DNA from: Hyphococcus sp.
Lineage (GTDB): Bacteria > Pseudomonadota > Alphaproteobacteria > Caulobacterales > Parvularculaceae
Direction: 5' to 3'
NCBI GenBank assembly: GCA_028289605.1
Contig: JANQON010000011.1
Location: 1 to 64,000 of the forward strand
DNA: 64,000 nt
Part shown: positions 1 to 64,000 of the stretch, one piece after another
Position numbering within the stretch: position 1 is the first letter of the stretch
How the letters are laid out: every line of letters starts with the position of its first letter
Translations under genes and position numbers: made by a program
The notes under the pieces: generated by a model
Database searches by the model: none
Told to the model about the DNA's origin: nothing
Seen by the model: only the letters and a program-made list of their open reading frames with translations

Positions 1-1
1 C

Positions 2-97
2 GCGGAACGACTCGGCAATAGCAAGGAGTGGCCCAACTGGGCCGAGGGCAGCGAGTTTAAGGCGCTGCGCGACGCCAGTGCGGAGGCGCGCAACTGA
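2..97 (+). CDS. C-terminal fragment of an unidentified protein (cut by window edge)
   Basis: An open frame enters from the left edge and stops with TGA at 95-97, giving only 31 residues. The tail is rich in Trp, Ala and Glu and ends in AEARN. It is too short to assign to a family. It converges with the SnoaL-like gene on the other strand, and an inverted repeat lies between the two stop codons. The coding call rests only on the open frame and this position, so it is tentative. Confidence 0.4.
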   Translation, partial: AERLGNSKEWPNWAEGSEFKALRDASAEARN

Positions 98-151
98 CGC
101 CCGGTCGCTCGCAGGACCCCCTTTCCGCAAAACCTCGAAATCTGCGCGGCT

Positions 152-188
152 CCCCGACCTCAGTCAGCGACGGCTGAGAGGGTCGGGG
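152..188. terminator. Inverted repeat between convergent genes, possible bidirectional terminator
   Basis: CCCCGACCTCAG is followed, after about ten bases, by CTGAG-AGG-GTCGGGG, an imperfect but GC-rich stem. It sits exactly between the stop codon at 97 on the plus strand and the stop at 195 on the minus strand. There is no clear T-run on either side, so Rho-independent termination is only a possibility. Confidence 0.4.
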
Positions 189-194
189 TCGCGC

Positions 195-569
195 TTAACC
201 GTAATAAAAAACTTCTTTGACGATTTTGCCGTCTTTCCAGGTGCGCACAGCGATCTGATGATAGTTTCGATCGCCCCAGTCTTTGTGGGTGTAATCCATG
301 TGCCATTGCGACATTGTCGTGTCAGGGCCAACCGCTTGCGCGACGACCTTTGCGCCGCGAAACGCCGTGATCGACGAAAAGAAGTCATTTTCGCGTTTTC
401 GATTGGCGGCCTTGCCAACAGTTGGTTCGGCGTCGTTTTCCTGCATCACGACGTCTTCTGAATAATAGTCTTCAAAAGCGGCCAGTGCGTCGCCGCTCAT
501 GATCCGCTCATTAAGCGCGGTATCCAGCTCCAGCAGGGTGTTTGCCTGATCGGTGTCCAGCTTGCTCAT
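195..569 (-). CDS. SnoaL-like / NTF2-fold protein
   Basis: A 124-residue protein of the small alpha+beta barrel type found in SnoaL-like polyketide cyclases and NTF2-like proteins of unknown substrate. Typical features are an N-terminal helix with LNERIMSGD, an acidic DYYSEDVVM segment, then W-rich strands (QWHMDY, RTWKDGKIV) and a short C-terminal strand ending in VFYYG. I chose the ATG at 567-569 because an AAGAAG ribosome-binding site precedes it; the frame stays open upstream to 818 but that part is Arg-rich and overlaps the neighbouring LysR gene. Many members bind small hydrophobic ligands; no catalytic role can be claimed here. Confidence 0.72.
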   Translation of the reverse strand: MSKLDTDQANTLLELDTALNERIMSGDALAAFEDYYSEDVVMQENDAEPTVGKAANRKRENDFFSSITAFRGAKVVAQAVGPDTTMSQWHMDYTHKDWGDRNYHQIAVRTWKDGKIVKEVFYYG

Positions 570-720
570 TCTTCTTGGTCCTTTTGTTTGCCCCGGCGGC
601 GGCCGAAGGCGTGATTGCCATGCCGAGAAGCTAGGAACAGGGGTGGGAAAGAATAAGCCTGGAAAGCCGGAAAACAGTGTTGCGCGTTTGAGAACGCCGG
701 TCCGGCTTATTAAGCAAATG

Positions 721-1626
721 CTACAGATCCTGTTTGACTTCGCCCTTAAAATGCAACGCAATTGCGTCGGCGAACGCCTGCGCGCGCGTCGATACTCTGC
801 GCGTCGGCGGATAAACAAGATAAAGGTTCATATCCGACCATTCGTAGTTTTCCAAAGCCGCTTCCAGTTCGCCGGTGCGCAGATACGGCGCGACGATGAA
901 TCTCGGCTCGACAATGAAGCCGCATGCATCGACGGCCATCGAGGCGACGAATTCGCCATTGCTGGCCAGCATTTTTATGGGCGGTGCAATGACCCCGGTC
1001 TTTCCACGCTTCCCCCAATAGCGAATGGTTTCCGGCCGGTTTTGATTTGAATATCGAAGGCAACTTAACGTTTCTAGGTCTTCGGGTTTTGTCGGCCGGC
1101 CGTGACGATCCCAAAAAGACGGCGCCGCGGCGACCGTATGGTGGATACGCGTGACCTTTCGGGCGATCAGGCTGGAGTCCGCCAGGACGCCGATCCGCAG
1201 TGCGACATCAAAGCCTTCTTCAATCAGGTTCACACGACGGTCGGAAAAATCAACTTCAACACTCAAATTAGGGTGCGCCCTGATGAATTGAGACAATACC
1301 GGCTGTAGATGTGACAAACCAAAGGACAAGGGTGCTGCAATCCGTAGCTTGCCCGTCAATCCTTGATGTCCGTCCCGCAGGCTCGCCTCAGCCTCGTTCA
1401 ACTCATCAAGGATGGCCTCAGCGCGCGTCAAAAACGCGGCGCCCGCATCGGTCAGATTCATTTGCCGCGTGGTGCGATTGATCAGCTGGACGCCGAGGCG
1501 TGTTTCCAGATCGGACAGCCTGCGGCTGACGGCGGATTTCGCCGCATGCATTTGCGTCGCGGCCCGGCTGATGGAGCCGGCGCGCGCAATGGCGACAAAA
1601 TTTTCGAGCTCTGCGACGCGATCCAT
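721..1626 (-). CDS. LysR-family transcriptional regulator
   Basis: A 301-residue regulator with the usual LysR plan: an N-terminal winged helix-turn-helix (residues about 3-62, with FVAIARAGSISRAA and KSAVSRRLSDLETRLG) and a C-terminal effector-binding domain related to periplasmic binding proteins. It belongs to the large group that resembles E. coli DmlR and YafC. It is transcribed away from the DoxX gene, and a 7-bp perfect inverted repeat overlaps its own start codon. The divergent layout suggests that it controls the DoxX gene and itself. The effector is unknown. Confidence 0.93.
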   Translation of the reverse strand: MDRVAELENFVAIARAGSISRAATQMHAAKSAVSRRLSDLETRLGVQLINRTTRQMNLTDAGAAFLTRAEAILDELNEAEASLRDGHQGLTGKLRIAAPLSFGLSHLQPVLSQFIRAHPNLSVEVDFSDRRVNLIEEGFDVALRIGVLADSSLIARKVTRIHHTVAAAPSFWDRHGRPTKPEDLETLSCLRYSNQNRPETIRYWGKRGKTGVIAPPIKMLASNGEFVASMAVDACGFIVEPRFIVAPYLRTGELEAALENYEWSDMNLYLVYPPTRRVSTRAQAFADAIALHFKGEVKQDL

Positions 1627-1647
1627 TGTTCTCGTTTAGCGAACAAT
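1625..1647. promoter_or_regulatory. Candidate LysR operator, ATTGTTC-N9-GAACAAT
   Basis: A perfect 7-bp inverted repeat with a 9-base spacer overlaps the start codon of the LysR gene in the LysR/DoxX divergent region. A third copy of the half-site, GAACAAT, is at 1682-1688, 41 bases on, close to four helical turns. LysR proteins typically bind dyads of this kind at their own promoter, so this is a likely autoregulatory site. Confidence 0.55.
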
Positions 1648-1649
1648 AC

Positions 1650-1674
1650 TTTCAGAAAAAAGCCCCTTCTGAAA
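1650..1674. promoter_or_regulatory. Second inverted repeat in LysR/DoxX intergenic region, TTTCAGAA-N9-TTCTGAAA
   Basis: A perfect 8-bp inverted repeat with a 9-base spacer lies between the two GAACAAT half-sites. It may be a second operator or a weak hairpin near the DoxX transcript start. The function is inferred only from symmetry and position. Confidence 0.4.
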
Positions 1675-1732
1675 CTTTCCGGAACAATTAGATTGCCGCC
1701 GTCAAACGAATTCACCAGCAAAAGAACGGAAT

Positions 1733-2161
1733 ATGACCATGACCCAAGCAACTTCACTGACCACCGCCCCTATCGCCAACCTCAACGAGCGCTTTGCGCC
1801 TCTCGTGGGCCGCACCGCCCTGTCCAGCATCTTCCTGCTTTCTGGGATCACCAAGTTACAGAATTACTCGGCAACGCAAGGCTATATGGAATCGCTTGGC
1901 GTGCCGGGCGCGCTGTTGCCCGCCGTCATTGCGTTTGAAATCGTCGCGCCGATCGCCGTCATCCTTGGATGGCATGCGCGCATTGCTGCCTTTTTTCTCG
2001 CCGGATTCAGTCTCCTCACAGCAATGATTTTTCATTTCGATTTCGCGGACCAAATCCAATCGATCATGTTCATGAAAAATGTCGCCATCGCCGGCGGTTT
2101 CTTCCTGCTGATGGCGAGCGGCCCAGGGCCGTTCAGCATTTCGAACCGGGAAAGCCGCTAG
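1733..2161 (+). CDS. DoxX-family membrane protein
   Basis: A 142-residue integral membrane protein with about four hydrophobic segments: one starting at LSSIFLLSGITKL, one with LPAVIAFEIVAPIAVILGW, one with IAAFFLAGFSLLTAMIFHF and a last one near KNVAIAGGFFLLMASG. The order and length match the DoxX family, which includes subunits of thiosulfate:quinone oxidoreductase but mostly consists of uncharacterised proteins. The ATG at 1733 follows AAAAGAACGGAAT. The gene diverges from a LysR regulator that probably controls it. Its role in quinone or redox biology is a family-level guess. Confidence 0.9.
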   Translation: MTMTQATSLTTAPIANLNERFAPLVGRTALSSIFLLSGITKLQNYSATQGYMESLGVPGALLPAVIAFEIVAPIAVILGWHARIAAFFLAGFSLLTAMIFHFDFADQIQSIMFMKNVAIAGGFFLLMASGPGPFSISNRESR

Positions 2162-2471
2162 GCTTTTCCGACGCAACTGAAGTAACGGCTCGTTGACGGT
2201 CAAGATCTGTCTGATAACGAAGCCCGAACCAGTCTGTCAGTCGCCAAGGTATGGAACACCGATCAGTCGCGCGCCGCCTTTCAGTCGGCGTGTACAGACA
2301 AAGCGCTTCCAACTGCGCGCGGCGTTGATAATCTTGCGATCGTTCCCTGGACTTCGCAGAGCCGTCAACAAGACGTTTGAACGCGATCGCTTTTTTGGCT
2401 GATCAGAGCGTCCGGTTTTGCGCGATCAGCAGAGAAACAGGAGCAATAAACTGAAAGACCCCTGTCATCGC
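2162..2471. other. Intergenic region with no supported gene
   Basis: These 310 bases separate the convergent ends of the DoxX gene and the second LysR gene. A short open frame exists at 2193-2402 but it has no ribosome-binding site and no recognisable protein features. I see no strong terminator hairpin. Confidence 0.5.
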
Positions 2472-3407
2472 CTATGAAGTATTTTTTTGAAAACCGATCG
2501 AGGATTCAAGCCATTCTAAGGTTCTTTGGATCTTTCGATCCTGATACTTATTCCGATGGCAGATGAAATTGTATACCGCATTCCGATCTTCGACGGGCCC
2601 TAACACAGGCACAAACGACTGGCCGTATCCGGGATATGTCTCGATCAGAGGCGCCATCGAAAGCGCAATCCCAAGTCCCGACTTCACGGCGTCGATCGCG
2701 CCGAGAATGGAGTCGAATGTGAGTGAACTTTGCCCGCTGAGCGCCTGCATGTCATGCGCTTCCGCCCAGGTCTGCCAGGCATTGCGGTTTGCACGAACGT
2801 GAATCAGCGTATGCGAATCGAGGTCCTTGGCGGTTGCAATCGGGGGCGATGAAGCAAGGTAGTCTGGAGAAGCAATTGGCTGACCGGTGATCGAGATCAG
2901 CGGTTTACAGATCAAATCTCCGACATGCTCACGACCAAATCGGATTGCAATGTCCGCTTCGCCATTTAAGATGTCGACATAAGAACTGGACGTTTCGATC
3001 CTCAATTCAATTTGCGGATTTTCCGATTCAAATCGGCTGAGATTGGGGAGCAAGACGGCGCTGGCAAAAAACGGTAATGCGCTTATGCGGATAACGTGAT
3101 CGTCGCTTCTCCGCTGAAACCGCCGTGTCGCCGATTGAAGAACCTCCAATGCGCTTTGAACGGAAATTAAATATTCGGCGCCCGCATTCGTGATCCTCAC
3201 GGCACGGCCGGCCCTTTCAAAAAGCAACGCGTTCAGTCGGACCTCTAAGTCTCTTATGGCGTGCGAAACTGCAGATGGCGTTCGCCCAAGTTCCTGAGCG
3301 GCGCCGGCAAAAGAACCATGTCGCGCCGCGGCCTCAAAGGCCAGAAGACTGGCCATGGACGGGAGAGTGATCGCTGCGTCTAAAGATGAAATTTTCTCAT
3401 GTATCAT
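2472..3407 (-). CDS. LysR-family regulator, GcvA-like
   Basis: A 311-residue LysR protein of the GcvA/AmpR-like subgroup, recognised by the N-terminal sequence LPSMASLLAFEAAARHGSF and the helix-turn-helix with RTPSAVSHAIRDLE. The C-terminal two-lobed domain includes the subgroup motif ADIAIRFG. It is divergent from the thioesterase/hydrolase pair across a 69-base gap, so it probably controls those genes. The effector is not predictable. Confidence 0.93.
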   Translation of the reverse strand: MIHEKISSLDAAITLPSMASLLAFEAAARHGSFAGAAQELGRTPSAVSHAIRDLEVRLNALLFERAGRAVRITNAGAEYLISVQSALEVLQSATRRFQRRSDDHVIRISALPFFASAVLLPNLSRFESENPQIELRIETSSSYVDILNGEADIAIRFGREHVGDLICKPLISITGQPIASPDYLASSPPIATAKDLDSHTLIHVRANRNAWQTWAEAHDMQALSGQSSLTFDSILGAIDAVKSGLGIALSMAPLIETYPGYGQSFVPVLGPVEDRNAVYNFICHRNKYQDRKIQRTLEWLESSIGFQKNTS

Positions 3408-3476
3408 GAATCCAATTCACTTTTCCTCGGTCCAGAAAGCAGCAATAAATCTGATGATTAAGATGATTGCAACACA

Positions 3477-4220
3477 ATGCCTGCTTTTGAAAAAGATGAT
3501 GAAAACTATTGGGTAAGCGCCCCTTCGGCGATGGGGCCGTTCAAAGGCCTCCAGGGCGGCGGCGTAGCAGGATTAATGGTTTTCGAACTGGAGGAATTGG
3601 CGGCCGCTCGCGATCTTGGAATGGCGGTTTCGACGTCGGTCGAATTCTTGCGCCCGACGGAACCGGGACGACTTCACACAAAGCCTGTAGTTGAGAGAAT
3701 CGGGCGGCGCGTCAGCGTGCTGTCAAATGAGGTCTTCCAAGCCGACACCCGCACGGCGCGGGCAAGCGTCTGTTTCATCCGGCCGACAGAAATCGCAACA
3801 ATTGGACATCCGCCCGCCGAACGCAGCAACCCGATTAGCTTCGAGGTTTCGCCCCCAGTAGCTGCTTTTCACGGCCGAGCCTGGATGATGGACAACTTTG
3901 AGGTGCGGCGCTCGGATAAAGGCGCTTTTTGGTTCCGGTACACAGACGACGTTGTGTCAAATGTAACGCCTCTGGCTCGCGTCCTGGGGCCAGCCGATTG
4001 GGCGCACGGCTTGGCTCGGCCAGAGTCGCCGCAATTAGCGGACCCGAACGTCAATCTGAATGTGCTCCTGTCACGCCATCCCAAGGGTGACTTTATCGGC
4101 GTCCTTCCCAAAACGACCTGGATGCCGACGGGGATAGGTCTCGGTGAGGCCGTCCTTTCGGACCAGCAAGGACCGTTCGGCCGCGTCATGATGTCAGTCG
4201 CCCTGACAGAGCTGGGCTGA
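3477..4220 (+). CDS. Acyl-CoA thioesterase-like protein (double hotdog)
   Basis: A 247-residue protein with the layout of double-hotdog thioesterases (TesB-like, 4HBT_3 type). The N-terminal half has FKGLQGGGVAGLMVFELEEL followed by TSVEFLRPTEPGRL, the helix-then-strand pattern of a hotdog fold; the C-terminal half repeats the pattern around WAHGLARPESPQLADPN and ends in DQQGPFGRVMMSVAL. It would hydrolyse acyl-CoA esters in the cytoplasm. It is followed after 18 bases by an alpha/beta hydrolase gene and is probably co-transcribed with it under the divergent LysR. Confidence 0.75.
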   Translation: MPAFEKDDENYWVSAPSAMGPFKGLQGGGVAGLMVFELEELAAARDLGMAVSTSVEFLRPTEPGRLHTKPVVERIGRRVSVLSNEVFQADTRTARASVCFIRPTEIATIGHPPAERSNPISFEVSPPVAAFHGRAWMMDNFEVRRSDKGAFWFRYTDDVVSNVTPLARVLGPADWAHGLARPESPQLADPNVNLNVLLSRHPKGDFIGVLPKTTWMPTGIGLGEAVLSDQQGPFGRVMMSVALTELG

Positions 4221-4238
4221 CGCTTCAAGGAGGAGAAG

Positions 4239-5135
4239 ATGTTACGTCGGATGGCGGCGCAACTCGACAAGCGCGGTTGGCGCAACCGCATTCATCGCGC
4301 GCGAACGGGCCCGGCCGCAACAAGCTGTTCGCACCTCGGCTTCTACGAGGACGATGAGTGTTTCATCCGGTTTCGAAAATCGGGCCGCGGACCAGCGATC
4401 GTGTTTTTGTGCGATGGCCCCGCCACGCTGGAAGTCTACGACGGCCTTATTGAACAGCTGGCGCCGCAGTATACGGTTGTTGCGTTCGAGACCCCGGGAA
4501 ACGGCTTCTCGGTGCCTAAAGCAGGTTTCCGCTTTGACTTCGTCCCATGCAATGACGCAGTCTCCCGCTTTCTCAAAGAAGTCGCTGGCGAACAGGCGAT
4601 CCTGGCGTTTTCATGCGGCGGCGCCTATGCGGCGGTCGATATCGCGGTGCGGCATCCGGAGCTCTGCAGCAAGTTGGTCATCATCCAGGCTCCATCGTGG
4701 GAAGAAGAAGCGCGCTGGAAGCGCAGTCGGGACCCGCACGGCCTAGTCTCGACTCCGTTTGTCGGTCAGCTTTTGTTTCCAATGATGATGAAATCGCGAG
4801 CCCCGGCTTGGTACGATCTGAGCATGGCTGAGACGCCCTTGGTTCAAACATTTTGCAGGTGTACGCAAGCAGCCTTCGATGCCGGCGCTGCCTTCGCCCT
4901 ACCGACGCTATTTCAAAACTACCTCACGGGAGCACAGCCGCCATTTGGAGTCGCCGATCAACCCGCCTTGGCGATTTGGGGCTTGCAGGACGGATCGCAT
5001 GCGTCGACCGATAAACAGTCTTCAGTGAGCATGGCGAAATCGGTCGTTGTGAAGGCGCTAGAGCATGTTGGACACTTTCCAGAGCTGGAAGATCCGAGTG
5101 GATTTTGTCGCTTGGTGGAAGAATTTGCCGCTTAA
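4239..5135 (+). CDS. Alpha/beta hydrolase
   Basis: A 298-residue alpha/beta-fold hydrolase. The nucleophile elbow reads FSCGGAYAA, so the usual Gly before the nucleophilic Ser is replaced by Phe while the following Gly-Gly is kept. The likely acid is in IWGLQDG and the catalytic His in HVGHFPELEDP near the C-terminus. The oxyanion segment is around FLCDGPAT. The first 40 residues are basic and not part of the fold. AGGAGGAGAAG precedes the ATG. It lies 18 bases after the thioesterase gene and is likely in the same operon. The substrate is unknown. Confidence 0.87.
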   Translation: MLRRMAAQLDKRGWRNRIHRARTGPAATSCSHLGFYEDDECFIRFRKSGRGPAIVFLCDGPATLEVYDGLIEQLAPQYTVVAFETPGNGFSVPKAGFRFDFVPCNDAVSRFLKEVAGEQAILAFSCGGAYAAVDIAVRHPELCSKLVIIQAPSWEEEARWKRSRDPHGLVSTPFVGQLLFPMMMKSRAPAWYDLSMAETPLVQTFCRCTQAAFDAGAAFALPTLFQNYLTGAQPPFGVADQPALAIWGLQDGSHASTDKQSSVSMAKSVVVKALEHVGHFPELEDPSGFCRLVEEFAA

Positions 5136-5137
5136 AG

Positions 5138-6841
5138 CTAATCACGGCGACCTGCCGCCGGCAAATGCGTGCTGATTTTAATGTCAGGTTCTGTTGCAAG
5201 ACCGCGATCAATGCGAGCGTCCAGCATCCGAGGCGCCAGACGTTGCAGTCTTTGTTCGACCGTTCTGCGAATATTCGCCAAATCGGGCTTGCCCGTCGCC
5301 AGCAGCGGAAGGCGGCCAACCGCAACAATATAGTGGGGCTTTTCAAAGCGGGAAATCCCTTGCGGTCGCGACCAAGCGGCGAACGCCGCCCGATTAGCGC
5401 CGCCTTGATCGGTAACCAGTACGATTGCTTCACGACCGTCAGCCTGCGAAATCGCGAGCGCGGCATGGTTGGCATCGGGCCAGCATGATTTTGCATGTTG
5501 CTCAACGGCCGCAAGCGAAACCATTTCGGCGCCGACTCTTGCAAAACGCTTGAGGCGGCCTTTGATGATTAGAAATCCGTCCTCGTCAATATCCGCTAGA
5601 TCGCCCGTATCGAACCAATCTCCTGGACTTCGGATCGATTGTCCCGAACCATCGTCCTTGCGGTAACCCAGCATGACATTTGGACCGCGAACAAAAAGTC
5701 GCTTTCCAATCTCAATGCCGGGGGCAGTCTCCAGCCGCGCCTCCATGCCCGGCAGAATTTCTCCGACTGTGCCGCGACGATTGCGCGATGGACGATTGAG
5801 CGCGATCACGGGGGCGCATTCTGTCGCCCCATAGCCTTCCAAAATCACCGCCCCCGACTTTTCCGCGAATGAAATCACGGTAGCGTCGTTGACGGCCTCG
5901 CCGCCGAGAACAACATAGTGAAGACCTTGAAGTGCGCTCTTATCGGCGCTTCGGGCGTAAAGCTTCGCGAAAGTGTCTGTCGCCACCAGCACTGTTGCTG
6001 CGCTACGTTTAATCTCTTCCGGAATCTTTTCCCGATCTAACGGGGATGGATAGAGCACCGTTTTCATACCACCGAGGATTGGCAAAAACGTGCCGCCTGT
6101 GAGCCCAAAAGCGTGAAAAATCGGAAGCACGTTAAAGAACACCCAGTCGCGCCGAAAAGGAACGTGCGCGCGACATTGTGCGATATTTGCGAGAATATTT
6201 CTGTGGCTAAGCACAACCCCCTTGGGAGATCCCGTCGTGCCGGATGTAAAAAGAATTGCCGCCGGCGCGTCGCTATTCTTCTGTTTACTGGATATTGCGG
6301 GTTGTATGCTTCGAACTAGCGCCCGCAATTTATCAAAAAAAGTGAGCGATCGCTTGAGGTCCTCCAGATAAATTACGGTTACGACTATTTTAAGCGATGC
6401 GACGGTTGCATGCAGCTTGGCGATGTCAATGAAACGCCGGGATGTAAGCACGATGCTAAGATCGGCGATCCTGCAAGCCTCACCTATTCGTTGAGTCCCG
6501 GCAAGATAGTTGATGAATGCCGGAACGCGGCCAAACGCGTAAAGAGCAAAGACGGCGACGACGCCTGCTGGCGTGGTCGGCAACATGATGCCGACGTTTT
6601 CGCCGCGTGCGGACAGGTCTGCAATCTTGCCGCCCAGCGCGTAGGCCGACCGAACAAGTGCGCCATATGTAAACGCCTCCCCCTCCCGGCCTTGCACAAT
6701 CGGCATATTTCGACCGAATTTGCGACGCGCTCTTCTTAGGGCGACAAAGATATTCTGGGGCAGGTCCGAAAAATCACATGGCGGGCCGCACCAACGATTT
6801 TCGATGCGGATCTTAGGTCGATTATGGACCTTAGAGGACAC
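5138..6841 (-). CDS. AMP-dependent acyl synthetase, Aas-like
   Basis: An adenylate-forming ligase of about 567 residues. It shows the P-loop FTSGTTGSPKGV, the motif EGYGATECAPV, the DTGDLADIDEDGF core and a C-terminal ATGKPD with the catalytic Lys. The segment TSRRFIDIAKL with VYLEDL and the ending with LPLLATGKPD resemble the ligase half of Aas (acyl-ACP synthetase/lysophospholipid acyltransferase). The acyltransferase half is absent. The frame is open to an ATG at 6970, but that would overlap the upstream gene by 71 bases and adds a very basic stretch. I prefer the GTG at 6839-6841, while a TTG at 6886 is also possible. It ends next to the convergent alpha/beta hydrolase. Confidence 0.85.
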   Translation of the reverse strand: MSSKVHNRPKIRIENRWCGPPCDFSDLPQNIFVALRRARRKFGRNMPIVQGREGEAFTYGALVRSAYALGGKIADLSARGENVGIMLPTTPAGVVAVFALYAFGRVPAFINYLAGTQRIGEACRIADLSIVLTSRRFIDIAKLHATVASLKIVVTVIYLEDLKRSLTFFDKLRALVRSIQPAISSKQKNSDAPAAILFTSGTTGSPKGVVLSHRNILANIAQCRAHVPFRRDWVFFNVLPIFHAFGLTGGTFLPILGGMKTVLYPSPLDREKIPEEIKRSAATVLVATDTFAKLYARSADKSALQGLHYVVLGGEAVNDATVISFAEKSGAVILEGYGATECAPVIALNRPSRNRRGTVGEILPGMEARLETAPGIEIGKRLFVRGPNVMLGYRKDDGSGQSIRSPGDWFDTGDLADIDEDGFLIIKGRLKRFARVGAEMVSLAAVEQHAKSCWPDANHAALAISQADGREAIVLVTDQGGANRAAFAAWSRPQGISRFEKPHYIVAVGRLPLLATGKPDLANIRRTVEQRLQRLAPRMLDARIDRGLATEPDIKISTHLPAAGRRD

Positions 6842-6899
6842 TTCAGAAGTCCCACGCGATGGTCGACGGCGCAGCCTTCGGATCAACGTCTTAAGCCTG

Positions 6900-7433
6900 C
6901 TAAATGCTATCTCTACTCGAATTTGTTTTCGGTCCGTTTTTCGCTGCTGCCACCGCAGTTTCGATTTCACGCCTGATTTCCATCGGACGTGCGAGCACTG
7001 GGAATTTGATGACTGCGATTCCGGTGCCCCGAATTGTCAAAACGCCAAAACCGAGTATGCGGCCCAGGAAAGACTGGTGCACAAGCACTTCTTCGATTTT
7101 ATCAAGATTGACCTCATGAGAGTCGCGACCAACAAGACCGGTTTTTAGAATCAGACGCATAGATGTAACCGCAATCACCGTCGTCCATTTGTGCACATAC
7201 CGCCGCAGCAGGACTATGCCCCCAAAAGCTAACGCAGCGAACGTCAGTATTGTGAACATTCTTTCTTCCGGCGGGAACTGCAGATAGTTTTGAAATAGCA
7301 GGTACAACCAGAACGCCACCGGAACGCATCCTAGAGCGAACCAAAACCAACTTCCGAAATCATAGGTCCAGTTAAACTTCGCGCGATAGAGATACTCTTC
7401 CACTGGCGCAAGCGTGTTTTTGACATAGCCCAT
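6900..7433 (-). CDS. PH-domain (bPH2-like) membrane protein
   Basis: A 177-residue protein with two membrane segments (WFWFALGCVPVAFWLYLLF and MFTILTFAALAFGGIVLL) followed by a bacterial pleckstrin-homology-like domain. Typical features of that domain are VTSMRLILKTGLVGRDSHEVNLDKIEEV and the GRILGFGVLTIRGTG block. Members (YdbT/YdbS-like) are widespread and of unclear function. The gene lies between the phasin-like and acyl-ligase genes on the same strand with short gaps, so the three are probably one transcript. Confidence 0.88.
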   Translation of the reverse strand: MGYVKNTLAPVEEYLYRAKFNWTYDFGSWFWFALGCVPVAFWLYLLFQNYLQFPPEERMFTILTFAALAFGGIVLLRRYVHKWTTVIAVTSMRLILKTGLVGRDSHEVNLDKIEEVLVHQSFLGRILGFGVLTIRGTGIAVIKFPVLARPMEIRREIETAVAAAKNGPKTNSSRDSI

Positions 7434-7471
7434 TGTCTCGCCTTTCTTGCGACGGAACCACTTTGACGTTC

Positions 7472-7918
7472 CTACTCGCCCGCGCGGTCATGCAGTTGAG
7501 CTTCTTTCTCGGAATTGCGCTCGTTTCCGACAAAACGCATGGGCCCAAGCGGAAATTCCATCGCAAATTCATTCGGCGCCGCGTTCGCTGCAAGTTTACG
7601 GATGAACTCTGCCTGGGCTTGCGCATCTTCGTTGAAGCGCTGCATGGCCTTTGACCATAATTCAGTCCATGCCTTGATAAGGACGGCGCCTTCGGCTTGT
7701 TCACCCATAAGCTGGCCAAATTCAATCGCGGATCGAGCTGCGTCATGTCGTCTTTTGAACCAACCATCAAGGTATTCATGGAAATCGCTTACAAGGCTGT
7801 CTTCAGCCTTCCAGAATCGCTCAGTTTGCTCGCCGATGAGTTTGCGGCTTTGATCGTTCTCCATCACTCGCTTGGCCCAATGCTCGATCGTTTCTGCGGG
7901 GCTTGGAGGTTCAGTCAT
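7472..7918 (-). CDS. Phasin-like / PHA granule-associated helical protein
   Basis: A 148-residue, almost fully helical, charged protein with no membrane segment. The sequence AVLIKAWTELWSKAMQRFNEDAQAQAEF and a long amphipathic N-terminal part resemble PHA-associated and phasin-like proteins that coat polyhydroxyalkanoate granules or accompany PHA synthase. It is divergent from phaB across 132 bases containing an FNR-type site, which supports a polyhydroxyalkanoate link. The family match is loose; a generic coiled-coil protein cannot be excluded. Confidence 0.6.
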   Translation of the reverse strand: MTEPPSPAETIEHWAKRVMENDQSRKLIGEQTERFWKAEDSLVSDFHEYLDGWFKRRHDAARSAIEFGQLMGEQAEGAVLIKAWTELWSKAMQRFNEDAQAQAEFIRKLAANAAPNEFAMEFPLGPMRFVGNERNSEKEAQLHDRAGE

Positions 7919-7971
7919 TTTTCCTGACCATTTGCTGCCCTTCCATTTTGCCAGACTGCACCTTGTTCGGT

Positions 7972-7985
7972 TTGACGGGGATCAA
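7972..7985. promoter_or_regulatory. FNR/DNR-type box TTGACGGGGATCAA
   Basis: TTGAC-N4-ATCAA lies between the phasin-like gene and phaB, about 60 bases from the former start and 72 from the latter. It matches the FNR/DNR consensus TTGAT-N4-ATCAA with one change. It may serve either promoter. Confidence 0.65.
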
Positions 7986-8050
7986 TTCGAGTTTGCGATC
8001 ACAACGGCATAATCGGCGCGTTTAACCTTGTTAATTGACGGAGCCGTTTT

Positions 8051-8779
8051 GTGGCTCAAACTCGAACCGCTCTCGTCACCGGCGGCGTTCAAGGGCTAGG
8101 CGCGGCGGCGGCGCAGGCTTTGTCAAAACGCGGCGTCACCGTGGCGGTGAGCAGCCGCGTTAGAAAAGATGAGGCTGCAGCCTTTTCCGAACAGAACGGC
8201 TTTGCATATTTTTCGTGGGATGTCAGCGATAACGCAGCTTGCGAAAAAGGAGTCGCGGACGTTGAGGCGAAGCTTGGTCCGCTCGACATATTGGTCAACA
8301 ACGCCGGCGTCACCCGCGACGCCATGTTTCATAAGATGACTTATGACGAGTGGCGGGCGGTCATCTGCGTCGATCTCGATTCCATGTTCAATATGTGCAG
8401 ACCGGTCATTTCCGGCATGCGACATCGCGGATTTGGACGGATCATAAACATCTCTTCCGTCAATGGCCTGAAGGGTCAGGCGGGGCAAACAAACTACTGC
8501 GCTGCAAAAGCCGGGGTTATCGGCTTTACCAAAGCGCTGGCGCTGGAAAACGCCGCGAAGGGAATCACGGTGAACGCCATTGCCCCAGGATACTGCGACA
8601 CGCCCATGGTCGCCGCAGTCCCTAACGACATCCTTCAACAAATTGTCACAACCATCCCGGCCGGTCGGCTCGGACGCCCCGGCGATATTGGACGCGTGGT
8701 GACTTTTCTGGCGAGCGACAACGCCGACTTCATCACCGGCGCGACATTGTCAGTCAATGGCGGCATGTATCTGAGTTGA
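8051..8779 (+). CDS. phaB: Acetoacetyl-CoA reductase (SDR family)
   Basis: A 242-residue short-chain dehydrogenase that would reduce acetoacetyl-CoA to (R)-3-hydroxybutyryl-CoA with NADPH, the second step of polyhydroxybutyrate synthesis. It has the cofactor motif TGGVQGLGAA, the NNAG motif, catalytic Ser in ISSVNG and YxxxK in YCAAKAG, and PhaB-type features such as TRDAMFHKMTYDEW and VNGLKGQAGQTNY. The close relative FabG cannot be fully ruled out. The start is GTG at 8051. No phaA or phaC is in the window. An FNR-type site lies upstream. Confidence 0.88.
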   Translation: MAQTRTALVTGGVQGLGAAAAQALSKRGVTVAVSSRVRKDEAAAFSEQNGFAYFSWDVSDNAACEKGVADVEAKLGPLDILVNNAGVTRDAMFHKMTYDEWRAVICVDLDSMFNMCRPVISGMRHRGFGRIINISSVNGLKGQAGQTNYCAAKAGVIGFTKALALENAAKGITVNAIAPGYCDTPMVAAVPNDILQQIVTTIPAGRLGRPGDIGRVVTFLASDNADFITGATLSVNGGMYLS

Positions 8780-8918
8780 GGCCGACCAAGGCGTCGATCG
8801 ACCCTGCGTCGGCAAAGGACGGATGGCCCACGAGAAGGACGGACACAATCAATTCACCGTACAGCGCCGGAATAACCCGTTTGAACTTGGCGCGGACAGG
8901 GACGGCCGGGCGATTATC

Positions 8919-9413
8919 CTAGTCGCCAATCTCGAATCTTAAAATCACATGAGCAACATTGTCGCCGGATCGCGGCGCCACGCATCGCGGCTCCAAAGCG
9001 AATTGTTGCTTCCGCCCTCCGACTAGCGCTCCATCCTTCAATCCATACTGTTCAATCGCTGCAGCGGTCGCTGACGAATACACGCCCTTTACCGCGCCGC
9101 GCGCAGGCTCCGCAGATTCCTCACTTTTCAGGTGCAGCACTGTCCAACACGCAAAATCATCTGACGTCGTTCCGCGGCCCTCCTGCACTTCGCGTACATA
9201 CCCAGCATACCTCTTGAGCCCGTCTGGAACATCGCGCGGCGTATAATCACAGCGAAGAAAGCGATCCGTTCCCGCAATAAGGCGAATATCGCCGGCAATT
9301 TCGCAGTCGAGCGCCCCGAGCGTTTCGAAACTTTCATAAAGCTGCGACTCATCTGCAAAAGCCGCGCTTGCGATACCGCCAACTGCAACACAGATGACAA
9401 TAAGTTTCTTCAT
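8919..9413 (-). CDS. DUF992 family secreted protein
   Basis: A 164-residue protein with a signal peptide (MKKLIVICVAVGGIASAAFA, cleavage likely after AFA). The mature part has the DUF992 pattern: a Cys in GALDCEIAGDIRLI, then FLRCDYTP, then a long segment with WTVLHLK and a final strand block. Function is unknown in the family. The ATG at 9411-9413 has a GGAGGG ribosome-binding site; the frame is open further upstream but without one. Two FNR-type boxes lie in the gap shared with the divergent CBS gene. Confidence 0.83.
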   Translation of the reverse strand: MKKLIVICVAVGGIASAAFADESQLYESFETLGALDCEIAGDIRLIAGTDRFLRCDYTPRDVPDGLKRYAGYVREVQEGRGTTSDDFACWTVLHLKSEESAEPARGAVKGVYSSATAAAIEQYGLKDGALVGGRKQQFALEPRCVAPRSGDNVAHVILRFEIGD

Positions 9414-9475
9414 GGCGCCCTCCAAGCCTTTTGCCCACTTAACAAAACGCATAAGTCGACGGTCGCTACGGATCA

Positions 9476-9489
9476 TTGACGAAAATCAA
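9476..9489. promoter_or_regulatory. FNR/DNR-type box TTGACGAAAATCAA
   Basis: TTGAC-N4-ATCAA, one change from consensus, in the DUF992/CBS divergent region and about 69 bases upstream of the DUF992 start. A distance of this kind would suit activation of the DUF992 gene. Confidence 0.65.
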
Positions 9490-9554
9490 CGACAGGACTC
9501 GGGCTGACGGAAAAAGCCTCAGTCAAACTCTTCTCTTGTTCAACGTCTTTGCTG

Positions 9555-9568
9555 TTGACAGAGATCAA
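9555..9568. promoter_or_regulatory. FNR/DNR-type box TTGACAGAGATCAA
   Basis: A second TTGAC-N4-ATCAA site in the same intergenic region, centred about 130 bases before the CBS-pair gene start. With two sites 79 bases apart, each promoter could have its own. Confidence 0.65.
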
Positions 9569-9691
9569 CGTGAAACTGTTGTTCGCTCCGTATATTGCAT
9601 CTGTTCAATCGGTCAAACCTCAGCCCCCAAGATCTCAAACCATGGCGGCTAAGGATGATTGCAGTCATGAGCATTCCAAAGGAGAGAAGCA

Positions 9692-10108
9692 ATGAAGGTG
9701 AAAGATGCCATGCACAAAAAAGCGGAATGGCGCGAACCATCGACGCCGCTTTCAGAAATTGCAGATCTGATGCGGAGCGAAGACATCGGTTCCGTTCCCA
9801 TAGGGGAGAATGACAAGCTTGTGGGAATGGTGACAGATCGCGACATCGCCATCCGCGCGTTTACGGATAGCGGCGATATTTCCCAAAAAACCGCAAAAGA
9901 CGTTATGTCGAAAGGCGTGACTTTCTGCCGAGAAGGCGACGACGTCGACGACGCCGTCCAGCTGATGGAAGAAAGGCAGCTCCGTCGGTTGCCTGTCATT
10001 AATGAGAAAAAGCGCCTTGTCGGGATCTTGAGCCTTGGCGACATTTCTCACGCTGCGAGCCAAACAAAGTCCGGCGAACTGTTGCGAGCGGTCTCCGCTC
10101 ACCACTGA
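9692..10108 (+). CDS. CBS-domain pair protein
   Basis: A 138-residue stand-alone protein made of two CBS motifs in tandem (Bateman module). The first spans about residues 1-60 with MKVKDAMHK, GSVPIGENDKLVGMVTDRDI; the second about 65-130 with VMSKGVTFCREGDDVDDAVQLM, RRLPVINEKKRLVGILSLGDI. Such modules bind adenine nucleotides or NAD-type ligands and sense energy status. Stand-alone CBS-pair proteins of this type are common in anaerobically induced gene sets. AGGAGAGAAGCA precedes the ATG. Confidence 0.93.
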   Translation: MKVKDAMHKKAEWREPSTPLSEIADLMRSEDIGSVPIGENDKLVGMVTDRDIAIRAFTDSGDISQKTAKDVMSKGVTFCREGDDVDDAVQLMEERQLRRLPVINEKKRLVGILSLGDISHAASQTKSGELLRAVSAHH

Positions 10109-10137
10109 CGTTTGACGTATTTGAAAGTCCGAGCGCC

Positions 10138-10671
10138 ATGCACGTCAATGAAGTCCCACAGTATGATGCGAGCGATAACCCAACGAACTGTTGCCCGCGC
10201 TTTCAACCGAAGGTCTGGGATGATCGGGAACTGCATTTTCGAGATAAGCGGTTCGTCAAGGCCACGACGAAAAGCGTGATGCATGTTCCCCTTAACATGG
10301 GCGCAGTCTTCAGCAAGACCTTCCTCGCGATTACCGACGCCGGCGCCGACGACCCTGAAAACGTATTGGTCATGAGCCGCGATGCCTCACCCTGGAGAGG
10401 AGAACACCTATTTGCCGTCGCGAAGGACGTGCCCGGTGAAGATATGGTGCTCTTGTCCGGTGATTTTCGAACAAAAGTCTTTGAGGGACCCTATAAGCAA
10501 GCCGGCGAGTGGCGCAAACAACTGTTGGAAAGCGTTAGCGCCGATCAAGACAATCCGCCCGACGTCTATTTCTTCTATACGACGTGCCCAAAATGCGCGA
10601 GACACTACGGCAAAAACTATGTTGTCGGAATTGTTCAGGATCACTCGAGCGCAAAGAAAGGAACGAGTTAA
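10138..10671 (+). CDS. Conserved-looking protein of unknown function with a C-x2-C motif
   Basis: A 177-residue soluble protein that I do not recognise with certainty. It opens with a CCPRF motif near residue 18 and has TTCPKCARHYGKNYVVGIVQ near the C-terminus, so the Cys residues could bind a metal. The middle has the repeated pattern of beta-strands typical of small alpha/beta proteins (ENVLVMSRDASPWRGEHLFAV). It starts 29 bases after the CBS gene on the same strand and is probably co-transcribed. Function is unknown. Confidence 0.65.
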   Translation: MHVNEVPQYDASDNPTNCCPRFQPKVWDDRELHFRDKRFVKATTKSVMHVPLNMGAVFSKTFLAITDAGADDPENVLVMSRDASPWRGEHLFAVAKDVPGEDMVLLSGDFRTKVFEGPYKQAGEWRKQLLESVSADQDNPPDVYFFYTTCPKCARHYGKNYVVGIVQDHSSAKKGTS

Positions 10672-10684
10672 CCCTTAATGCGCG

Positions 10685-11311
10685 TTAGTGTTGATCATCG
10701 CGGTCGGCGCTCTCTTCGCGCAACGATTCACGATGGCGCTTATACATCGCATCCACGTTATCTGCCTCGCCATAGTCGGAAAACTCTAGATACCGGCTAT
10801 GCGCATTTTTAACTCGCACAGCGTGCTTGATTGGGCACCAATATCGCTCTGTCCGGCTTGCTATTTCACTGACATACCCAAGTACGCCATTGGCGTATCC
10901 GCAGTAGACGCAATTCAGTTTTTGGATCCAGTTTAGATAAGCGAGACGATGGCGGTCGATCACGACATACGCTTTTCGTGACACAACCGGGATGCGCCAT
11001 AGCCGGAAAGCGACATTCTGATAAAGCGTGGCGACGATATCCAGCGCTGCTAGCGGCAACACAACCGCGTAAATGAACGGCGCTGCGATAAGGTTGCGCA
11101 AATAGGCGTCTGCGAGCGACCGAAGCGCGCTTTTTTTTATCGCGCGATGGGCTTCCAACGCCTCTCGCTCGAAAATCGCTTTGCCCTTTTGCAGGCGGTA
11201 GCGCAACGCCGCACGTCGTTTTTCCAGCGCGCGCTCGACCTCATCCTCGATCCTATCAAACCTTTCGCGCAGGTTTTGAAAGCGTTCGTCCATCCCTTTC
11301 TCCTCTCCCAT
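10685..11311 (-). CDS. Conserved-looking membrane-associated protein with CVYCGYANG motif
   Basis: A 208-residue protein. Residues about 8-75 are a highly charged helix likely to form a coiled coil (RERFDRIEDEVERALEK). A hydrophobic stretch follows (LIAAPFIYAVVLPLAALDIVATLYQ), then a conserved-looking block with LNWIQKLNCVYCGYANGVLGY and RYWCPIKHA, which has three Cys and a His that could form a metal or redox site. The C-terminal tail is charged and His/Asp rich. A second ATG at 11293 has a stronger ribosome-binding site (GAGGAG), so the true start may be there. It lies just downstream of lon on the same strand. Function is unknown. Confidence 0.72.
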   Translation of the reverse strand: MGEEKGMDERFQNLRERFDRIEDEVERALEKRRAALRYRLQKGKAIFEREALEAHRAIKKSALRSLADAYLRNLIAAPFIYAVVLPLAALDIVATLYQNVAFRLWRIPVVSRKAYVVIDRHRLAYLNWIQKLNCVYCGYANGVLGYVSEIASRTERYWCPIKHAVRVKNAHSRYLEFSDYGEADNVDAMYKRHRESLREESADRDDQH

Positions 11312-11373
11312 TAATCTCCAAAGACGACGCTTTTGACGCCCTTGCGCCGCAACGCATCAAGGAACGGAGGCCT

Positions 11374-13797
11374 TCAACAGTCTTTGAGCGCCGCTTCCAG
11401 CGCATCATCGACGGTGTCAAGCCATTCAAACGCGAGTTCGTTGCGCGCGCTCTCTGGAATGTCCTCGAAGTCTTTTCTGTTCTTTGCGGGGAGTAAAACG
11501 GTTTTGACGCCGGCGCGCGCCGCGGCTGTGACTTTTTCCTTGACGCCGCCGACCGGCAGGACGAGTCCGCGAAGACTGATCTCGCCGGTCATCGCCGTAT
11601 CGCTCCGCACGCATCGGTTTGTCAAAAGCGAAGCGAGCGCGACAAACATGGCGACGCCCGCGCTGGGTCCGTCTTTTGGGATGGCGCCGGCGGGCACATG
11701 CACATGAATATCGCTGCGCTCAAACAGGTCGGCGTCGATGTCGAGCGCGCCCGCGCGACTTTTCAAAAGCGTTAGCGCCGCCCGAACGCTTTCCTTCATC
11801 ACCTCGCCGAGTTGACCGGTCAATACTAGCTTCCCGCTCCCGCGCGACCGGGCCGCCTCTATGAACAGAACATCGCCGCCTACAGGCGTCCAGGCGAGTC
11901 CTGTCGCAACGCCGGCGAGACTGGTGCGTAAGGCGATTTCGTCTTCGAACCTTGCTGGCCCGAGAATTTCGGCGAGATCATTTCGGTCTACTGTGAGACG
12001 CGTCTCGCCCTTTTCCGCGGCTTGGACGGCGACATGGCGCATCACCGCCCCGATCACGCGCTCCAAATTCCTGACGCCCGCTTCCCGCGTATAATCGCGG
12101 ATGACGCCCATAATTGCATCGTCGGTCAGTCGGCATTGCGCATCGGTCAGTCCGTTGGCGTCGAGCTGACGTTCAATTAGATACCGTTTCGCAATCTGCA
12201 GTTTTTCGTCATCGGTGTATCCCGGCAACTCGATGACTTCCATGCGATCGCGAAGCGGTCCGGGGATGGCTTCCAGAACATTCGCCGTAGCAATGAAGAC
12301 AACTCTGCTTAGATCGAACGGTACGGCAAGATAATTATCTCTGAATATTGCATTTTGCTCGGGATCCAAAACTTCGAGCAGCGCTGAAGCAGGGTCACCC
12401 CGGACGCTGGCGCTGAGTTTGTCCACTTCATCCAGCATCATCACGCAATCGCGCGCGCCGGTTCTGCGGATCGTTTCGATTATATTGCCCGGCAAGGCGC
12501 CGACATAGGTCATGCGATGACCCCGAATCTCCGCTTCGTCATGGACGCCGCCAAGACTGAGGCGGGCGAATTCCCGTCCCATAGCGCGCGCGATGCTGCG
12601 GCCGAGAGACGTCTTGCCGACGCCTGGCGGCCCTGAAAGGCACAGGATCGGACTCTTTCCGTCTGGTTTGAGCTTTCGAACGGCGAGAAACTCGAGTATG
12701 CGTTTTTTGACTTTTTCAAGCCCGAAATGGTCCTCGTCGAGGATTTGGCGCGCTTTTTCGATCGCAATCGGTTTGTCTTCAGGCGGCGCCCAGGGCAGTT
12801 CTGTCAGCGTCTCCAAATATGTTCGCAGCATACCGTACTCTGACGAAATGTCCGGAAGGCGTTGCAGCCGCGCAAGATCTTTACTGGCTTTTTTTGAGGT
12901 CTCCTCGGGCATGTCAGCAGCCTCGATCCGTTCTTTGAGCGCGGCGATTTCTTCAGCCGCGCCGTTCTCTTCCCCGAGCTCTTGTTGAATCGCGCGCAGC
13001 TGCTGACGAAGAACGTGATCACGTTGCTGTTTCGATAGCGTCTCCTGGGTCTGCTTACCGATGTCATGGGTCAGCTTAAGGACCTCGATGCGGTAGTTGA
13101 CGAATTTCAATACCCGGTCCAACCGCGCTTTGAGATCGACCGTCTCGAGGACATCCTGCTTTTCGCCAGATTCAAGGTCGGTGAGATAAGCGACCAGATC
13201 GGCCAGTTGTCCGGGCGATTCCATGTTCATCACTGTCATGACGAGCGCCTCCGGCGCACCGGCGACATATTTGAGCACCGTCAACGCCCGCTCTTTCAGC
13301 GTTGCGAAACGCGCATCGATTTCCGGCGATTTTTCGGGCGTTTCTTTGACGATTTCAAAGCGGGCGGCCAGGAATGGGTAATCCGGCGCATAGTCTTTGA
13401 GCACAACGCGGTCACGTCCCGCGCACACGACGTGGTGGGCGCCTTCCTCCGAGACGACATATTGTTGGATCTCGGCGATCGCGCCCATTTCAAACAAGTC
13501 TTCCGGCGACGGCGCGTCGGTATCCGCTTCACGCTGCATGACCACCGCCAGCGGGCGTTTGGCGCTTGCGGCCGCCTTTGCTGCGGCGATGCTTTCCGGC
13601 CGCCCGACCACGATCGGCGCGGTGACCCCGGGAAAGAGCACCATGCGTCGTACAGGCAATACAATAATCAAGTCGCCAGGCAGATCGCGGGCGACCTCTT
13701 CGATCGCGACCGTGTCGGCCGCAACCGACGATCGATCGCCAGGCGTTTCGCCGGGCGAGTGGTTTTTCAATCCGAGTTGATCTGCAATATCCGTCAT
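11374..13797 (-). CDS. lon: ATP-dependent protease Lon
   Basis: A LonA-type AAA+ serine protease of 807 residues, close to the usual family length, which degrades damaged and regulatory proteins in the cytoplasm. Domains in order: N-terminal LonN substrate domain (about residues 40-240), a long helical region, the ATPase domain with Walker A GPPGVGKTS (about 389-397) and Walker B VMMLDEVDK, and the peptidase domain with catalytic Ser in KDGPSAGVAM and Lys in VGGVKEKVTAA. I place the start at the ATG 13795-13797, preceded by GAGGA; an ATG ten codons upstream is also in frame. The two FNR-type boxes upstream face osmC and could also affect lon. Confidence 0.96.
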   Translation of the reverse strand: MTDIADQLGLKNHSPGETPGDRSSVAADTVAIEEVARDLPGDLIIVLPVRRMVLFPGVTAPIVVGRPESIAAAKAAASAKRPLAVVMQREADTDAPSPEDLFEMGAIAEIQQYVVSEEGAHHVVCAGRDRVVLKDYAPDYPFLAARFEIVKETPEKSPEIDARFATLKERALTVLKYVAGAPEALVMTVMNMESPGQLADLVAYLTDLESGEKQDVLETVDLKARLDRVLKFVNYRIEVLKLTHDIGKQTQETLSKQQRDHVLRQQLRAIQQELGEENGAAEEIAALKERIEAADMPEETSKKASKDLARLQRLPDISSEYGMLRTYLETLTELPWAPPEDKPIAIEKARQILDEDHFGLEKVKKRILEFLAVRKLKPDGKSPILCLSGPPGVGKTSLGRSIARAMGREFARLSLGGVHDEAEIRGHRMTYVGALPGNIIETIRRTGARDCVMMLDEVDKLSASVRGDPASALLEVLDPEQNAIFRDNYLAVPFDLSRVVFIATANVLEAIPGPLRDRMEVIELPGYTDDEKLQIAKRYLIERQLDANGLTDAQCRLTDDAIMGVIRDYTREAGVRNLERVIGAVMRHVAVQAAEKGETRLTVDRNDLAEILGPARFEDEIALRTSLAGVATGLAWTPVGGDVLFIEAARSRGSGKLVLTGQLGEVMKESVRAALTLLKSRAGALDIDADLFERSDIHVHVPAGAIPKDGPSAGVAMFVALASLLTNRCVRSDTAMTGEISLRGLVLPVGGVKEKVTAAARAGVKTVLLPAKNRKDFEDIPESARNELAFEWLDTVDDALEAALKDC

Positions 13798-13908
13798 TGA
13801 TACGTCCTCAGCCGCGGGCGCTCCCATTTAATGTTGAACCGGCGACGGCTGATGCGACGCCGCCTCGCCGATCGCCGCAAATATTGCTCAGAGGCTAGAC
13901 GTCGCGCA

Positions 13909-13922
13909 TTGACGCGGGTCAA
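13909..13922. promoter_or_regulatory. FNR/DNR-type dyad TTGACGCGGGTCAA
   Basis: A perfect 5-bp dyad TTGAC-N4-GTCAA in the lon/osmC divergent region. It lies 19 bases from a second site of the same kind, so the two are about two helical turns apart and on the same DNA face. Confidence 0.55.
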
Positions 13923-13927
13923 GCGGT

Positions 13928-13941
13928 TTGACGCCGATCAA
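13928..13941. promoter_or_regulatory. FNR/DNR-type box TTGACGCCGATCAA
   Basis: TTGAC-N4-ATCAA centred about 63 bases before the osmC start codon, a distance that fits activation from a -41.5 position with a short leader. It is the closer of two tandem sites. Confidence 0.65.
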
Positions 13942-13997
13942 TGCGCGTTTTGGGACGCAGGTTCAGATTGTTGGCGAGGTTTTTTTTGGAGGAGATC

Positions 13998-14417
13998 ATG
14001 AGCGCGGTGCGTGTCAGCTACTCGGGCGATAAAACCTGTTTGGCCCGGGACGCGAAATCGGGAAAGCAAATTGTGTCCGACTGTTCGATGACGAAAGGAA
14101 AGGAATTCGGCCCGGAGAGCCTCGTCGCGGCCGGACTCGGGTCATGTATGTTAATCACCATGTCGTCTTATGCAGAGCGGCACGGTTTGGACGTTACAGG
14201 CGCGCAAACCGATGTCGCCGCGTCGCTCGGGGGCAAGCCTGGCATGCGGATCACAAAATTCGATATTACCGTTCGGGTGCCGAGAAGCTTTACTGATGAT
14301 GAAATGGGACGCCTGACAACGGCGGCGAACACCTGCCCTATCAAAAACAGTTTTGGTTCAGAGACTGAAATTTCGACGCATTTTGAATTCGGCGACAAGT
14401 GTTTCGCAGCGGCGTAA
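13998..14417 (+). CDS. OsmC family protein
   Basis: A 139-residue OsmC-fold protein. OsmC/Ohr proteins are thiol peroxidases, although many relatives are uncharacterised. Two Cys that could be the redox pair occur in GLGSCMLITMSSYAE and in ANTCPIKNS, in the usual positions. It resembles the OsmC-like subgroup more than Ohr. The ATG at 13998 has an excellent GGAGGAG site; an ATG 57 bases upstream is in frame but would place the FNR-type box inside the gene. Expression under low oxygen is inferred from the two upstream boxes. Confidence 0.88.
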   Translation: MSAVRVSYSGDKTCLARDAKSGKQIVSDCSMTKGKEFGPESLVAAGLGSCMLITMSSYAERHGLDVTGAQTDVAASLGGKPGMRITKFDITVRVPRSFTDDEMGRLTTAANTCPIKNSFGSETEISTHFEFGDKCFAAA

Positions 14418-14444
14418 CAGCCGCACGGCATTGCGGAGCCTGAG

Positions 14445-14795
14445 ATGAGGCAGCCAACGCCAACCGTTGACAACTATATCGCAGCTAGATCGCCGGCGGT
14501 TGCGGCCTTGCTGAAAGATCTAAAAGGGATTGTCCAAAAAGCGCTTCCCACAGCGCGATCAGAGATTAAATGGGGCGCCCCCGTGTTCATCAGCGCGCAA
14601 GGACATCCGGTAATCTACCTTTATGGCGGCAAAGATCATGCAAACATCGGATTCATCCAAGGGATCGACCTGGATGATCCCAATCACATGCTCGAAGGAA
14701 AGGGGAAAGCCGGCCGTCATGTCAAAGTCTTTCCGGGCGAAGCTGTTCCACGAAGCGCCTTGAAGGCGCTTATTGAGCAATGCGCCGATCAATAG
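14445..14795 (+). CDS. DUF1801 domain protein
   Basis: A 116-residue protein of the DUF1801 (YdhG-like) fold. Typical features are the N-terminal helix with VDNYIAARSPAVAALL, EIKWGAPVF in the first strand, and the strand pair VIYLYGGKDHANIGFIQG, followed by HVKVF and a C-terminal helix. The function of the family is not established; some members resemble the frataxin/CyaY fold. It follows osmC by 27 bases on the same strand and probably shares its transcript. Confidence 0.85.
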   Translation: MRQPTPTVDNYIAARSPAVAALLKDLKGIVQKALPTARSEIKWGAPVFISAQGHPVIYLYGGKDHANIGFIQGIDLDDPNHMLEGKGKAGRHVKVFPGEAVPRSALKALIEQCADQ

Positions 14796-14836
14796 GTGTC
14801 GCATGCATGACAGGGGCCCGGCGCCTGGTCTCACAT

Positions 14837-15649
14837 TCAGAGCGCCGCAATCTTGATCCTGCCCGTGTCGCCGGACGTGCGCCAGATCGATCCTTCCGGT
14901 ATCTCATTCCAGTTTTCATGCGTGATCGGTTCTGACGCTACGACCACGGCGCGATATGATTTCTTTTTGTCATGATGTACGTGCGGAAAGCCGCAAATTT
15001 CGCAATCATATACGCCGCTTCTCTCAATGTAGTAGAGCGTCCGCCCCAACCGCGACCCAACCATTCTCCTGCCGTCGGTCACGATCAGATTGAGTCCGAT
15101 TTCAACACGTTCGTCGATTTCACGAACCCAATCGCGCGTATTCGCAATGACCGTACGCAGCGCACGATCCATGTCATCGTCGCCGGCGCGCTCATACACC
15201 GAAAGCCAATAGTAAAAAAGGTGCTCACTGTCGGTTTCGCCTTTGATCTCTTTACGGTGCGTTTCATCAATTTCCGCAAGCAGTTTTTCCTTGACGATAG
15301 CGAAATGGGGCGCAGTTCCGTTGTGAGCGAAGGCCCAATCTCCAAAGGAAAACGGATGTGTATTTTTGATATGCGCGCCGCCCACTGTCGCCCGACGCAC
15401 ATGCGCGAGGACGACATCGGTATAGATGCGCGCAGCAGCGCGTTCGAAGTGCTCGCCATGATGCGCCGCCCAGGCCTGGCGTTCCACATGCGGCGTTTCG
15501 TTTTCATAGGTCGCAACGCCCCAGCCGTGACCATGGGCCATTCCGGTTAGGTCCCGCTTTGACTGGGTCATCAACGCGTTTTGCGCATGAACCAATGTGC
15601 ACTCCACCTTAGTTGGTTCGGTCGCGCAGAATCCATAAAGACGGCACAT
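14837..15649 (-). CDS. Class II glutamine amidotransferase, YafJ-like
   Basis: A 270-residue Ntn-hydrolase fold protein. After removal of Met1 the N-terminal residue is Cys2 (MCRLYGF), the usual nucleophile of class II glutamine amidotransferases. Further family features are GHGWGVATYE, VVLAHVRRATVGG, NTHPFSFGDWAFAHNGT and EPITHENWNEIPEGS near the C-terminus. It is a stand-alone domain like YafJ and EgtC. The physiological substrate is unknown. It is divergent from the hemerythrin/hydrogenase operon, with an FNR-type site in the 68-base gap. Confidence 0.9.
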   Translation of the reverse strand: MCRLYGFCATEPTKVECTLVHAQNALMTQSKRDLTGMAHGHGWGVATYENETPHVERQAWAAHHGEHFERAAARIYTDVVLAHVRRATVGGAHIKNTHPFSFGDWAFAHNGTAPHFAIVKEKLLAEIDETHRKEIKGETDSEHLFYYWLSVYERAGDDDMDRALRTVIANTRDWVREIDERVEIGLNLIVTDGRRMVGSRLGRTLYYIERSGVYDCEICGFPHVHHDKKKSYRAVVVASEPITHENWNEIPEGSIWRTSGDTGRIKIAAL

Positions 15650-15651
15650 GA

Positions 15652-15665
15652 TTGATTCAGATCAT
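15652..15665. promoter_or_regulatory. FNR/DNR-type box TTGATTCAGATCAT
   Basis: TTGAT-N4-ATCAT differs from the consensus only in the last base. It lies about 60 bases before the first gene of the hemerythrin/hydrogenase operon and is the likely low-oxygen control point of that operon. It also overlaps the upstream region of the amidotransferase gene. Confidence 0.6.
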
Positions 15666-15717
15666 GGTGTTGGCGTGTTGGATTTCCAATCATTCCGCAT
15701 GGTAGTCCGCGGAGCAT

Positions 15718-16209
15718 ATGATGCAGATCAAGGAAAAGCTCTTTGAAGCCTTCAGGGAAGATCACGCTCAGCTAGGCCGTGGGCTCTATGACTTGAGGAC
15801 CAAGCTTGCGGCCGGCGATGTTGACGGCGCGCGCGGCGCCGCATCGCAACTGGATCGGACTGCTGGAGCGCATATCGCATTCGAGGAATCAGAGTTTTAC
15901 CCGGCGCTCGAACCGTTTCTGTCCAAAGTAGAAGTCGGCGCCATGTATCAGAAACACGCCGACGGTCTTTTGCTGATCAACGAGATCCTCAGCAGCCCTG
16001 AGGGCGCGCCTCTTCCAGATACGATGGAATTGATTGGGCGGGTTGACGCGCTCGAAGAACATGTCGCCGAATGCGGAGAGTTATTTGGCGCCATGGGCGG
16101 TCTCAACGAAGATGAGTTGCGCCATTTATGGCGACGGCTGCAATTCTGGCGGCGCAAGGCGCCGAGTTGGCGCGACTTTGCGGGGCCGACTCCGATTCCC
16201 GCCTTGTGA
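15718..16209 (+). CDS. Hemerythrin HHE-domain protein
   Basis: A 163-residue four-helix protein of the hemerythrin-like HHE family, which binds a di-iron centre for O2, NO or iron handling. Candidate ligands are His16 (REDHAQL), His and Glu in HIAFEESEFYPAL, His in YQKHADGL and His/Glu in LEEHVAECGELFG. It is the first gene of the group 3b hydrogenase operon and directly follows an FNR-type box. It overlaps the start of the ATP-grasp gene by four bases if that gene starts at GTG 16206. It may protect the hydrogenase from oxygen or NO, but this is inference from position. Confidence 0.85.
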   Translation: MMQIKEKLFEAFREDHAQLGRGLYDLRTKLAAGDVDGARGAASQLDRTAGAHIAFEESEFYPALEPFLSKVEVGAMYQKHADGLLLINEILSSPEGAPLPDTMELIGRVDALEEHVAECGELFGAMGGLNEDELRHLWRRLQFWRRKAPSWRDFAGPTPIPAL

Positions 16210-17726
16210 AGAATGACAGGACATGGCTCAAGGCCGGATCTCTCGCTCCATGGCCGATTCACAGCATCGAAAAGCCTGAGCCAACCGCGTACGATTGCGA
16301 ACATACATGCGCTGTCGCCGACGCCATCCTGAAAAAAGACAACACACTTGGCGGCGAATGGTTCAAGCTTGAAAACGTCTCGCCGGGCTGGGCGCCGGGC
16401 CCAAGTGTTTACCTTGAAGACCACCGCAGTATTGCACTGTCGACAGAGAAAGACGCCAAGTCATTTGAGTACAGGTCGCTCGCGCTTGCGGGGGATCGCG
16501 ATTTTTTTATCGTCTCGCAGGAACGCAATCAGGAGTTTGAACAATACCTGCGTCGCGATGTAGGGCTTGGCGCACCGATTGTGTTAGCGCTTCCCCAAGA
16601 ACTGATTCTCAGGACGCGCCGCCTCGCCAAAGCCGTGCAATTTTGCGCACCGGTGATGGAACGACTCGCCGCTGCAGCAAACCGCTTTGGCGGGCTCAAC
16701 CTGATCCCTTTTATCCCCACGGGCGATGTGTGGGCGCTTGGTCGCAGCATTGCACGACGGTCCGGCGCTCCGGTGCGAATAGCCGGCTCATCTCCCCGAC
16801 TGACGGCTTGTGCGAATGACAAACTCTGGTTTGCCGGGCTTGTTAGAAACCTTTTTGGCTTGCACGCCCTTCCGCTTACCGAGCGAGCGTTCAATCTCAC
16901 CCAGGTGAGCGCCAGATTGCGCGCGCTTTCAAAACGTTCGAAGCAAGTCATTATCAAGGTGCCGGCGAGCGCCGGCTCTGTCGGCAATATGGTTTTCGAC
17001 TCTAGAGCCCTCGCGCGGCATTCGCTTGGCGGCATCCGGGAACTCATCCTGAAAAAACTACACGCCGTTGGATGGCGCCGAGAGTTTCCGCTGCTGCTGG
17101 GCGTTTGGGAAGAGCGCGTGGTTGCAAGCCCGTCTGTTCAGCTCTGGATCCCCTTGGCCTCGACGGGTGCGCCCATCATTGAAGGGCTCTTCATGCAAGC
17201 CCTGTCTGCACAAACCGAATCGTTCGTCGGCGCGGAACCGGCCAATCTGGGCGCATCAACCCAATGCGACCTCGTTAGGGACGCCCAACGCATTGCGCTG
17301 GTGCTGCAGCGGCTCGGCTACTTCGGGCGACTCAGCCTTGACGCGGTTCTCGTGGAGGACGATCAGGGCTGCAAATCGATACGTTGGATTGAAGCGAACG
17401 CCCGCTGGGGAGGGGTTTCTATTCCGATGACGGTCGCCCACCGATTTCATTGCGACGTTATGAAGGACGGTATCCTTATCGGACAACACACCTGCGGCAA
17501 CCTGAAGAATCTGAACGTGGAAGGCCTCGTCAACCGGCTGCAACTGGAGGCGCCTTCTTTTTCCCGTCCGCGCGGCGCCTTGTTCCTGACGCCGCCTCAA
17601 TGCGGTCATCTGATCTTTGTCATCATGGGCTATGCCCAGGAGGAATCGCGGACCCTCGCGGAAAATATTTGCTCGTCAGTGACGGCGTCGGCGGGCTTGA
17701 GCGAAATCAATGCGTCGCGCCTTTAG
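16206..17726 (+). CDS. ATP-grasp superfamily protein in a hydrogenase operon
   Basis: A 506-residue protein that looks like an ATP-grasp ligase. The nucleotide-binding strand is in VIIKVPASAGSVGNMVF, and the metal-binding block is WIEANARWGGVSIPM with the Glu/Asn pair typical of the family. The N-terminal 180 residues probably form the pre-ATP-grasp domain. It somewhat resembles peptide-ligase-like proteins (PGM1 type), but I cannot name the substrate. I chose the GTG at 16206, which overlaps the previous stop as GTGA; an ATG at 16128 is in frame but gives an 82-base overlap. Its place between hemerythrin and hyhB suggests a role in hydrogenase function that is not known to me. Confidence 0.75.
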   Translation: MKNDRTWLKAGSLAPWPIHSIEKPEPTAYDCEHTCAVADAILKKDNTLGGEWFKLENVSPGWAPGPSVYLEDHRSIALSTEKDAKSFEYRSLALAGDRDFFIVSQERNQEFEQYLRRDVGLGAPIVLALPQELILRTRRLAKAVQFCAPVMERLAAAANRFGGLNLIPFIPTGDVWALGRSIARRSGAPVRIAGSSPRLTACANDKLWFAGLVRNLFGLHALPLTERAFNLTQVSARLRALSKRSKQVIIKVPASAGSVGNMVFDSRALARHSLGGIRELILKKLHAVGWRREFPLLLGVWEERVVASPSVQLWIPLASTGAPIIEGLFMQALSAQTESFVGAEPANLGASTQCDLVRDAQRIALVLQRLGYFGRLSLDAVLVEDDQGCKSIRWIEANARWGGVSIPMTVAHRFHCDVMKDGILIGQHTCGNLKNLNVEGLVNRLQLEAPSFSRPRGALFLTPPQCGHLIFVIMGYAQEESRTLAENICSSVTASAGLSEINASRL

Positions 17727-18927
17727 GGTGGGCGACAATTTGTTGCTGTTACGATCAGGGACAAGGGCAGTCGGGATGGGCGGAACCGAAGCAGACATTG
17801 ACGACTTTGGGGGCGCGTTCACGTTGCAGCGCGCCGATTTTCAAGCTCTCCTCGATGCGCTTTCAAAACTGGGATATGACATAATAGCGCCGACCATGAA
17901 GGACGGCGCCATTGTTTACGGGGCCATCCGCGCAGTCGAAGAGCTGCCGATAGGATGGACCGACGACCAAGGCCCGGGGCGTTACCGCCTCAGCAAGCGT
18001 CTTGACGGTGCCTTGTTCGGATATGCGGTCGGTCCACATTCCTGGAAGAAGTACCTTCATCCGCCTGAGCGAGAGTTGTGGCGCGCGAAACGGAACGGTA
18101 ACGCGGTCACGTTCAAAACCAAGCCGCCTGACAAACAAAAACGCGCTTTCCTTGGCGTACGCGCCTGCGAGATTGCCGCCATCGACATCCAGTCGCGCGT
18201 ATTTGTAGATGATCTCTATAGTGATGAAAGCTACGAGACGCGGCGCCGGAACACGATGGTTATCGCGGTCAACTGCAGCTCGCCGGCCGAAACGTGCTTT
18301 TGCACGTCAATGGATACCGGCCCGGCGGTGTCGGGCGGCTACGACCTCCTCATAACAGAGGTTGTTGAAGAAAACGCGCATGTCTTTGTCATGAAGGCAG
18401 CGAGCAACGCCGGACAGGCGGTATTGGCGCAACTCCCGCTTAAGACGGCGTCGCCGGCGGACGTGGCGTCTTCGCGGGCCGTCATCCGAGGCGCAGAACA
18501 AGCCATATCACGAACAATGGACACGGAGGGTTTGAGAGAACTCCTGCAGGAAAATCCGGAACATCCGCAATGGGACGACGTGGCTTCGCGGTGCCTTTCC
18601 TGTACGAATTGTACGGCCGTTTGTCCGACTTGCTTTTGCACGACGGTGGCAGACCATACCGGGCTTTCCGGTGAGGAAAGCCGGCGCTTACAAACTTGGG
18701 ATTCCTGCTTCTCAGGCGCTTTTTCCGAATTGAGCGGGGGATCCGTACGCCAATCCACAAAGTCGCGCTATCGTCAGTGGATGACTCACAAGCTCAGCAC
18801 CTGGATCGATCAGTTTGGCGCATCAGGCTGCGTCGGCTGCGGACGATGCATCGCCTGGTGCCCCGTTGGCATCGACATCACCGCTGAAGTGACGTCATTG
18901 CGGGCCAAACCAAAGAAAGAAGCATGA
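17710..18927 (+). CDS. hyhB: Group 3b [NiFe]-hydrogenase iron-sulfur subunit (HyhB-like, beta)
   Basis: A 405-residue protein of the sulfhydrogenase beta/anaerobic sulfite reductase A type. Two C-terminal [4Fe-4S] clusters are indicated by [14 protein letters not shown] and [14 protein letters not shown]; further Cys (CEIAA, CFCTS) in the middle are also typical. It would carry electrons between the catalytic HyhSL pair and the flavin subunit HyhG. It overlaps the previous gene by 17 bases; the ATG at 17710 has only a weak ribosome-binding site, and in-frame GTG 17728 or ATG 17776 are alternatives. The first conserved segment ([15 protein letters not shown]) begins after all three. Confidence 0.9.
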
Positions 18928-19412
18928 AATCGATCGAGGAACTCATCGCCAATCACCCGTTTCTGGAGGGCGTGAACGACGCCTTTCTCAAGGAAATGGC
19001 GGGGTGCGCCCGAAACGCCGCTTTTGACGAGGACACCTATCTTATTCGCGAAAGCCAGGATGCAGATCAATTCTTCCTAATACGAAACGGGTCGGTCGCG
19101 TTAGAGAGCTACGCGCCAGGACGCGGCGCCCTCGTCTTCGGCACCGTGAAGGAAAACGACTTTCTGGGCGTATCCTGGCTCACGCCGCCCTATCGTTGGC
19201 AATTTGACGGGCGCGCTAAAGAGTCCGTGCACGCTGTCGCATTTGACGCCAAATGCCTGCGCGGCAAGTGCGAAGCAAATCCGGCAATAGGGTATGAGCT
19301 GATGAAACGCTTCGTTCCTGCACTGATGCGTCGGTTGAAAGCCGCCCGAATTCAGATGATGGATGTTTACGGCGGGCCAACGGACGGCGGCGTTTTGGAA
19401 AGCGCGGAGTAA
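18924..19412 (+). CDS. Cyclic-nucleotide-binding-domain protein, HoxI-like
   Basis: A 162-residue protein consisting of one cNMP-binding beta-roll (residues about 8-125, with [39 protein letters not shown]) and a short helical tail, but no DNA-binding domain. Stand-alone proteins of this kind accompany NAD(P)-linked hydrogenases; HoxI of the Ralstonia soluble hydrogenase is the best-known example and binds nucleotide near the flavin module. Overlap with hyhB is ATGA and hyhG follows after two bases, so translation is coupled. A hydrogenase accessory role is inferred from family and position. Confidence 0.82.
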
Positions 19413-19414
19413 GT

Positions 19415-20269
19415 GTGGACGCCTCCCCAGACATTGTTGGCGCAACCGCGACGACGCCCGCTTCTTACACCGTTGTTAACAAGAGGTGGGAGTTCAACGG
19501 TACGGCGACGCTTCACCTGGCAAGGGCGTGCGAAAAGGACAGTTGGTCGCCCGCGGCTCCCGGCCAATTTGCGATGCTCTATGCGCTCGGCGTCGGCGAA
19601 GCGGCGATCAGTTTCAGCGGATTGCCGGAGACGCCCGGACGCTACGTTGTCACTGTCCGGCGCGCCGGCGCGATATCAGACGCATTGACCCGACTAAAGC
19701 GCGGCGACGGCCTCGGTCTTCGCGGGCCGTTTGGGGTCGGGTGGCCGCTGGACAGCGTCAAAAACAAAGACGTCGTGGTTGTCGCTGGCGGCCTGGGCCT
19801 GGCGCCGTTACGGCCCATAATCGAATACCTTGCGCACGATCGAGGTGTGGCGAACTCAGTCAGTGTTCTCTACGGCGCGCGGTCCCCTGACGCCATCCTG
19901 TTTGAAAGGGATCTTTCGCGCTGGCGCAACGACGCAGGAATGAACGTTCGCGTTACGGTCGATGCGGCCGCATCTGCGTGGAGAGGCGATGTGGGCCTCG
20001 TCACGACATTGATCCCTGAAATCGAGTTTCGGCCAAAGAATTCGGTTGCATTGATTTGCGGACCGGAAATCATGATGCGGTTCGCCGCCGAAGCCATGGA
20101 AGACGCAGGCCTTCCGCAGAAGGCAATTTGGCTGTCGATGGAACGCAATATGAAATGCGCCGTCGGATTTTGCGGACATTGCCAATTTGGCTCTTACTTC
20201 ATTTGCAAGAACGGCCCGATCTTTTCGTATGACCGCATCCGCGATACACTGTTGGTAAGGGAGCTATAG
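19415..20269 (+). CDS. hyhG: Group 3b hydrogenase FAD/NAD(P)-binding subunit (HyhG-like, gamma)
   Basis: A 284-residue ferredoxin-reductase-type flavoprotein that would exchange electrons with NAD(P)H. The FAD-binding beta barrel is in the first 100 residues ([15 protein letters not shown]), the nucleotide-binding domain follows with [14 protein letters not shown] and ICGPEIMMR, and the C-terminal C-x4-C-x2-C block in [14 protein letters not shown] plus a further Cys (FICKNGP) would hold a [2Fe-2S] cluster, as in dihydroorotate dehydrogenase B electron-transfer subunits. The start is GTG at 19415, three bases after the previous stop. Confidence 0.9.
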
Positions 20270-20270
20270 A

Positions 20271-21059
20271 ATGGCGCCTTTGCGGAAACCCAAGCTCGCG
20301 GTCTGGAAATTCGCATCATGCGACGGCTGCCAACTCAGCTTGCTCGACTGTGAAGATGAAATTCTGGCGCTAGCCGATACAATAGACATTGCGCATTTTC
20401 CAGAGTTTTCACGACGTGTGACGCGCGGTCGCTATGATTTGTCTCTGGTGGAAGGGTCCATCACGACGACGCATGATCGCACACGTATTCAGGACATTCG
20501 CCGACGCTCGAAAAAGCTAGTGACGATCGGCGCATGCGCTACCGCCGGAGGTATCCAGGCGCTCAGAAACGGACGCAACCTGACGGAATTTATTTCGGTG
20601 GTATACGCGCACCCCGAATATATCGACGCACTGGCGACATCGACGCCGATTAGCGATCACGTCAAGGTCGATTTCGAGTTGCGCGGTTGCCCCATCGACA
20701 AAGCTCAGCTTCTCGAAACCATTCTGGCGTTCCTTCACGGCAGGCGACCTTCGATTTCAACAACAAGCGTCTGCACGGAATGCAAGGCCAGGGGAACTGT
20801 CTGCATCATGACGGCGAAGGGCGCGCCATGTCTTGGTCCGGTCACGCACGCTGGGTGCGGCGCGATATGTCCCGCGTATGATCGAGCCTGTTACGGTTGT
20901 TTCGGCCCAATGGAATCTCCCAATACGACGTCGCTGGCGAAGCAATGGTCGGCGCTTGGCGCACCGCGCGACCAGATTGCTCGCGCCTTCTCAACGTTTA
21001 ATGTTGCAGCGCCGGCGTTCGAAAAAACTGCGAGGGCGCATGCCGACAAAGACAATTAA
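20271..21059 (+). CDS. hyhS: Group 3b hydrogenase small subunit (HyhS-like, delta)
   Basis: A 262-residue small subunit that carries the proximal iron-sulfur cluster. The cluster motif [12 protein letters not shown] is near residue 18 and further Cys ligands are at [15 protein letters not shown] and in the C-terminal region ([29 protein letters not shown]). The lack of a signal peptide and the richness in Cys fit the cytoplasmic group 3 enzymes. It overlaps the hyhL gene by 20 bases, supporting stoichiometric expression. Confidence 0.92.
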
Positions 21060-22347
21060 GGTCGACTATCTTGCCCGGGTCGAAGGCGAAGGCGCGCTGA
21101 GCTTGAAGATCCGAGACGGGATTGTTCAGGACGCAAAGCTAAAAATATTCGAGCCGCCGAGGTTCTTTGAAGCCTTTTTACGCGATCGCGACTTTGCTGA
21201 GGCGCCCGATATCACTGCGCGCATATGCGGCATCTGCCCTGTCGCTTACCAGATGAGCGCTGTTCACGCGATGGAAAATGCGGCTGGCGTCCGCGTTACA
21301 GGGCCGTTGCGCGATCTTCGACGTCTCCTTTACTGCGGCGAGTGGATCGAGAGTCACGCACTCCACGTATTCATGTTGCATGCGCCGGATTTTCTGGGTT
21401 TCGAAGACGCCGTCGCGATGGCGCGCGATCATGGCGATATTGTCAGAACGGGACTTGCGATCAAGAAAGCCGGCAACGCCATTGTGACGCTGGTGGGCGG
21501 GCGTGAAATCCACCCTATCAATGTTCGCGTTGGGGGATTTTACAAAACGCCCTCCAAGGCGTCATTGAAAAAACTCTCCGAATCTTTGGCGCCTGCGAGA
21601 GACCATGTGCTTTCTGTGCTGACCTGGGCCAAAGCGCTGCCCTTTCCCGAGTTCGAAGCGGACTACGAAATGGTCGCTCTTCGCCACGGTGCGGAATACC
21701 CCTTCAACGAAGGCCGTATTGCGTCGACCAAGGGACTTGATGCCGACGCCGCGAATTACGAATCCGCTTTCACTGAGCGCCAGGAGCCACATTCGACAGC
21801 GTTGCACTCTATTGTCAACGGACGCGGCGCCTATCTTGTCGGTCCCATGGCCCGTTTTGCGATTAACAAGGATTTGCTGACGCCGCTGGCGAAAGAGGCT
21901 GCAACACAACTCGACATCGAGCATGGCTGCGCCAATCCGTTTAAAAGCATTCTGGTGCGCCTGATTGAAATTCTGTTCGCCTTCGAGGAGGCGCTGCGTT
22001 TAATTGAAAGTTTTGAGGAACCGGACGCGCCCGCTATCCGCGTCGAGCCGAGGTCCGCGACCGGCGTCGCCGCTACCGAAGCCCCGCGCGGTCTCCTCTA
22101 CCAGCGCTACGACATTGGAGAGAACGGCCAAATCACGTTGGCGAAGATTGTGCCGCCGACATCGCAAAATCAAAAAACAATCGAGGAGGACCTGCGAGGA
22201 GTCGCCCAACAATACGTTTCTCTTCCCGACGAAGAACTGCAGTGGCGATGCGAGCAAACAATCCGGAACTACGATCCGTGCATCTCCTGTTCAGCTCACT
22301 TTCTGAAACTGGACGTGGATCGCGGACCAAACGAGGCGGTGCAATGA
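21040..22347 (+). CDS. hyhL: Group 3b [NiFe]-hydrogenase large subunit (HyhL-like, alpha)
   Basis: A 435-residue catalytic subunit. The N-terminal metal-binding motif is [10 protein letters not shown] (Cys63, Cys66), preceded by the conserved RVEGEG at residues 13-18. The C-terminal motif is DPCISCSAH (Cys414, Cys417); a 15-residue tail after His420 is expected to be removed during maturation. The cytoplasmic location and gene order (hyhB, cNMP protein, hyhG, hyhS, hyhL) place it in group 3b. The ATG at 21040 has a GAGGG site; the frame is open upstream inside hyhS. Hydrogen metabolism coupled to NADP(H) is inferred from the family. Confidence 0.93.
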
Positions 22348-22820
22348 CGCTCAGGATCATTGCCGTCGGCAACCTGAACAGGCGCGACGACGGCGCCGGC
22401 ATACTCGCGGCGCGCGCGTTCCGCAGATCCTTTAAAGGCGATATCGATGTTGTTGAATCAATCGCGGAGCCGGCGTCTTTGCTGACCGCATGGGGCGACG
22501 TTGACACGGTTATCATTCTCGACGCGTCTGCGCCGGCCGGCAAGCCCGGGCGCATACGGAGTATCGTGGTAGGTCAGGACCCGCTCCCCAAAGAAACCTC
22601 CGCAGCGTCTACGCACGCCTTCGGGCTCGCGAGTGCGCTTGAACTCGCGAACGCATTGGGAGAAGCGCCAGCCACCACAATCGTCTTAACGATAGAGGGC
22701 GAAGATTTCGGTTACGGTGAGGGCCTGTCGCAACATGTCGCCGCAGCGATTTCCAATTTTGTTCAAGCAATTACCGACTGCACCCAAGCTATCGCGCGCA
22801 AGCGAACCACTCATGCATAG
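22344..22820 (+). CDS. Hydrogenase maturation endopeptidase (HycI/HyaD-type)
   Basis: A 158-residue protease of the hydrogenase-maturation family that would remove the C-terminal tail of HyhL after nickel insertion. The family start is visible: [20 protein letters not shown], with the Asp that binds nickel in the R-x-DDGAG block, and a second metal ligand expected near [11 protein letters not shown] and [11 protein letters not shown]. The ATG overlaps the hyhL stop as ATGA, so it is translationally coupled to its target. Confidence 0.9.
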
Positions 22821-22940
22821 GACCCACGTGATGGAAGTAACGTCCCTATACAAAATAAAAAAAGAAGCCTCCGTCCACCTCCGGGTAATTCACTTACAGT
22901 CGAACGGATTGGCGTGGAAAACTAATTCGGTGAGGGCGTC

Positions 22941-23174
22941 ATGTGCCTAGCGATTCCCGGCGAGCTGTTGAACATCGACACAAGCGGAGACTTGCTGACC
23001 GGCGTCGTTTCCATTGCAGGCGTCAAAAAGGAAATTTGCCTTGCCTTTACGCCGGAAGCGGCGCCCGGAAACTTCGTACTCGTCCATTCAGGGTTTGCAA
23101 TCGCTGTTATTGAAAAGAACGACGCGAAGAAACTGATCCGCATCTACGAAGGCGGCGCGAGCCAAATCGCGTAA
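22941..23174 (+). CDS. hypC: Hydrogenase assembly chaperone HypC/HupF
   Basis: A 77-residue HypC-family protein starting with the essential MCLAIPGEL; Cys2 binds the Fe(CN)2CO precursor and the large subunit. The rest (GVVSIAGVKKEICLAF, PGNFVLVHSGFAIAVI) is a typical OB-like fold. It follows the protease gene by 120 bases with a GAGGGCGTC site. The other maturation genes hypA, B, D, E and F are not in this window and must lie elsewhere if the hydrogenase is functional. Confidence 0.93.
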   Translation: MCLAIPGELLNIDTSGDLLTGVVSIAGVKKEICLAFTPEAAPGNFVLVHSGFAIAVIEKNDAKKLIRIYEGGASQIA

Positions 23175-23275
23175 GCCTACGCAGTCGCAATGGTCATGCG
23201 CGCCGGGGCGGCGTTACCTGCCCGGTTCGCTCATCGGCGTAGGATTCCGAGCGTCTTTTGGTGGTGCGCGCAAGC

Positions 23276-24871
23276 CTACTCTTCGAGTGCGCGACGTAAG
23301 CGCCGGATGACTCTCTGACGTGATTTTTCGTCGGCGGCTTCGTCGAGTTCATCTCGAATGTCGAGCATGAGTTGCGCCAAATCATTGTGCCAGTCTAGAC
23401 GCGCAACGGAAAGCGGATCCAACCGCGGTTTTTCATCGGATCTGCCTGGCTGCAGCGCGCCGGCGCCCAACTCGAACTCCTCGTCCAACCGCGGTATGAT
23501 AATTCGGTCGTCCGCAACACCGGCGCTACGCAATCGGTCGCGAAATCCGATCAGCGCGCTTTCATCGCCGTGAGTCAAGAAGATACCCCGCCGGACCGGC
23601 ATGCGCTCCAGCACCCATTCCGCCAATCCCGCCGCATCAGCATGCCCTGAATAGACGTCCAGTTTCTCAATTTTCGCCCGAACTTTGACGTCTTCGCCTT
23701 GGATGCGAACCGCCTTTTTTCCATCCAGCAAAAGAGAGCCCAGTGTGCCAGGCGCCTGAAACCCAATGATCAACACCGTCGCCGCCGGGTCCCAGAGTCG
23801 CCTTTTCAGATGATGCCGGATGCGCCCCGCCTCACACATGCCGCTTGCAGCGATAATGATGGCGCCTGACTCGTACTGATTGATCTTTTTGCTTTCCTCG
23901 ACAGATTTCGTGAAAACAAAGTTTTCGTTTTCGAAGTACTCACCGTTCGCATCGACATCTTCGAGGTCGCCTGCATGTTGAGCGAATGTGCGCGTAGCGC
24001 GAATGGCCATGGGAGAATCGAGAAATACGAGCGACTCATCAATCGACCGACGCTGCATCAAGATGCTGAGATCGACGAGCAGTTCCTGCGTACGCTCCAC
24101 ACTGAAGGCTGGTATGACCAGAACGCCGTTTTGCCGCGCCAATGCTTTGTTCACGGCGGAAGCGAGGAGTTGCCGACGTTGGGCGGGCGTGAATTCCTCC
24201 CGCAGACGATCGCCATAGGTAGCTTCACAAAAGACGTAATCAAGACTGTTCGGACCGGCCGGATCGGGATGGAACAGTTTGTAGTCGGGCCCGATATCGC
24301 CCGAGAATAGCAACCTTATCGGATCATTGCTCTGTTCTGCAGACGCGAGCTCCAGCTCAATTGATGCAGCGCCGAGAATATGTCCAGCGTTCCAAAACCG
24401 GGCGCGCACGCCGCTGCCGAAGCTTCTCCAGTACTCATAATCAACAACCTCGAACCGGCCGATTGCTTTTTCACCATCTGACTGAGTGTAGATCGGCGTG
24501 ACTGTCGGCTTACCGCGCTGTTCGTTGCGCCGGTTGAGCACGCGGACTTCCGTTTCTTGAATATAGCCGCTGTCGGGCAACATAAACGACAAGAGGTCGC
24601 GCGTGCCTTCCGTTGCGTAAATGCGCCCTTGAAAACCCTGCTTTATCAGTTTTGGGATCAAACCGCTGTGATCAATGTGGGCGTGGGTTAGGAGAACATA
24701 GTCTATCTCTGCCGGATCAAACGGAAACGCCCCGTAATTCAGCGCCTTCAACGTCTTCGACCCTTGGAACATTCCGCAATCAATCAGGATATTCAGGCCG
24801 TTGTGGCGTATCCAGTAACATGAACCCGTTACCGTTCCCGCCGCGCCGCAGAACTTGACCGACGCCTTCAC
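23276..24871 (-). CDS. MBL-fold beta-CASP RNA/metallo-hydrolase
   Basis: A 531-residue metallo-beta-lactamase fold protein with a beta-CASP domain, the family of RNA-processing exo/endonucleases such as RNase J and CPSF-73. The metal site is seen in LLTHAHIDHSG near residue 60 and in the last metal motif VYSGHADAAGLAEW; the beta-CASP insert occupies about residues 210-390 with LVIPAFSVERTQEL and SGMCEAGRIRHHL. It is the last gene of a three-gene operon with overlapping ends (start overlaps the PRPP synthetase stop by four bases). It may degrade RNA to feed nucleotide salvage; this role is inferred. Confidence 0.92.
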   Translation of the reverse strand: MKASVKFCGAAGTVTGSCYWIRHNGLNILIDCGMFQGSKTLKALNYGAFPFDPAEIDYVLLTHAHIDHSGLIPKLIKQGFQGRIYATEGTRDLLSFMLPDSGYIQETEVRVLNRRNEQRGKPTVTPIYTQSDGEKAIGRFEVVDYEYWRSFGSGVRARFWNAGHILGAASIELELASAEQSNDPIRLLFSGDIGPDYKLFHPDPAGPNSLDYVFCEATYGDRLREEFTPAQRRQLLASAVNKALARQNGVLVIPAFSVERTQELLVDLSILMQRRSIDESLVFLDSPMAIRATRTFAQHAGDLEDVDANGEYFENENFVFTKSVEESKKINQYESGAIIIAASGMCEAGRIRHHLKRRLWDPAATVLIIGFQAPGTLGSLLLDGKKAVRIQGEDVKVRAKIEKLDVYSGHADAAGLAEWVLERMPVRRGIFLTHGDESALIGFRDRLRSAGVADDRIIIPRLDEEFELGAGALQPGRSDEKPRLDPLSVARLDWHNDLAQLMLDIRDELDEAADEKSRQRVIRRLRRALEE

Positions 24872-25767
24872 AGGTCGAGTTCCCGTGAAAGCGCATCTCC
24901 CAGAAGCGGCGCTACGGCAATCGCGTTGGTTTTGTGTGCAATGCTATCGGTGCTCCTTATGCGCCTGACGCCCGCCGCGGCTATCCGATCCAAATCCGCA
25001 TCGCGGCAAAGCGCATGAACCGCGATGGCTTCAACAGACTCTGCGCCCCTCGCCCTGAAGAGTTCCGCGGCGGCGATGACGGTTCCGCCCGTCGAAATCA
25101 CATCGTCAATGACATAGATGTTCATACTGTCAAATCGCCGCTCGTTTTCCAACTGGACTTGCACATTGCGGCTCCCATGGCGGCTTTTTGCCAATGTGAG
25201 GAAAGGCAAACGAGTTTTTTCCGCAACCGCCTTCGTCCAGGCGCGCGCCTCTACATCCGGCCCGGCCAAAATGGCGCTATCGCCAGCGTCGTCTCCGGAT
25301 ATGAGTTCGGCCAACAACGACGCGGCCGAAAGCGCTTGCGCACGAATTCCGGGAAACAAGAGTTCAAGTCGCCGCGTGCGGTGTAGGTGGGGTTCGATCG
25401 TGACGATGCGATCGAACCACGGTGACAGCACCTTGGCGATGACCTTCTGAGAAACGGCTTCACCCTGATGGAAGGCGCAGTCCTGGCGCATATAGCAAAG
25501 ATAAGGAGCGACCAGGGTGATCTCCGCGGCGCCGCCTTCGCGCAACGCCGATGCGGCAAGGATGAGCGGGGCTAGCTTGTCGTTTGGATGATCCAGCGTG
25601 CAATACAGGATTGAGCGCGGAGTCGGCGCCGCGATACGCACTTTTGTTTCGCCGTCTGGAAAAGTCGTCACGTCAACTTGCGTATGGACCGCGCCAAGAA
25701 TGCCCGCAAGGCGATCCGCCGGCGCTTCATTGTCCGGCATCGACGCTATAGAAAGCGCGCCGCTCAT
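24868..25767 (-). CDS. Ribose-phosphate pyrophosphokinase-like protein
   Basis: A 299-residue member of the PRPP synthetase family, which makes PRPP from ribose-5-phosphate and ATP. The PRPP-binding loop is [12 protein letters not shown] near residue 217, the flexible-loop region is [19 protein letters not shown], and the catalytic block includes [16 protein letters not shown], where Lys-Ser-Arg-His replaces the usual KxR pattern. It is shorter than housekeeping Prs and divergent from it, so a specialised salvage enzyme is likely. It overlaps both neighbours by four bases. Confidence 0.88.
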
Positions 25768-27275
25768 GCCTTCGGCCTCTCAAGATGGGTCTCGGAAATG
25801 GTCATTCCTGATTCCTCGGCCGCACATGTTGACGCGAATTCGAAATCGGAAGGATAACAAGAATAGATGCGATAAAGCGCTTCTCCTTTTTCGACCGGGT
25901 CCCCAATCTTTTTAAAAAAGTCGAGCCCGGCTCCCTTGTCCATCGGCGCGCCGGCGAGCCGCGCAATTCGGCCCAGACGTTGACAGTCCATTGCACTCAC
26001 GACGCCGGATCGCGGCGCGATAACGTCGAGTGTAATCTCGCCGAGCGCGTATCGCGTTGGCGACGGCCCTTGCGCGGCGATTATCCCTTCCATCGACGCC
26101 AAGGCCGCGCCGGAGTCCAATAGGTCTTCAGCGCGGGCCCGCCCCGCGCCGCCTCGGAGCTTGGGATCGAACTCCAACACTTTGCCGGCCAGCGTCAGCG
26201 CTCTTTCGCGCAGATCCTCCGGCGCGTCAGGCTCGTTTCGCAGGACGGCCATGACGTCTCTCGATTCGAGCACAGGCCCGACGCCTCGTCCGATCGGCTG
26301 GCTGCCGTCAGTTGTTACAACCTCAAGCGTCAACCCCAGTTGGTCAGCGACAAACTCAAACAACTTGCGCAGCTGAATTGCGTCGGCGCGCGATCGTATT
26401 TTGGCGCTCGGCCCCACCGGGATATCGATCAACAAGTGGGTCGAACCGGCGGCGGCTTTTTTGGAGAGTATGGAGGCGACCATTTGTTCTCGAGTATCGA
26501 TTCTGAGCGGGCGCTCTACTGAGATGAGCACATCGTCGGCCGGTGAGAGATTGACCCTGCCGCCCCATGCGAGACAGGCCTTTTCTTTGTCGACGACCGA
26601 GCGCATTTCCTCCGTTGAAAGGTCCACGCGCGCGAGAACTTCCATTGTATCCGCCGTCCCGGCTGGAGACGTAATCGCCCGCGACGACGTCTTCGGCATG
26701 TATAGTCCGTGAGAGGCGACAATAGGTGCGACGATCATTGACGTTCGGTTCCCGGGAACGCCGCCGACGCAATGCTTGTCAACGATAATAGGCCATTTCC
26801 AATCCAACGTCGTCCCCGCATTCTTCATCGCGCGCGTGAGTCCCAGCACCTCGCGCGTGGTCATAAAGCTCGCTGACGAAATCAGAAACGCAGCGATTTC
26901 CATTGGGGAGTAGCGATAAGCGGCAATGTCCGTAATGATGGCGGCAATTTCGGACTCCGTCATCTCCGCGCCATCAATTTTTTTTCGGACCGCCTCGAGG
27001 CTTGGACGCGGCGGCGCCTGTGCAATCCTAACCGGAGCGCCTTCCCTATTATTCAGCCGGCGGAAGGCCGGTGCGGCGAGCCCTAATTCATCAGCGCCAA
27101 CGATCGCTTCGTCATCAGCAATAATAAGTGTTGCAAGAATAGTTTTTGTTACGCCGATGACTTCTATTTTCTTGAGTGCGGTGAATTCCTCCGCTCGATA
27201 AAAAACACAATTTCTGTCAAGAAAAACTGTGTTTTCCGGTGTTGTGTCTACCGCAACCTTTTTGACCTTGAGCAT
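25764..27275 (-). CDS. AMP phosphorylase / thymidine phosphorylase, archaeal-type
   Basis: A 503-residue protein of the archaeal-type thymidine/AMP phosphorylase family, longer than E. coli DeoA because of an N-terminal domain of about 85 residues. Active-site segments are [39 protein letters not shown], and [16 protein letters not shown] phosphorylases of this kind start the salvage route AMP to ribose-1,5-bisphosphate; which nucleotide is used here is not known. It is the first gene of the operon with PRPP synthetase and the MBL protein. A perfect FNR-type box lies 170 bases upstream. Confidence 0.9.
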
Positions 27276-27444
27276 GCTGATTCCAACCGTTCAATGTTGC
27301 ATCTTGCTTCGTCCGAATACGCAGCGTTATGGCGCCATTATCTCATTCTCCGATCATGTTGCGACAAGCCAAGGCGTAGAATTCAGGAGTCTCGATGGAT
27401 TTACCTTGCAAAGAGCATTGCAGCTCGAAGCGGATTTCTGCGAA

Positions 27445-27458
27445 TTGATTTCTATCAA
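27445..27458. promoter_or_regulatory. Perfect FNR/DNR box TTGATTTCTATCAA
   Basis: TTGAT-N4-ATCAA matches the consensus fully, and the dyad extends to AATTGAT/ATCAATT. It is centred about 65 bases before the UrcA-like gene and about 176 bases before the phosphorylase gene on the other strand. It is the best site in the window. Confidence 0.75.
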
Positions 27459-27516
27459 TTTCGCACCGCCGCGCACTGACTAGGATTTTTCTGACCAACA
27501 ATCGGAGGAGGCGCGA

Positions 27517-28065
27517 ATGCAAGGTCGACGCTGCGTTGGAGTATTCATCGCGATTTCAGCTGTCTGCTTGGCTGTCGGAGGCGCCTTGGCGCAATCCCCG
27601 GATTTCTTTTTCAACTATGAGGCGGAAAGCTTGAATAGTCCGTCCGAAGCGAAACGGCTTTATAAAAGACTACAGCGCGAAGCGGCTGACGCCTGCAGCC
27701 CAATGGAAGAAAGCGCCCGCGCCGCATGTGAGAGCGAGGTTGTCGCGCGCGTTATGACCGGCATCGACAGCGATCGACTTCGCCGCGTCCATGACGGCGA
27801 GTCGGGCGGCGATGTTTCACCTTCGGGTCAGCAATTCTATTTCGTTTTCGATGATCAGGAGCTTGATTCTCTCGGCGGAACACGGCGCCTTTACGAGAGA
27901 CTGCAAGAAGAAGCTGCCATTGCATGCGCTGAATCCGGCGCCGGCGCGGATGCCGAATGCGACGCGGCGTTGGTCGACCGGGTCATCGCTGGTGTTGACG
28001 AAAGCCGGCTCAATCGCCGCCACGAAGAAGTCCGCGGCCGTTCCGTATACATTACAGACTGGTGA
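27517..28065 (+). CDS. Secreted protein with two tandem UrcA-like units
   Basis: A 182-residue exported protein. After a signal peptide ending in GGALAQ come two related units: the first with LNSPSEAKRLYKRLQREAA then DACSPMEES and ARVMTGIDSDRLRRVH, the second with LDSLGGTRRLYERLQEEAA then IACAESGAG and DRVIAGVDESRLNRRH. Each carries two Cys and fits the UrcA pattern (short strand, RLYRRL helix, Cys, then a helix ending near H). UrcA proteins are usually single-unit, so this is a duplication. GGAGGAGG precedes the ATG. Function is unknown. Confidence 0.75.
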   Translation: MQGRRCVGVFIAISAVCLAVGGALAQSPDFFFNYEAESLNSPSEAKRLYKRLQREAADACSPMEESARAACESEVVARVMTGIDSDRLRRVHDGESGGDVSPSGQQFYFVFDDQELDSLGGTRRLYERLQEEAAIACAESGAGADAECDAALVDRVIAGVDESRLNRRHEEVRGRSVYITDW

Positions 28066-28125
28066 GCGCTGGCCTCGGCGGCCCCGGTGGATCAACAGCA
28101 CTTCGCCTGCTGATGGAAAATGATC

Positions 28126-28899
28126 TCAAAAGAGTCCGAAGAACCTTTTCTTTTTGTTCTGCGGATCCGTGAAGACAACGATCAGACTTGTGTTATCTTG
28201 TCGCTCGCGCCGCTTTTCATCCACCGACTGCAATAGTGCTTGTGCGAGCGCCTCGGCGTTGGTGTCGCCTTCATTCCTTGTGAGCGATGTTATTTCGCTC
28301 TGACTTAGCGTGTCGAGACCATCCGAAGCGAGAATATATGCGCCCCGAGCGGCTTTGACCTGTCCATGATCAATTAAGTCGATGTCGCTACCAGATAAGG
28401 CGCTGCGCAATGCGTTTCGCTGCGGATCATCCATGGCTTCCTGAACGGTGATACGGCCTTGCGCCGCCATTGAATCCAGCACGGGCGCCATTGAGTGGTC
28501 TTCATTAAGCTTTTCGAGCTCGCTGTCGCCGCAGTGATAAAGGTGCGAATCCCCGACGCTGATCCAGTGCACATCGTCGCCTGCAAAGTATGCGCCGATG
28601 AATGTCGCGCCCATGCCCGCAAGGTTGGAGTCATGCGCCGCCGCCTCTGCGATAGCGTCATTCGCCGCCTCCAGCGACCGCTTAAGGCGATGCTTAATTG
28701 TCCCGCGCGCAGCGGAGAATACTGTTGCGAATTTCTCAATAGCGGTAGCGCTCGCTACGTCTCCGCCCATATGACCGCCCATACCGTCGCTCAAGAGGCA
28801 AAGGACTGCGCCGTCGCCTTGTAGTTCGACGATCCGAACGGCGTCTTCTTGGCGTTTACGGGCGCCAACACTTTGTTGCGCCGCGACCGAAAACCTCAT
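28126..28899 (-). CDS. PP2C-type serine/threonine phosphatase
   Basis: A 257-residue protein phosphatase of the PP2C/Stp/PppA type. Metal-binding motifs are visible: KRQEDAVRI at the start, LLSDGMGGHMGGDVAS near residue 42, ISVGDSHLY, and LASDGLDTLSQSEI. It would reverse phosphorylation made by the neighbouring kinase. The ATG at 28897-28899 overlaps the FHA gene stop as ATGA; the frame is open further upstream inside that gene. Kinase, FHA adaptor and phosphatase form one operon, as in the threonine phosphorylation pathways of type VI secretion, although no such secretion genes are here. Confidence 0.93.
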   Translation of the reverse strand: MRFSVAAQQSVGARKRQEDAVRIVELQGDGAVLCLLSDGMGGHMGGDVASATAIEKFATVFSAARGTIKHRLKRSLEAANDAIAEAAAHDSNLAGMGATFIGAYFAGDDVHWISVGDSHLYHCGDSELEKLNEDHSMAPVLDSMAAQGRITVQEAMDDPQRNALRSALSGSDIDLIDHGQVKAARGAYILASDGLDTLSQSEITSLTRNEGDTNAEALAQALLQSVDEKRRERQDNTSLIVVFTDPQNKKKRFFGLF

Positions 28900-29510
28900 T
28901 TTGGTGCGTCGTTCTCTATCACTGTGCTCCAACTGAAATTCGGTCCGCAAAGAGGTTTAAACAGCAATTCAGTGTCACCGATAGTAATCTTTGCGCCGTC
29001 TTCGATTTCAGCGGGCGCGAGCACGGGATTATCGTTTAGATAGGTAAGGTTCTGGCTGCCGCCGTGATTGATAAAAAACCTCACATTTTTGTCGTCGAAG
29101 ATTATGGAACAGTGGTTTTCGCGGCTGATCTCTTCATCGCCAAATGCAAGCGACACCCGTTGCCCGGCGCCTCGCCCAACGCTGTTGACTCCGTATCCAA
29201 TCGGGAGGCTGGCTCCCCTTCCGGGGCCTTTCAACACCACGAGCCACCCCACGACAAAAGGACTGTCGGTCGTCTCGGCGGGCGTCTTTGCACCTGTTGC
29301 CTTCGCGGGTCTGTAAAGTCGTGTTTTTCCATCGTCTGCCGGATTGTCAACGGGTTGCGTCGCTCCGCCGGCAGACGGATTCCGGTCCATGCGTTCGGTT
29401 GTTTTGTCAGCGCTTTGGTCTAGCCTGCGCGTTTCCAGATCCGCATTGTCAATCCGGCGCGTCGTATTTTTGAAGAAATCGCTTTTTTTTGTTTCATCAT
29501 CGCCGCTCAT
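28896..29510 (-). CDS. FHA-domain adaptor with N-terminal T-x-x-(hydrophobic)-D repeats
   Basis: A 204-residue protein. Residues 1-80 look disordered and contain four evenly spaced motifs: T17RRID, T27RRLD, T38ERMD and T51QPVD, followed by a T63RLY. Residues about 85-195 form an FHA domain with GRGAGQRVSLAF and EEISRENHCSI. FHA domains bind phosphothreonine, often choosing the +3 residue, and the repeats have a hydrophobic residue at +3. They may therefore be kinase targets bound by FHA proteins of this locus. The gene sits between kinase and phosphatase genes and is translationally coupled to the latter. Confidence 0.9.
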   Translation of the reverse strand: MSGDDETKKSDFFKNTTRRIDNADLETRRLDQSADKTTERMDRNPSAGGATQPVDNPADDGKTRLYRPAKATGAKTPAETTDSPFVVGWLVVLKGPGRGASLPIGYGVNSVGRGAGQRVSLAFGDEEISRENHCSIIFDDKNVRFFINHGGSQNLTYLNDNPVLAPAEIEDGAKITIGDTELLFKPLCGPNFSWSTVIENDAPK

Positions 29511-29558
29511 TTCAATACCCTCTCCCTCCGGCGCCGTGCGGCCGGATGTTGTATGGCT

Positions 29559-30941
29559 TCACTCTCCGCGCAAAGCGCTTAAGCGCTCGCGCGCCGCAGG
29601 CGCGTTCGGCCCGTCCGGATATAGTTTCAGATACACTTCCATCGCCGCTGCCGTGTTGATCTCGCGAGCGTTGTCGAACGCTTCTCGTTCCCGTGGATCG
29701 ACGGTTTGGGCTTCGGGCTCACGATCAGGAATGGCGGCGGCAGGTTGAATCGGCTGAGGCGTTGCTGTCACCGCCGACGGATTTTCAGCCTCTTCGCTCT
29801 CTCCGCCAAGCCCAAAAGCAAGGAACAGAAGCCCCGCCACCGACGCGACGCCGACTGCGGCGATCACTAACGACGCTGGTCTCTGACGGCTTTTTGCGTC
29901 GCTTTCGCCGGCGATATCCGCTAATGCCGTGTTGTCCGCGGAAGAGCTGGGCGCTGCACCTGCAGGCATACTCTGTGCAATGATGGTTTTATCGACATCG
30001 CGAAAAGCAGCAGCCGGCGCTCGACTGTCTTGAGATGCGCCGGCAGATATGCGCGCCCGCCATTCGCCGACGGACTGCGGGCGGTCTTCTTCGTCCGGTG
30101 ACAGCGCCCAGTCTATCGCCGCGAGGAAATTCGCGTCAGCGCGCCCGTTGGCGCGTTCAGTGATCGGAACCATCGGATCTTTTCGAACGCGCTCCGTAGC
30201 CTCGGGAGGCTTTTCGCCGCAAAGGCACTGATAGGCGACTGCGCCTAATGAATATATGTCCGTCCACGGACCCTGATGACCATGAGTCGAGTATTGTTCA
30301 ATGGGTGCGAAGTGCGGCGTCAAGATCGCAGAGAGCGATTTGCTCCTAGAGCCGATTGCGTTCCGCGCCGCGCCAAAGTCGATCAACACTGGCGCGCCGT
30401 CAGATCGTATAATTATGTTCTGCGGTTTCACGTCACGATGTAGCATGTCCTTTCCATGGACGGCTGCGAGTCCGTCCATGAGAGGCAAAATAAGACGTGA
30501 CGTTTCTTGACCAGAAAGCGGGCCGCGCGATTTCAGAATCTCGTTCAGCGGATCGCCCTGGGCGAAGTCCATCACGATATAGGCGGTCTTGTTTCGCTCA
30601 ATGTACCGCAACACCCGGATTACGTTGGGGTGCTCGAACTTTGCGAGCGTGCGGGCTTCGTCGACAAATCGTTCAAGACCCCAAGCGTATTCGTCAAGAT
30701 CAGACTGTGCATGCGTTCGCGGAGCGACGGTGCTGTCTGGGCTGCGAAAAGCCAGGTGAGAAGGAAAATACTCCTTAACCGCCACCTTTTTGTCGAGATG
30801 GACGTCAGTCCCTAGATAGGTGATGCCGAACCCGCCGGAACCGATGCACTTGTCGATTTCATAGTCGTCCAGCCGATAGCCGTGCGGCAACATTTGGCCG
30901 GCTGCGTCTGTCTCTGCGTGACCCCCGGGTTCCCCTTGCAT
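29559..30941 (-). CDS. Hanks-type serine/threonine protein kinase, membrane-anchored
   Basis: A 460-residue PpkA-like kinase. The kinase domain (residues about 25-300) has the glycine loop GSGGFGITYLG, catalytic Lys56 in VAVKEYFP, HRD at 168-170 and DFG at 188-190, so it appears active. A proline/alanine linker with the possible phosphosite DKTIIAQ (T319) follows, then one membrane helix (about 356-380) and a short domain of helices at the C-terminus, expected in the periplasm. The ATG at 30939-30941 has GAGGA at the right distance; a GTG five codons upstream is possible. It is divergent from the FHA-protease genes. Confidence 0.94.
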   Translation of the reverse strand: MQGEPGGHAETDAAGQMLPHGYRLDDYEIDKCIGSGGFGITYLGTDVHLDKKVAVKEYFPSHLAFRSPDSTVAPRTHAQSDLDEYAWGLERFVDEARTLAKFEHPNVIRVLRYIERNKTAYIVMDFAQGDPLNEILKSRGPLSGQETSRLILPLMDGLAAVHGKDMLHRDVKPQNIIIRSDGAPVLIDFGAARNAIGSRSKSLSAILTPHFAPIEQYSTHGHQGPWTDIYSLGAVAYQCLCGEKPPEATERVRKDPMVPITERANGRADANFLAAIDWALSPDEEDRPQSVGEWRARISAGASQDSRAPAAAFRDVDKTIIAQSMPAGAAPSSSADNTALADIAGESDAKSRQRPASLVIAAVGVASVAGLLFLAFGLGGESEEAENPSAVTATPQPIQPAAAIPDREPEAQTVDPREREAFDNAREINTAAAMEVYLKLYPDGPNAPAARERLSALRGE

Positions 30942-31028
30942 TTGCTGTTTCCTCACGCTTGGCGTCGCGGCCCGGCGCGGGTCCTCATACCGATCTAGCG
31001 CATTGATCCGATTGATGTCTGGACCGGA

Positions 31029-31045
31029 TGGTAAATGATTGGTAA
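31029..31045. repeat. Direct repeat TGGTAA-N5-TGGTAA in the divergent region
   Basis: Two TGGTAA hexamers start 11 bases apart, one helical turn, in the 266-base gap between the kinase operon and the FHA-protease operon. Such repeats can bind a regulator on one DNA face. There is no other support for function. Confidence 0.3.
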
Positions 31046-31207
31046 TAAATTTGTCCAGTTTCGAGTATGCGAAAGTGTAGTGCTGCGGAATTTACGGACC
31101 GGCGGGGAACCAGACGATTTCAGACAATAAGGGGCTGTTTTCAGCAATTTTCGGCGCCGCATGCGCCAGCCTGAATCGCGCGCTCTTCGCCAAGACAAGG
31201 GGGTAAA

Positions 31208-32665
31208 ATGAAGAGACTGTGCCGCATTGCCATGATAGCGGCCGTCTGTAGCCAGGCGGTTTTAGTCTGCTTCAACGTATCGGCGTCAGCGCAAGACGAA
31301 ACGACAAACGCCGCCGTCCAGATCCTCTCATACCGCGACGGGAAGCTGCTCACCCAGGGCTCAGGCGCGCGGATCGGCGAAGACGTCATCGTTACCGCAG
31401 CGCACCTCGACTACGATGCAGACGCCCTAGTCGTGGCCGTCGGCGGCGGGGTTGAACAAACCGCAAGCGTCATCGTCGCCGATCGGGATAAGGACCTCTT
31501 GCTGCTCCGTGTTTCGGGTCTCGCCGGCGAACCGGCGCTGCTTGCGGTTTCCCCGCCGCCGGTCAACGACACTGTCGTGATCCGCGGGTTCTGGGCGGCG
31601 GATGAAGAACGCCAGTCGCCCAGACTTTTCGGCAAGAAACGCCCGCGCTTCCAGCCGCAGGTTCACGCCAGCCAGAACAACGCCAGCGCCATTGTTTATT
31701 CAGAAGATGCAAGTTTTTTGACAGCCCGGGCGTCGGCCGTCGGACGCGGCGGCTATGGAGCACCGGTTATAGACGATTGCGGCGGCGTCAGCGGCGTCGT
31801 TGTTGCACAGCCAGGCGCCGACATAGATGATTTATGGTCGCATCACACGCCCTCTTCTCAGCTGACCGTTGTGAGCGTAACTGCGGTCGCCGCACTCGCG
31901 GAGACGGCGTCATTGTCGCTCAATCTCGCCGACGAGCCTTGCACGCCGGCAACCGAGGCCGCGCTCCGAGCCGCACAAGCGGAAAAAGAAGCGGCTCGAT
32001 TGGAAGCTGAAGACGCTGAAAAGCGCGCGGATGAAGAACGCAAAAAGCGCGAGGAAGCCGAAAGGGAAAAAGAAGCGGAAAAACAACGCGCCGACGAAGC
32101 GGCGTCAGAGGCGGAAGAAACGCGCGAGGCCGCCGACGCGTTCGCCGAAGAAGCGGAAGAAAACCGCATCAAAATAAAGGAAGCGGAAAAGGAACGAGGG
32201 CTTTTTCTTCGTGCGGCCGCCGCGGCGGGCGCGGGTCTGGTCATCGCCGCCGGCTTGGCTGTTTGGCTGATGCGCCGGCGCAAGGTGGACAAACAGATCG
32301 CGGAAGCGGCGCTCGCCGACGCAACCGCGCGATACAATGACTGCCTTTTGAAGGGTGAAACAGCGAATGGAGAGCCTATCGCCATCAAGCTTTCAGGCGG
32401 AGACCTTCAGCACGAAGCCGATGGTGTTGTGCTTGGCCGCAATCCGGGTCAGGCGCAATTTGTTGTCGGCGACGATACGGTGTCCCGACGCCATGCGCGG
32501 ATATCCCTGATAGACGGCGTTCTTCATATCGAAGATCTGGATTCGACCGGCGGAACCAAAGTGAATGGCCAGATGCTTGCGCCGCGAACCCCGGCGCCGC
32601 TGCAATCCGGCGACTTTATCGAGCTCGGCGGAGCAAAGCTGAACTTTGAGGTATTGGAGGATTAG
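31208..32665 (+). CDS. Degenerate trypsin-like domain plus coiled coil, membrane helix and FHA domain
   Basis: A 485-residue protein. A signal peptide ends near ASAQD (residue 30). Residues about 33-240 have the trypsin-like pattern with VTAAHL (His66) and DRDKDLLLL (Asp94/96), but the catalytic Ser motif is GGYGAPV where GNSGGPV is expected, so Tyr183 stands at the Ser position. A 90-residue coiled coil rich in Glu, Ala and Lys follows, then a membrane helix near 340-360 and a cytoplasmic FHA domain with VLGRNPGQ, TVSRRHAR and STGGTKVNG. It is probably a periplasmic sensor or binding module linked to intracellular phosphothreonine. Its partner, with intact triad, is the next gene after six bases. 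Confidence 0.88.
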   Translation: MKRLCRIAMIAAVCSQAVLVCFNVSASAQDETTNAAVQILSYRDGKLLTQGSGARIGEDVIVTAAHLDYDADALVVAVGGGVEQTASVIVADRDKDLLLLRVSGLAGEPALLAVSPPPVNDTVVIRGFWAADEERQSPRLFGKKRPRFQPQVHASQNNASAIVYSEDASFLTARASAVGRGGYGAPVIDDCGGVSGVVVAQPGADIDDLWSHHTPSSQLTVVSVTAVAALAETASLSLNLADEPCTPATEAALRAAQAEKEAARLEAEDAEKRADEERKKREEAEREKEAEKQRADEAASEAEETREAADAFAEEAEENRIKIKEAEKERGLFLRAAAAAGAGLVIAAGLAVWLMRRRKVDKQIAEAALADATARYNDCLLKGETANGEPIAIKLSGGDLQHEADGVVLGRNPGQAQFVVGDDTVSRRHARISLIDGVLHIEDLDSTGGTKVNGQMLAPRTPAPLQSGDFIELGGAKLNFEVLED

Positions 32666-32671
32666 GCCGGC

Positions 32672-33994
32672 ATGAAGCAGGCGATCATCATCCTTGCATC
32701 GACCGCGTTTGCGCTCGGCGGCCCTGGCGCGGCGGCGCAAGACGAGCCAGACGAAGCCGAAATCGGAGTCGTAAAGATTTTCAGCGCCACCTATGACCGA
32801 CGCGGGCGGAACAAGGGCGCCGGTTCTGGTTCCGGTTTCGTTATCAACGACCGCGGTTACATCGCGACCAACCATCATGTCGTCAACGGCCGGACGACAA
32901 TTTATGTCGTGCCGGACGGCGGAAGCGTCAGCGGCGCCGTCGCCTATGGTCAATCGAACGCAACAGTTATCGACGCAGATGAAGAGCTCGACATCGCTAT
33001 CCTACGCGTCAATGATCCGTCCGCTTTCAAGCCGGCGACTCTTGCGTCTGTTTTGCCGGAAAAAGGCAAGCAAGTGTATGCTGTTGGTTTTCCAGGCAGC
33101 GCTGAGGCCCGGGATCTGGCGACGCCGATCTTGCGCGTTGACGCAACGATTACGACTGGCGTGTTGAGCCGGAAATCCTATGGGCCTTGGACCAACAGCG
33201 GAAAACCTCTCGAGCAACTTCAACATAGCGCGGATGTCAGTTGGGGCAACAGCGGCGGGCCGTTGAAGGATGAATGCGGCCGCGTTATCGGCATCAACAC
33301 CGAGATTTCACTGAAGGCGATCGGCAACAACATGACGGTCGTGCCAGGCGTGAATTTCGCTTCGAACATTTCCGAGTTGTTCAAAATTCTGGACGTCCAC
33401 GGGATCGAGTATTCCGCTCTGGACATCCCTTGCCTTTCGACAGCCGATCAAAGCGCGGAAGATCTTGTCAGCATTCAACGCACCCTCCGATGGACCCTGG
33501 TGTCCGGCGCTGCGGCGCTTGGCGCGCTCCTCTTCGCTGGCGTGATGCTGTTGCGCCGTCCGCGCGAGCGGGTTGTGCAAGTGGTTGAATCCTATTCCCA
33601 CGCATTGCGCCGATCAGGCCAAGGCGAACGGTCGACGATGCGGCCCGCCGAACAAGGTCGTCCGCAACAAGGCCAACAGACGCGCGCGCCGGTGCGGTTG
33701 ATCGGTCGCGACAGCAAGGGCGGCGAAGTGCGCATGGACATGGATGACTCGCGACTGCGCCGCGGAGTCGTTGTTGGTCGAGCGACATCGGACCGGGCCT
33801 TCGACATTCCGGACGACAGCGTGTCGCGCGCCCATGCGCAATTCGGTCTTGATGGCGAAAAACTGACGATAAAGGATCTCGGGTCGACCAACGGAACATA
33901 TGTAAACGGACGCAAACTCAAGGAACACGCGCCAGAGGCGATTCGCGCAGGCGATGAAATCAAGCTTGGCGGCGTCGTGATTTCGGTGCGGTAG
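32672..33994 (+). CDS. Trypsin-like serine protease with membrane helix and FHA domain
   Basis: A 440-residue protein with signal peptide (cleavage near AAAQD), a periplasmic HtrA/trypsin-type domain with intact triad His69 (ATNHHV), Asp107 (EELDIAIL) and Ser194 (WGNSGGPL), one membrane helix at about 272-295 and a cytoplasmic FHA domain (about 365-438) with VVVGRATSD, DSVSRAHAQ and STNGTYVNG. No PDZ domain is present. The orientation would let phosphothreonine binding inside the cell be tied to proteolysis outside the inner membrane. The preceding gene encodes an inactive-looking relative. Confidence 0.92.
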   Translation: MKQAIIILASTAFALGGPGAAAQDEPDEAEIGVVKIFSATYDRRGRNKGAGSGSGFVINDRGYIATNHHVVNGRTTIYVVPDGGSVSGAVAYGQSNATVIDADEELDIAILRVNDPSAFKPATLASVLPEKGKQVYAVGFPGSAEARDLATPILRVDATITTGVLSRKSYGPWTNSGKPLEQLQHSADVSWGNSGGPLKDECGRVIGINTEISLKAIGNNMTVVPGVNFASNISELFKILDVHGIEYSALDIPCLSTADQSAEDLVSIQRTLRWTLVSGAAALGALLFAGVMLLRRPRERVVQVVESYSHALRRSGQGERSTMRPAEQGRPQQGQQTRAPVRLIGRDSKGGEVRMDMDDSRLRRGVVVGRATSDRAFDIPDDSVSRAHAQFGLDGEKLTIKDLGSTNGTYVNGRKLKEHAPEAIRAGDEIKLGGVVISVR

Positions 33995-34033
33995 GCGGCA
34001 CTCTTAACGATTGATGGAGCAAGGAAGGAACGC

Positions 34034-34825
34034 GTGATGAAAAAACTGGTTTTGACGACAGGCGCTGCGCTTATGCTGAGTTCGTGCATGGCGACAGGCG
34101 ACCAAGTGCGCACTGGCTCGTTAGTGGGCTGTAGCGCGGCAGGGGCGCTGGTTGGCGGCGTTCTGATGCGGAACAGTTCAACCGGCGCACGGGTCGCCGG
34201 CGGTCTGGGTACGGCTGTTCTTTGCGGCGTGATTGCTGACGCGTGGGCCGATCATCTGGATGAACAAGATCGAGAACGTTTGGCGCAGGCTTCTATTGAG
34301 GCGGCCTCGACAAATGAAGAATCGACTTTTTCTAATCCCGAAAACGGGGTTCAAGGCAAAGTGAGAGTCGTCAATGTCGAGCCTACAGAGACGATCAGCA
34401 CCGATGTCGTCGTCCTCAAGGACCGCGTAGAACAAACTCCGCCGCTAGAGTTGATCAATGCAAACTACGAAGCAAATTCGTCAGCGAATGTCCGCGGAGG
34501 CCCGGGTACAGACTATAAGAACGTTGGCCGGCTTGCCGACGGCGATGTGCGCAAAGTGATCGGAAAAGTTCAGACGAAGAACTGGTATCTCATCGACGAG
34601 GGCGGCGCCGGGTCGGGCTATGTTTACGCCAACCTTTTGAAGCCGACGGACAAGGAACCGCCTGTTCTTTCAACGACCGGAGAACTGCAGACGGCTCAAG
34701 TTTCTGCAAATCTCTCCTGCAAAACCGTGCAACAGGACGTCACCACCAAAACCGGTGAGAATGTCAGCAAAACAATGAAAATGTGCCAGCAGAAAGACGG
34801 CTCCTGGGAATTCGAAACTGTATGA
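34034..34825 (+). CDS. SH3b-domain lipoprotein
   Basis: A 263-residue lipoprotein: signal peptide with lipobox LSSC, so Cys18 is the likely lipidated residue. A glycine-rich hydrophobic segment follows (GALVGGVLMRN ... AGGLGTAVLCG), then a bacterial SH3 domain around residues 145-205 (SANVRGGPGTDYKNVGRL, WYLIDEGGAGSGYVYANLL). The C-terminal part has two Cys. SH3b domains often bind peptidoglycan or envelope proteins. The gene lies in the FHA signalling locus and overlaps the next gene as ATGA. Role unknown; possibly an envelope sensor. Confidence 0.87.
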   Translation: MMKKLVLTTGAALMLSSCMATGDQVRTGSLVGCSAAGALVGGVLMRNSSTGARVAGGLGTAVLCGVIADAWADHLDEQDRERLAQASIEAASTNEESTFSNPENGVQGKVRVVNVEPTETISTDVVVLKDRVEQTPPLELINANYEANSSANVRGGPGTDYKNVGRLADGDVRKVIGKVQTKNWYLIDEGGAGSGYVYANLLKPTDKEPPVLSTTGELQTAQVSANLSCKTVQQDVTTKTGENVSKTMKMCQQKDGSWEFETV

Positions 34826-35241
34826 CGACGTTGTTCGCGGCTTCCAGCGCCGCCGCTTTTTTCGCGGCGCTGGCCCTTTTCGGTCTGGCCGCGCCCGCCT
34901 CCGCGCAGAGCTCCAAGCCGCGTTACATCGGCGGTAGCGAAGCGCACGGCGTGAAAGCGTATGCGATACAGAATCCATGCGTCGCCGGCTCCGCGGATGT
35001 CGATCTCATCGCGGAAGACCGAGCCATTTTCACCGAACCGCGCCGCAATGACGTACGCAATGTTATGAGCGGGGTCGCCTACGTAATCGGTGAAGAATGC
35101 GCTGCGCAGCAGGTTCGGATTCGCAAGGTCACCTTCGCCGGATACGCTGACGGCGAACTCTTGTTTGCAGCGGCCGTGACGCCGAACGGGGGGTGGCTGA
35201 ACGTAAGATCGGTCGAAATTGATGCGGCGACGGACCGCTGA
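34822..35241 (+). CDS. Secreted protein of unknown function
   Basis: A 139-residue exported protein with a signal peptide ending in APASAQ and two Cys in the mature part (NPCVAG, EECAAQQ). I recognise no family. The start ATG overlaps the stop of the SH3b lipoprotein gene, so the two are translationally coupled, and it is followed after 16 bases by the FHA-ABC gene. The frame extends upstream but only within the lipoprotein gene. Role unknown; the context suggests a periplasmic component of the FHA locus. Confidence 0.75.
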   Translation: MTTLFAASSAAAFFAALALFGLAAPASAQSSKPRYIGGSEAHGVKAYAIQNPCVAGSADVDLIAEDRAIFTEPRRNDVRNVMSGVAYVIGEECAAQQVRIRKVTFAGYADGELLFAAAVTPNGGWLNVRSVEIDAATDR

Positions 35242-35257
35242 ATAGGCGGCGCGGCGA

Positions 35258-37558
35258 ATGACAGATCCTTGTCTTGTGATTGACGGTCGCGAGGAGCCGA
35301 TTGCGCTCGGCGGCGAAACACTGTTGGGCAGAAGCGCTGAAGCCGATATCGCGTTTCCAGACGACATGACGTGCTCGCGCCGGCAAGCGATAATTACTGT
35401 CGATGACCGCGGCGTCATCATTCATCCGCTGTCAGAGAATGTTCCGGTGCTCGTAAATGGAACGCCTCTGGGCGGACCGGTCGCTGTGGAGCCTGGTTCC
35501 GAGATCACCTTCGGCGCGCAACGCATGACCCTGCGGGACAGCGCTTCAGCCATGCGCGGTCCTGCCGCTGCGCCCCCAGATGCAACCGTTTTTGCCGGCG
35601 GGAGAAGCGCCGCCAATGCGCCGCAGGAGCACGCCGACGACATTGCGTTACATGATCGCCTGATCATCGGACGCGCCGGCTCCGGAGCAGACGTCGAGCT
35701 CGACCATCCGACCGTTTCACGTCGTCATTCTCAGATTAGTCTTTCCAATGGCGTTGCGATTCGAGATCTTGGCAGCACTAACGGCACGTTTGTGAACGGC
35801 GCGCGGGTTGGCGGCGCGCAGCAGCTAAGTTCCGGCGATCGAGTCGAGATCGGCCCCTTTTCATTTGTGCTGGAGGGATTGCGCCTCAAATCGCGCGGCC
35901 GGACCGGGGCGGCCGCATTGTACGCATCCGGCCTCAGTCTCGAGGTTGCCTCAGGGTCTTCACGTCTGCGCATTCTCGATGATGTCAGCGTCGAGATTCA
36001 GCCTAAGGAGTTTGTTTGTATTGTCGGCCCAAGCGGATCAGGCAAGACAACCTTGATGAAAATCCTTGCGGGTCGTGCGACTCCGACCGGAGGCGCAGTG
36101 ACGCTCAACGACGTCGACCTCCGTACAAACTTCCAGAGCCTGAAACAAGATATGGCGATGGTGCCGCAACATGATGTGTTGCATGAAAACCTTAAACTTC
36201 GCAGGGCGTTGAATTATACGGCGATGCTACGCCTGCCGGAGGACACGTCAGCCGCTGTACGCGCGCAAGCAGTTGAAAGAGCCGCCGCAGATGTTGATCT
36301 CCAACATCGTCTTGACACGCGCATCGGCAATCTGAGCGGCGGCCAAAAAAAGCGTGCAAGCCTCGCCAGCGAGACGCTCAGCGGGCCGAGTCTTTTATTT
36401 CTGGATGAAGTCACAAGCGGCCTTGATGAGGCGACTGACCGTGAAATCATGCGCCTGTTGCGCCGCAAGGCCGACAACGGAATGACGGTCATTTGCGTGA
36501 CGCATACCCTCGCAAATGTAGAAGAGTTTTGCCACAAGCTTATTGTCATGGGCGAAGGCGGAGTTTTGAGCTTTGTCGGTCCGCCGCAAGACGCATTCCG
36601 GCACTTCGGCGTGTCGCGTCTTGGTGAAATCTTTGATCGTTTGCAGGAACAACCGGCGACATATTGGCGTGCGCAACTCGGCCCTTCGCAAAGCTTCTCG
36701 GCAACCGGCGCCGGCGGGCCGCAGTCCGAAAGCGCCAAACCGCGCGTATCTCCGGCGACACTGCTGCGGCAGTTCAGTATTCTGACCCGGCGCAACATCG
36801 ATTTACTTCTAGCGGATCGGCGAGCGCTGATTATGGCCGCGGCGCAATCCATATTAATTGGCGTCCTGATTGGGTATGCGTTCAATGATTTCGGCCCTCC
36901 CCCACAGGTGGAGATTACCTCAAAGAACGCGCTATTGCTTCTTCTCGGTCTTTGCGCCATCTGGCTCGGGTGCAATTCCGCTTCTCAGGACATTGTCGGC
37001 GAGTTGCCGATATTCCGCAGAGAGAACGACGTAAACCTGTCCGCCGGCGCCTTCGTGGTTTCAAAGTTTGTTGTCAGCGGCGCATTCACCATGCTGCAAC
37101 TTGCCGTAGTGTTCGGTTTAGTCGCCATGTTCGCTGATTCGGTGCCGGGCGAGCCCATAGCGCAGTTGACGCTCCTTCTGATTGGCGCTCTCGCCGGCAC
37201 CAGCATTGGCCTGCTGATTTCTTCCCTGGCTGACACCAATGAGCAGGCGACCACGATTGTGCCGCTTGCATTGGTGCCGCAGCTTATTCTGGCCGGGGTG
37301 CTTGTTCCAAAACTGCCGGAATTTGCGACTGCAATCGCTAAAGTGGGCGTCAGCGGCTTTTGGCTGACGGAAGGAATGAAATCAAATCTGATCGAAGCAG
37401 AGGGCCCGATAGAGATTTTTGATCCGATGGCGAACGCAATCGTCGCCATGGAAGCTGAACCCGCGCTGGCAGGCGGAATCATTATTGGCGTACACAGTCT
37501 CTTTTTTCTGTTCTTGGCGTACCTGTTTGTCCTGCTCGGCGCGCGCAAGCGCGACTGA
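35258..37558 (+). CDS. FHA-FHA-ABC exporter (ABCG-like, single polypeptide)
   Basis: A 766-residue protein. FHA1 (about 20-95) is degenerate: the usual SRRH reads SRRQ and there is no STNGT. FHA2 (about 130-205) is canonical, with LIIGRAGSG, TVSRRHSQI and GSTNGTFVNG. Between them is a linker with DATVFAGG (T110), a possible phosphosite. The ATPase has Walker A GPSGSGKTT (257-265), signature LSGGQ (359-363) and Walker B LLFLDE (379-384). About six membrane helices follow from residue 520. This resembles the design of Mycobacterium tuberculosis Rv1747, an FHA-controlled ABC transporter phosphorylated by PknF. The substrate is unknown. Confidence 0.93.
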   Translation: MTDPCLVIDGREEPIALGGETLLGRSAEADIAFPDDMTCSRRQAIITVDDRGVIIHPLSENVPVLVNGTPLGGPVAVEPGSEITFGAQRMTLRDSASAMRGPAAAPPDATVFAGGRSAANAPQEHADDIALHDRLIIGRAGSGADVELDHPTVSRRHSQISLSNGVAIRDLGSTNGTFVNGARVGGAQQLSSGDRVEIGPFSFVLEGLRLKSRGRTGAAALYASGLSLEVASGSSRLRILDDVSVEIQPKEFVCIVGPSGSGKTTLMKILAGRATPTGGAVTLNDVDLRTNFQSLKQDMAMVPQHDVLHENLKLRRALNYTAMLRLPEDTSAAVRAQAVERAAADVDLQHRLDTRIGNLSGGQKKRASLASETLSGPSLLFLDEVTSGLDEATDREIMRLLRRKADNGMTVICVTHTLANVEEFCHKLIVMGEGGVLSFVGPPQDAFRHFGVSRLGEIFDRLQEQPATYWRAQLGPSQSFSATGAGGPQSESAKPRVSPATLLRQFSILTRRNIDLLLADRRALIMAAAQSILIGVLIGYAFNDFGPPPQVEITSKNALLLLLGLCAIWLGCNSASQDIVGELPIFRRENDVNLSAGAFVVSKFVVSGAFTMLQLAVVFGLVAMFADSVPGEPIAQLTLLLIGALAGTSIGLLISSLADTNEQATTIVPLALVPQLILAGVLVPKLPEFATAIAKVGVSGFWLTEGMKSNLIEAEGPIEIFDPMANAIVAMEAEPALAGGIIIGVHSLFFLFLAYLFVLLGARKRD

Positions 37559-37576
37559 CGGCGCACTGAACACATC

Positions 37577-38464
37577 ATGTATACAGACGCTTTCATTAGT
37601 CATTCCAGCCGTGATCAGCGACGCGCGCAGACAATCTGCGCGCTGTTGGAAAAGAAGGGCCTGTCTTGCTGGATAGCCCCGCGCGATGTGCGGCCTGGGC
37701 GCGACTATGCAATCGAAATCCTCGATGGCATCGAGAACGCGGCGGCTTTTGTTGTGACCCTGTCAGAGTCGGCGAACGAATCAGAATTTGTGAAACGTGA
37801 AGTGGAGCGCGCCGCGAATTGGCGCAAGCCAATCATTTGCGTGCGGCTGTCCAACGTAATGCCAGCGCGCGCGCTGGAATTGTTTCTGTCAACGACCCAC
37901 TGGATCGACGCTTTCGGTCCGGTTGACGATAGAGGACGCTACGACATTGTTCGCGCCGTACGCGCCGCCGGCGGCGGTCCGTCTCATCTATCCGCTGATG
38001 CGAGTCGGTCAGTTCATCCCACGGCAAAGAGCGTCCACTCATTCCCGTCCATGTTGAAATGGAGATTGGGTCAAGCGCGACGCGCTTTAAATCGCTTTGC
38101 CGATCTAGAATTCGCAGCAAAACTATTCGGACGTCGCGATGTGCGTTTTCAAGCTTTGGCGTTCTTGCCTCATGACACACGCTTTTCGTTTCGCGGCTTA
38201 AAAATTGAACGGAGCGATATAGAACGCGGCGTCACGCTTGGGCGCGGCGATGACGCCGGGCAGTACCAGATCAATCACCCAACGATTTCGCGCAGGCATC
38301 TTGAGATGATTTCAACTTCACGCGGAATCAGGATCACCGATCTGGGGTCTACCAATGGAACATTTATCAACCAAATGAGGCTGAAACCGCATACGCAGTA
38401 TCGGTTTTCGATCGGCGATCGGCTGCGCATTGGGGGACTGGACGTATCGGTTTACCCATCGTGA
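37577..38464 (+). CDS. TIR-FHA fusion protein
   Basis: A 295-residue protein with an N-terminal TIR domain (residues 1-115) and a C-terminal FHA domain (about 205-293). The TIR part has DAFISHSSRD, CWIAPRDVRPGRDY and SEFVKREVERA; Glu75 is in the position of the catalytic Glu of TIR NADases. The FHA part has VTLGRGDD, TISRRHLEM and GSTNGTFIN. There is no membrane segment, so it is cytoplasmic. It is the last gene of the FHA locus, 18 bases after the ABC gene. TIR may be an NAD-cleaving effector or a scaffold; neither is shown. Confidence 0.92.
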   Translation: MYTDAFISHSSRDQRRAQTICALLEKKGLSCWIAPRDVRPGRDYAIEILDGIENAAAFVVTLSESANESEFVKREVERAANWRKPIICVRLSNVMPARALELFLSTTHWIDAFGPVDDRGRYDIVRAVRAAGGGPSHLSADASRSVHPTAKSVHSFPSMLKWRLGQARRALNRFADLEFAAKLFGRRDVRFQALAFLPHDTRFSFRGLKIERSDIERGVTLGRGDDAGQYQINHPTISRRHLEMISTSRGIRITDLGSTNGTFINQMRLKPHTQYRFSIGDRLRIGGLDVSVYPS

Positions 38465-38934
38465 CTTGATTTGGGCTTAGTTTTCAACGGCGGACGCGTT
38501 TTCGCAGTCTCTGCTCATTGTTGATTTAGCAATCCAAGTTCAATGGACTCCATCTTTACCGAACGCGTATCCCAAAGCGATCGACGTCAGCGCCCACATG
38601 GAACCGCTGCCTGGCGGCGATGGAAGCGATCACGATTGAACGCGTCGCCGTCAGCGTTCACCCTGTGCGCCGAATAATCGACAAAACGCATGTGATCCGT
38701 TCAATCGCTGCTCTTGTGGCCGAGGATCCGCCATGGAAGCGCAAAACCGCAGGCCGGGCTCAGACGAGGCCCTTTCTGCTGCGATCCAACGCGCCCTTGG
38801 CGGCCAGGCGGCTTTCTGTGTCAAAGCGCCCCGATTCGGTCTGCGACCATCATCGACCTCGACCTGCGCACTGGCGACGGCTTCTGCGAAAATCAACATA
38901 CGCCTGCCGGTTTTGGCGGTTGCGCATCTTTCCG
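38465..38934. other. Gap with no supported gene
   Basis: 470 bases between the TIR-FHA gene and the glyoxalase-related gene. Short open frames exist on both strands, for example at 38733-38948, but none has a good start site or a recognisable product. One frame begins with a DEALSAAIQRALGGQAAF segment that faintly recalls YdaS-type antitoxins, then loses resemblance. It could hold a decayed small gene. Confidence 0.45.
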
Positions 38935-39375
38935 TCAGGCTGCCCTGACATTCAGATGCGCAATTCCATCGGATGTTCTGTCGTAGGCCTCGCCGTTTTG
39001 ATTGACGACGCATGTCACTCTTCGTCGCAAGGCCGAAAAGCTCTCGAAGCTGACAACATCAACCGGCTGGTCAAAATCGATGGTCAGCCGAAGCCGGTCC
39101 GGAGACAGGCGAACGATCCCGACGACCTCTCCGGTGAAGGACTGGTTTAGATATCGCCCGGAAACGCGCGCGCCGATGACAAAGACGGACGCTGCGGCGC
39201 GACTGCTGGCAGCTGCATAGATCGTGTTCCAGTCTTTGAAGCCAAACTGTTCGGCGACAAGTTCCAGGGACTCACTGTGACTAATGAAGTCGCCATCACG
39301 CGCCAAGCCTTCGCGCAGGCGCTTCGCCTGACGTTTCAATTGATTAATCGGTGGAACAGTCTCTTTACCAGACAT
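38935..39375 (-). CDS. Glyoxalase-superfamily-related protein
   Basis: A 146-residue protein whose N-terminal half carries the helical motif found in the glyoxalase superfamily-related proteins: INQLKRQAKRLREGLAR followed by ISHSESLELVAEQFGFKDWNTIYAA. The C-terminal half is a small beta domain (VSGRYLNQSFTGEVVGIVRL). CAGGAGG precedes the ATG at 39373-39375; the frame is open further upstream but without such a site. Such proteins are common in plasmids and alphaproteobacterial chromosomes; function unknown. Confidence 0.8.
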   Translation of the reverse strand: MSGKETVPPINQLKRQAKRLREGLARDGDFISHSESLELVAEQFGFKDWNTIYAAASSRAAASVFVIGARVSGRYLNQSFTGEVVGIVRLSPDRLRLTIDFDQPVDVVSFESFSALRRRVTCVVNQNGEAYDRTSDGIAHLNVRAA

Positions 39376-39638
39376 GCCAATGGCCTCCTGCAAAACAACG
39401 TGCGCTATTAAATGGAGCTCGCATTGCCATTGGTCCGCACGCCGTCGAAAACAGCTCATTGGATCACTTTTGAAGGACTTCACCAAAGCATAAGGCTTGC
39501 GAGCGGCAGGGGCCTTCACCCGAGGGCCCTCCTACGTGTCGGCGTGAACTGAGTCAACGCAATAATACTCAACACGAACTATTCGATGGCGGACACCGCA
39601 TTGGACAGGCGTCGATGGAACGATTGCCGGCGGTGTCG

Positions 39639-40211
39639 CTACATGAATTCATGTATCGAATCGCCCTCAAACTCGGCTCGAAGCTTGGCGACGCCCCGAC
39701 GCACCCATGACTTCACCGTGTTAGCCGGCGCTTCCATTTTGTCTGAAATTTCAGCAATCGAGTTCTCTTCCAAATAGAAAAGACGGACAGCGTTTCGTTG
39801 GGAGTCTGGTAAACGATCCAAGCGCTTAGCGAGCTCACTGGAGACATTGCCCGCCAGCGTGCGATCGAACGGGCTTTTCTCGTCGGCAACGTACCGGTCG
39901 CAAAACTCTTGCCCGACATGCCCCGGTCGCCGGCGCCGGAGCGCATCGATGCCGGCGTTTCTCGTTATAACCGAAAGCCAGGCAATGGCGCCGCCCCGCT
40001 TGGGATCAAAACGGTCTGCTCTGTTCCAGACGGCGATGTAAACCTCTTGCAACACGTCGCCGGCTTCGGTCTGATCGCCCAGAATTCTGATCAATACGGC
40101 GAACAGTTTTCCCGATGTCGCTGCGTAGAGCGCCCTGAAGGCATGCCGATCGCCTGTCGCTGTTTTCAGCAAAAGCGCATTGAGCGCCATGCCGTTAGCC
40201 GAATTTTCCAC
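39639..40211 (-). CDS. ECF RNA polymerase sigma factor (orphan)
   Basis: A 190-residue ECF sigma factor with sigma-2 (residues about 20-90; LYAATSGKLFAVLIRIL, DVLQEVYIAVW, GGAIAWLSVITRNAGIDALRRRR) and sigma-4 (about 130-180; LDRLPDSQRNAVRLFYLEENSIAEIS and NTVKSWVRRG). No anti-sigma gene is next to it. It resembles the second ECF at 42.3 kb, which has a cupin anti-sigma partner, so it may share that partner or be controlled otherwise. A candidate ECF promoter lies upstream at 40251-40278. Confidence 0.92.
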   Translation of the reverse strand: MENSANGMALNALLLKTATGDRHAFRALYAATSGKLFAVLIRILGDQTEAGDVLQEVYIAVWNRADRFDPKRGGAIAWLSVITRNAGIDALRRRRPGHVGQEFCDRYVADEKSPFDRTLAGNVSSELAKRLDRLPDSQRNAVRLFYLEENSIAEISDKMEAPANTVKSWVRRGVAKLRAEFEGDSIHEFM

Positions 40212-40250
40212 TGCCCGCTCCGCCTTGCTTCCTGTTGTGGATCGGGCGTG

Positions 40251-40278
40251 TTTACGACGAGCGCACAGAAAAGTTCAC
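40251..40278 (-). promoter_or_regulatory. Candidate ECF promoter AACTTT-N13-CGTAAA
   Basis: On the minus strand GTGAACTTT, 13 bases and CGTAAAC lie about 40 bases before the ECF gene that ends at 39639. It is similar to two sites before the DUF4331 and ferritin genes, with one base less spacing. Confidence 0.4.
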
Positions 40279-40455
40279 GAGCGATCAACGAAGGTCTTCA
40301 CGGCTGCGTGAGACTGGCGCAGCGCACTTTTTTGGTTCCGCGCTGCGCCGCCAGCCTTGTAGTGAGGGCTTCATCGTCTCGCCTTCGAGCGACGCCGCCG
40401 TCATTGCGCCAGGCCGATTTCCGATCTTCTTGAACTATTCAATTGCTCAACTGAC

Positions 40456-40483
40456 GAAAACGGGCGGGTTTGTTCCCGCCCGT
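40456..40483 (-). terminator. Rho-independent terminator after the DUF4331 gene
   Basis: On the minus strand a perfect 9-bp stem, ACGGGCGGG / CCCGCCCGT with a six-base loop, is followed by TTTT. It begins about 15 bases after the DUF4331 stop codon. Confidence 0.85.
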
Positions 40484-40497
40484 CGCATTATAATGCG
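40484..40497. repeat. 14-bp palindrome CGCATTATAATGCG
   Basis: A perfect palindrome sits between the DUF4331 stop codon and the terminator stem. It may extend the terminator structure or be a protein-binding site; only the symmetry is seen. Confidence 0.4.
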
Positions 40498-42015
40498 TTA
40501 CTCGTCGTCGCTTTCGTCATGATGCCCGTGGTTTCGCCCGTTGAGCGGCGTTGCCGCGTAGGGAAAGACGTCATTGTAGGTGATGTCATTGCGATCGACG
40601 CGATCGACATTGACGCCGGAGAATACCTGCGTGATGTCATCATTCGGGCCGGGAGTGATGCCGGTCAACCCCAGCGCAATAACGGCGATGTCGACTACAT
40701 CATCGCCGAACCGTCGACCATTTGGCCAACCGCCCGGAATAAAGCCGCCGTTACCGAACGGGTCTTGGACTTCGCTTTTGAGAATGTCCCCGCCGAACAC
40801 GCCCAGACGATTGAAGCCGTCCTCACCGGCAAGCTTCGCCGGTCCCGTCGTCAAATCGACTTTGATGAGGTCGGGAATATAGATCTGTTCAAGAAGTCCA
40901 GGGATCAGGGGGCCCGGGCCGAATCCGGCCAACTCCGGATTGGCCGCGATCTCGGCGAGTTCGAAGTCGCCTTTAGGCGAGCCTTGGTTGTAAGCGTCTT
41001 TCTTGTTGATGGGCAGCAGCGCCTCGACAAAAAGAGGGTTGCCTTGGCGGCCCACCTGATCGAAGGCGCCGAATTGCGGTCCGAAAGTCTCGAATGATTT
41101 CGGGCCGTCATTCCTCTTGAAGTTTTCGAATTTTCGCCGGCTGGTTGTCGCATAGACTCCAGCGATTTTGGCGCCTTTCAATTCTTCGATTGGAATATTT
41201 AAGACGATCGTATGCACATTGAATCCGCCTTGGCTATCGAACGGTTTTGTCGGCGTGCCCGTGTTCCGGCCAAAGCTGAGGTCAAGGTCGAAGATGGATT
41301 GAATATCCGCGTAGAACCCGTCATCACGCTGACCGGCGAACGCGATGTATCCCTTCTTCAGTTCAGCGATTCCCGATTTTGTATAAGGATCGAGCGCGTC
41401 AATCGACGATACGCCTTCCTTGGCGCGCATGTCGCCGTCATCGTTAGTGTTGTAAAGCGGCGTCAGCAGGCCCTGATTGTTCGGCGGCACAATCAAGCCA
41501 TCCCGTATTCCGGAACCAAGAACTTCAACGCCGCCTTCGCGACGACGACCCTCGCGTCGTTTGCGGGACCGTTCACCACTCGTAACTTTTGTCACGCGGT
41601 AGGTTTGTTGAAGATTCTGGTTGCCGCCTCCGGGGGATACTACGCCCTGAAACGCTTGTAGGATCGTATTCTGATTGTCGTACTGAGTCGAAAAGTCAAA
41701 GTTGTACGTTAAGTTAGTTTTTCCGTTCGTTGCGTTCTCATCAAGCGCAACGTGGATCGAGTAGCGAACGCGGTCGTCAAAGCGATAAGCGTTGGGACCG
41801 ATGCCGGGCTCCTCAAACGGGAATACCGACAACGCAGTCGTGAGATAGAGTTGGCCTTTCGAGTCTTCGCTGAGAAAGGCGTAAACATCGGTCGTGTTCG
41901 CCGCGTCATCAAAAGTGATCAGCGGCGCGTCCATATGGCTCGATGCAAGCGCAGAATTTTGCGCGACTGCAGCCAGCCCGACCGCGGCTGCGGCCAGCAA
42001 AGTCTTCGTCTTCAT
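40498..42015 (-). CDS. DUF4331 family exported protein
   Basis: A 505-residue exported protein. A signal peptide ends at NSALAS, followed by the DUF4331 hallmark SHMDAPLITFDDAANTTDVYAFL. Later blocks are FNVHTIVLNIPIEELKG, FVEALLPINKKD and RLGVFGGDILKSEV. There is an insert of basic residues at about 150-165 (SRKRREGRRREGG). The C-terminal tail is His/Asp rich (NGRNHGHHDESDDE) and could bind metal. DUF4331 proteins often occur near ECF sigma factors and cytochromes; function unknown. It is divergent from the second ECF gene and has a candidate ECF promoter. Confidence 0.9.
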   Translation of the reverse strand: MKTKTLLAAAAVGLAAVAQNSALASSHMDAPLITFDDAANTTDVYAFLSEDSKGQLYLTTALSVFPFEEPGIGPNAYRFDDRVRYSIHVALDENATNGKTNLTYNFDFSTQYDNQNTILQAFQGVVSPGGGNQNLQQTYRVTKVTSGERSRKRREGRRREGGVEVLGSGIRDGLIVPPNNQGLLTPLYNTNDDGDMRAKEGVSSIDALDPYTKSGIAELKKGYIAFAGQRDDGFYADIQSIFDLDLSFGRNTGTPTKPFDSQGGFNVHTIVLNIPIEELKGAKIAGVYATTSRRKFENFKRNDGPKSFETFGPQFGAFDQVGRQGNPLFVEALLPINKKDAYNQGSPKGDFELAEIAANPELAGFGPGPLIPGLLEQIYIPDLIKVDLTTGPAKLAGEDGFNRLGVFGGDILKSEVQDPFGNGGFIPGGWPNGRRFGDDVVDIAVIALGLTGITPGPNDDITQVFSGVNVDRVDRNDITYNDVFPYAATPLNGRNHGHHDESDDE

Positions 42016-42081
42016 ACAAGTCTCCGTTTGGGTTATGCGGCCGGGATGCGGCCTGCGCGACGCGATGCGCCGACAGGTCCA

Positions 42082-42109
42082 TAAACGTGACTATTGCCCA
42101 AAAAGTTGC
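42082..42109 (-). promoter_or_regulatory. Candidate ECF promoter GCAACTTT-N14-CGTTTA
   Basis: On the minus strand, upstream of DUF4331, GCAACTTT is followed after 14 bases by CGTTTA, about 67 bases before the start codon. The same GCAACTTT-N14-CGTATT is found before the ferritin gene at 43.4 kb. Confidence 0.5.
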
Positions 42110-42272
42110 GGTCGCCATTGGCGGCCTGCGCGCAGAAGCCGAATTCGGAGTAGCGCGGTGAAACCGGTTTTCCGATTAAAGCCCAAATTTCCGTCGCCGC
42201 GCCGAAGACAGGCAAGCGCTGAAGCGATATAGTCTTGCCGCCTTCAGAGCAACGAATAACGGGGAGTATGGG

Positions 42273-42818
42273 GTGAAAACCAGCGGTGAAACGGCGACGT
42301 TACTTGGCGAAATCGCCGCAGGCGATCGGGCGGCGTTCCGTACGCTGTATGAGGCTACTGCGCCGAAACTTTTTGCGGTCGCCATGCGTATACTCAAAGA
42401 TACGCAAAAATCGGCCGACGCGGTCCAGGACGCCTATCTGCAGATTTGGCGGCGGGCCGCTCAGTATGACGTTGAAAAGGGCGCCGTTGAGGCATGGATG
42501 GTCAGTATCGTAAGGTTTAGGGCCATTGACATTGCGCGACGCGAGCGGACGCAATCGGAGTACATTGAAGGTAATTTCGTGGAAGAACTCGAGACTGTGT
42601 CCATGCCGGCAAATGCCGACGGTACTCCCGAAACGATGATCGCTCTTCGCGACTGCTTGGAGCGGATTGGAGGCGATCAGAGGCGCGCGCTATTGGAAGT
42701 TCACTTCAACGGATACACAGGAGAAGAGTTCGCCGCCCGGCACCAAATCCCGGTGGGGACAATCAAGAGCCGAGTTCGCCGCGGCCTCCAAAGCTTGCGA
42801 ACGTGCATGGAGCAATAA
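42273..42818 (+). CDS. ECF RNA polymerase sigma factor
   Basis: A 181-residue ECF sigma factor close in sequence to the orphan one at 39.6 kb (LGEIAAGDRAAFRTLYEATAPKLFAVAMRIL, DAVQDAYLQIWRRAAQYDVEKGAVEAWMVSI). Sigma-4 has IGGDQRRALLEVHFNGYTGEEFAARHQIPVGTIKSRVRRG. The start is GTG at 42273 with a GGGGAG site. It overlaps its anti-sigma gene by 16 bases, the usual arrangement for a coupled sigma/anti-sigma pair. Confidence 0.93.
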   Translation: MKTSGETATLLGEIAAGDRAAFRTLYEATAPKLFAVAMRILKDTQKSADAVQDAYLQIWRRAAQYDVEKGAVEAWMVSIVRFRAIDIARRERTQSEYIEGNFVEELETVSMPANADGTPETMIALRDCLERIGGDQRRALLEVHFNGYTGEEFAARHQIPVGTIKSRVRRGLQSLRTCMEQ

Positions 42819-43363
42819 CATTGACAGAGTCGACCGATACGCTCGCATCTGAATATGCGCTGGGAATACTAAGCGAGGGCGAGCGAATGCGCATTGAAGA
42901 ACAAGCGATTCGCGATCCAGAATTGGCTGCGCGGATAGCCTGGTGGACGAATTGCTTCTCGCCCTTGTCACTTGCAGGCGAAGATATTGATCCGCCTGAT
43001 GACTTGCTTTCGAAGATTGAAGAGAGGCTTGATCGGCAGCATGCTGCGGGCGGGGGCGGATCAACTACAATTCGCGAAACTGAAGGAAGATGGGTGGAGA
43101 TTGCGCCGGGCGCACGCAAAAAACATCTGTATTATGATGATAAGTCGCGTTCGGAGGCGTTTCTAATTGACCTCGATCCCGGCGCGCGTCTCCCCGAACA
43201 TGGACATGAGGGAACGGAAGACTGCCTGGTCATTTCTGGTGATTTTTCGATTGGCGACCTACGCCTGAAAGCAGGGGATTTTCACGCCGCATTCACTGCC
43301 TCACGCCATGCTGCTTGTCGTTCCGAAAGCGGGTGCCGCCTTTTTATAAAGGCCGCCGCATAG
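42803..43363 (+). CDS. Cupin-containing anti-sigma factor (RskA/ChrR-like)
   Basis: A 186-residue protein that probably binds the sigma factor encoded just upstream. The N-terminal part (residues about 10-60; ASEYALGILSEGERMRIEEQ and AWWTNCFSPLS) has the RskA-type anti-sigma pattern rather than a zinc-binding ZAS motif. The C-terminal part is a cupin (residues about 95-180) with EHGHEGTEDCLVISG, where His and Glu could bind a metal, as in the ChrR cupin that senses singlet oxygen. No membrane helix, so cytoplasmic. The start is GTG 42803 or possibly TTG 42821. Confidence 0.87.
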   Translation: MHGAITLTESTDTLASEYALGILSEGERMRIEEQAIRDPELAARIAWWTNCFSPLSLAGEDIDPPDDLLSKIEERLDRQHAAGGGGSTTIRETEGRWVEIAPGARKKHLYYDDKSRSEAFLIDLDPGARLPEHGHEGTEDCLVISGDFSIGDLRLKAGDFHAAFTASRHAACRSESGCRLFIKAAA

Positions 43364-43377
43364 ATCCCTTAAGCCGC

Positions 43378-43405
43378 GCAACTTTCGGCGCAGATCACTC
43401 GTATT
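43378..43405 (+). promoter_or_regulatory. Candidate ECF promoter GCAACTTT-N14-CGTATT
   Basis: GCAACTTT, 14 bases, CGTATT lies about 58 bases before the ferritin-like gene start. The -35-like part and spacing are identical to the site before DUF4331. Confidence 0.5.
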
Positions 43406-43463
43406 TCTTTTCGTAACCCATTGCCGGCCGCTTTCAGTGCGGGCGCTAGCGAAAGGAACTCTT

Positions 43464-44066
43464 GTGAAAAACAGTCAAGTTGACCATTTGTCGAGACCAT
43501 CTCGTCGGAATCTCATGCTGAACGGCGGGAAGGCCGTTCTATCAGCGTCGGCCGTTCTGGCGCTTTCCGGAGCAGGCGGGGCATTATCGCACGCATACGC
43601 ATCATCTGGGGATGCGTCGCAAGACGTCGCTATACTGAATGTCGCCTTGGCCCTGGAACATGAAGCGATCGGCGCCTATCAACTGGGTGCGGAAAGCGGT
43701 CTTCTCGCAAAAGACGTGCTGGGTGTTGCCGTCCAGTTCCAGTCCCATCACAAAGCGCATCGGGACGCCCTCGCCGACGCAATTAGAGCTATGGGCGGCG
43801 ACGCCGTTGACGCCAAAGACTTGTCGGAATATGCGAGCGCCCTGAACGCGGCGTCGCTTTCATCGCAAACCGACGTCCTGAAGCTGGCGGCGCGTCTCGA
43901 GCTCGGCGCAGCGAACGCCTATCTTGGCGTCATCCCGTCGTTTCAAAGCCAAGACCTGGCGCAGGTCTCCGCCCGCCTCGCAGCGGACGAAACCATGCAT
44001 TGGACGGCGTTATCATCGGTCCTTGGCGCGCCGCTTCCCAAAAACGCCCTCACCTTCGGCGCCTGA
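43464..44066 (+). CDS. Exported ferritin-like domain protein (copy A)
   Basis: A 200-residue protein with a leader that resembles a Tat signal (SRRNLMLNGGKAVLSASAV; RR then a hydrophobic run) and a four-helix ferritin-like domain. Candidate metal ligands are in ALEHEAIGAYQ, FQSHHKAHRDAL, RLELGAANAY and ADETMHW. It is a paralogue of the protein at 47.6 kb (copy B) and each is followed by a cytochrome c gene. I start it at GTG 43464, with AAAGGAA before it. A role in periplasmic iron or peroxide handling is inferred from the fold. Confidence 0.88.
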   Translation: MKNSQVDHLSRPSRRNLMLNGGKAVLSASAVLALSGAGGALSHAYASSGDASQDVAILNVALALEHEAIGAYQLGAESGLLAKDVLGVAVQFQSHHKAHRDALADAIRAMGGDAVDAKDLSEYASALNAASLSSQTDVLKLAARLELGAANAYLGVIPSFQSQDLAQVSARLAADETMHWTALSSVLGAPLPKNALTFGA

Positions 44067-44140
44067 CCTCCCCCTGGCGCCGTTTACGGCCGGCCTCTGC
44101 AAGCCCGCCCCCAAGCTTGCGGAGGCCGCACGGAGACAAC

Positions 44141-44578
44141 ATGTTTAATCGAGGCAACATTCACCTTTGGCTTATAGGCGGCGCGTCCTTTTTCGGATTT
44201 GGGTTCGTCAAACTTGCGACAAAGCCGGTCGAGGCCGCCATCGCTCAATCGGACTCTCAAGAAAATTCAGCAGTGGTCATCGACATTGCGGAGGCGGAGA
44301 AGTTGTATCTGCGCCGCTGCGGCGCCTGTCATTCTCTTGACGCCCATCGGATCGGCCCGCGCCATCGCGGGGTTGTCGGGCGGGAAGCAGGGAGCCTCGC
44401 CGACTATGAGTATTCGCCTGCATTGCGAAATGCGGAATTTGTTTGGAACGAGCAACAACTTGATCAATGGTTGTCGAACCCTGAGGCGCTCGTTCCCGGT
44501 CAAAAAATGGGCTTTCGCATCTCAAACGGCGCCGAGCGCAACGCGATCATCGCCTATCTCCGCGCACAATCTGAATAA
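44141..44578 (+). CDS. c-type cytochrome (copy A)
   Basis: A 145-residue class I cytochrome c with a signal anchor (HLWLIGGASFFGFGFVKLA) and one heme motif CGACH near residue 62. The axial Met is likely in GQKMGFRI. It is homologous along its whole length to the cytochrome at 47.1 kb: both have RIGP-H-RGV-GR, DYEYS-AL and a C-terminal IIAYL. It follows the ferritin-like gene by 74 bases and probably shares its ECF promoter. Possibly an electron acceptor or donor for the ferritin-like protein. Confidence 0.9.
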   Translation: MFNRGNIHLWLIGGASFFGFGFVKLATKPVEAAIAQSDSQENSAVVIDIAEAEKLYLRRCGACHSLDAHRIGPRHRGVVGREAGSLADYEYSPALRNAEFVWNEQQLDQWLSNPEALVPGQKMGFRISNGAERNAIIAYLRAQSE

Positions 44579-44616
44579 CGCTGTTACGGCGACATGTTCG
44601 CTTAAAGAAAGCAGAC

Positions 44617-45282
44617 CTATCTTCCGATAAGGCGCTGCACGATTTTCGCGGTGATGTTTTTCGGATTAGCTGGCTTTTCTGACACCACGAACGCAAAGCA
44701 AACGCCGTCATCCTCGACAATAGGCTGATGCGAAAGCTCAGCGGGCGCGCACTGTACATCGCCGGTAGCATACCTGCCGGTTTGGTCTCGGTAGGCGCCG
44801 GTTAGCACCAACGTCAATTCGTCGGAACCATGACCGTGATCCGGAAATACCGCGCCCGGTTCCGCCTTTATGAGCCGCACGAGCGCGCCTTTTTCATCGC
44901 CGACGAGAATGGCGCGCTTTATGCCCGGTCCATAGAAAGTCCAATTCAACCCCTCAGTATCGGCCTCACCGGTTTTTTCATAGACGTATCTGGCGAGCGG
45001 CTGCGGTGCGATCTTGCTGAGCGTGCCAAGCGGCGGCTCGTTGAATGTCGATGGCGCGCGCGAAGGCGACGCATTCAAGATCGCCGCAACGCCGGCGACG
45101 CTGGCGCTTGGGGCGGATTCACGTTCGAGCAGCGCTCCGGCGATCGCTTCATGTTCAGTCACCATGCGTCGGCACGCAGGGCAAAAGGTCAAGTGCGCGG
45201 CTATTAGCGCTTCGGTCTGTTCGTCCACAGCGCCGCTTGCGTAGCCCGCTAACAAATCTTCACTTGGATGATACTGCGCCAT
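44617..45282 (-). CDS. chrR: ChrR-family anti-sigma factor
   Basis: A 221-residue ChrR-type zinc anti-sigma factor. The N-terminal anti-sigma domain has the ZAS motif HLTFCPACR (His30-x3-Cys-x2-Cys) and YHPSEDLLAGYASG typical of the family. The C-terminal cupin (about 95-210) includes FPDHGHGSDELTLVLTG with likely metal ligands. In Rhodobacter and Caulobacter, ChrR holds RpoE-type sigma factor and releases it upon singlet oxygen. It follows its sigma gene after one base on the minus strand. The gene symbol is by family resemblance. Confidence 0.93.
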   Translation of the reverse strand: MAQYHPSEDLLAGYASGAVDEQTEALIAAHLTFCPACRRMVTEHEAIAGALLERESAPSASVAGVAAILNASPSRAPSTFNEPPLGTLSKIAPQPLARYVYEKTGEADTEGLNWTFYGPGIKRAILVGDEKGALVRLIKAEPGAVFPDHGHGSDELTLVLTGAYRDQTGRYATGDVQCAPAELSHQPIVEDDGVCFAFVVSEKPANPKNITAKIVQRLIGR

Positions 45283-45888
45283 CTATGCATGCTCCATAAG
45301 TCTACGCAGTTTTTCAAGGGCGAGGCGCAAACGTGACTTTACGGTGTTCAACGGGATAGATAGCCTTTCGGCGACGGCCTGCTGCTTCATGCCATGCAAG
45401 TAAATGAGTCGCAGGACTTCGGATTGTTCCGGCGGCAGTTTGCCAATGGCGGCCTTTAGAGCGTCATCACGTTCAGTGGCGTCCAGCCTCACGTCCGGAC
45501 CGGCGACGTCATCTCTCACAAGCATCGGGTCATTGAAGTCCACCTCAGCTCGCTTCCTCCGTCTTACATAGTCGACAAACAGATTGCGGGCGATCGTGAA
45601 CACCCATGTTGAAGCACTCGCCTTTCGCGCATCGAACTGGCTCGCTTTCAGCCACACTCGGGTCATCGTTTCTTGCATAATCTCATGGGATATACGGTCC
45701 TCGACCCCCTTTTGGCGCAAAAACGATGCGACCCTCGGCGCATAATAGTCATAAAGCTGCCGAAATGATGCTTCGCAGCGGTCCTTGCGGACCGCCTCCA
45801 GGCGAACAGAATGCTGATCGCGCCGATGCAACCTGTTCGCAGCGCGTTGCGTAATTGGGGTAACTGTGGGCTCAGGCTCCAGCTGCAT
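45283..45888 (-). CDS. ECF sigma factor, partner of ChrR
   Basis: A 201-residue ECF sigma factor of the RpoE/ChrR-partnered type. Sigma-2 is about residues 40-105 (FRQLYDYYAPRVASFLRQKG, IMQETMTRVWLKASQFD, ASTWVFTIARNLFVDYVRRRK); sigma-4 about 140-195 (GKLPPEQSEVLRLIYLHGMKQQAVAERL, NTVKSRLRLALEKLR). The ATG at 45886-45888 has a GGGGAG site; the frame is open upstream to 45993 but without such support. It forms an operon with chrR. Confidence 0.92.
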   Translation of the reverse strand: MQLEPEPTVTPITQRAANRLHRRDQHSVRLEAVRKDRCEASFRQLYDYYAPRVASFLRQKGVEDRISHEIMQETMTRVWLKASQFDARKASASTWVFTIARNLFVDYVRRRKRAEVDFNDPMLVRDDVAGPDVRLDATERDDALKAAIGKLPPEQSEVLRLIYLHGMKQQAVAERLSIPLNTVKSRLRLALEKLRRLMEHA

Positions 45889-46238
45889 CGCTCTCCCCGG
45901 GTGACCTCTCATTGGATTTACGGCCGAGGACGCCGGCGAGATGCCCGGCGGCCAAAAAAAAGAGGCGAACACGAAAAAAGCACGCGCAGCCAAACCCGCT
46001 CATTTGGCTTGCGCTTTGGATTTTCACAGATCGCTGAAGCAAGGGCCGGCGTCGCGGGGTTGAAAAACCGCCCCCGGACTTGTCTCTGCGCCGCCATTTG
46101 AAGCGACTTGGCGGCGCAGCGAGTGGCCGGCTCGACTATTGTTATCAGGGACCGATCCACAAAACCTAAGTCAAGCGCCCGTGACATTTGGCTTCATTTT
46201 GTTGTGCGTGTTTTTGAACTCTCTTTGCTTCCATACAT
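45889..46238. other. 350-base intergenic region upstream of the ECF/chrR pair
   Basis: The region lies between the 3' end of the MAPEG gene and the start of the ECF gene, both on the minus strand. It contains one strong hairpin (46086-46119) and probably the ECF promoter, which I cannot identify. No gene is supported. Confidence 0.5.
46086..46119. terminator. Strong hairpin, 11-bp stem, after the MAPEG gene
   Basis: CTGCGCCGCCA and TGGCGGCGCAG are perfect complements with a 12-base loop. The hairpin lies 120 bases past the MAPEG stop codon. There is no T-run, so it may be a Rho-dependent or attenuating structure. Confidence 0.45.
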
Positions 46239-46685
46239 TTATGAGAGTACGCTTTTGACAATCATGAGGATGGCGGCCCACGACACAAGATAGACCGGCG
46301 TCCGCAGCCCCGGCACGCCAAGCGTATAAACAATCGCATGAGCAATCCGCGCATAGAAGAACACGGCGCTCCATGTTGCGGCGGACTGAGCGAGGCTCGG
46401 ATCATTGGCGGCGAAGTATCCCGCTGCTGCGACGGAGCCTACGAATGCGGGCATCGTTTCGACCATGTTGAGATGCGCCCGCTGTGCGCGTTGCGCCCAT
46501 AGGGGCGGCGCGGGCTGCTCAGCCGGAAAGTTCTTGGGGTAGTTGGTCAAGAATGTCGGCAACCCCCACACGAAAACACGCGCAATAATATATGGCGTCC
46601 ACAGAAGGAGGGTCAGCGCTGAACTCAGTGCAAGATAGGTATAAGTCGTATCCACAACGCCCCTCCTACCCGAAAAATCCGCCAT
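46239..46685 (-). CDS. MAPEG-family membrane protein
   Basis: A 148-residue protein of the MAPEG family (membrane-associated proteins in eicosanoid and glutathione metabolism) with four membrane helices. Typical blocks are RVFVWGLPTFLTNYP, AQRAQRAHLNMVETMPAFV with the family R-x2-RAHxNxxE motif, and RIAHAIVYTLGVPGLRTPVYLVSW. The bacterial members' substrates are mostly unknown. It overlaps the VOC gene by 20 bases and is the last gene of the ferritin copy B operon. Confidence 0.9.
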   Translation of the reverse strand: MADFSGRRGVVDTTYTYLALSSALTLLLWTPYIIARVFVWGLPTFLTNYPKNFPAEQPAPPLWAQRAQRAHLNMVETMPAFVGSVAAAGYFAANDPSLAQSAATWSAVFFYARIAHAIVYTLGVPGLRTPVYLVSWAAILMIVKSVLS

Positions 46686-47055
46686 GGATCACTTCGAGCT
46701 TGTTGCCGAAGGGATCGCGTATGTACGCCGCAAACGCATTCTCAGTTGGGTATGCGGGACGCGGCCCCGGTTCGCCTTCGCAGACGCCGCCGGCTTTCAG
46801 TGCAGCGACATGAAACGCGCGAACGGCTTCCTGGCTTTGCGCCGTGAAGCAGATATGCGCTCCATTTCCAGCGGTCGCCGACTTTTGGTCATAGGGCGGC
46901 ATTGCCAGGAACTGAATTGCATTCTTTCCATAGGCGAGAAAGTGCTTCGTTTCAGCGAGCATGGATACGCCGATCGTATCCAACGTAGGCGTATAGAATT
47001 CCTTTGCGGCCTGTAGATCGGCGACGCCGACACTAAGGTGATCGATGATATTCAT
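46666..47055 (-). CDS. VOC/glyoxalase-family protein
   Basis: A 129-residue vicinal-oxygen-chelate protein. It begins NIIDHLSVGVADLQAAKEFY, the usual first strand-helix with a metal His, and has HICFTAQSQEAVRAFHVAAL and DPFGNKLEVIHGG at the C-terminus with the second-module ligands. The substrate cannot be predicted. I start at ATG 47055; an upstream in-frame start at 47085 is less likely. It lies between cytochrome copy B and the MAPEG gene. Confidence 0.88.
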   Translation of the reverse strand: MNIIDHLSVGVADLQAAKEFYTPTLDTIGVSMLAETKHFLAYGKNAIQFLAMPPYDQKSATAGNGAHICFTAQSQEAVRAFHVAALKAGGVCEGEPGPRPAYPTENAFAAYIRDPFGNKLEVIHGGFFG

Positions 47056-47112
47056 CTGTCTTGGTTCCTTTGTTTGTTTTAACATTAAAACGCCAAATAC
47101 AACGGCGTCCTT

Positions 47113-47580
47113 TCAATCCGAAACGGACTGGAGATAAGCGATAATGTCCGCCCGTTCCTGGTCGTCGCCGACGGCGAAGCCCATGCGTGTGCCCGGAAAC
47201 ATCTTTGTCGGCGCCCGCAGCCATTCGTCGAGCGATGCGTCGTCCCAAACGAGGTCAGCGTCGCTGAGTGCGGCGGAGTATTCGTAATCGTCGACGCCGC
47301 CGACGTTTCGACCGAAGACGCCTCGATGTTTTGGCCCAATACGGTTCTGGTCGATTGAATGACATGCCCCGCATTTGGCGGCGTATAGTGTTTCTCCGCG
47401 CATCGCGTCACCGTTAGGCAATACCGGCTTGTCCAGTTGCTGCGCGTCTTGTTCGGTTTCTGTTGTGCGCTGTACGGCGAAAGAAGCGACCGAACTATCG
47501 CAAGATGTCGCGGCCAGGACCCCCGCCGCCGCGGCGTGCGCTAGCACGAGGGGGAGAGTGCGACGACGAGGGAACTTCAT
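47113..47580 (-). CDS. c-type cytochrome (copy B)
   Basis: A 155-residue class I cytochrome c with a signal sequence ending near LAATSC, which could be a lipobox (Cys27), and one heme motif CGACH near residue 70. Axial Met is likely in GTRMGFAV. It is the paralogue of the cytochrome at 44.1 kb. It follows ferritin copy B after 20 bases and is followed by the VOC and MAPEG genes. Confidence 0.9.
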   Translation of the reverse strand: MKFPRRRTLPLVLAHAAAAGVLAATSCDSSVASFAVQRTTETEQDAQQLDKPVLPNGDAMRGETLYAAKCGACHSIDQNRIGPKHRGVFGRNVGGVDDYEYSAALSDADLVWDDASLDEWLRAPTKMFPGTRMGFAVGDDQERADIIAYLQSVSD

Positions 47581-47600
47581 GGCGATCTGCTCCAGTTTTT

Positions 47601-48218
47601 TTAAAAGAGCGGGGTCTTCGCTGAAATTGGAGACGCCAGATCGATCATGAATGTGGCGGCGTGGGCTGCCTCGTCGGCGGCGAGTCGCGCGACCAGCAAG
47701 TGGAGGTCGGTGTTTTTGAGGGGCTCGATCAAACCAAGATAAGCGCTCGCCGCACCGCGCTCCAATCGCAATGCCAGGCGAAGAATATCTTCGAAAGTTT
47801 TGAGTTTATCGGCTTCTAGCTGCTGAACATATTGCGCTGACGTCTTCGGGCCGACGGCCTCGCCCCCGAGCCGCTTGATGGCTTTTTCGAGCTCTTCGTT
47901 GTGCTGCTCATGATGACTTTGATACAGCGTCGCGAAGCCGACGGCGTTCGGCGGCAGCAGCCCGCTATCCAGGGCGATCTGATAGGCGGCGATACCCTCG
48001 AATTCCAGGGCGCGCGCAGCATTCAAGAGGTTTACGTCGTTTGCCGCATCGCCGCGCGCCGCTTGCGCCATCGCCGGCGCCGCCGCGCCCGCCAGCGCCA
48101 GAGCGCCCGCGGCCGACAACGCCGCGCCGCCTGCGCTCAAGATACCCCGGCGGCTCATTGTTTCATTTTCTGTCGGAACAGCCGCAGCATTGATTCCGTT
48201 TTCCATGGTTGTCTCCAA
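47601..48218 (-). CDS. Exported ferritin-like domain protein (copy B)
   Basis: A 205-residue paralogue of the ferritin-like protein at 43.5 kb. The leader has SRRGILSAGGAALSAAG and ends in APAMAQ, again Tat-like. The four-helix domain has ALEFEGIAAYQ, YQSHHEQHNEEL, RLERGAASAY and ADEAAHA as candidate metal sites. It heads the operon ferritin, cytochrome c, VOC, MAPEG on the minus strand. The two ferritin/cytochrome modules flank the ChrR locus and point outward and inward respectively. Confidence 0.88.
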   Translation of the reverse strand: METTMENGINAAAVPTENETMSRRGILSAGGAALSAAGALALAGAAAPAMAQAARGDAANDVNLLNAARALEFEGIAAYQIALDSGLLPPNAVGFATLYQSHHEQHNEELEKAIKRLGGEAVGPKTSAQYVQQLEADKLKTFEDILRLALRLERGAASAYLGLIEPLKNTDLHLLVARLAADEAAHAATFMIDLASPISAKTPLF

Positions 48219-48403
48219 TTCGCAAAGTGTTCATTTAGTCCGCAAAAGGACGAAACGCCCTCCGCGAAGAAGAGAATAATCATGCGCCTCCCAGACGTTC
48301 TATAGGTTGAACGTTCTTTCGGACGGGCCGCTCATTAACCCGAACGATCGAGCAATCTGCGTAGACGATATTGGCCATTCCGCCGCAAAGAGCGGCTGCT
48401 TCA

Positions 48404-48856
48404 TCATTCGATTGAAATCAGGTATTCGAATATCGCATTGTAGTCTTCGATCGAAAGGCGCCGCGTTTGATCAAGCAGATCGATCACTTCTCGATCTGCC
48501 ATGGATGAGCCCTCTAGCCTAAGGCGGTAAACGAGCGCGCCGTTTTTGACGGCATTGAGGAAGTCTATCCAAGTCCGTTCGCCGATACCCGCCCTCAGGC
48601 GGCGAGATATGTTTGGCGTCGCTTTCGTTCCAAGGACCGAAGCAATCTCAACGCTTCCACCAAGCGCAGGCGGATTGGAGTTTTGCAATGCGTGACAGGA
48701 AACACAGCCGGCGGCCGCCGTCATATTCTCGCCATTGTCAACATCAGCGATACAAGAACCCGTAATGGAAAACTCCGGCTCTATGGGTTCAGAAAGACTA
48801 AAGAGCAACGCCGTTAAGCCGCCGAACACCAGAACAGGTACGCCTGCAATTGGCAT
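48404..48856 (-). CDS. Small c-type cytochrome-like protein
   Basis: A 150-residue protein with an N-terminal hydrophobic anchor (VPVLVFGGLTALLFSL) and one heme motif CVSCH near residue 52. A likely axial Met is in GSSMADREV. The mature part resembles the small cytochromes that occur next to redox regulators. It begins 12 bases after the AraC gene on the same strand. Confidence 0.83.
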   Translation of the reverse strand: MPIAGVPVLVFGGLTALLFSLSEPIEPEFSITGSCIADVDNGENMTAAAGCVSCHALQNSNPPALGGSVEIASVLGTKATPNISRRLRAGIGERTWIDFLNAVKNGALVYRLRLEGSSMADREVIDLLDQTRRLSIEDYNAIFEYLISIE

Positions 48857-48868
48857 TCTGCGCCAATT

Positions 48869-49804
48869 TTACGCTGCTTGGGCGAGCATGGTTTTTTGGT
48901 AGCGTCCCGGGCCGACGCCATAGTGCTTCTTAAAGGCCTTGATGAACGCGCCAACGGATTGATACCCAACCTCCGGCGCCACTCGGCCCAGGTTTGCAGT
49001 TTTCTTCATCAGCATTCGCGAGGCGAGCTCCATCCGCCATTGCGTCAGATACTGCATCGGAGACAAACCGATTTTTTCCTTCATGCGCTCGGAAAAAACG
49101 GTTCGGGACAGCCCTGCCGCCTGAGCGAGAGAATCGACGCTCCAGTCACGAGAGGGCTCGGCATGGATGGCGGAAAGCGCGCGCCCCAATTGGGGATCGC
49201 GCAAGCTCGCCATGAGCCCGGTCTTCGCATCTTTCGCAAAATGCCGGATTGTTTGGATAAAGAGAATCTCAGACAGGCGATTAACAATGGCGTCGGCGCC
49301 TGGGGCCTCGTCATGGACCTCTTGTGTGATGAACTTCATGGCGTCGTCGATCCATCCGATATCGGCGGACTGAAACCCTTGGATCACTATATAGGGCGGC
49401 AAGTTGTCGAGAAGAATGCGCCCAACATTGGGATCGAATGCGAAATGGCCGCACACGAGACAGGCGGGAACGCTGTCATCTTCGCCTCCGTAAACAAGCG
49501 CCCCCGTTCCCTGAAACCCGGAAGCGTCAACCACGTGATCAAGGGACTCGATCGGCGTATGTGGAGCATCGCTGAGATCATGCTCCGCGCCGTGGGGAAT
49601 CACAATCAGGTCGCCAGCGTTCAAAGAGAGACGATCCGGTTCTCCCGCCACCCGAACCCAGCATTGCCCGCGGGTGACGAGATGAAAACGCGCCACATTG
49701 GAAAATTTCGGGACATTGACTCCCCATGGCGGGGCGAAATGGGTCCTGAAATACAGGCTGCCCTTGAGGGTTACGATGTTCAAAATATCGCTGAGCACAT
49801 CCAT
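48869..49804 (-). CDS. AraC-family regulator with cupin_6 domain
   Basis: A 311-residue regulator. The N-terminal cupin-type domain has RFHLVTRGQCWVRV, DLIVIPHGAEHDLSD, and a CLVCGHFAFD block with two Cys, typical of the AraC cupin_6 subgroup. The C-terminal double helix-turn-helix is in residues about 205-305 (WSVDSLAQAAGLSRTVFSERMKEKIG and VGYQSVGAFIKAFKKHYG). It starts a two-gene unit with the small cytochrome. Members often respond to aldehydes or other electrophiles, but the effector here is unknown. Confidence 0.93.
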   Translation of the reverse strand: MDVLSDILNIVTLKGSLYFRTHFAPPWGVNVPKFSNVARFHLVTRGQCWVRVAGEPDRLSLNAGDLIVIPHGAEHDLSDAPHTPIESLDHVVDASGFQGTGALVYGGEDDSVPACLVCGHFAFDPNVGRILLDNLPPYIVIQGFQSADIGWIDDAMKFITQEVHDEAPGADAIVNRLSEILFIQTIRHFAKDAKTGLMASLRDPQLGRALSAIHAEPSRDWSVDSLAQAAGLSRTVFSERMKEKIGLSPMQYLTQWRMELASRMLMKKTANLGRVAPEVGYQSVGAFIKAFKKHYGVGPGRYQKTMLAQAA

Positions 49805-49973
49805 TTCTCAGTCTCCAAGCCGTTGAAAACATCCTACTTCCTAGAGTCCGTGATCGGAAGCGCCTGCGAACGATTGGATCATTTATCCGCACGATGAGAC
49901 ACCCATCGACCGTGGATCGCGTCTGAACCGCCATTACATTGGCAGGCCGGAAGTAAGTAAATGCGAGAAAACT

Positions 49974-50369
49974 ATGCCGGCGTACGGTGGTGACAACAGC
50001 GTGTCCGTAAAGCGCGTCTATGGGGCTTCGGACGACGGCGACGGCTATCGCGTTTTGGTCGACCGGCTCTGGCCTCGCGGACTTTCCAAAGAAGCGGCAA
50101 ACGTCGACCTTTGGTTAAAAGATGTCGCGCCGAGCACCCAACTGCGGGCATGGTATGCTCATCGCGCCGAGCGCTGGCCACACTTTCTGCGCAGGTACAG
50201 AATAGAACTGAAAGCGGATTCGGAAAGTCGCCACGCATTCACGACGCTTATACGCATAGTTTCAGCGCAAAAGCGCGTCACGTTGCTATTTGGCGCCAAG
50301 GATTTGAACAGGAACAACGCCGTCGCATTGCAAATCTTCCTAAACGAAAATGCATCTCTATCAACTTGA
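49974..50369 (+). CDS. DUF488 family protein
   Basis: A 131-residue protein of the DUF488 family. The family core VKRVYGASDDGDGYRVLVDRLWPRGLSKEAA is followed by LWLKDVAPSTQLRAWYAH and FLRRYRIEL, and a late strand VTLLFGAKDLNRNNA. Function is not established; homologues occur next to many metabolic genes. The start may be ATG 49974 or a later codon. It is followed after 48 bases by a small tatA gene on the same strand. Confidence 0.88.
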   Translation: MPAYGGDNSVSVKRVYGASDDGDGYRVLVDRLWPRGLSKEAANVDLWLKDVAPSTQLRAWYAHRAERWPHFLRRYRIELKADSESRHAFTTLIRIVSAQKRVTLLFGAKDLNRNNAVALQIFLNENASLST

Positions 50370-50417
50370 CTGAGCGCGCTAAGCACGATGCGCTTCTAGA
50401 AATTAGGGGTATACGTT

Positions 50418-50594
50418 ATGGCCATTGGTTGGCAACAAATCGTAGTCGTCGGAGTTGCTATTCTCATATTGTTTGGCGGGAAAGGAAAGATTTCGGCGCT
50501 AATGGGAGATCTTGGCCGAGGCATTCGGACGTTTCGGCTTGGATTGGAGTCAGATGAAAAACATGAATTGCCGATAAATGGGGAAGACAAATGA
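50418..50594 (+). CDS. tatA: TatA/TatE-like twin-arginine translocase protein, orphan
   Basis: A 58-residue protein. Residues 1-20 form the short N-terminal membrane segment (WQQIVVVGVAILILFGG), then KGKISALMGDLGRGIRTFR gives the conserved FG hinge and amphipathic helix of TatA, and an acidic tail follows. This is enough to call TatA or TatE. There is no tatB or tatC in the window, so it must work with components encoded elsewhere. It could raise export capacity for Tat substrates, of which the ferritin-like proteins nearby are candidates. The weak ribosome-binding site is GGGGT upstream. Confidence 0.85.
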   Translation: MAIGWQQIVVVGVAILILFGGKGKISALMGDLGRGIRTFRLGLESDEKHELPINGEDK

Positions 50595-50820
50595 TGCTCT
50601 TTACACTGTTTAAGCTCTCAGCGGCGCCTGCCTCATGTTTGGTGCTGCGTACAAAGGAGGTATTTGGCCTGCAGCGCGCCGAACGCCCTCGGTCGTTGAC
50701 AATTGCGTTTCGCGACTAACAGCGTACATTCAAATTCCGGTGTTTGGTCAACGAAACACCCATGGCGCCAATCCTCCATGTGTGATCGGTTTGAGGTAGC
50801 TACTTTGATCGGGCGGGATA

Positions 50821-51411
50821 TCACTTTTGAAGTCCGGCTTCTTCCTTGCGCCGTTCTTTCAGCAATTCGGAGAGCACATCCAACGCTTTGGAATCAAAAC
50901 GAAGTCGCGCGATCGGAAGCAAGGCGCCGTTCTCCAGCGCAAGATGCGACTTCAAGTGGTCGGCGAAGCTATTGAGTTTCTCCACGTCATTGCCTTGTAG
51001 CATGCGTCCGTGCATGCGGCGCTTCAGTATTTCCAGGACGTCAACACAGATGCTTTCGTCTGCTTTGTGCTCCTCGATCAGCTTCTCGAGAAGGGCGTCC
51101 ATCCCATCCTCGGGCAGACACTGTTCGCGCAACAGCGGAAAGAAGCTGATCTCTTCATCTGCAACATGCCGCGCAAAGTCTATTTCAAGAAACCGGATAA
51201 GCGCCCTCACGCCGTCTTTGTTGAAATGACCATCTGCGATTTTTGCTATGATCAGCGCGGCCTGGCGCTGCCGATGATGGTCAGCGAAGAAGTAATCGAG
51301 CGGATCGCTCAGCAATCCGACGGGCAGCTTTTCGATTTCCCAGGAAAACTGAGCCCCGTTGTTGTCGCCCTCCTTGCCATTCGAAGCGCATGTCGTCTCT
51401 GCACTCATCAT
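50821..51411 (-). CDS. Hemerythrin HHE-domain protein
   Basis: A 196-residue four-helix hemerythrin-like protein. Candidate iron ligands are in FADHHRQRQ, FARHVADEEISFFPLL, IEEHKADESI and HLKSHLALENGALLPIA. It has no membrane segment. It is the last gene of the nar operon, 13 bases after the porin gene, so it is expected to be made during nitrate respiration and may bind NO or O2; the ligand is inferred from the family. Confidence 0.9.
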   Translation of the reverse strand: MMSAETTCASNGKEGDNNGAQFSWEIEKLPVGLLSDPLDYFFADHHRQRQAALIIAKIADGHFNKDGVRALIRFLEIDFARHVADEEISFFPLLREQCLPEDGMDALLEKLIEEHKADESICVDVLEILKRRMHGRMLQGNDVEKLNSFADHLKSHLALENGALLPIARLRFDSKALDVLSELLKERRKEEAGLQK

Positions 51412-51424
51412 GGTCGCCCGCCTT

Positions 51425-52666
51425 TCAGTACTGAAACCTCAGCGCCGCCCAGATGACGCTGCGGTCGGCGAAGGCGCCGGCTCCATTGTAGACGGCACCC
51501 TTAATGTCAGCAGACCAGTGCTTCTTAAACTTCACCTTGACGCCTGCGTCGAATTCTTCACCGAAATCGGTCGAGCCACTTTCGCTTTCAAACGTGTGAT
51601 ACGTTGCGTAGAGCGTAAGCCCTGATCCAAAGGGCGGATTATCGCATGCATAGCTGAGCGCGCCGTAGATATCCTCGACGCCCGCCGCCGGCGTCGCGAG
51701 GAATACGTCGGCGAAACCTTGAAACTTATGCAGCGTTGCGAGCGGTGTTGAAAAGCCGATGGTTCCGTTCCCGCCCAGCCGTTCATAGCCGACTCTTCCG
51801 GTCACAGGCGCAATTGATACCGACGCTTCGCCATGCACATAGGCTTCTTGGTAATCGAATGGATTGTTCGCCGCATCGCGTTGAGATGCGAATTCAGCGA
51901 CAACGCCGATCTTGACGCCTGCGTCCTTGACTAAGGACAGTCCATTTTCATACCGGACGCCCCAGGTGTTCGACGACAAAGCGGGCGCCTCTTCAAAATC
52001 CAACAGGACGCCGTAACCTTTGATGACGCCGAGACTTCCCGCATCATATGCCGCGGCGACGATATGGCTGTCGCTGTCAAATTCGCCAAGCGGATTATCA
52101 TCGCCAAAAATTCGATGCACGCGGCTGATATACAGGTAGTCCACGGTCACGTTATCGACAAAGGTCGACGATACGCGCGCCGCGTCAAAAGTCTGCTGGT
52201 TTTGGCGAAAGTCGACCGCGCCGACAAACCGATGGTTATTGAGGTTGAAGCGCTGACGTCCGATTGTGATCGGCGTTTTCTCTATTCCGGTGAATGTCAC
52301 CTGCGCGCGATTGATTTCCGTGGCGTCGGGATCGGCCACGATTGGAAACTGCCCGTTGCCGTTTGTTGTTGAATTGAACTGATCCTCGCCGATGGAAAAA
52401 ACGTTCTCGAACTCGACCAGTACTTTGAAATGGTGGACCTCGCCGGTCTCAAAGCCGAGCCGCGTGCGCACCGTATTGGCGATTGCGTCTTCCGCAAAGC
52501 CCGCCTGTTGTTTGTTTTCGAAGCGGTAGCGTACGTCGAGTAGTAGCCGGCCGTCCTTGATCGCTTCGATAAGCGATCCATCATCGTCGACAGGCGCCCC
52601 TTCTGCGGCCAAAACAGGCGCAGCCATTATCGAAAACACCAACAGGGTTGCAACAAACTTTAACAT
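51425..52666 (-). CDS. Outer-membrane beta-barrel porin (alginate-export-like)
   Basis: A 413-residue outer-membrane protein with signal peptide (cleavage after APVLAAE) and many amphipathic strands ending in Phe or Tyr; the last residues are WAALRFQY, a typical barrel end. Blocks such as RLLLDVRYRFENKQQAGF, TRLGFETGEVHHFKVLVEFENV and TITIGRQRFNLNNHRFVGAVDFRQNQQTFDA-like segments fit the alginate_exp family. The ATG at 52664-52666 has GAGG upstream; an ATG six codons further is in frame. Located in the nar operon after narI, it may be a nitrate/nitrite porin; this is position-based. Confidence 0.85.
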   Translation of the reverse strand: MLKFVATLLVFSIMAAPVLAAEGAPVDDDGSLIEAIKDGRLLLDVRYRFENKQQAGFAEDAIANTVRTRLGFETGEVHHFKVLVEFENVFSIGEDQFNSTTNGNGQFPIVADPDATEINRAQVTFTGIEKTPITIGRQRFNLNNHRFVGAVDFRQNQQTFDAARVSSTFVDNVTVDYLYISRVHRIFGDDNPLGEFDSDSHIVAAAYDAGSLGVIKGYGVLLDFEEAPALSSNTWGVRYENGLSLVKDAGVKIGVVAEFASQRDAANNPFDYQEAYVHGEASVSIAPVTGRVGYERLGGNGTIGFSTPLATLHKFQGFADVFLATPAAGVEDIYGALSYACDNPPFGSGLTLYATYHTFESESGSTDFGEEFDAGVKVKFKKHWSADIKGAVYNGAGAFADRSVIWAALRFQY

Positions 52667-52698
52667 GACTGTGCAAGCCTCCATTCAATACAAATTCT

Positions 52699-53406
52699 TT
52701 ATTCGGCCGGCGCTGTCGGCGCCTTGCGCGTTCTGACCAGCTGGTACCCTCGCCGGCCCATGTACCAGACGGGAGCCGACAGCATGTGGACAAGACGCGT
52801 GAACGGGAATACCAAGAATATCGTCAGCCCCAGGAATAGATGAGCCTTGAAGATCGGGTGTGCGTCAGCGACGAGTTCCGCCGCACCGCCGCGGAAGGTC
52901 AGTATGCGTTGCGCCCACTCCATGAACTTCACCATCTCGTGGCCGTCCAGGTGACCCATCGATACGGGAATCGTCACTAGGCCAAGCAAGAGCTGGGCAA
53001 ATAGAATCAGCAAAATGGCGGTATCGCCAAAGGAAGAGGTCGCACGTATCCGCGCGTCAAAGAGGCGGCGATGCGTCAGCAAGGCAATTCCAACAAGACA
53101 GACAAGCCCGGCGGCGCCGCCGACCACGATCGCCAGAATTTGCTTGGCGCCATGGCTAATACCTAGGGCGTCAAAAACCCAGATCGGCGTCAATAGGCCT
53201 ACGAAATGACCGACGAAGATAATGAGAATGCCGATATGAAAGAGCACGCTCCCCCAGAACAGCTGCTTACGCCGCAACAACTGGCTTGAGCCCGAGCGCC
53301 AGGAATATTGACCATGTTCAAATCGCAACGCCGTGCCGATCACGAAAACAGCGAGGCAAAGATAGGGATAAAAACCGTAGAGAAACTGATTGAGATATTC
53401 CGTCAT
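52699..53406 (-). CDS. narI: Respiratory nitrate reductase gamma subunit
   Basis: A 235-residue membrane cytochrome b with five hydrophobic segments that passes electrons from quinol to NarH. Family segments include FLYGFYPYLCLAVFVIGTALRFEHGQYSWRSGSSQ, LFHIGILIIFVGHFVGLLTP and HLFLGLTIFLVFPFTRLVHMLS, with the heme-b His residues. It overlaps narJ as ATGA. Length fits the family. Confidence 0.95.
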   Translation of the reverse strand: MTEYLNQFLYGFYPYLCLAVFVIGTALRFEHGQYSWRSGSSQLLRRKQLFWGSVLFHIGILIIFVGHFVGLLTPIWVFDALGISHGAKQILAIVVGGAAGLVCLVGIALLTHRRLFDARIRATSSFGDTAILLILFAQLLLGLVTIPVSMGHLDGHEMVKFMEWAQRILTFRGGAAELVADAHPIFKAHLFLGLTIFLVFPFTRLVHMLSAPVWYMGRRGYQLVRTRKAPTAPAE

Positions 53407-54110
53407 GGCGATGCGCTCCCTGCCTCGCCCGGATCAGCAGCAACATCGTCCATACGACGCAGAATTTCCGTCGCTTTCGGACATCCCTGATCATCCGGGC
53501 CAAATGTGACGGGCGCATCCTCCCAGGCCCTGTCAAGCGCTTCGAAATCATCCGGGTCGTCGTCTGGCGCCGACCGCAGCTCATTTAAATCGCTCAGCTT
53601 CGGCGCCGCGCGCGCCATTGCTTCCAGCAAGGCGAACACTGGCGCATATACGGATTTTCGTTTCTGAAGCCTTTCCTTAAGCGCGACAATGACAGCAATG
53701 GGTTCAGCAAGAAGCGCTCGCGCCTGCTCTTCAGGCTGCGTTGAAAGGTATTCAAGAAACAGCGGCAGGAAGTCGGGGAGCTCTCGGGCGTCAATTTCGA
53801 AACCGGATCTGCCGTAGAGTGACTGCAGATCTACCATTGCCTGGCCCCGATCCCGGGATTCGCCATGCACGTGTTCAAACAAGTGCAATGACAAAGACCG
53901 CGTGCGGTCGAATAAGAATACGTAGCGCTCTTGCAGCTCGTAAAGGTCGAGCGTTTTCAGATCATCGATCAGTCGGTCCAGCTTATGAAGCGCCCAAATG
54001 GGTCCGGCGACGCCGTTGTGTACGGCCTTGCGAATATCGTCGGCCGCGGTCTGCAATTCCAACGTCGGATACGACAACAAGAGGCTGAGCGCTTTGAAGT
54101 GTTTTGTCAT
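53403..54110 (-). CDS. narJ: Nitrate reductase assembly chaperone
   Basis: A 235-residue NarJ chaperone needed for molybdenum cofactor insertion into NarG. Typical are ALSLLLSYPTLELQ at the start, LYELQERYVFLFDRTRSLSLHLFEHVHGESRDRG, MVDLQSLYGRSGFEI and PDFLPLFLEYLS. The ATG at 54108-54110 is 11 bases after the narH stop, with GAGGGAATT; upstream in-frame sequence is inside narH. It overlaps narI. Confidence 0.94.
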   Translation of the reverse strand: MTKHFKALSLLLSYPTLELQTAADDIRKAVHNGVAGPIWALHKLDRLIDDLKTLDLYELQERYVFLFDRTRSLSLHLFEHVHGESRDRGQAMVDLQSLYGRSGFEIDARELPDFLPLFLEYLSTQPEEQARALLAEPIAVIVALKERLQKRKSVYAPVFALLEAMARAAPKLSDLNELRSAPDDDPDDFEALDRAWEDAPVTFGPDDQGCPKATEILRRMDDVAADPGEAGSASP

Positions 54111-54121
54111 GGCGAATTCCC

Positions 54122-55639
54122 TCACACCTTCTCTTTCGACTGCGGCTTGGCGAACAATCCGGTCCATTGCGGCGCGTTCCGCGGTTCGCCGCAGCCTTCG
54201 CCGAAGGAAAAGCCGCATCCGCCTTTGAGGTCATATGCGTCTTCGGCGTATTCCCGCTGCGTGGTGGGAATCACGAACCGGTCTTCATAGTTGGCGATGG
54301 CCATCAGCCGATACATCTCTTCGATGTCGCCGCTCGTCATGCCGACCTTTTTAGGTAAAGACGCGTCTTCGGTTCCTTCGTAATGTCTCGAGCGCATGAA
54401 CGCGCGCATGGCGATCAGCTTCTCAAGCGCAAGCGCCACCGGCTCTTCGTCGCCGGCCGTCAAAAGGTTCGCCAGATATTTGAGCGGAATGCGCAAGTTG
54501 CGCACATTCGGCATTGCGCCCTTCTCGCCGAAGGCGCCGGCTTCCGCCATGGACTGGATCGGCGATAAGGGCGGCACGTACCAGACCATGGGCAGCGTGC
54601 GGTATTCCGGATGCAGCGGAAAGGCGATCTTCCAATCCATCGCCATTTTCCAGATTGGCGATTTCTTCGCCGCCTCGAGCCAAGCGTCGGGTACGCCGTC
54701 CGCGCGCGCCTGTTTCAGAACATGTGGATCATTGGGATCGAGGAAGATGTCGAGGTGGCTCTGATAGAGGTCGGTTTCTTTTTCGACGCTCGCAGCCTGC
54801 TCAATGCGATCGGCGTCATAGAGAACAACACCAAGATAGCGTATGCGCCCAACGCACGTTTCCGAACAAATTGTCGGTTGTCCAGCTTCGAGCCTGGGAT
54901 AGCAAAGAATGCATTTTTCCGATTTGCCGGTGCTCCAGTTATAATAAATCTTCTTGTATGGGCAGCCGGATACGCACATTCGCCAGCCGCGGCACTTGTT
55001 CTGGTCAATCAGAACGACGCCGTCTTCCGCGCGCTTGTAAATGGCGCCCGAAGGACATACTGCAACGCAGGCCGGGTTGAGACAGTGCTCGCACAGCCGC
55101 GGCAGATACATCATGAATGTATTTTCGAACTGACCGTAGATTTCCTTTTGGACGTTCTCGAAGTTGTAGTCTGCGGAGCGCTTCGAAAACTCACCGCCGA
55201 GAATCTCTTCCCAGTTCGGGCCTTTCTCGATCTTTTCCATGCGCTCGCCTGTAACGAGCGATCGCGGCCGTGCCGTCGGCGACGCTTTAAGCTCCGGCGC
55301 CTTTTGAAGGTGCTGATAGTCAAACGTAAACGGCTCGTAGTAGTCGTCGATTTCCGGCAGATCGGGATTGGCGAAAATTTTTGCGAGCACGCCGAGCTTG
55401 CCGCCCATTTTCGGCTGCAGCTTGCCGTTCTTCTTTCGCTCCCAGCCGCCGTTCCATTTGGCCTGGTCTTCCCAGTCATCCGGATAACCGATGCCGGGCT
55501 TGGTTTCGACATTGTTGAACCAGGCGTATTCGACACCCTCACGGCTGGTCCATACGTTTTTGCAGGTTACAGAGCAGGTGTGACAGCCGATGCACTTGTC
55601 GAGGTTGAGAACCATTGCGATTTGGGCGCGTATTTTCAT
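54122..55639 (-). CDS. narH: Respiratory nitrate reductase beta subunit
   Basis: A 505-residue iron-sulfur subunit. Cluster motifs are CIGCHTCSVTCKNVW near residue 18, CEHCLNPACVAVCP, then CRGWRMCVSGCPYKK (with Trp in the position that makes one cluster [3Fe-4S]) and CILCYPRLEAGQPTICSETC. It connects NarG to NarI. The ATG overlaps the narG stop as ATGA. Length matches the family. Confidence 0.96.
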   Translation of the reverse strand: MKIRAQIAMVLNLDKCIGCHTCSVTCKNVWTSREGVEYAWFNNVETKPGIGYPDDWEDQAKWNGGWERKKNGKLQPKMGGKLGVLAKIFANPDLPEIDDYYEPFTFDYQHLQKAPELKASPTARPRSLVTGERMEKIEKGPNWEEILGGEFSKRSADYNFENVQKEIYGQFENTFMMYLPRLCEHCLNPACVAVCPSGAIYKRAEDGVVLIDQNKCRGWRMCVSGCPYKKIYYNWSTGKSEKCILCYPRLEAGQPTICSETCVGRIRYLGVVLYDADRIEQAASVEKETDLYQSHLDIFLDPNDPHVLKQARADGVPDAWLEAAKKSPIWKMAMDWKIAFPLHPEYRTLPMVWYVPPLSPIQSMAEAGAFGEKGAMPNVRNLRIPLKYLANLLTAGDEEPVALALEKLIAMRAFMRSRHYEGTEDASLPKKVGMTSGDIEEMYRLMAIANYEDRFVIPTTQREYAEDAYDLKGGCGFSFGEGCGEPRNAPQWTGLFAKPQSKEKV

Positions 55640-58600
55640 CGGGCGGCCTCCCGTTCTCTCGCAGGCTTGTCAAGCCAATCAATGTTGCTCATTTTCCGAA
55701 CAATGACGAATTCGTCGCGGTTGGATCCAACTGTGCCGTAATAGTTGAACCCGTAGGCCTGTTGCGCGTATCCGCCGATCATGTGGGTGGGCTTCAGAAC
55801 TGCGCGTGTGACGGAATTGTGGATACCGCCGCGCTGACCTGTGACCTCCGATCCAGGGACGTTTACGATTTTCTCCTGGGCGTGATACATCATGATCATG
55901 CCCGGCTTAACGCGCTGGGACACAACTGCGCGGGCCGTTAGCGCGCCATTGGTGTTGTAAGCCTCAACCCAGTCATTATCGACGATGCCCGCTTCTCTTG
56001 CGTCGTCTTCAGATAGCCAGACGATTGGCCCGCCGCGCGATAAAGTCAGCATCAAGAGGTTATCAGTGTAAGTGGAGTGAATTCCCCATTTTTGGTGCGG
56101 TGTGATAAAGTTTAAAACGATTTGCTTTTCGCCATTTGACTTGGCGTTGATGATGGGGGTGATCGTTTTAGTATCGATGGGCGGCCGGTAGACGCAGAGC
56201 GTCTCGCCGAAAGCGCGCATCCAGAGATGATCCTGATAGAGCTGCTGGCGACCGGTGAGCGTGCGCCATGGGATCAACTCGTGCACATTGGTATAGCCTG
56301 CATTGTAGCAGACCTTTTCGGATTCAAGACCGGACCAGGTGGGCGATGAGATAATTTTGCGCGGCTGTGAGACCACGTCGCGAAAACGAATCTTCTCGTC
56401 CTCTTTCGGAATCGCGAGGTGTTCGTGGTCCCGCCCGGTTGCTTTGCCAAGAGATTCCCAGGCCTTGACGGCGACTTCGCCATTGGTTTCCGGCGCCAAC
56501 ATCAAAATGACTTCCGTCGCATCGATGTCGGACTCAATGCGCGCCATGCCTTTGGTCGGACCGTCTTCGGTAACAACGCCGTTCAAGGCCTTGAGGTTTT
56601 CGACTTCGTGTTCGGTATTCCACGTAATGCCCTTGCCGCCGTTGCCGATTTTCGTCATTAGCGGCCCAAGCGCGGTGAACCGTTTGTAGAGGTTTGGATA
56701 ATCGCGCTCGACAACTGCGACCGTCGGCATGGTCTTGCCCGGGACCGGTTCGACCTCGCCCCTCTTCCAGTCTTTCACGTCAATTGGTTGGGCGAGCTCC
56801 CCGGGAGTGTCATGAAGAATGGGTGTTAAGACGACATCTTTTTCGACGCCCAAGACTTCCGGCGCTACGTCGGAGAACGATTGGGCGATTCCCTTGAAAA
56901 TCTCCCAGTCACTCTTGCAATCCCACAACGGATCGACGGCGCCCGTTAACGGGTGAATAAAGGGGTGCATGTCGGATGTATTGAGGTCGTTTTTCTCGTA
57001 CCAGGTCGCCGTCGGCAGCGCGATGTCCGAGTAAACGCACGTTGTCGACATGCGAAAATCGATTGTGACCAGAAGATCGAGCTTGCCTTCCGGCGCGGCG
57101 TCTCTCCACGCAACGTCCTCCGGTTTTTCACCGCCCTCCTCTCCGAGATCCTTTCCCTGCACCCCATGACTCGTGCCAAGCAGATGTTTCAAAAAGTACT
57201 CGTGACCTTTACCGGAAGAGCCCAACAGATTTGATCTCCAGACAAAGAGATTGCGCGGCCAATTGGCCGGATCATCAGGGTCCTCACATGACATCTTGAG
57301 GGCGCCGGACTTCAACTCTCGCGCAACATAGTCTTTGGCGGCGAGGCCCGCCGCCGCCGCGTCTTTGGAGACTTCCAGCGGATTGCGCTGTAGTTGCGGC
57401 GCGGAAGGCAGCCAGCCCATACGCTCAGCGCGCGCATTGAAATCAATGAGGCTGCCGCTCCAATGGCCGTCCGGCGCGAGAGGCGACAGGATTTCGTCTA
57501 CGCCCAGCGTCTCATAGCGCCATTGATCCGTATGCGCATACCAAAAGGACGTTGAATTCATGTGGCGCGGCGGACGGCCCCAATCGAGGCCGAAGGCGAG
57601 CGGCAGCCAGCCGGTTTGCGGCCGAAGCTTCTCTTGCCCCACATAGTGGCACCAGCCGCCGCCGGACTGGCCAATGCAACCGCACATCACCAGCAAATTG
57701 ATGATGCCGCGATAGTTCATGTCCATGTGGTACCAATGGTTGAGGCCGGCGCCGAGAATGACCATGGATTTGCCGCGAGTCTTTTCCGCATTGTCAGCGA
57801 AGGCGCGCGCTACGGCGATGACGTTTGCTTGCGGCACGCCTGTAATCGCTTCCTGCCACGCCGGCGTATACGGAACATCCTCTTCAAAAGACTTTGCGAC
57901 GTGGTCGCCGCCGAAACCGCGATCAAGGCCGTAATTGGCGCAGAAAAGGTCGAATACGGTGGCGACGGCGGCGTCGCCGCCCCTTAGCTTCACGTGCTTA
58001 ACGGGAATGCGTCGCTCCAGAATGTCCGGGTGATCGGTGCCATGGAAGAAGTCGTGTTGACGGTTGCCGAAATACGGAAACGCAACTTCTTCAATTGCGT
58101 CGAAGGCGTCGGCGAAAGTGAGCGCAAGATCGGTATCGGCGCCGCGCGCCTTATCTTCGAGGTTCCATTTGCCCTGCTCGCCCCACCGGAAACCAATCGA
58201 TCCATTTGGCGTCACCATGTTGCCGGACGCCTGATCGAAGGCGACGGTCTTCCATTCCGGGTTGTTTTCTTCGCTCAACCCGGCGTCAAAGTCGGAGGCG
58301 CGTAACAGCCGGTCCGGTACGAGCCGTCCGTCTTTCTTCACGAGGCGCACCAGCATCGGAAAATCAGTGTATTTCCGAGCGTATTCTTCGAAATACGGCG
58401 CTTGTCGATCAAGATAGAATTCACGCAGGATGACGTGACCGAACGCCATCGCGAGCGCCGCGTCGGTTCCCTGCTTCGGCGAAAGCCACATATCACCGAA
58501 TTTCGACGCTTCTGAATAATCAGGGCAAATGACGACGCTTTTCGCGCCCTTGTATCGGACTTCTGTATAGAAATGCGCGTCGGGGGTCCGTGTTTGCGGA

Positions 58601-59367
58601 ACGTTTGAGCCCCAGAGCATCAAAAAGCCGGAATTGTACCAGTCCGCGCTTTCGGGAACATCGGTCTGTTCGCCCCACGTCATCGGCGAAGCCGGCGGCA
58701 GATCGCAATACCAATCATAGAAACTCATGCAGACGCCGCCGAGCAGAGACAGATAGCGCGAACCCGCCGCATAGGAGACCATGGACATCGCCGGGATCGG
58801 CGAGAATCCAATGACCCGATCCGGACCATGCTTTTTCGCCGTATAGGCGTTGGCCGACGCGATAATCTCGTTAATCTCTCGCCAGTCGCCGCGCACGAAC
58901 CCGCCGAGACCGCGTTGTTTGACATAAGACGCGCGCGTCGTTGGATCTTCTACAATCGACGCCCAGGCGGCGACCGGCGTGCGCGTCGCGCGCGCCGCCC
59001 GCCACGCCTTCAACAGCCGGCTGCGGATCAACGGATGCTTCAGCCGATTGCCGCTGTAAAGATACCAGCTATAGGATGCGCCGCGCGAACAACCGCGCGG
59101 TTCATGATTGGGAAGATCGGGCCGGGTTCTCGGGTAGTCTGTTTGTTGTGTTTCCCAAGTGACAATGCCGCCCTTCACATAGATTTTCCAGCTGCACGAT
59201 CCGGTGCAATTCGCCCCATGCGTCGAGCGCACAACCTTGTCATGTTGCCAGCGCTTACGATACGCATCTTCCCAAGTCCGGTCTTCCTGCGTAACGACAC
59301 CGTGCCCGTCCGAGAAGTCGCTGACGCGATTTTTGAAATATGTCAGGCGATCGAGAAGATGGCTCAT
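55636..59367 (-). CDS. narG: Respiratory nitrate reductase alpha subunit (molybdoprotein)
   Basis: A 1243-residue catalytic subunit that reduces nitrate to nitrite at a bis-molybdopterin-guanine-dinucleotide site on the cytoplasmic side. The N-terminal [4Fe-4S] motif is HGANCTGSC near residue 50, and the YDWYCDLPPASP block, in the region of the Mo-ligand Asp in E. coli NarG, is present. C-terminal segments (GGIHNSVTRAVLKPTHMIGGYAQ in the NarG pattern) are complete. Length and order are normal and no frame break is seen. It follows narK2 by 43 bases. Confidence 0.97.
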   Translation of the reverse strand: MSHLLDRLTYFKNRVSDFSDGHGVVTQEDRTWEDAYRKRWQHDKVVRSTHGANCTGSCSWKIYVKGGIVTWETQQTDYPRTRPDLPNHEPRGCSRGASYSWYLYSGNRLKHPLIRSRLLKAWRAARATRTPVAAWASIVEDPTTRASYVKQRGLGGFVRGDWREINEIIASANAYTAKKHGPDRVIGFSPIPAMSMVSYAAGSRYLSLLGGVCMSFYDWYCDLPPASPMTWGEQTDVPESADWYNSGFLMLWGSNVPQTRTPDAHFYTEVRYKGAKSVVICPDYSEASKFGDMWLSPKQGTDAALAMAFGHVILREFYLDRQAPYFEEYARKYTDFPMLVRLVKKDGRLVPDRLLRASDFDAGLSEENNPEWKTVAFDQASGNMVTPNGSIGFRWGEQGKWNLEDKARGADTDLALTFADAFDAIEEVAFPYFGNRQHDFFHGTDHPDILERRIPVKHVKLRGGDAAVATVFDLFCANYGLDRGFGGDHVAKSFEEDVPYTPAWQEAITGVPQANVIAVARAFADNAEKTRGKSMVILGAGLNHWYHMDMNYRGIINLLVMCGCIGQSGGGWCHYVGQEKLRPQTGWLPLAFGLDWGRPPRHMNSTSFWYAHTDQWRYETLGVDEILSPLAPDGHWSGSLIDFNARAERMGWLPSAPQLQRNPLEVSKDAAAAGLAAKDYVARELKSGALKMSCEDPDDPANWPRNLFVWRSNLLGSSGKGHEYFLKHLLGTSHGVQGKDLGEEGGEKPEDVAWRDAAPEGKLDLLVTIDFRMSTTCVYSDIALPTATWYEKNDLNTSDMHPFIHPLTGAVDPLWDCKSDWEIFKGIAQSFSDVAPEVLGVEKDVVLTPILHDTPGELAQPIDVKDWKRGEVEPVPGKTMPTVAVVERDYPNLYKRFTALGPLMTKIGNGGKGITWNTEHEVENLKALNGVVTEDGPTKGMARIESDIDATEVILMLAPETNGEVAVKAWESLGKATGRDHEHLAIPKEDEKIRFRDVVSQPRKIISSPTWSGLESEKVCYNAGYTNVHELIPWRTLTGRQQLYQDHLWMRAFGETLCVYRPPIDTKTITPIINAKSNGEKQIVLNFITPHQKWGIHSTYTDNLLMLTLSRGGPIVWLSEDDAREAGIVDNDWVEAYNTNGALTARAVVSQRVKPGMIMMYHAQEKIVNVPGSEVTGQRGGIHNSVTRAVLKPTHMIGGYAQQAYGFNYYGTVGSNRDEFVIVRKMSNIDWLDKPAREREAAR

Positions 59368-59410
59368 TTCGATTTTCCGTTATCAGCTTTCCTGTTCGCG
59401 CACACGGAGG

Positions 59411-61018
59411 TCACGGGTTCTTCACATAGGCGTCTTTACGCAGATAAAACCACCAGTTGATCACGATACAGATCGTATAAAAGACAGCGAATCCGTAAAG
59501 CGCGTATTCCGGCGTCGTCGCCTTGATCTGTTCGCCGAACACTTTGGGGATAATGAACGCGCCGTAGGCGGCGACCGCCGACGTCCAACCAAGAACAGGT
59601 CCGGCCTGCTCTTTATCGAAGACGATTGCGATGGTGCGAAATGTGGAGCCGTTGCCGATTCCGGTTGCCGCAAAGAGAATAAGGAACAGGATCAGAAATG
59701 GCGTGAAATACTGTTCCGGCGTTTCCGACCCATAGGCCTGCTTCATGAAGTAAGCGACGCCGAGCGCGCTTGCGACCATGATGACGGAAATGATCTGCGT
59801 GACTTTTGCGCCGCCGATCTTGTCGGAAATCATCCCGCCGATAGGTCGGATCAGCGCGCCGATGAATGGACCCGTCCAGGCGAACATCAATGCGCTCGGC
59901 CCGTTCGGATTCGCGGTGTCATGGGTCATGACGCCGTCAACGACAATGTGCTGGAAGCCGAAAATGACTTTGATCGCCAGGCCAAACGCCGCCGCATAGC
60001 CGATGAACGATCCAAAGGTCATCGTGTAGATGATTGTCATCGCCCAAGTATGCTTGTTGTTAAAGATCTTGTACTGACGGTCTAGGCTTTTGCGGATGGC
60101 GCCCGGGATCAACTTCAACGCAAAGACGGTCGCGGCGATGACGAGCGGCAAGACGATCCATTTGGAGATATTCCAACCAGAACCGCCTGCGTCCGCTGGC
60201 AACATCAGCCATAGGCCGGCGGACGCTGTTATCAGTCCGATCGCCAGCATCCCAAGGATTTTTGCGAATGCCGCCACAGGCGAGCCGATATCCGGTGAGA
60301 CATGGTCGTCGACGATGTTGTTCATGCCGAACCAGGCGGCAATCACGATGGGAACCAGAATCGCGACCCAAATGAAGCCAGCGTTGTGTAGATAGGTGTC
60401 CGTGCCGGCGGGTATTTTGCCGATAAGGGTGCCGGAGGTTTGTTCAAGCACCATCGGCGTTCCGCCGAACACCGCCGCCGTCATGACCAGCGGAATGAGG
60501 ATTTGCATGGTCGTGACGCCGAAATTGCCGAGGCCGGCGTTCATACCGAGGGAATAACCCGCCATCTTTTTCGGGAAGAAAAAGCTGATATTTGACATGG
60601 ACGAAGCGAAATTGCCGCCGCCGAATCCGGACAAGAGCGCCATTGCCTGAAACTGCCAAAGCGGCGTTTCCGGGTTTTGCAAAAGTACGCCGGTTCCCGC
60701 CGCCGGAATGATGAGGAGCGCCGTAGTCAAGAAAATGGTGTTTCGTCCGCCCGCCATGCGAATGAAGAAGGTCGATGGAATACGTAGCGTGGCGCCGGTG
60801 AGTCCTGCGATCGATGCGAGGGTGAAAAGCTCCGCCTGCGTGAAGTCAAAGCCCAGATTGATCATCTGGACCGTGATGATCCCCCAATAGAGCCACACGG
60901 CGAAACCGCAAAGAAGCGCCGGAATGGAAATCCACAAATTGCGAGCAGCGATTGCTTTGCCTGTCGCTTCCCACTGCTCGGCATCTTCCGGGTTCCATCC
61001 GCGAAGGTCTTTTCCCAT
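59411..61018 (-). CDS. narK2: Nitrate/nitrite transporter, NarK2-type
   Basis: A 535-residue MFS transporter of the NarK type with about twelve membrane helices. It begins MGKDLRGWNPEDAEQWEATG, typical of the second half of the fused NarK of Paracoccus-like bacteria, and has the family signature block GLTGATLRIPSTFFIRMAGGR with the substrate Arg. GNGSTFRTIAIVF contains the second nitrate signature. The frame stays open upstream for 86 codons into narK1 territory, but ATG 61018 has AGGGAG before it. It probably exchanges nitrate and nitrite. Confidence 0.93.
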   Translation of the reverse strand: MGKDLRGWNPEDAEQWEATGKAIAARNLWISIPALLCGFAVWLYWGIITVQMINLGFDFTQAELFTLASIAGLTGATLRIPSTFFIRMAGGRNTIFLTTALLIIPAAGTGVLLQNPETPLWQFQAMALLSGFGGGNFASSMSNISFFFPKKMAGYSLGMNAGLGNFGVTTMQILIPLVMTAAVFGGTPMVLEQTSGTLIGKIPAGTDTYLHNAGFIWVAILVPIVIAAWFGMNNIVDDHVSPDIGSPVAAFAKILGMLAIGLITASAGLWLMLPADAGGSGWNISKWIVLPLVIAATVFALKLIPGAIRKSLDRQYKIFNNKHTWAMTIIYTMTFGSFIGYAAAFGLAIKVIFGFQHIVVDGVMTHDTANPNGPSALMFAWTGPFIGALIRPIGGMISDKIGGAKVTQIISVIMVASALGVAYFMKQAYGSETPEQYFTPFLILFLILFAATGIGNGSTFRTIAIVFDKEQAGPVLGWTSAVAAYGAFIIPKVFGEQIKATTPEYALYGFAVFYTICIVINWWFYLRKDAYVKNP

Positions 61019-61031
61019 GACCTTATTCTCC

Positions 61032-62420
61032 CTAAGGTGTCGCCGGCGCGGCGCCGGGCGCGACCTGACCGTCTCTCGCGGTCCTCGAACCCGCCGCGAT
61101 GGGCGCGCCGACCAGCGGCGGGTGCAACTCTTCCATTTCCGGGAGTTCCGGCACCTGCCGCTCGCCGAGCAGCCTTGCTTCCATGCGTTTGATTGCGAAG
61201 TGCATCCAAGCGAGCGCGACGGCGACCAGTCCAAACAGCAGCATGAAACAACTCGTCCACACGCCAATGACGTCATTCATGACGCCAAAGCAGATCGGCA
61301 GAATGAACCCTCCAAGCCCTCCGATCATGCCGACCAGACCGCCGACCGCACCGACATGATCCGGATAGTAGACCGGGATGTGCTTGTAGACAGCAGCTTT
61401 TCCGAGGGACATGAAAAATCCGAGGACAATCGTGAGTGCGACAAACACCGGAAGGCTAATGGTGATGTTGAAGGCGATTGGCCCTTCAATGCCCTGCACC
61501 GTATAATCCGTTGACGGATAGCTCAGGAAAAAGCAGACGGCGACGCAGGCCGTGAACGTCCAGTACATTACCGACCGCGCGCCGAATTTATCCGACATCC
61601 ACCCGCCAAGGGCGCGGAAGATGCTGCCCGGCAGCGCGTAAGCCGCAGCGAGCATCCCAGCCGTGGTAATGTCGAGCCCGTATACGCCCACATAGTATCG
61701 CGGCAGCCATAGGGCGAGCGCGACAAAGGCGCCGAAAACGAAGAAGTAATACAGCGAGAATCGCCAGACCTGCAGTTTCTTCAGTGGCTCCAGCTGCATC
61801 AGCGCACCGCGGGGTTTCTCCCCGTTGGCCTTTCGCAAAACTGTCGCGGGATCTTCCTTCGTGACCAGAAAGAAACAGATCGCAGTAACGAACAAGATCA
61901 ACGCGTACACTTGCGCTGTTCTTTCCCATCCGAGCGCAACCAACAGAAACGGCGCGCCGAAATTCGTCACCGCTGCGCCGACATTGCCCATACCGAAAAT
62001 TCCAAGCGCAGTGCCCTGCCGCTCCTTTTCGTACCACTTGGATGTGTATGCGATGCCCACCGCAAAGGAACCGCCTGCGAGTCCGACGCCGAGAGCGGCG
62101 AGCAAGAACATTGGATATGTTGAAACCGTCGAAAGCAGGAAGACAGCGATAGATGTCAACAACATCACGACGGTAAACACCCGTCGTCCGCCGAACTGAT
62201 CTGTCCAGATACCGAGGAAAATTCGACTCAGCGACCCGGTGAGCACCGGCGTCGCAACGAGAATGCCGAACTGCGTGTCGGAAAGACCCAGATCCTGTTT
62301 GATCTTGACGCCAATGATCGAAAAAATCGTCCAGACCGCGAAGCAAACCGTAAATGCGAGGGTGCTTGCGCCAAGCGCTTTGGTTTGTTGACCCGGTGTT
62401 ACGCCGTCAAGTGTATGCAT
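61032..62420 (-). CDS. narK1: Nitrate transporter, NarK1-type
   Basis: A 462-residue MFS transporter with about twelve membrane helices. It has the NarK1-type start (GASTLAFTVCFAVWTIFSIIGVKI), the SLSRIFLGIWTDQFGGRRVF loop motif and GLVGMIGGLGGFILP in the second half, the nitrate signature. It would be the proton-linked nitrate importer. The gene ends 13 bases before narK2. The two are separate here, whereas in Paracoccus they are fused. It is the first gene of the nar operon and diverges from the Crp/Fnr regulator. Confidence 0.93.
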   Translation of the reverse strand: MHTLDGVTPGQQTKALGASTLAFTVCFAVWTIFSIIGVKIKQDLGLSDTQFGILVATPVLTGSLSRIFLGIWTDQFGGRRVFTVVMLLTSIAVFLLSTVSTYPMFLLAALGVGLAGGSFAVGIAYTSKWYEKERQGTALGIFGMGNVGAAVTNFGAPFLLVALGWERTAQVYALILFVTAICFFLVTKEDPATVLRKANGEKPRGALMQLEPLKKLQVWRFSLYYFFVFGAFVALALWLPRYYVGVYGLDITTAGMLAAAYALPGSIFRALGGWMSDKFGARSVMYWTFTACVAVCFFLSYPSTDYTVQGIEGPIAFNITISLPVFVALTIVLGFFMSLGKAAVYKHIPVYYPDHVGAVGGLVGMIGGLGGFILPICFGVMNDVIGVWTSCFMLLFGLVAVALAWMHFAIKRMEARLLGERQVPELPEMEELHPPLVGAPIAAGSRTARDGQVAPGAAPATP

Positions 62421-62595
62421 CGTTCCACCTCATGCGCTGACTGAGTTGGCGCATGTGTGGGATAGAACGCGCGAGTGTTAAATCCGGCGTCTCGTCACGG
62501 ATAACCGAGTTGGCGTTTCGATTTCCGCAATATGCCGAAACGCATCCGGCAATTGAGAATAACCCTAAAGACTGTGCAGATTTTCAGTTCAAGCC

Positions 62596-62609
62596 TTGAC
62601 ATATATCAA
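62596..62609. promoter_or_regulatory. FNR/DNR-type box TTGACATATATCAA
   Basis: TTGAC-N4-ATCAA in the narK1/fnr divergent region. It is centred about 64 bases before the TTG start of the regulator and 182 before narK1. It may control the regulator gene and, with a long leader, the nar operon. Confidence 0.65.
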
Positions 62610-62666
62610 GACGTGAAGGCAAAAATATCAACAACATTGCTTATCCTATTCTTTTAGGGGGCATCA

Positions 62667-63377
62667 TTGCGCGACGAAGACCGGCAGATTGTTCGCGACC
62701 TCGATCTCTTTCGCGACATGGACGAAATGCGGTTCGACGGCCTTCTGAACGCCGCGTTTCTCCAGCAATTCCCCGAGCGGGTCACGCTGATTGAGGAGGG
62801 CGGGCGAGCCGATTTCCTTCACGTCGTCATCGATGGTTTTGTTGAACTTTTTGCGTGTCTGGATGGGCGCGAAAGCACCATGACTGTGCTTGCGCCTGTT
62901 TCGACATTTATATTGGCCGCGGTGCTCAAAGACGCCGTCTATCTCATGTCGGCAAGGACAAAGGCTCCTGCCAGGATTTTGATGATACCGGCGCAGAACG
63001 TTCGCGGCGCTATGGAAGATGATGACGCGTTCGCGCGGTCCATCGTGCAAGAGCTTGCGTCATGCTACCGCGGCGTTGTTCGTAATCAGAAAAACATCAA
63101 ACTCAGGACGGGTGTGGAGAGGCTGGCGAGTTACTTGGCGCACCAGCACGTCCGTCAAGGCGCGAACGGCAAACTGGCGTTGCCAATCGACAAGAAAACG
63201 CTGGCCTCGATGTTAGGTATGACGCCGGAAAATCTGTCTCGCGCGTTTTCAATGCTGCGTCGCAATGGTGTTGCCGTGAAGGGACCAGAGATAACGATCG
63301 AATCTGCGGACGAGTTGATCGAAGTAGCGCGCCACGCGCCTTTGATCGACAATCTTGAAGCGCGCGTCCAAAAGTAG
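62667..63377 (+). CDS. Crp/Fnr-family regulator, DNR/NarR-type
   Basis: A 236-residue regulator with a cNMP-type beta-roll (residues about 15-120), a dimerisation helix and a C-terminal winged helix (about 165-220). The recognition helix TPENLSRAFSMLRRNG has the E-x-x-S-R pattern that reads TTGAT half-sites. There is no N-terminal Cys cluster, so it is not an oxygen-labile FNR; a DNR/NnrR-like sensor of NO or nitrite (possibly heme) is more likely. The start is TTG at 62667 with AGGGGG upstream. It is divergent from narK1 and the best candidate for reading the FNR-type boxes in this window. Confidence 0.9.
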   Translation: MRDEDRQIVRDLDLFRDMDEMRFDGLLNAAFLQQFPERVTLIEEGGRADFLHVVIDGFVELFACLDGRESTMTVLAPVSTFILAAVLKDAVYLMSARTKAPARILMIPAQNVRGAMEDDDAFARSIVQELASCYRGVVRNQKNIKLRTGVERLASYLAHQHVRQGANGKLALPIDKKTLASMLGMTPENLSRAFSMLRRNGVAVKGPEITIESADELIEVARHAPLIDNLEARVQK

Positions 63378-63445
63378 CGCTTCATGGCTAAGCGAGCGAA
63401 ACGAGCGGCAAGCCATTCATTGGCGAACAAGTTTTGCGGATTGAA

Positions 63446-64000
63446 TCAGGAAATCTGCCTGAGTATGTCTTTCTCGATTTCTAAAATCTCACGGGTTTTT
63501 TCATAATCAACCTTATCAGCCGACAAGTCAGAGATGCGAGCACTGATGACGCCCCAGTCTTCGTCGCTAATGGAAGCAAGTGCGCGCGGAAAGAAAGAAG
63601 TCTCCTCACCCTGCATGTGCCGGCGCAAGCTAAGGACGTAATCGGTTCCGAAATGCGATAACTGGTCGCGCGGCAACTGCTCTCCCGCGAGCACTTGCTT
63701 GACACCTTCACGAAAAGTACTTGCGTCGCGGGAAATCGTATCGTGTTCGGATTTCAGGTCAAAAAGACGCTCATTTCCTTGAGAGGGACTGGAAGCGCGT
63801 TCATCATCCGAGGCGATTAGAAACTCATAGATGATGTCTTCTTTTTTATGGTGCAGTTCGTCGGGGAACTGAGAAAAGTACTCGGCGAGGTCGTTCAACA
63901 ACCCATAATCCGGCTCGCCGCCAGTGCGCAACGCGTCAAGTTCGCGTTCGTAATGTGTCAGGAATTTTCGGAACCGCTGATGATCTGCGATCAGGTCGTC
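63446..64000 (-). CDS. Hemerythrin HHE-domain protein (N-terminus cut by window edge)
   Basis: At least 185 residues of a hemerythrin-like protein; the open frame runs off the right edge, where it begins with DDLIADHQRFRKFLTHYERELDAL, so the first part of helix one, including a His, is missing or at the edge. Further ligands are in FPDELHHKKEDIIYEFL, DLKSEHDTISRDA and RHMQGEETSFFPRAL. It converges with the Crp/Fnr gene. It is the third hemerythrin-type gene in the window. Confidence 0.85.
   Translation of the reverse strand, partial: DDLIADHQRFRKFLTHYERELDALRTGGEPDYGLLNDLAEYFSQFPDELHHKKEDIIYEFLIASDDERASSPSQGNERLFDLKSEHDTISRDASTFREGVKQVLAGEQLPRDQLSHFGTDYVLSLRRHMQGEETSFFPRALASISDEDWGVISARISDLSADKVDYEKTREILEIEKDILRQIS

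Follow-up and report, generated by a model that had tools for sequence, protein, structure and literature searches.

A nine-gene Hyphococcus locus links a Hanks-type kinase and a PP2C phosphatase to five FHA-domain proteins

What might a bacterium use a Hanks-type kinase, a PP2C phosphatase and five FHA proteins for, when its genome lacks the sheath gene of type VI secretion (T6SS)? These genes are among nine packed tightly at positions 28126-38464 of the window, a 64,000-nucleotide stretch of contig JANQON010000011.1 from Hyphococcus sp. (Table 1). All nine open frames are present at these coordinates, with intergenic gaps of -55 to +48 bp inside each of two divergent units and 251 bp between the units. 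Pfam assigns PP2C_2, FHA (the small protein), Pkinase, Trypsin_2 plus FHA (twice), SH3_3, FHA plus FHA plus ABC_tran plus ABC2_membrane, and TIR_2 plus FHA, confirming the two units and the domains that a first-pass annotation had proposed. Its count of five FHA proteins also holds: together they have six FHA domains, and PF00498 matches nothing else in the 4.29-Mb genome. Of the FHA pocket motifs, GR and SR occur in all six domains and NGT is complete in three; the first exporter FHA domain lacks NGT, that of the degenerate protease has GGT and that of the small FHA protein has NLT.

Table 1 Features of the locus in window coordinates
Feature	Position	Strand	Basis
PP2C-type phosphatase	28126..28950	-	Pfam PP2C_2 35.1 bits, cut-off 24
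Small FHA protein	28896..29510	-	Pfam FHA 38.9 bits
Tail motif KTRLYR, aa 62-67, candidate phospho-acceptor Thr63	29310..29327	-	KT[RQT][ILVMF] in 11/14 tails
Hanks-type kinase	29559..30956	-	Pfam Pkinase 126.1 bits
Degenerate trypsin-like-FHA protein	31208..32665	+	Pfam Trypsin_2, FHA
Trypsin-like-FHA protein with full triad	32672..33994	+	Pfam Trypsin_2, FHA
Lipoprotein-like SH3b protein	34034..34825	+	Pfam SH3_3 38.1 bits
Secreted protein, 152 aa, signal-like N-terminus	34783..35241	+	Hydrophobic aa 13-43
FHA-FHA-ABC-ATPase-ABC2 membrane exporter, Rv1747-like architecture	35258..37558	+	Pfam; tblastn relatives
TIR-FHA fusion	37577..38464	+	Pfam TIR_2 77.1 bits, FHA 56.9 bits

The PP2C gene starts with TTG and shares 55 bp with the small FHA gene. 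Its product contains the DGMGG, GDS, SDGL and DNT motifs and scores 142.5 bits against the NCBIfam Stp1/IreP model, under the cut-off of 230. The kinase consists of a kinase domain (aa 32-254, with GSGGFG, VAVKE, HRDVKPQN and DFG), a linker, one transmembrane segment at about aa 359-387 by hydropathy and a short predicted periplasmic tail. The small FHA protein has a Thr-rich 87-aa tail, presumably disordered, followed by an FHA domain at aa 110-178; its single-sequence structure model (mean pLDDT 40) is too weak for use. With a single FHA domain, an N-terminal Thr-containing tail and adjoining kinase and phosphatase genes, it resembles GarA, OdhI and FhaB. However, it scores below the curated NCBIfam cut-offs for OdhI (25.4 of 200 bits) and FhaB (38.9 of 125 bits, FhaB_Rv0019c being its best NCBIfam match), and its tail carries KT[RQT][ILVMF], whereas the GarA/OdhI tail motif is of the ETTS type.

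This tail motif lies 22-36 residues ahead of the FHA region in most of the tails compared, which otherwise diverge (median pairwise identity 22%). It appeared in 0.17 tails on average, and in 2 at most, across 2000 shuffles, a comparison to be read with the motif having been picked after inspection, the 14 tails being homologous and three of them lacking it. We regard it as a candidate phospho-switch.

The triad of kinase, small FHA protein and PP2C is a recurrent module with varying outputs, as their recurrence in other genomes supports (the genome searches being samples of species). PP2C is the next gene after small FHA at 11 of 12 small-FHA loci examined, and a kinase lies within the fetched stretch at 10 of the 12; the stretches of L073 and L075, and that of the additional locus L055, show no kinase. 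Partners of the triad include trypsin-FHA and vWA-FHA proteins and dynamins. Leisingera and Ruegeria loci have the same triad, the kinase immediately preceding FHA and PP2C in L070 and L072 and lying two genes off in L071, but their neighbours are dynamins or solute-binding proteins and no TIR or FHA-FHA-ABC gene lies in the stretch. Small FHA proteins are found in 19 plasmid records, four of which were fetched for neighbourhood. Plasmid AZO_p4 of Azospirillum lipoferum 4B encodes a small FHA protein, two PP2C proteins, trypsin-FHA and a kinase; it differs in having vWA-FHA and FHA-kinase-DUF805, with no TIR-FHA or FHA-FHA-ABC gene in the stretch. L055 combines the small FHA-PP2C pair with a second PP2C and a trypsin-FHA gene after a vWA gene. 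The linkage is no general trait of the kinase family, because no FHA or PP2C neighbour was seen within about 1.5 kb at any of the 29 loci examined from the best matches to this kinase elsewhere, part of a much longer match list. Two of the listed kinase matches, in genomes G797 and G706, correspond to the triad loci L080 and L076.

The exporter unites two FHA domains, an ABC ATPase and an ABC2 membrane domain in one protein (Pfam), with Walker A and LSGGQ motifs, in the same domain order as Rv1747. Two papers describe a Mycobacterium operon in which the kinase gene pknF lies close to that of the FHA-FHA-ABC exporter Rv1747 (PMC3908365), and condensation of the Rv1747 double-FHA part upon phosphorylation by PknF, reversed by the phosphatase PstP (PMC9312465). 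The kinase is linked to the exporter here too, but from a divergent operon, and the locus adds protease-FHA, TIR-FHA and small FHA partners. By tblastn, 13 plasmid-borne actinobacterial and cyanobacterial relatives share 31-38% identity with the exporter. Among 384 other genomes of the class, an FHA-FHA-ABC protein occurs in one (G262), which also has trypsin-FHA; the two lie on different contigs, and the exporter has no FHA neighbour across 6.4 kb. Among the matches listed from 199 other genomes of the order, the best (E 2.8e-37) covers the ATPase part, and one at 28% over exporter residues 31-486 contains two stop codons. Within the genus, the exporter was searched in 16 other members and FHA domains in 28 genomes, this one included. 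A contig scan with two peptide patterns gave 10 loci, with only L032 and L041 matching beyond the ATPase part; L032 has 6,412 bases, as does the G262 contig, and is presumably identical with it.

Both trypsin-like proteins begin with an N-terminal signal-like segment and the protease domain, followed by a transmembrane segment and FHA; the first has a charged repeat stretch ahead of the membrane segment (hydropathy). The second and five relatives keep the His, Asp and Ser triad, whereas the first keeps His and Asp and is without the Ser nucleophile. It has GGYGAPV where the others have GNSGGPL, and the earlier labels 'degenerate' and 'active' are therefore right by sequence. This domain content predicts a membrane-anchored protease with its FHA domain across the membrane, beside a paralogue lacking the catalytic Ser. 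Trypsin-FHA scores 35.1 bits against the NCBIfam VI_FHA model (cut-off 120.25) and occurs in 3 of 288 class genomes searched, G262 being one. The SH3b protein has its domain at aa 149-202 and a lipobox-like LSSC. The 152-aa secreted protein falls into no Pfam, NCBIfam or PADLOC family, and its single-sequence structure model (mean pLDDT 56) is too weak for use.

The TIR-FHA protein has no hydrophobic segment by hydropathy and scores 27.7 bits against VI_FHA (cut-off 120.25). Its E75 is invariant in nine sequences (the window's and eight others) and aligns with the WCxxE Glu of solved Cat1, for which we assume a catalytic role; the TIR domain thus appears to keep a putative catalytic Glu, as in TIR NADases. 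At 1e-12, 8 of 385 class genomes (this one included) match TIR-FHA. In the eight listed matches from elsewhere the TIR part alone aligns, and those proteins show no FHA by phmmer and inspection by eye. Plasmids give no match at 1e-10, and the fusion is in no other genome searched.

We favour, somewhat over the contrary, a modular phosphothreonine device with a kinase/small FHA/PP2C core and the FHA-tagged protease pair, exporter and TIR protein as outputs. An envelope signal would activate the kinase, with its periplasmic tail, the protease pair or the SH3b lipoprotein as possible sensors. The kinase would phosphorylate Thr residues in disordered segments, starting with the conserved KT site in the tail of the small FHA protein, a switch of the GarA/OdhI kind, and perhaps also those in the exporter linker DATVFAG and the kinase linker DKTIIAQ; inspection by eye of kinase linkers from the window and nine related loci gave no common Thr motif. 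Phosphothreonine binding by FHA domains would then bring the protease, the exporter and the TIR protein together at the inner membrane, until PP2C dissolves the assembly and resets the system. TIR domains in general need oligomerization, so such gathering could turn the TIR enzyme on. A bolder version, which we hold only tentatively and think rather unlikely, is that reversible phosphothreonine clustering puts a TIR enzyme and a periplasmic protease under the control of kinase and phosphatase, with the KT-switch small FHA protein nucleating a membrane condensate and the FHA-tagged outputs interchangeable (vWA in relatives), as a plug-in architecture of Proteobacteria. If true, kinase, small FHA and PP2C would be a core that Proteobacteria reuse outside the setting of type VI secretion, with outputs attached to it through FHA fusion, and a TIR domain would be under reversible phosphorylation. 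The conserved Thr of the small FHA protein offers a direct entry point: a single residue, a kinase and a phosphatase.

Two alternatives concern the output and overlap with this modular device, and the likelihoods do not sum to one. The first, possible but less probable, is envelope maintenance only, in which kinase and PP2C adjust the protease pair and an Rv1747-like exporter to counter envelope stress and TIR is a non-enzymatic scaffold. Six of the nine proteins are predicted to be membrane-bound, lipidated or secreted (hydropathy, lipobox), one with an SH3b domain. An FHA-ABC gene adjoins a kinase in Brasilonema, and PP2C and FHA proteins in Polyangiaceae (L041); L055 also has a MotA/ExbB-type gene and adjoins genes read as flagellar, which carry no domain call. 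A mere scaffold fits poorly with the Glu shared with Cat1 and with a TIR-FHA gene 18 bp behind that of the exporter and co-directional with it.

An anti-phage role, in which phage would shift the kinase/phosphatase balance and clustered TIR would destroy NAD, is unlikely. One paper (PMC11341870) describes prophage KKP modules that defend through such a balance and have FHA domains fused to kinases. KKP likewise has kinase and PP2C in a compact unit, but our locus has a single kinase, gives no match to the cold-shock domain (CSD) at E 0.1 and carries FHA on five proteins other than the kinase. Conflict systems commonly contain TIR and trypsin domains. The best PADLOC matches are mad6 for the kinase (173 bits) and mad3 for the exporter (113 bits), yet the kinase reaches 128 bits with the curated NCBIfam MADS6 kinase model, whose cut-off is 460, and the remaining matches, all to single genes, are to generic kinase, trypsin, ABC and TIR models. 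The vWA-MoxR ternary conflict systems (Kaur et al.) differ in having vWA and a separate MoxR NTPase: here the best vWA match is 14.5 bits (Pfam cut-off 23.8), and AAA-type matches, among the 25 of 36 listed, are confined to the exporter's ABC ATPase.

The genomic setting bears on the same question. The FHA cluster is present in this genome only among the 28 of the genus, between two gene blocks conserved separately, as a defence locus might be, but a Pfam scan of the nine genes and of ten flanking proteins finds no recombinase domain. G+C is about 0.55-0.60 in 2-kb windows and does not stand out, giving no compositional evidence for transfer, and a repeat scan showed no boundary repeat, either in the 20 largest of its 38 direct families or in the 25 listed of its 32 inverted pairs. 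Phage or viral origin was rejected: phage records have no small-FHA relative, five pattern matches in viral contigs include none, and the TIR-FHA pattern has no match there. Of the earlier proposal of a signalling or defence device, phosphothreonine signalling spanning envelope and cytoplasm is supported, and a defence role is possible.

A relic or orphan threonine-phosphorylation pathway (PpkA/PppA/Fha1) of a lost T6SS shares the three activities, kinase, PP2C and FHA reader, but is largely refuted and very improbable: VipB/TssC (PF05943) is unmatched genome-wide with a positive E. coli control, the small FHA protein has no TagH/VI_FHA match at E 0.01 (NCBIfam), and trypsin, vWA or dynamin genes accompany the related modules. 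The earlier statement that no secretion system is present thus stands for the sheath gene, the one T6SS component covered.

The claim that no described system has this combination survives for the complete nine-gene set, found in no other genome searched, but gives way for its parts, namely the triad, trypsin-FHA, and FHA-FHA-ABC with a kinase. Conservation of the genes together, which had been put forward as decisive, fails within the genus, though sub-sets stay joined in distant genomes. Of the gene pairings proposed for a co-occurrence search, TIR-FHA was found in no other genome searched, while trypsin-FHA recurs with the triad and FHA-ABC with a kinase (Brasilonema). The description 'self-contained' is weakened by a second Hanks kinase, above cut-off on a separate contig, which could act on the FHA proteins of the locus.

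All nine open frames of the locus were found as the first-pass annotation had described them, and Pfam supports every named domain in eight of the nine proteins; the exception is the secreted protein (34783-35241), which matches no family in three libraries (Pfam, NCBIfam and PADLOC). The minus-strand genes encode the kinase, a small FHA protein (a Thr-rich N-terminal tail followed by an FHA domain) and the phosphatase, the latter two overlapping by 55 bp. The plus-strand genes follow in the order degenerate-protease-FHA, protease-FHA, SH3b lipoprotein, secreted protein, FHA-FHA-ABC exporter and TIR-FHA, with intergenic gaps of -43 to +39 bp. The genome has six FHA domains in all, and these are spread over five proteins of the locus. 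The catalytic motifs of the kinase, phosphatase and ABC ATPase are all found.

Minus-strand genes of the locus
Feature	Coordinates	Strand	Evidence
Hanks-type kinase	29559-30956	-	Pfam
Small FHA protein	28896-29510	-	Pfam
PP2C phosphatase	28126-28950	-	Pfam

The small FHA protein has matches in 6 of 298 other genomes of the phylum (eight places, all fetched) and in 19 plasmid records (four fetched), giving 12 loci for examination. At 11 of these the gene immediately after the small FHA gene encodes PP2C; the twelfth, L079, is a short contig in which a kinase fragment follows it. With this fragment counted, a kinase lies within the fetched stretch at 10 of the 12 loci, and no kinase match is present at the other two, L073 and L075. 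There (L073:8690-15228 and L075:3818-10272) the small FHA gene precedes a PP2C extended by about 600 residues, which gave no Pfam match when scanned in L073; next come a protein that also lacks any Pfam match and one of 669 residues with an FHA domain at its N terminus. At the 29 loci of the kinase's best phylum matches, neither an FHA nor a PP2C gene was seen in the neighbouring 1.5 kb or so; two loci with kinase, small FHA and PP2C (L076 and L080) also appear in the kinase search, as weaker matches.

The tails ahead of the FHA region span 76 to 325 residues; when they are aligned with MAFFT, the median identity between pairs is 22%. The motif KT[RQT][ILVMF] occurs in 11 of 14 tails, including that of the window (KTRLYR), 22-36 residues before the conserved FHA-region start; 2000 composition-preserving shuffles gave a mean of 0.17 tails and a maximum of 2 of 14. 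The pattern is missing from L069, L076 and L079, yet a Thr aligns at the same place (ETSPVG, GTQVGW and ETVLLG). One alignment column is Thr in 13 of 14 rows, with Gly four columns further on in 12, and KTRLYR falls a few columns off the Thr column. Excepting a Pro at the domain boundary, no tail position is as well conserved as this Thr. Because we defined the motif with the tails already in view, and because the proteins are homologous, we read the pattern as showing conservation, not function. The position resembles that of the phospho-threonine in the N-terminal tails of GarA and OdhI. Further Thr sites of the window lie in the exporter linker (DATVFAG) and the kinase linker (DKTIIAQ); no common motif is visible by eye when the kinase linkers are compared across nine relatives.

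The proposed pairing of a degenerate with an active protease agrees with the predicted catalytic residues: the first protease lacks the Ser, and the second, like five aligned relatives, keeps His, Asp and Ser. Hydropathy indicates one transmembrane segment between protease and FHA in both proteins, which would place the protease domain in the periplasm and the FHA domain in the cytoplasm. All six FHA pockets retain the Arg of GR and the Ser of SR, and NGT is complete only in trypsin-FHA, the second FHA domain of the exporter and TIR-FHA. In the TIR domain, E75 is invariant in nine sequences (the window and eight relatives) and aligns with the WCxxE glutamate of solved Cat1; we take it to be the catalytic glutamate. 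Relatives of this domain end in other C-terminal parts. In three close relatives (L043, L045 and L046) the TIR domain is N-terminal and the remainder, by eye, includes proline-rich sequence, one hydrophobic segment and a different C-terminal part.

The partners of the recurrent core vary, and include a second PP2C. Trypsin-FHA proteins occur at five loci, with PP2C in the same stretch in four (L055, L057, L069 and L076) and none in L056, a small FHA in three and a kinase in two (L069 and L076). Other partners are vWA-FHA (L055, L069 and L076), FHA-kinase-DUF805 (L069, on Azospirillum lipoferum 4B plasmid AZO_p4) and a MotA/ExbB channel (L055). The row at L055:5-7802 comprises vWA-FHA, a minimal FHA protein, the MotA/ExbB-type channel, small FHA, PP2C, a vWA protein, a second PP2C and trypsin-FHA, and adjoins genes read as flagellar. 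Dynamin-family genes lie beside kinase, small FHA and PP2C in L070-L072 from Leisingera/Ruegeria (by annotation) and in L074 (by Pfam), a pairing for which our literature search found no paper. An FHA-ABC protein adjoins a kinase in Brasilonema and lies near two FHA genes and PP2C in a Polyangiaceae MAG (L041). The latter form a single run (L041:2793-10527) of two FHA proteins, PP2C and a triple-FHA ABC exporter.

The first-pass annotation had named a lack of joint conservation in related genomes as refuting, and within the genus the gene set is indeed not kept together: the FHA cluster occurs in 1 of 28 genus genomes, the window's own, and seven of the eight with any FHA domain hold one or two. 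Searched against 199 further genomes of the order, 16 of which belong to the genus, the exporter has its best match at 2.8e-37, covering the ATPase part. A full exporter relative is present in 1 of 384 other class genomes (G262), which is also one of 3 of 288 class genomes with trypsin-FHA, on a contig other than the exporter's. Searches of plasmids, 384 other class genomes and viral contigs did not turn up the TIR-FHA fusion.

The left flank, by our own reading rather than domain calls, holds thymidine phosphorylase, PRPP synthetase and an MBL protein, and at least two of these recur in all nine same-genus loci fetched. Two of the three loci fetched for the right flank preserve part of it, from the DUF4331/ECF-sigma side. 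At 1e-5, the nine genes have no match in the twelve flank loci. Flanked thus by two blocks conserved independently of each other, the locus is consistent with an acquired accessory region; no acquisition boundary is visible in base composition or repeats. The block at 39639-45993 (a DUF4331 protein, two ECF-type sigma factors, a ChrR-type cupin and a ferritin-like protein) is largely kept in two same-genus genomes. A nickel-dependent hydrogenase and a hydrogenase maturation protease lie at 20833-22820.

In PADLOC the kinase scores best with mad6 and the exporter with mad3, and generic trypsin and TIR models match others of the proteins. On the curated NCBIfam MADS6 model the kinase scores 128 bits, far below the cut-off of 460, and we do not assign the locus to the MADS defence system. 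A search of open papers, judged mostly from listings and with subscription journals mostly outside its scope, recognised neither the nine-gene set nor a kinase-small FHA-PP2C module partnered by trypsin, TIR or dynamin. Related papers describe one FHA-FHA-trypsin protein from Bacteroides in a 2008 survey (PMC2605481), FHA among the effector or fused domains of other conflict systems (PMC7159879 and PMC8195603), kinase-kinase-phosphatase prophage modules (PMC11341870) and kinases in review (PMC6213207). The locus holds up as a genuine, orderly gene set whose combination is new, but it draws on a recurrent core and an already known exporter architecture.

The domains, residues, adjacency and conservation observed here lead us to infer that the kinase most likely responds to an envelope signal and would phosphorylate the small FHA tail, and perhaps partner linkers too. 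Contacts between phospho-threonine and FHA domains would then most likely gather the protease, exporter and TIR proteins, which may activate the TIR domain, and PP2C would most likely reverse this gathering. There is a precedent in the mycobacterial exporter Rv1747, whose double-FHA part condenses when PknF phosphorylates it and dissolves with PstP (PMC9312465). The genome's second Hanks kinase over the cut-off, in an 804-residue open frame (G000:C14:44039-44677, on another contig), could possibly act on the FHA proteins of the locus.
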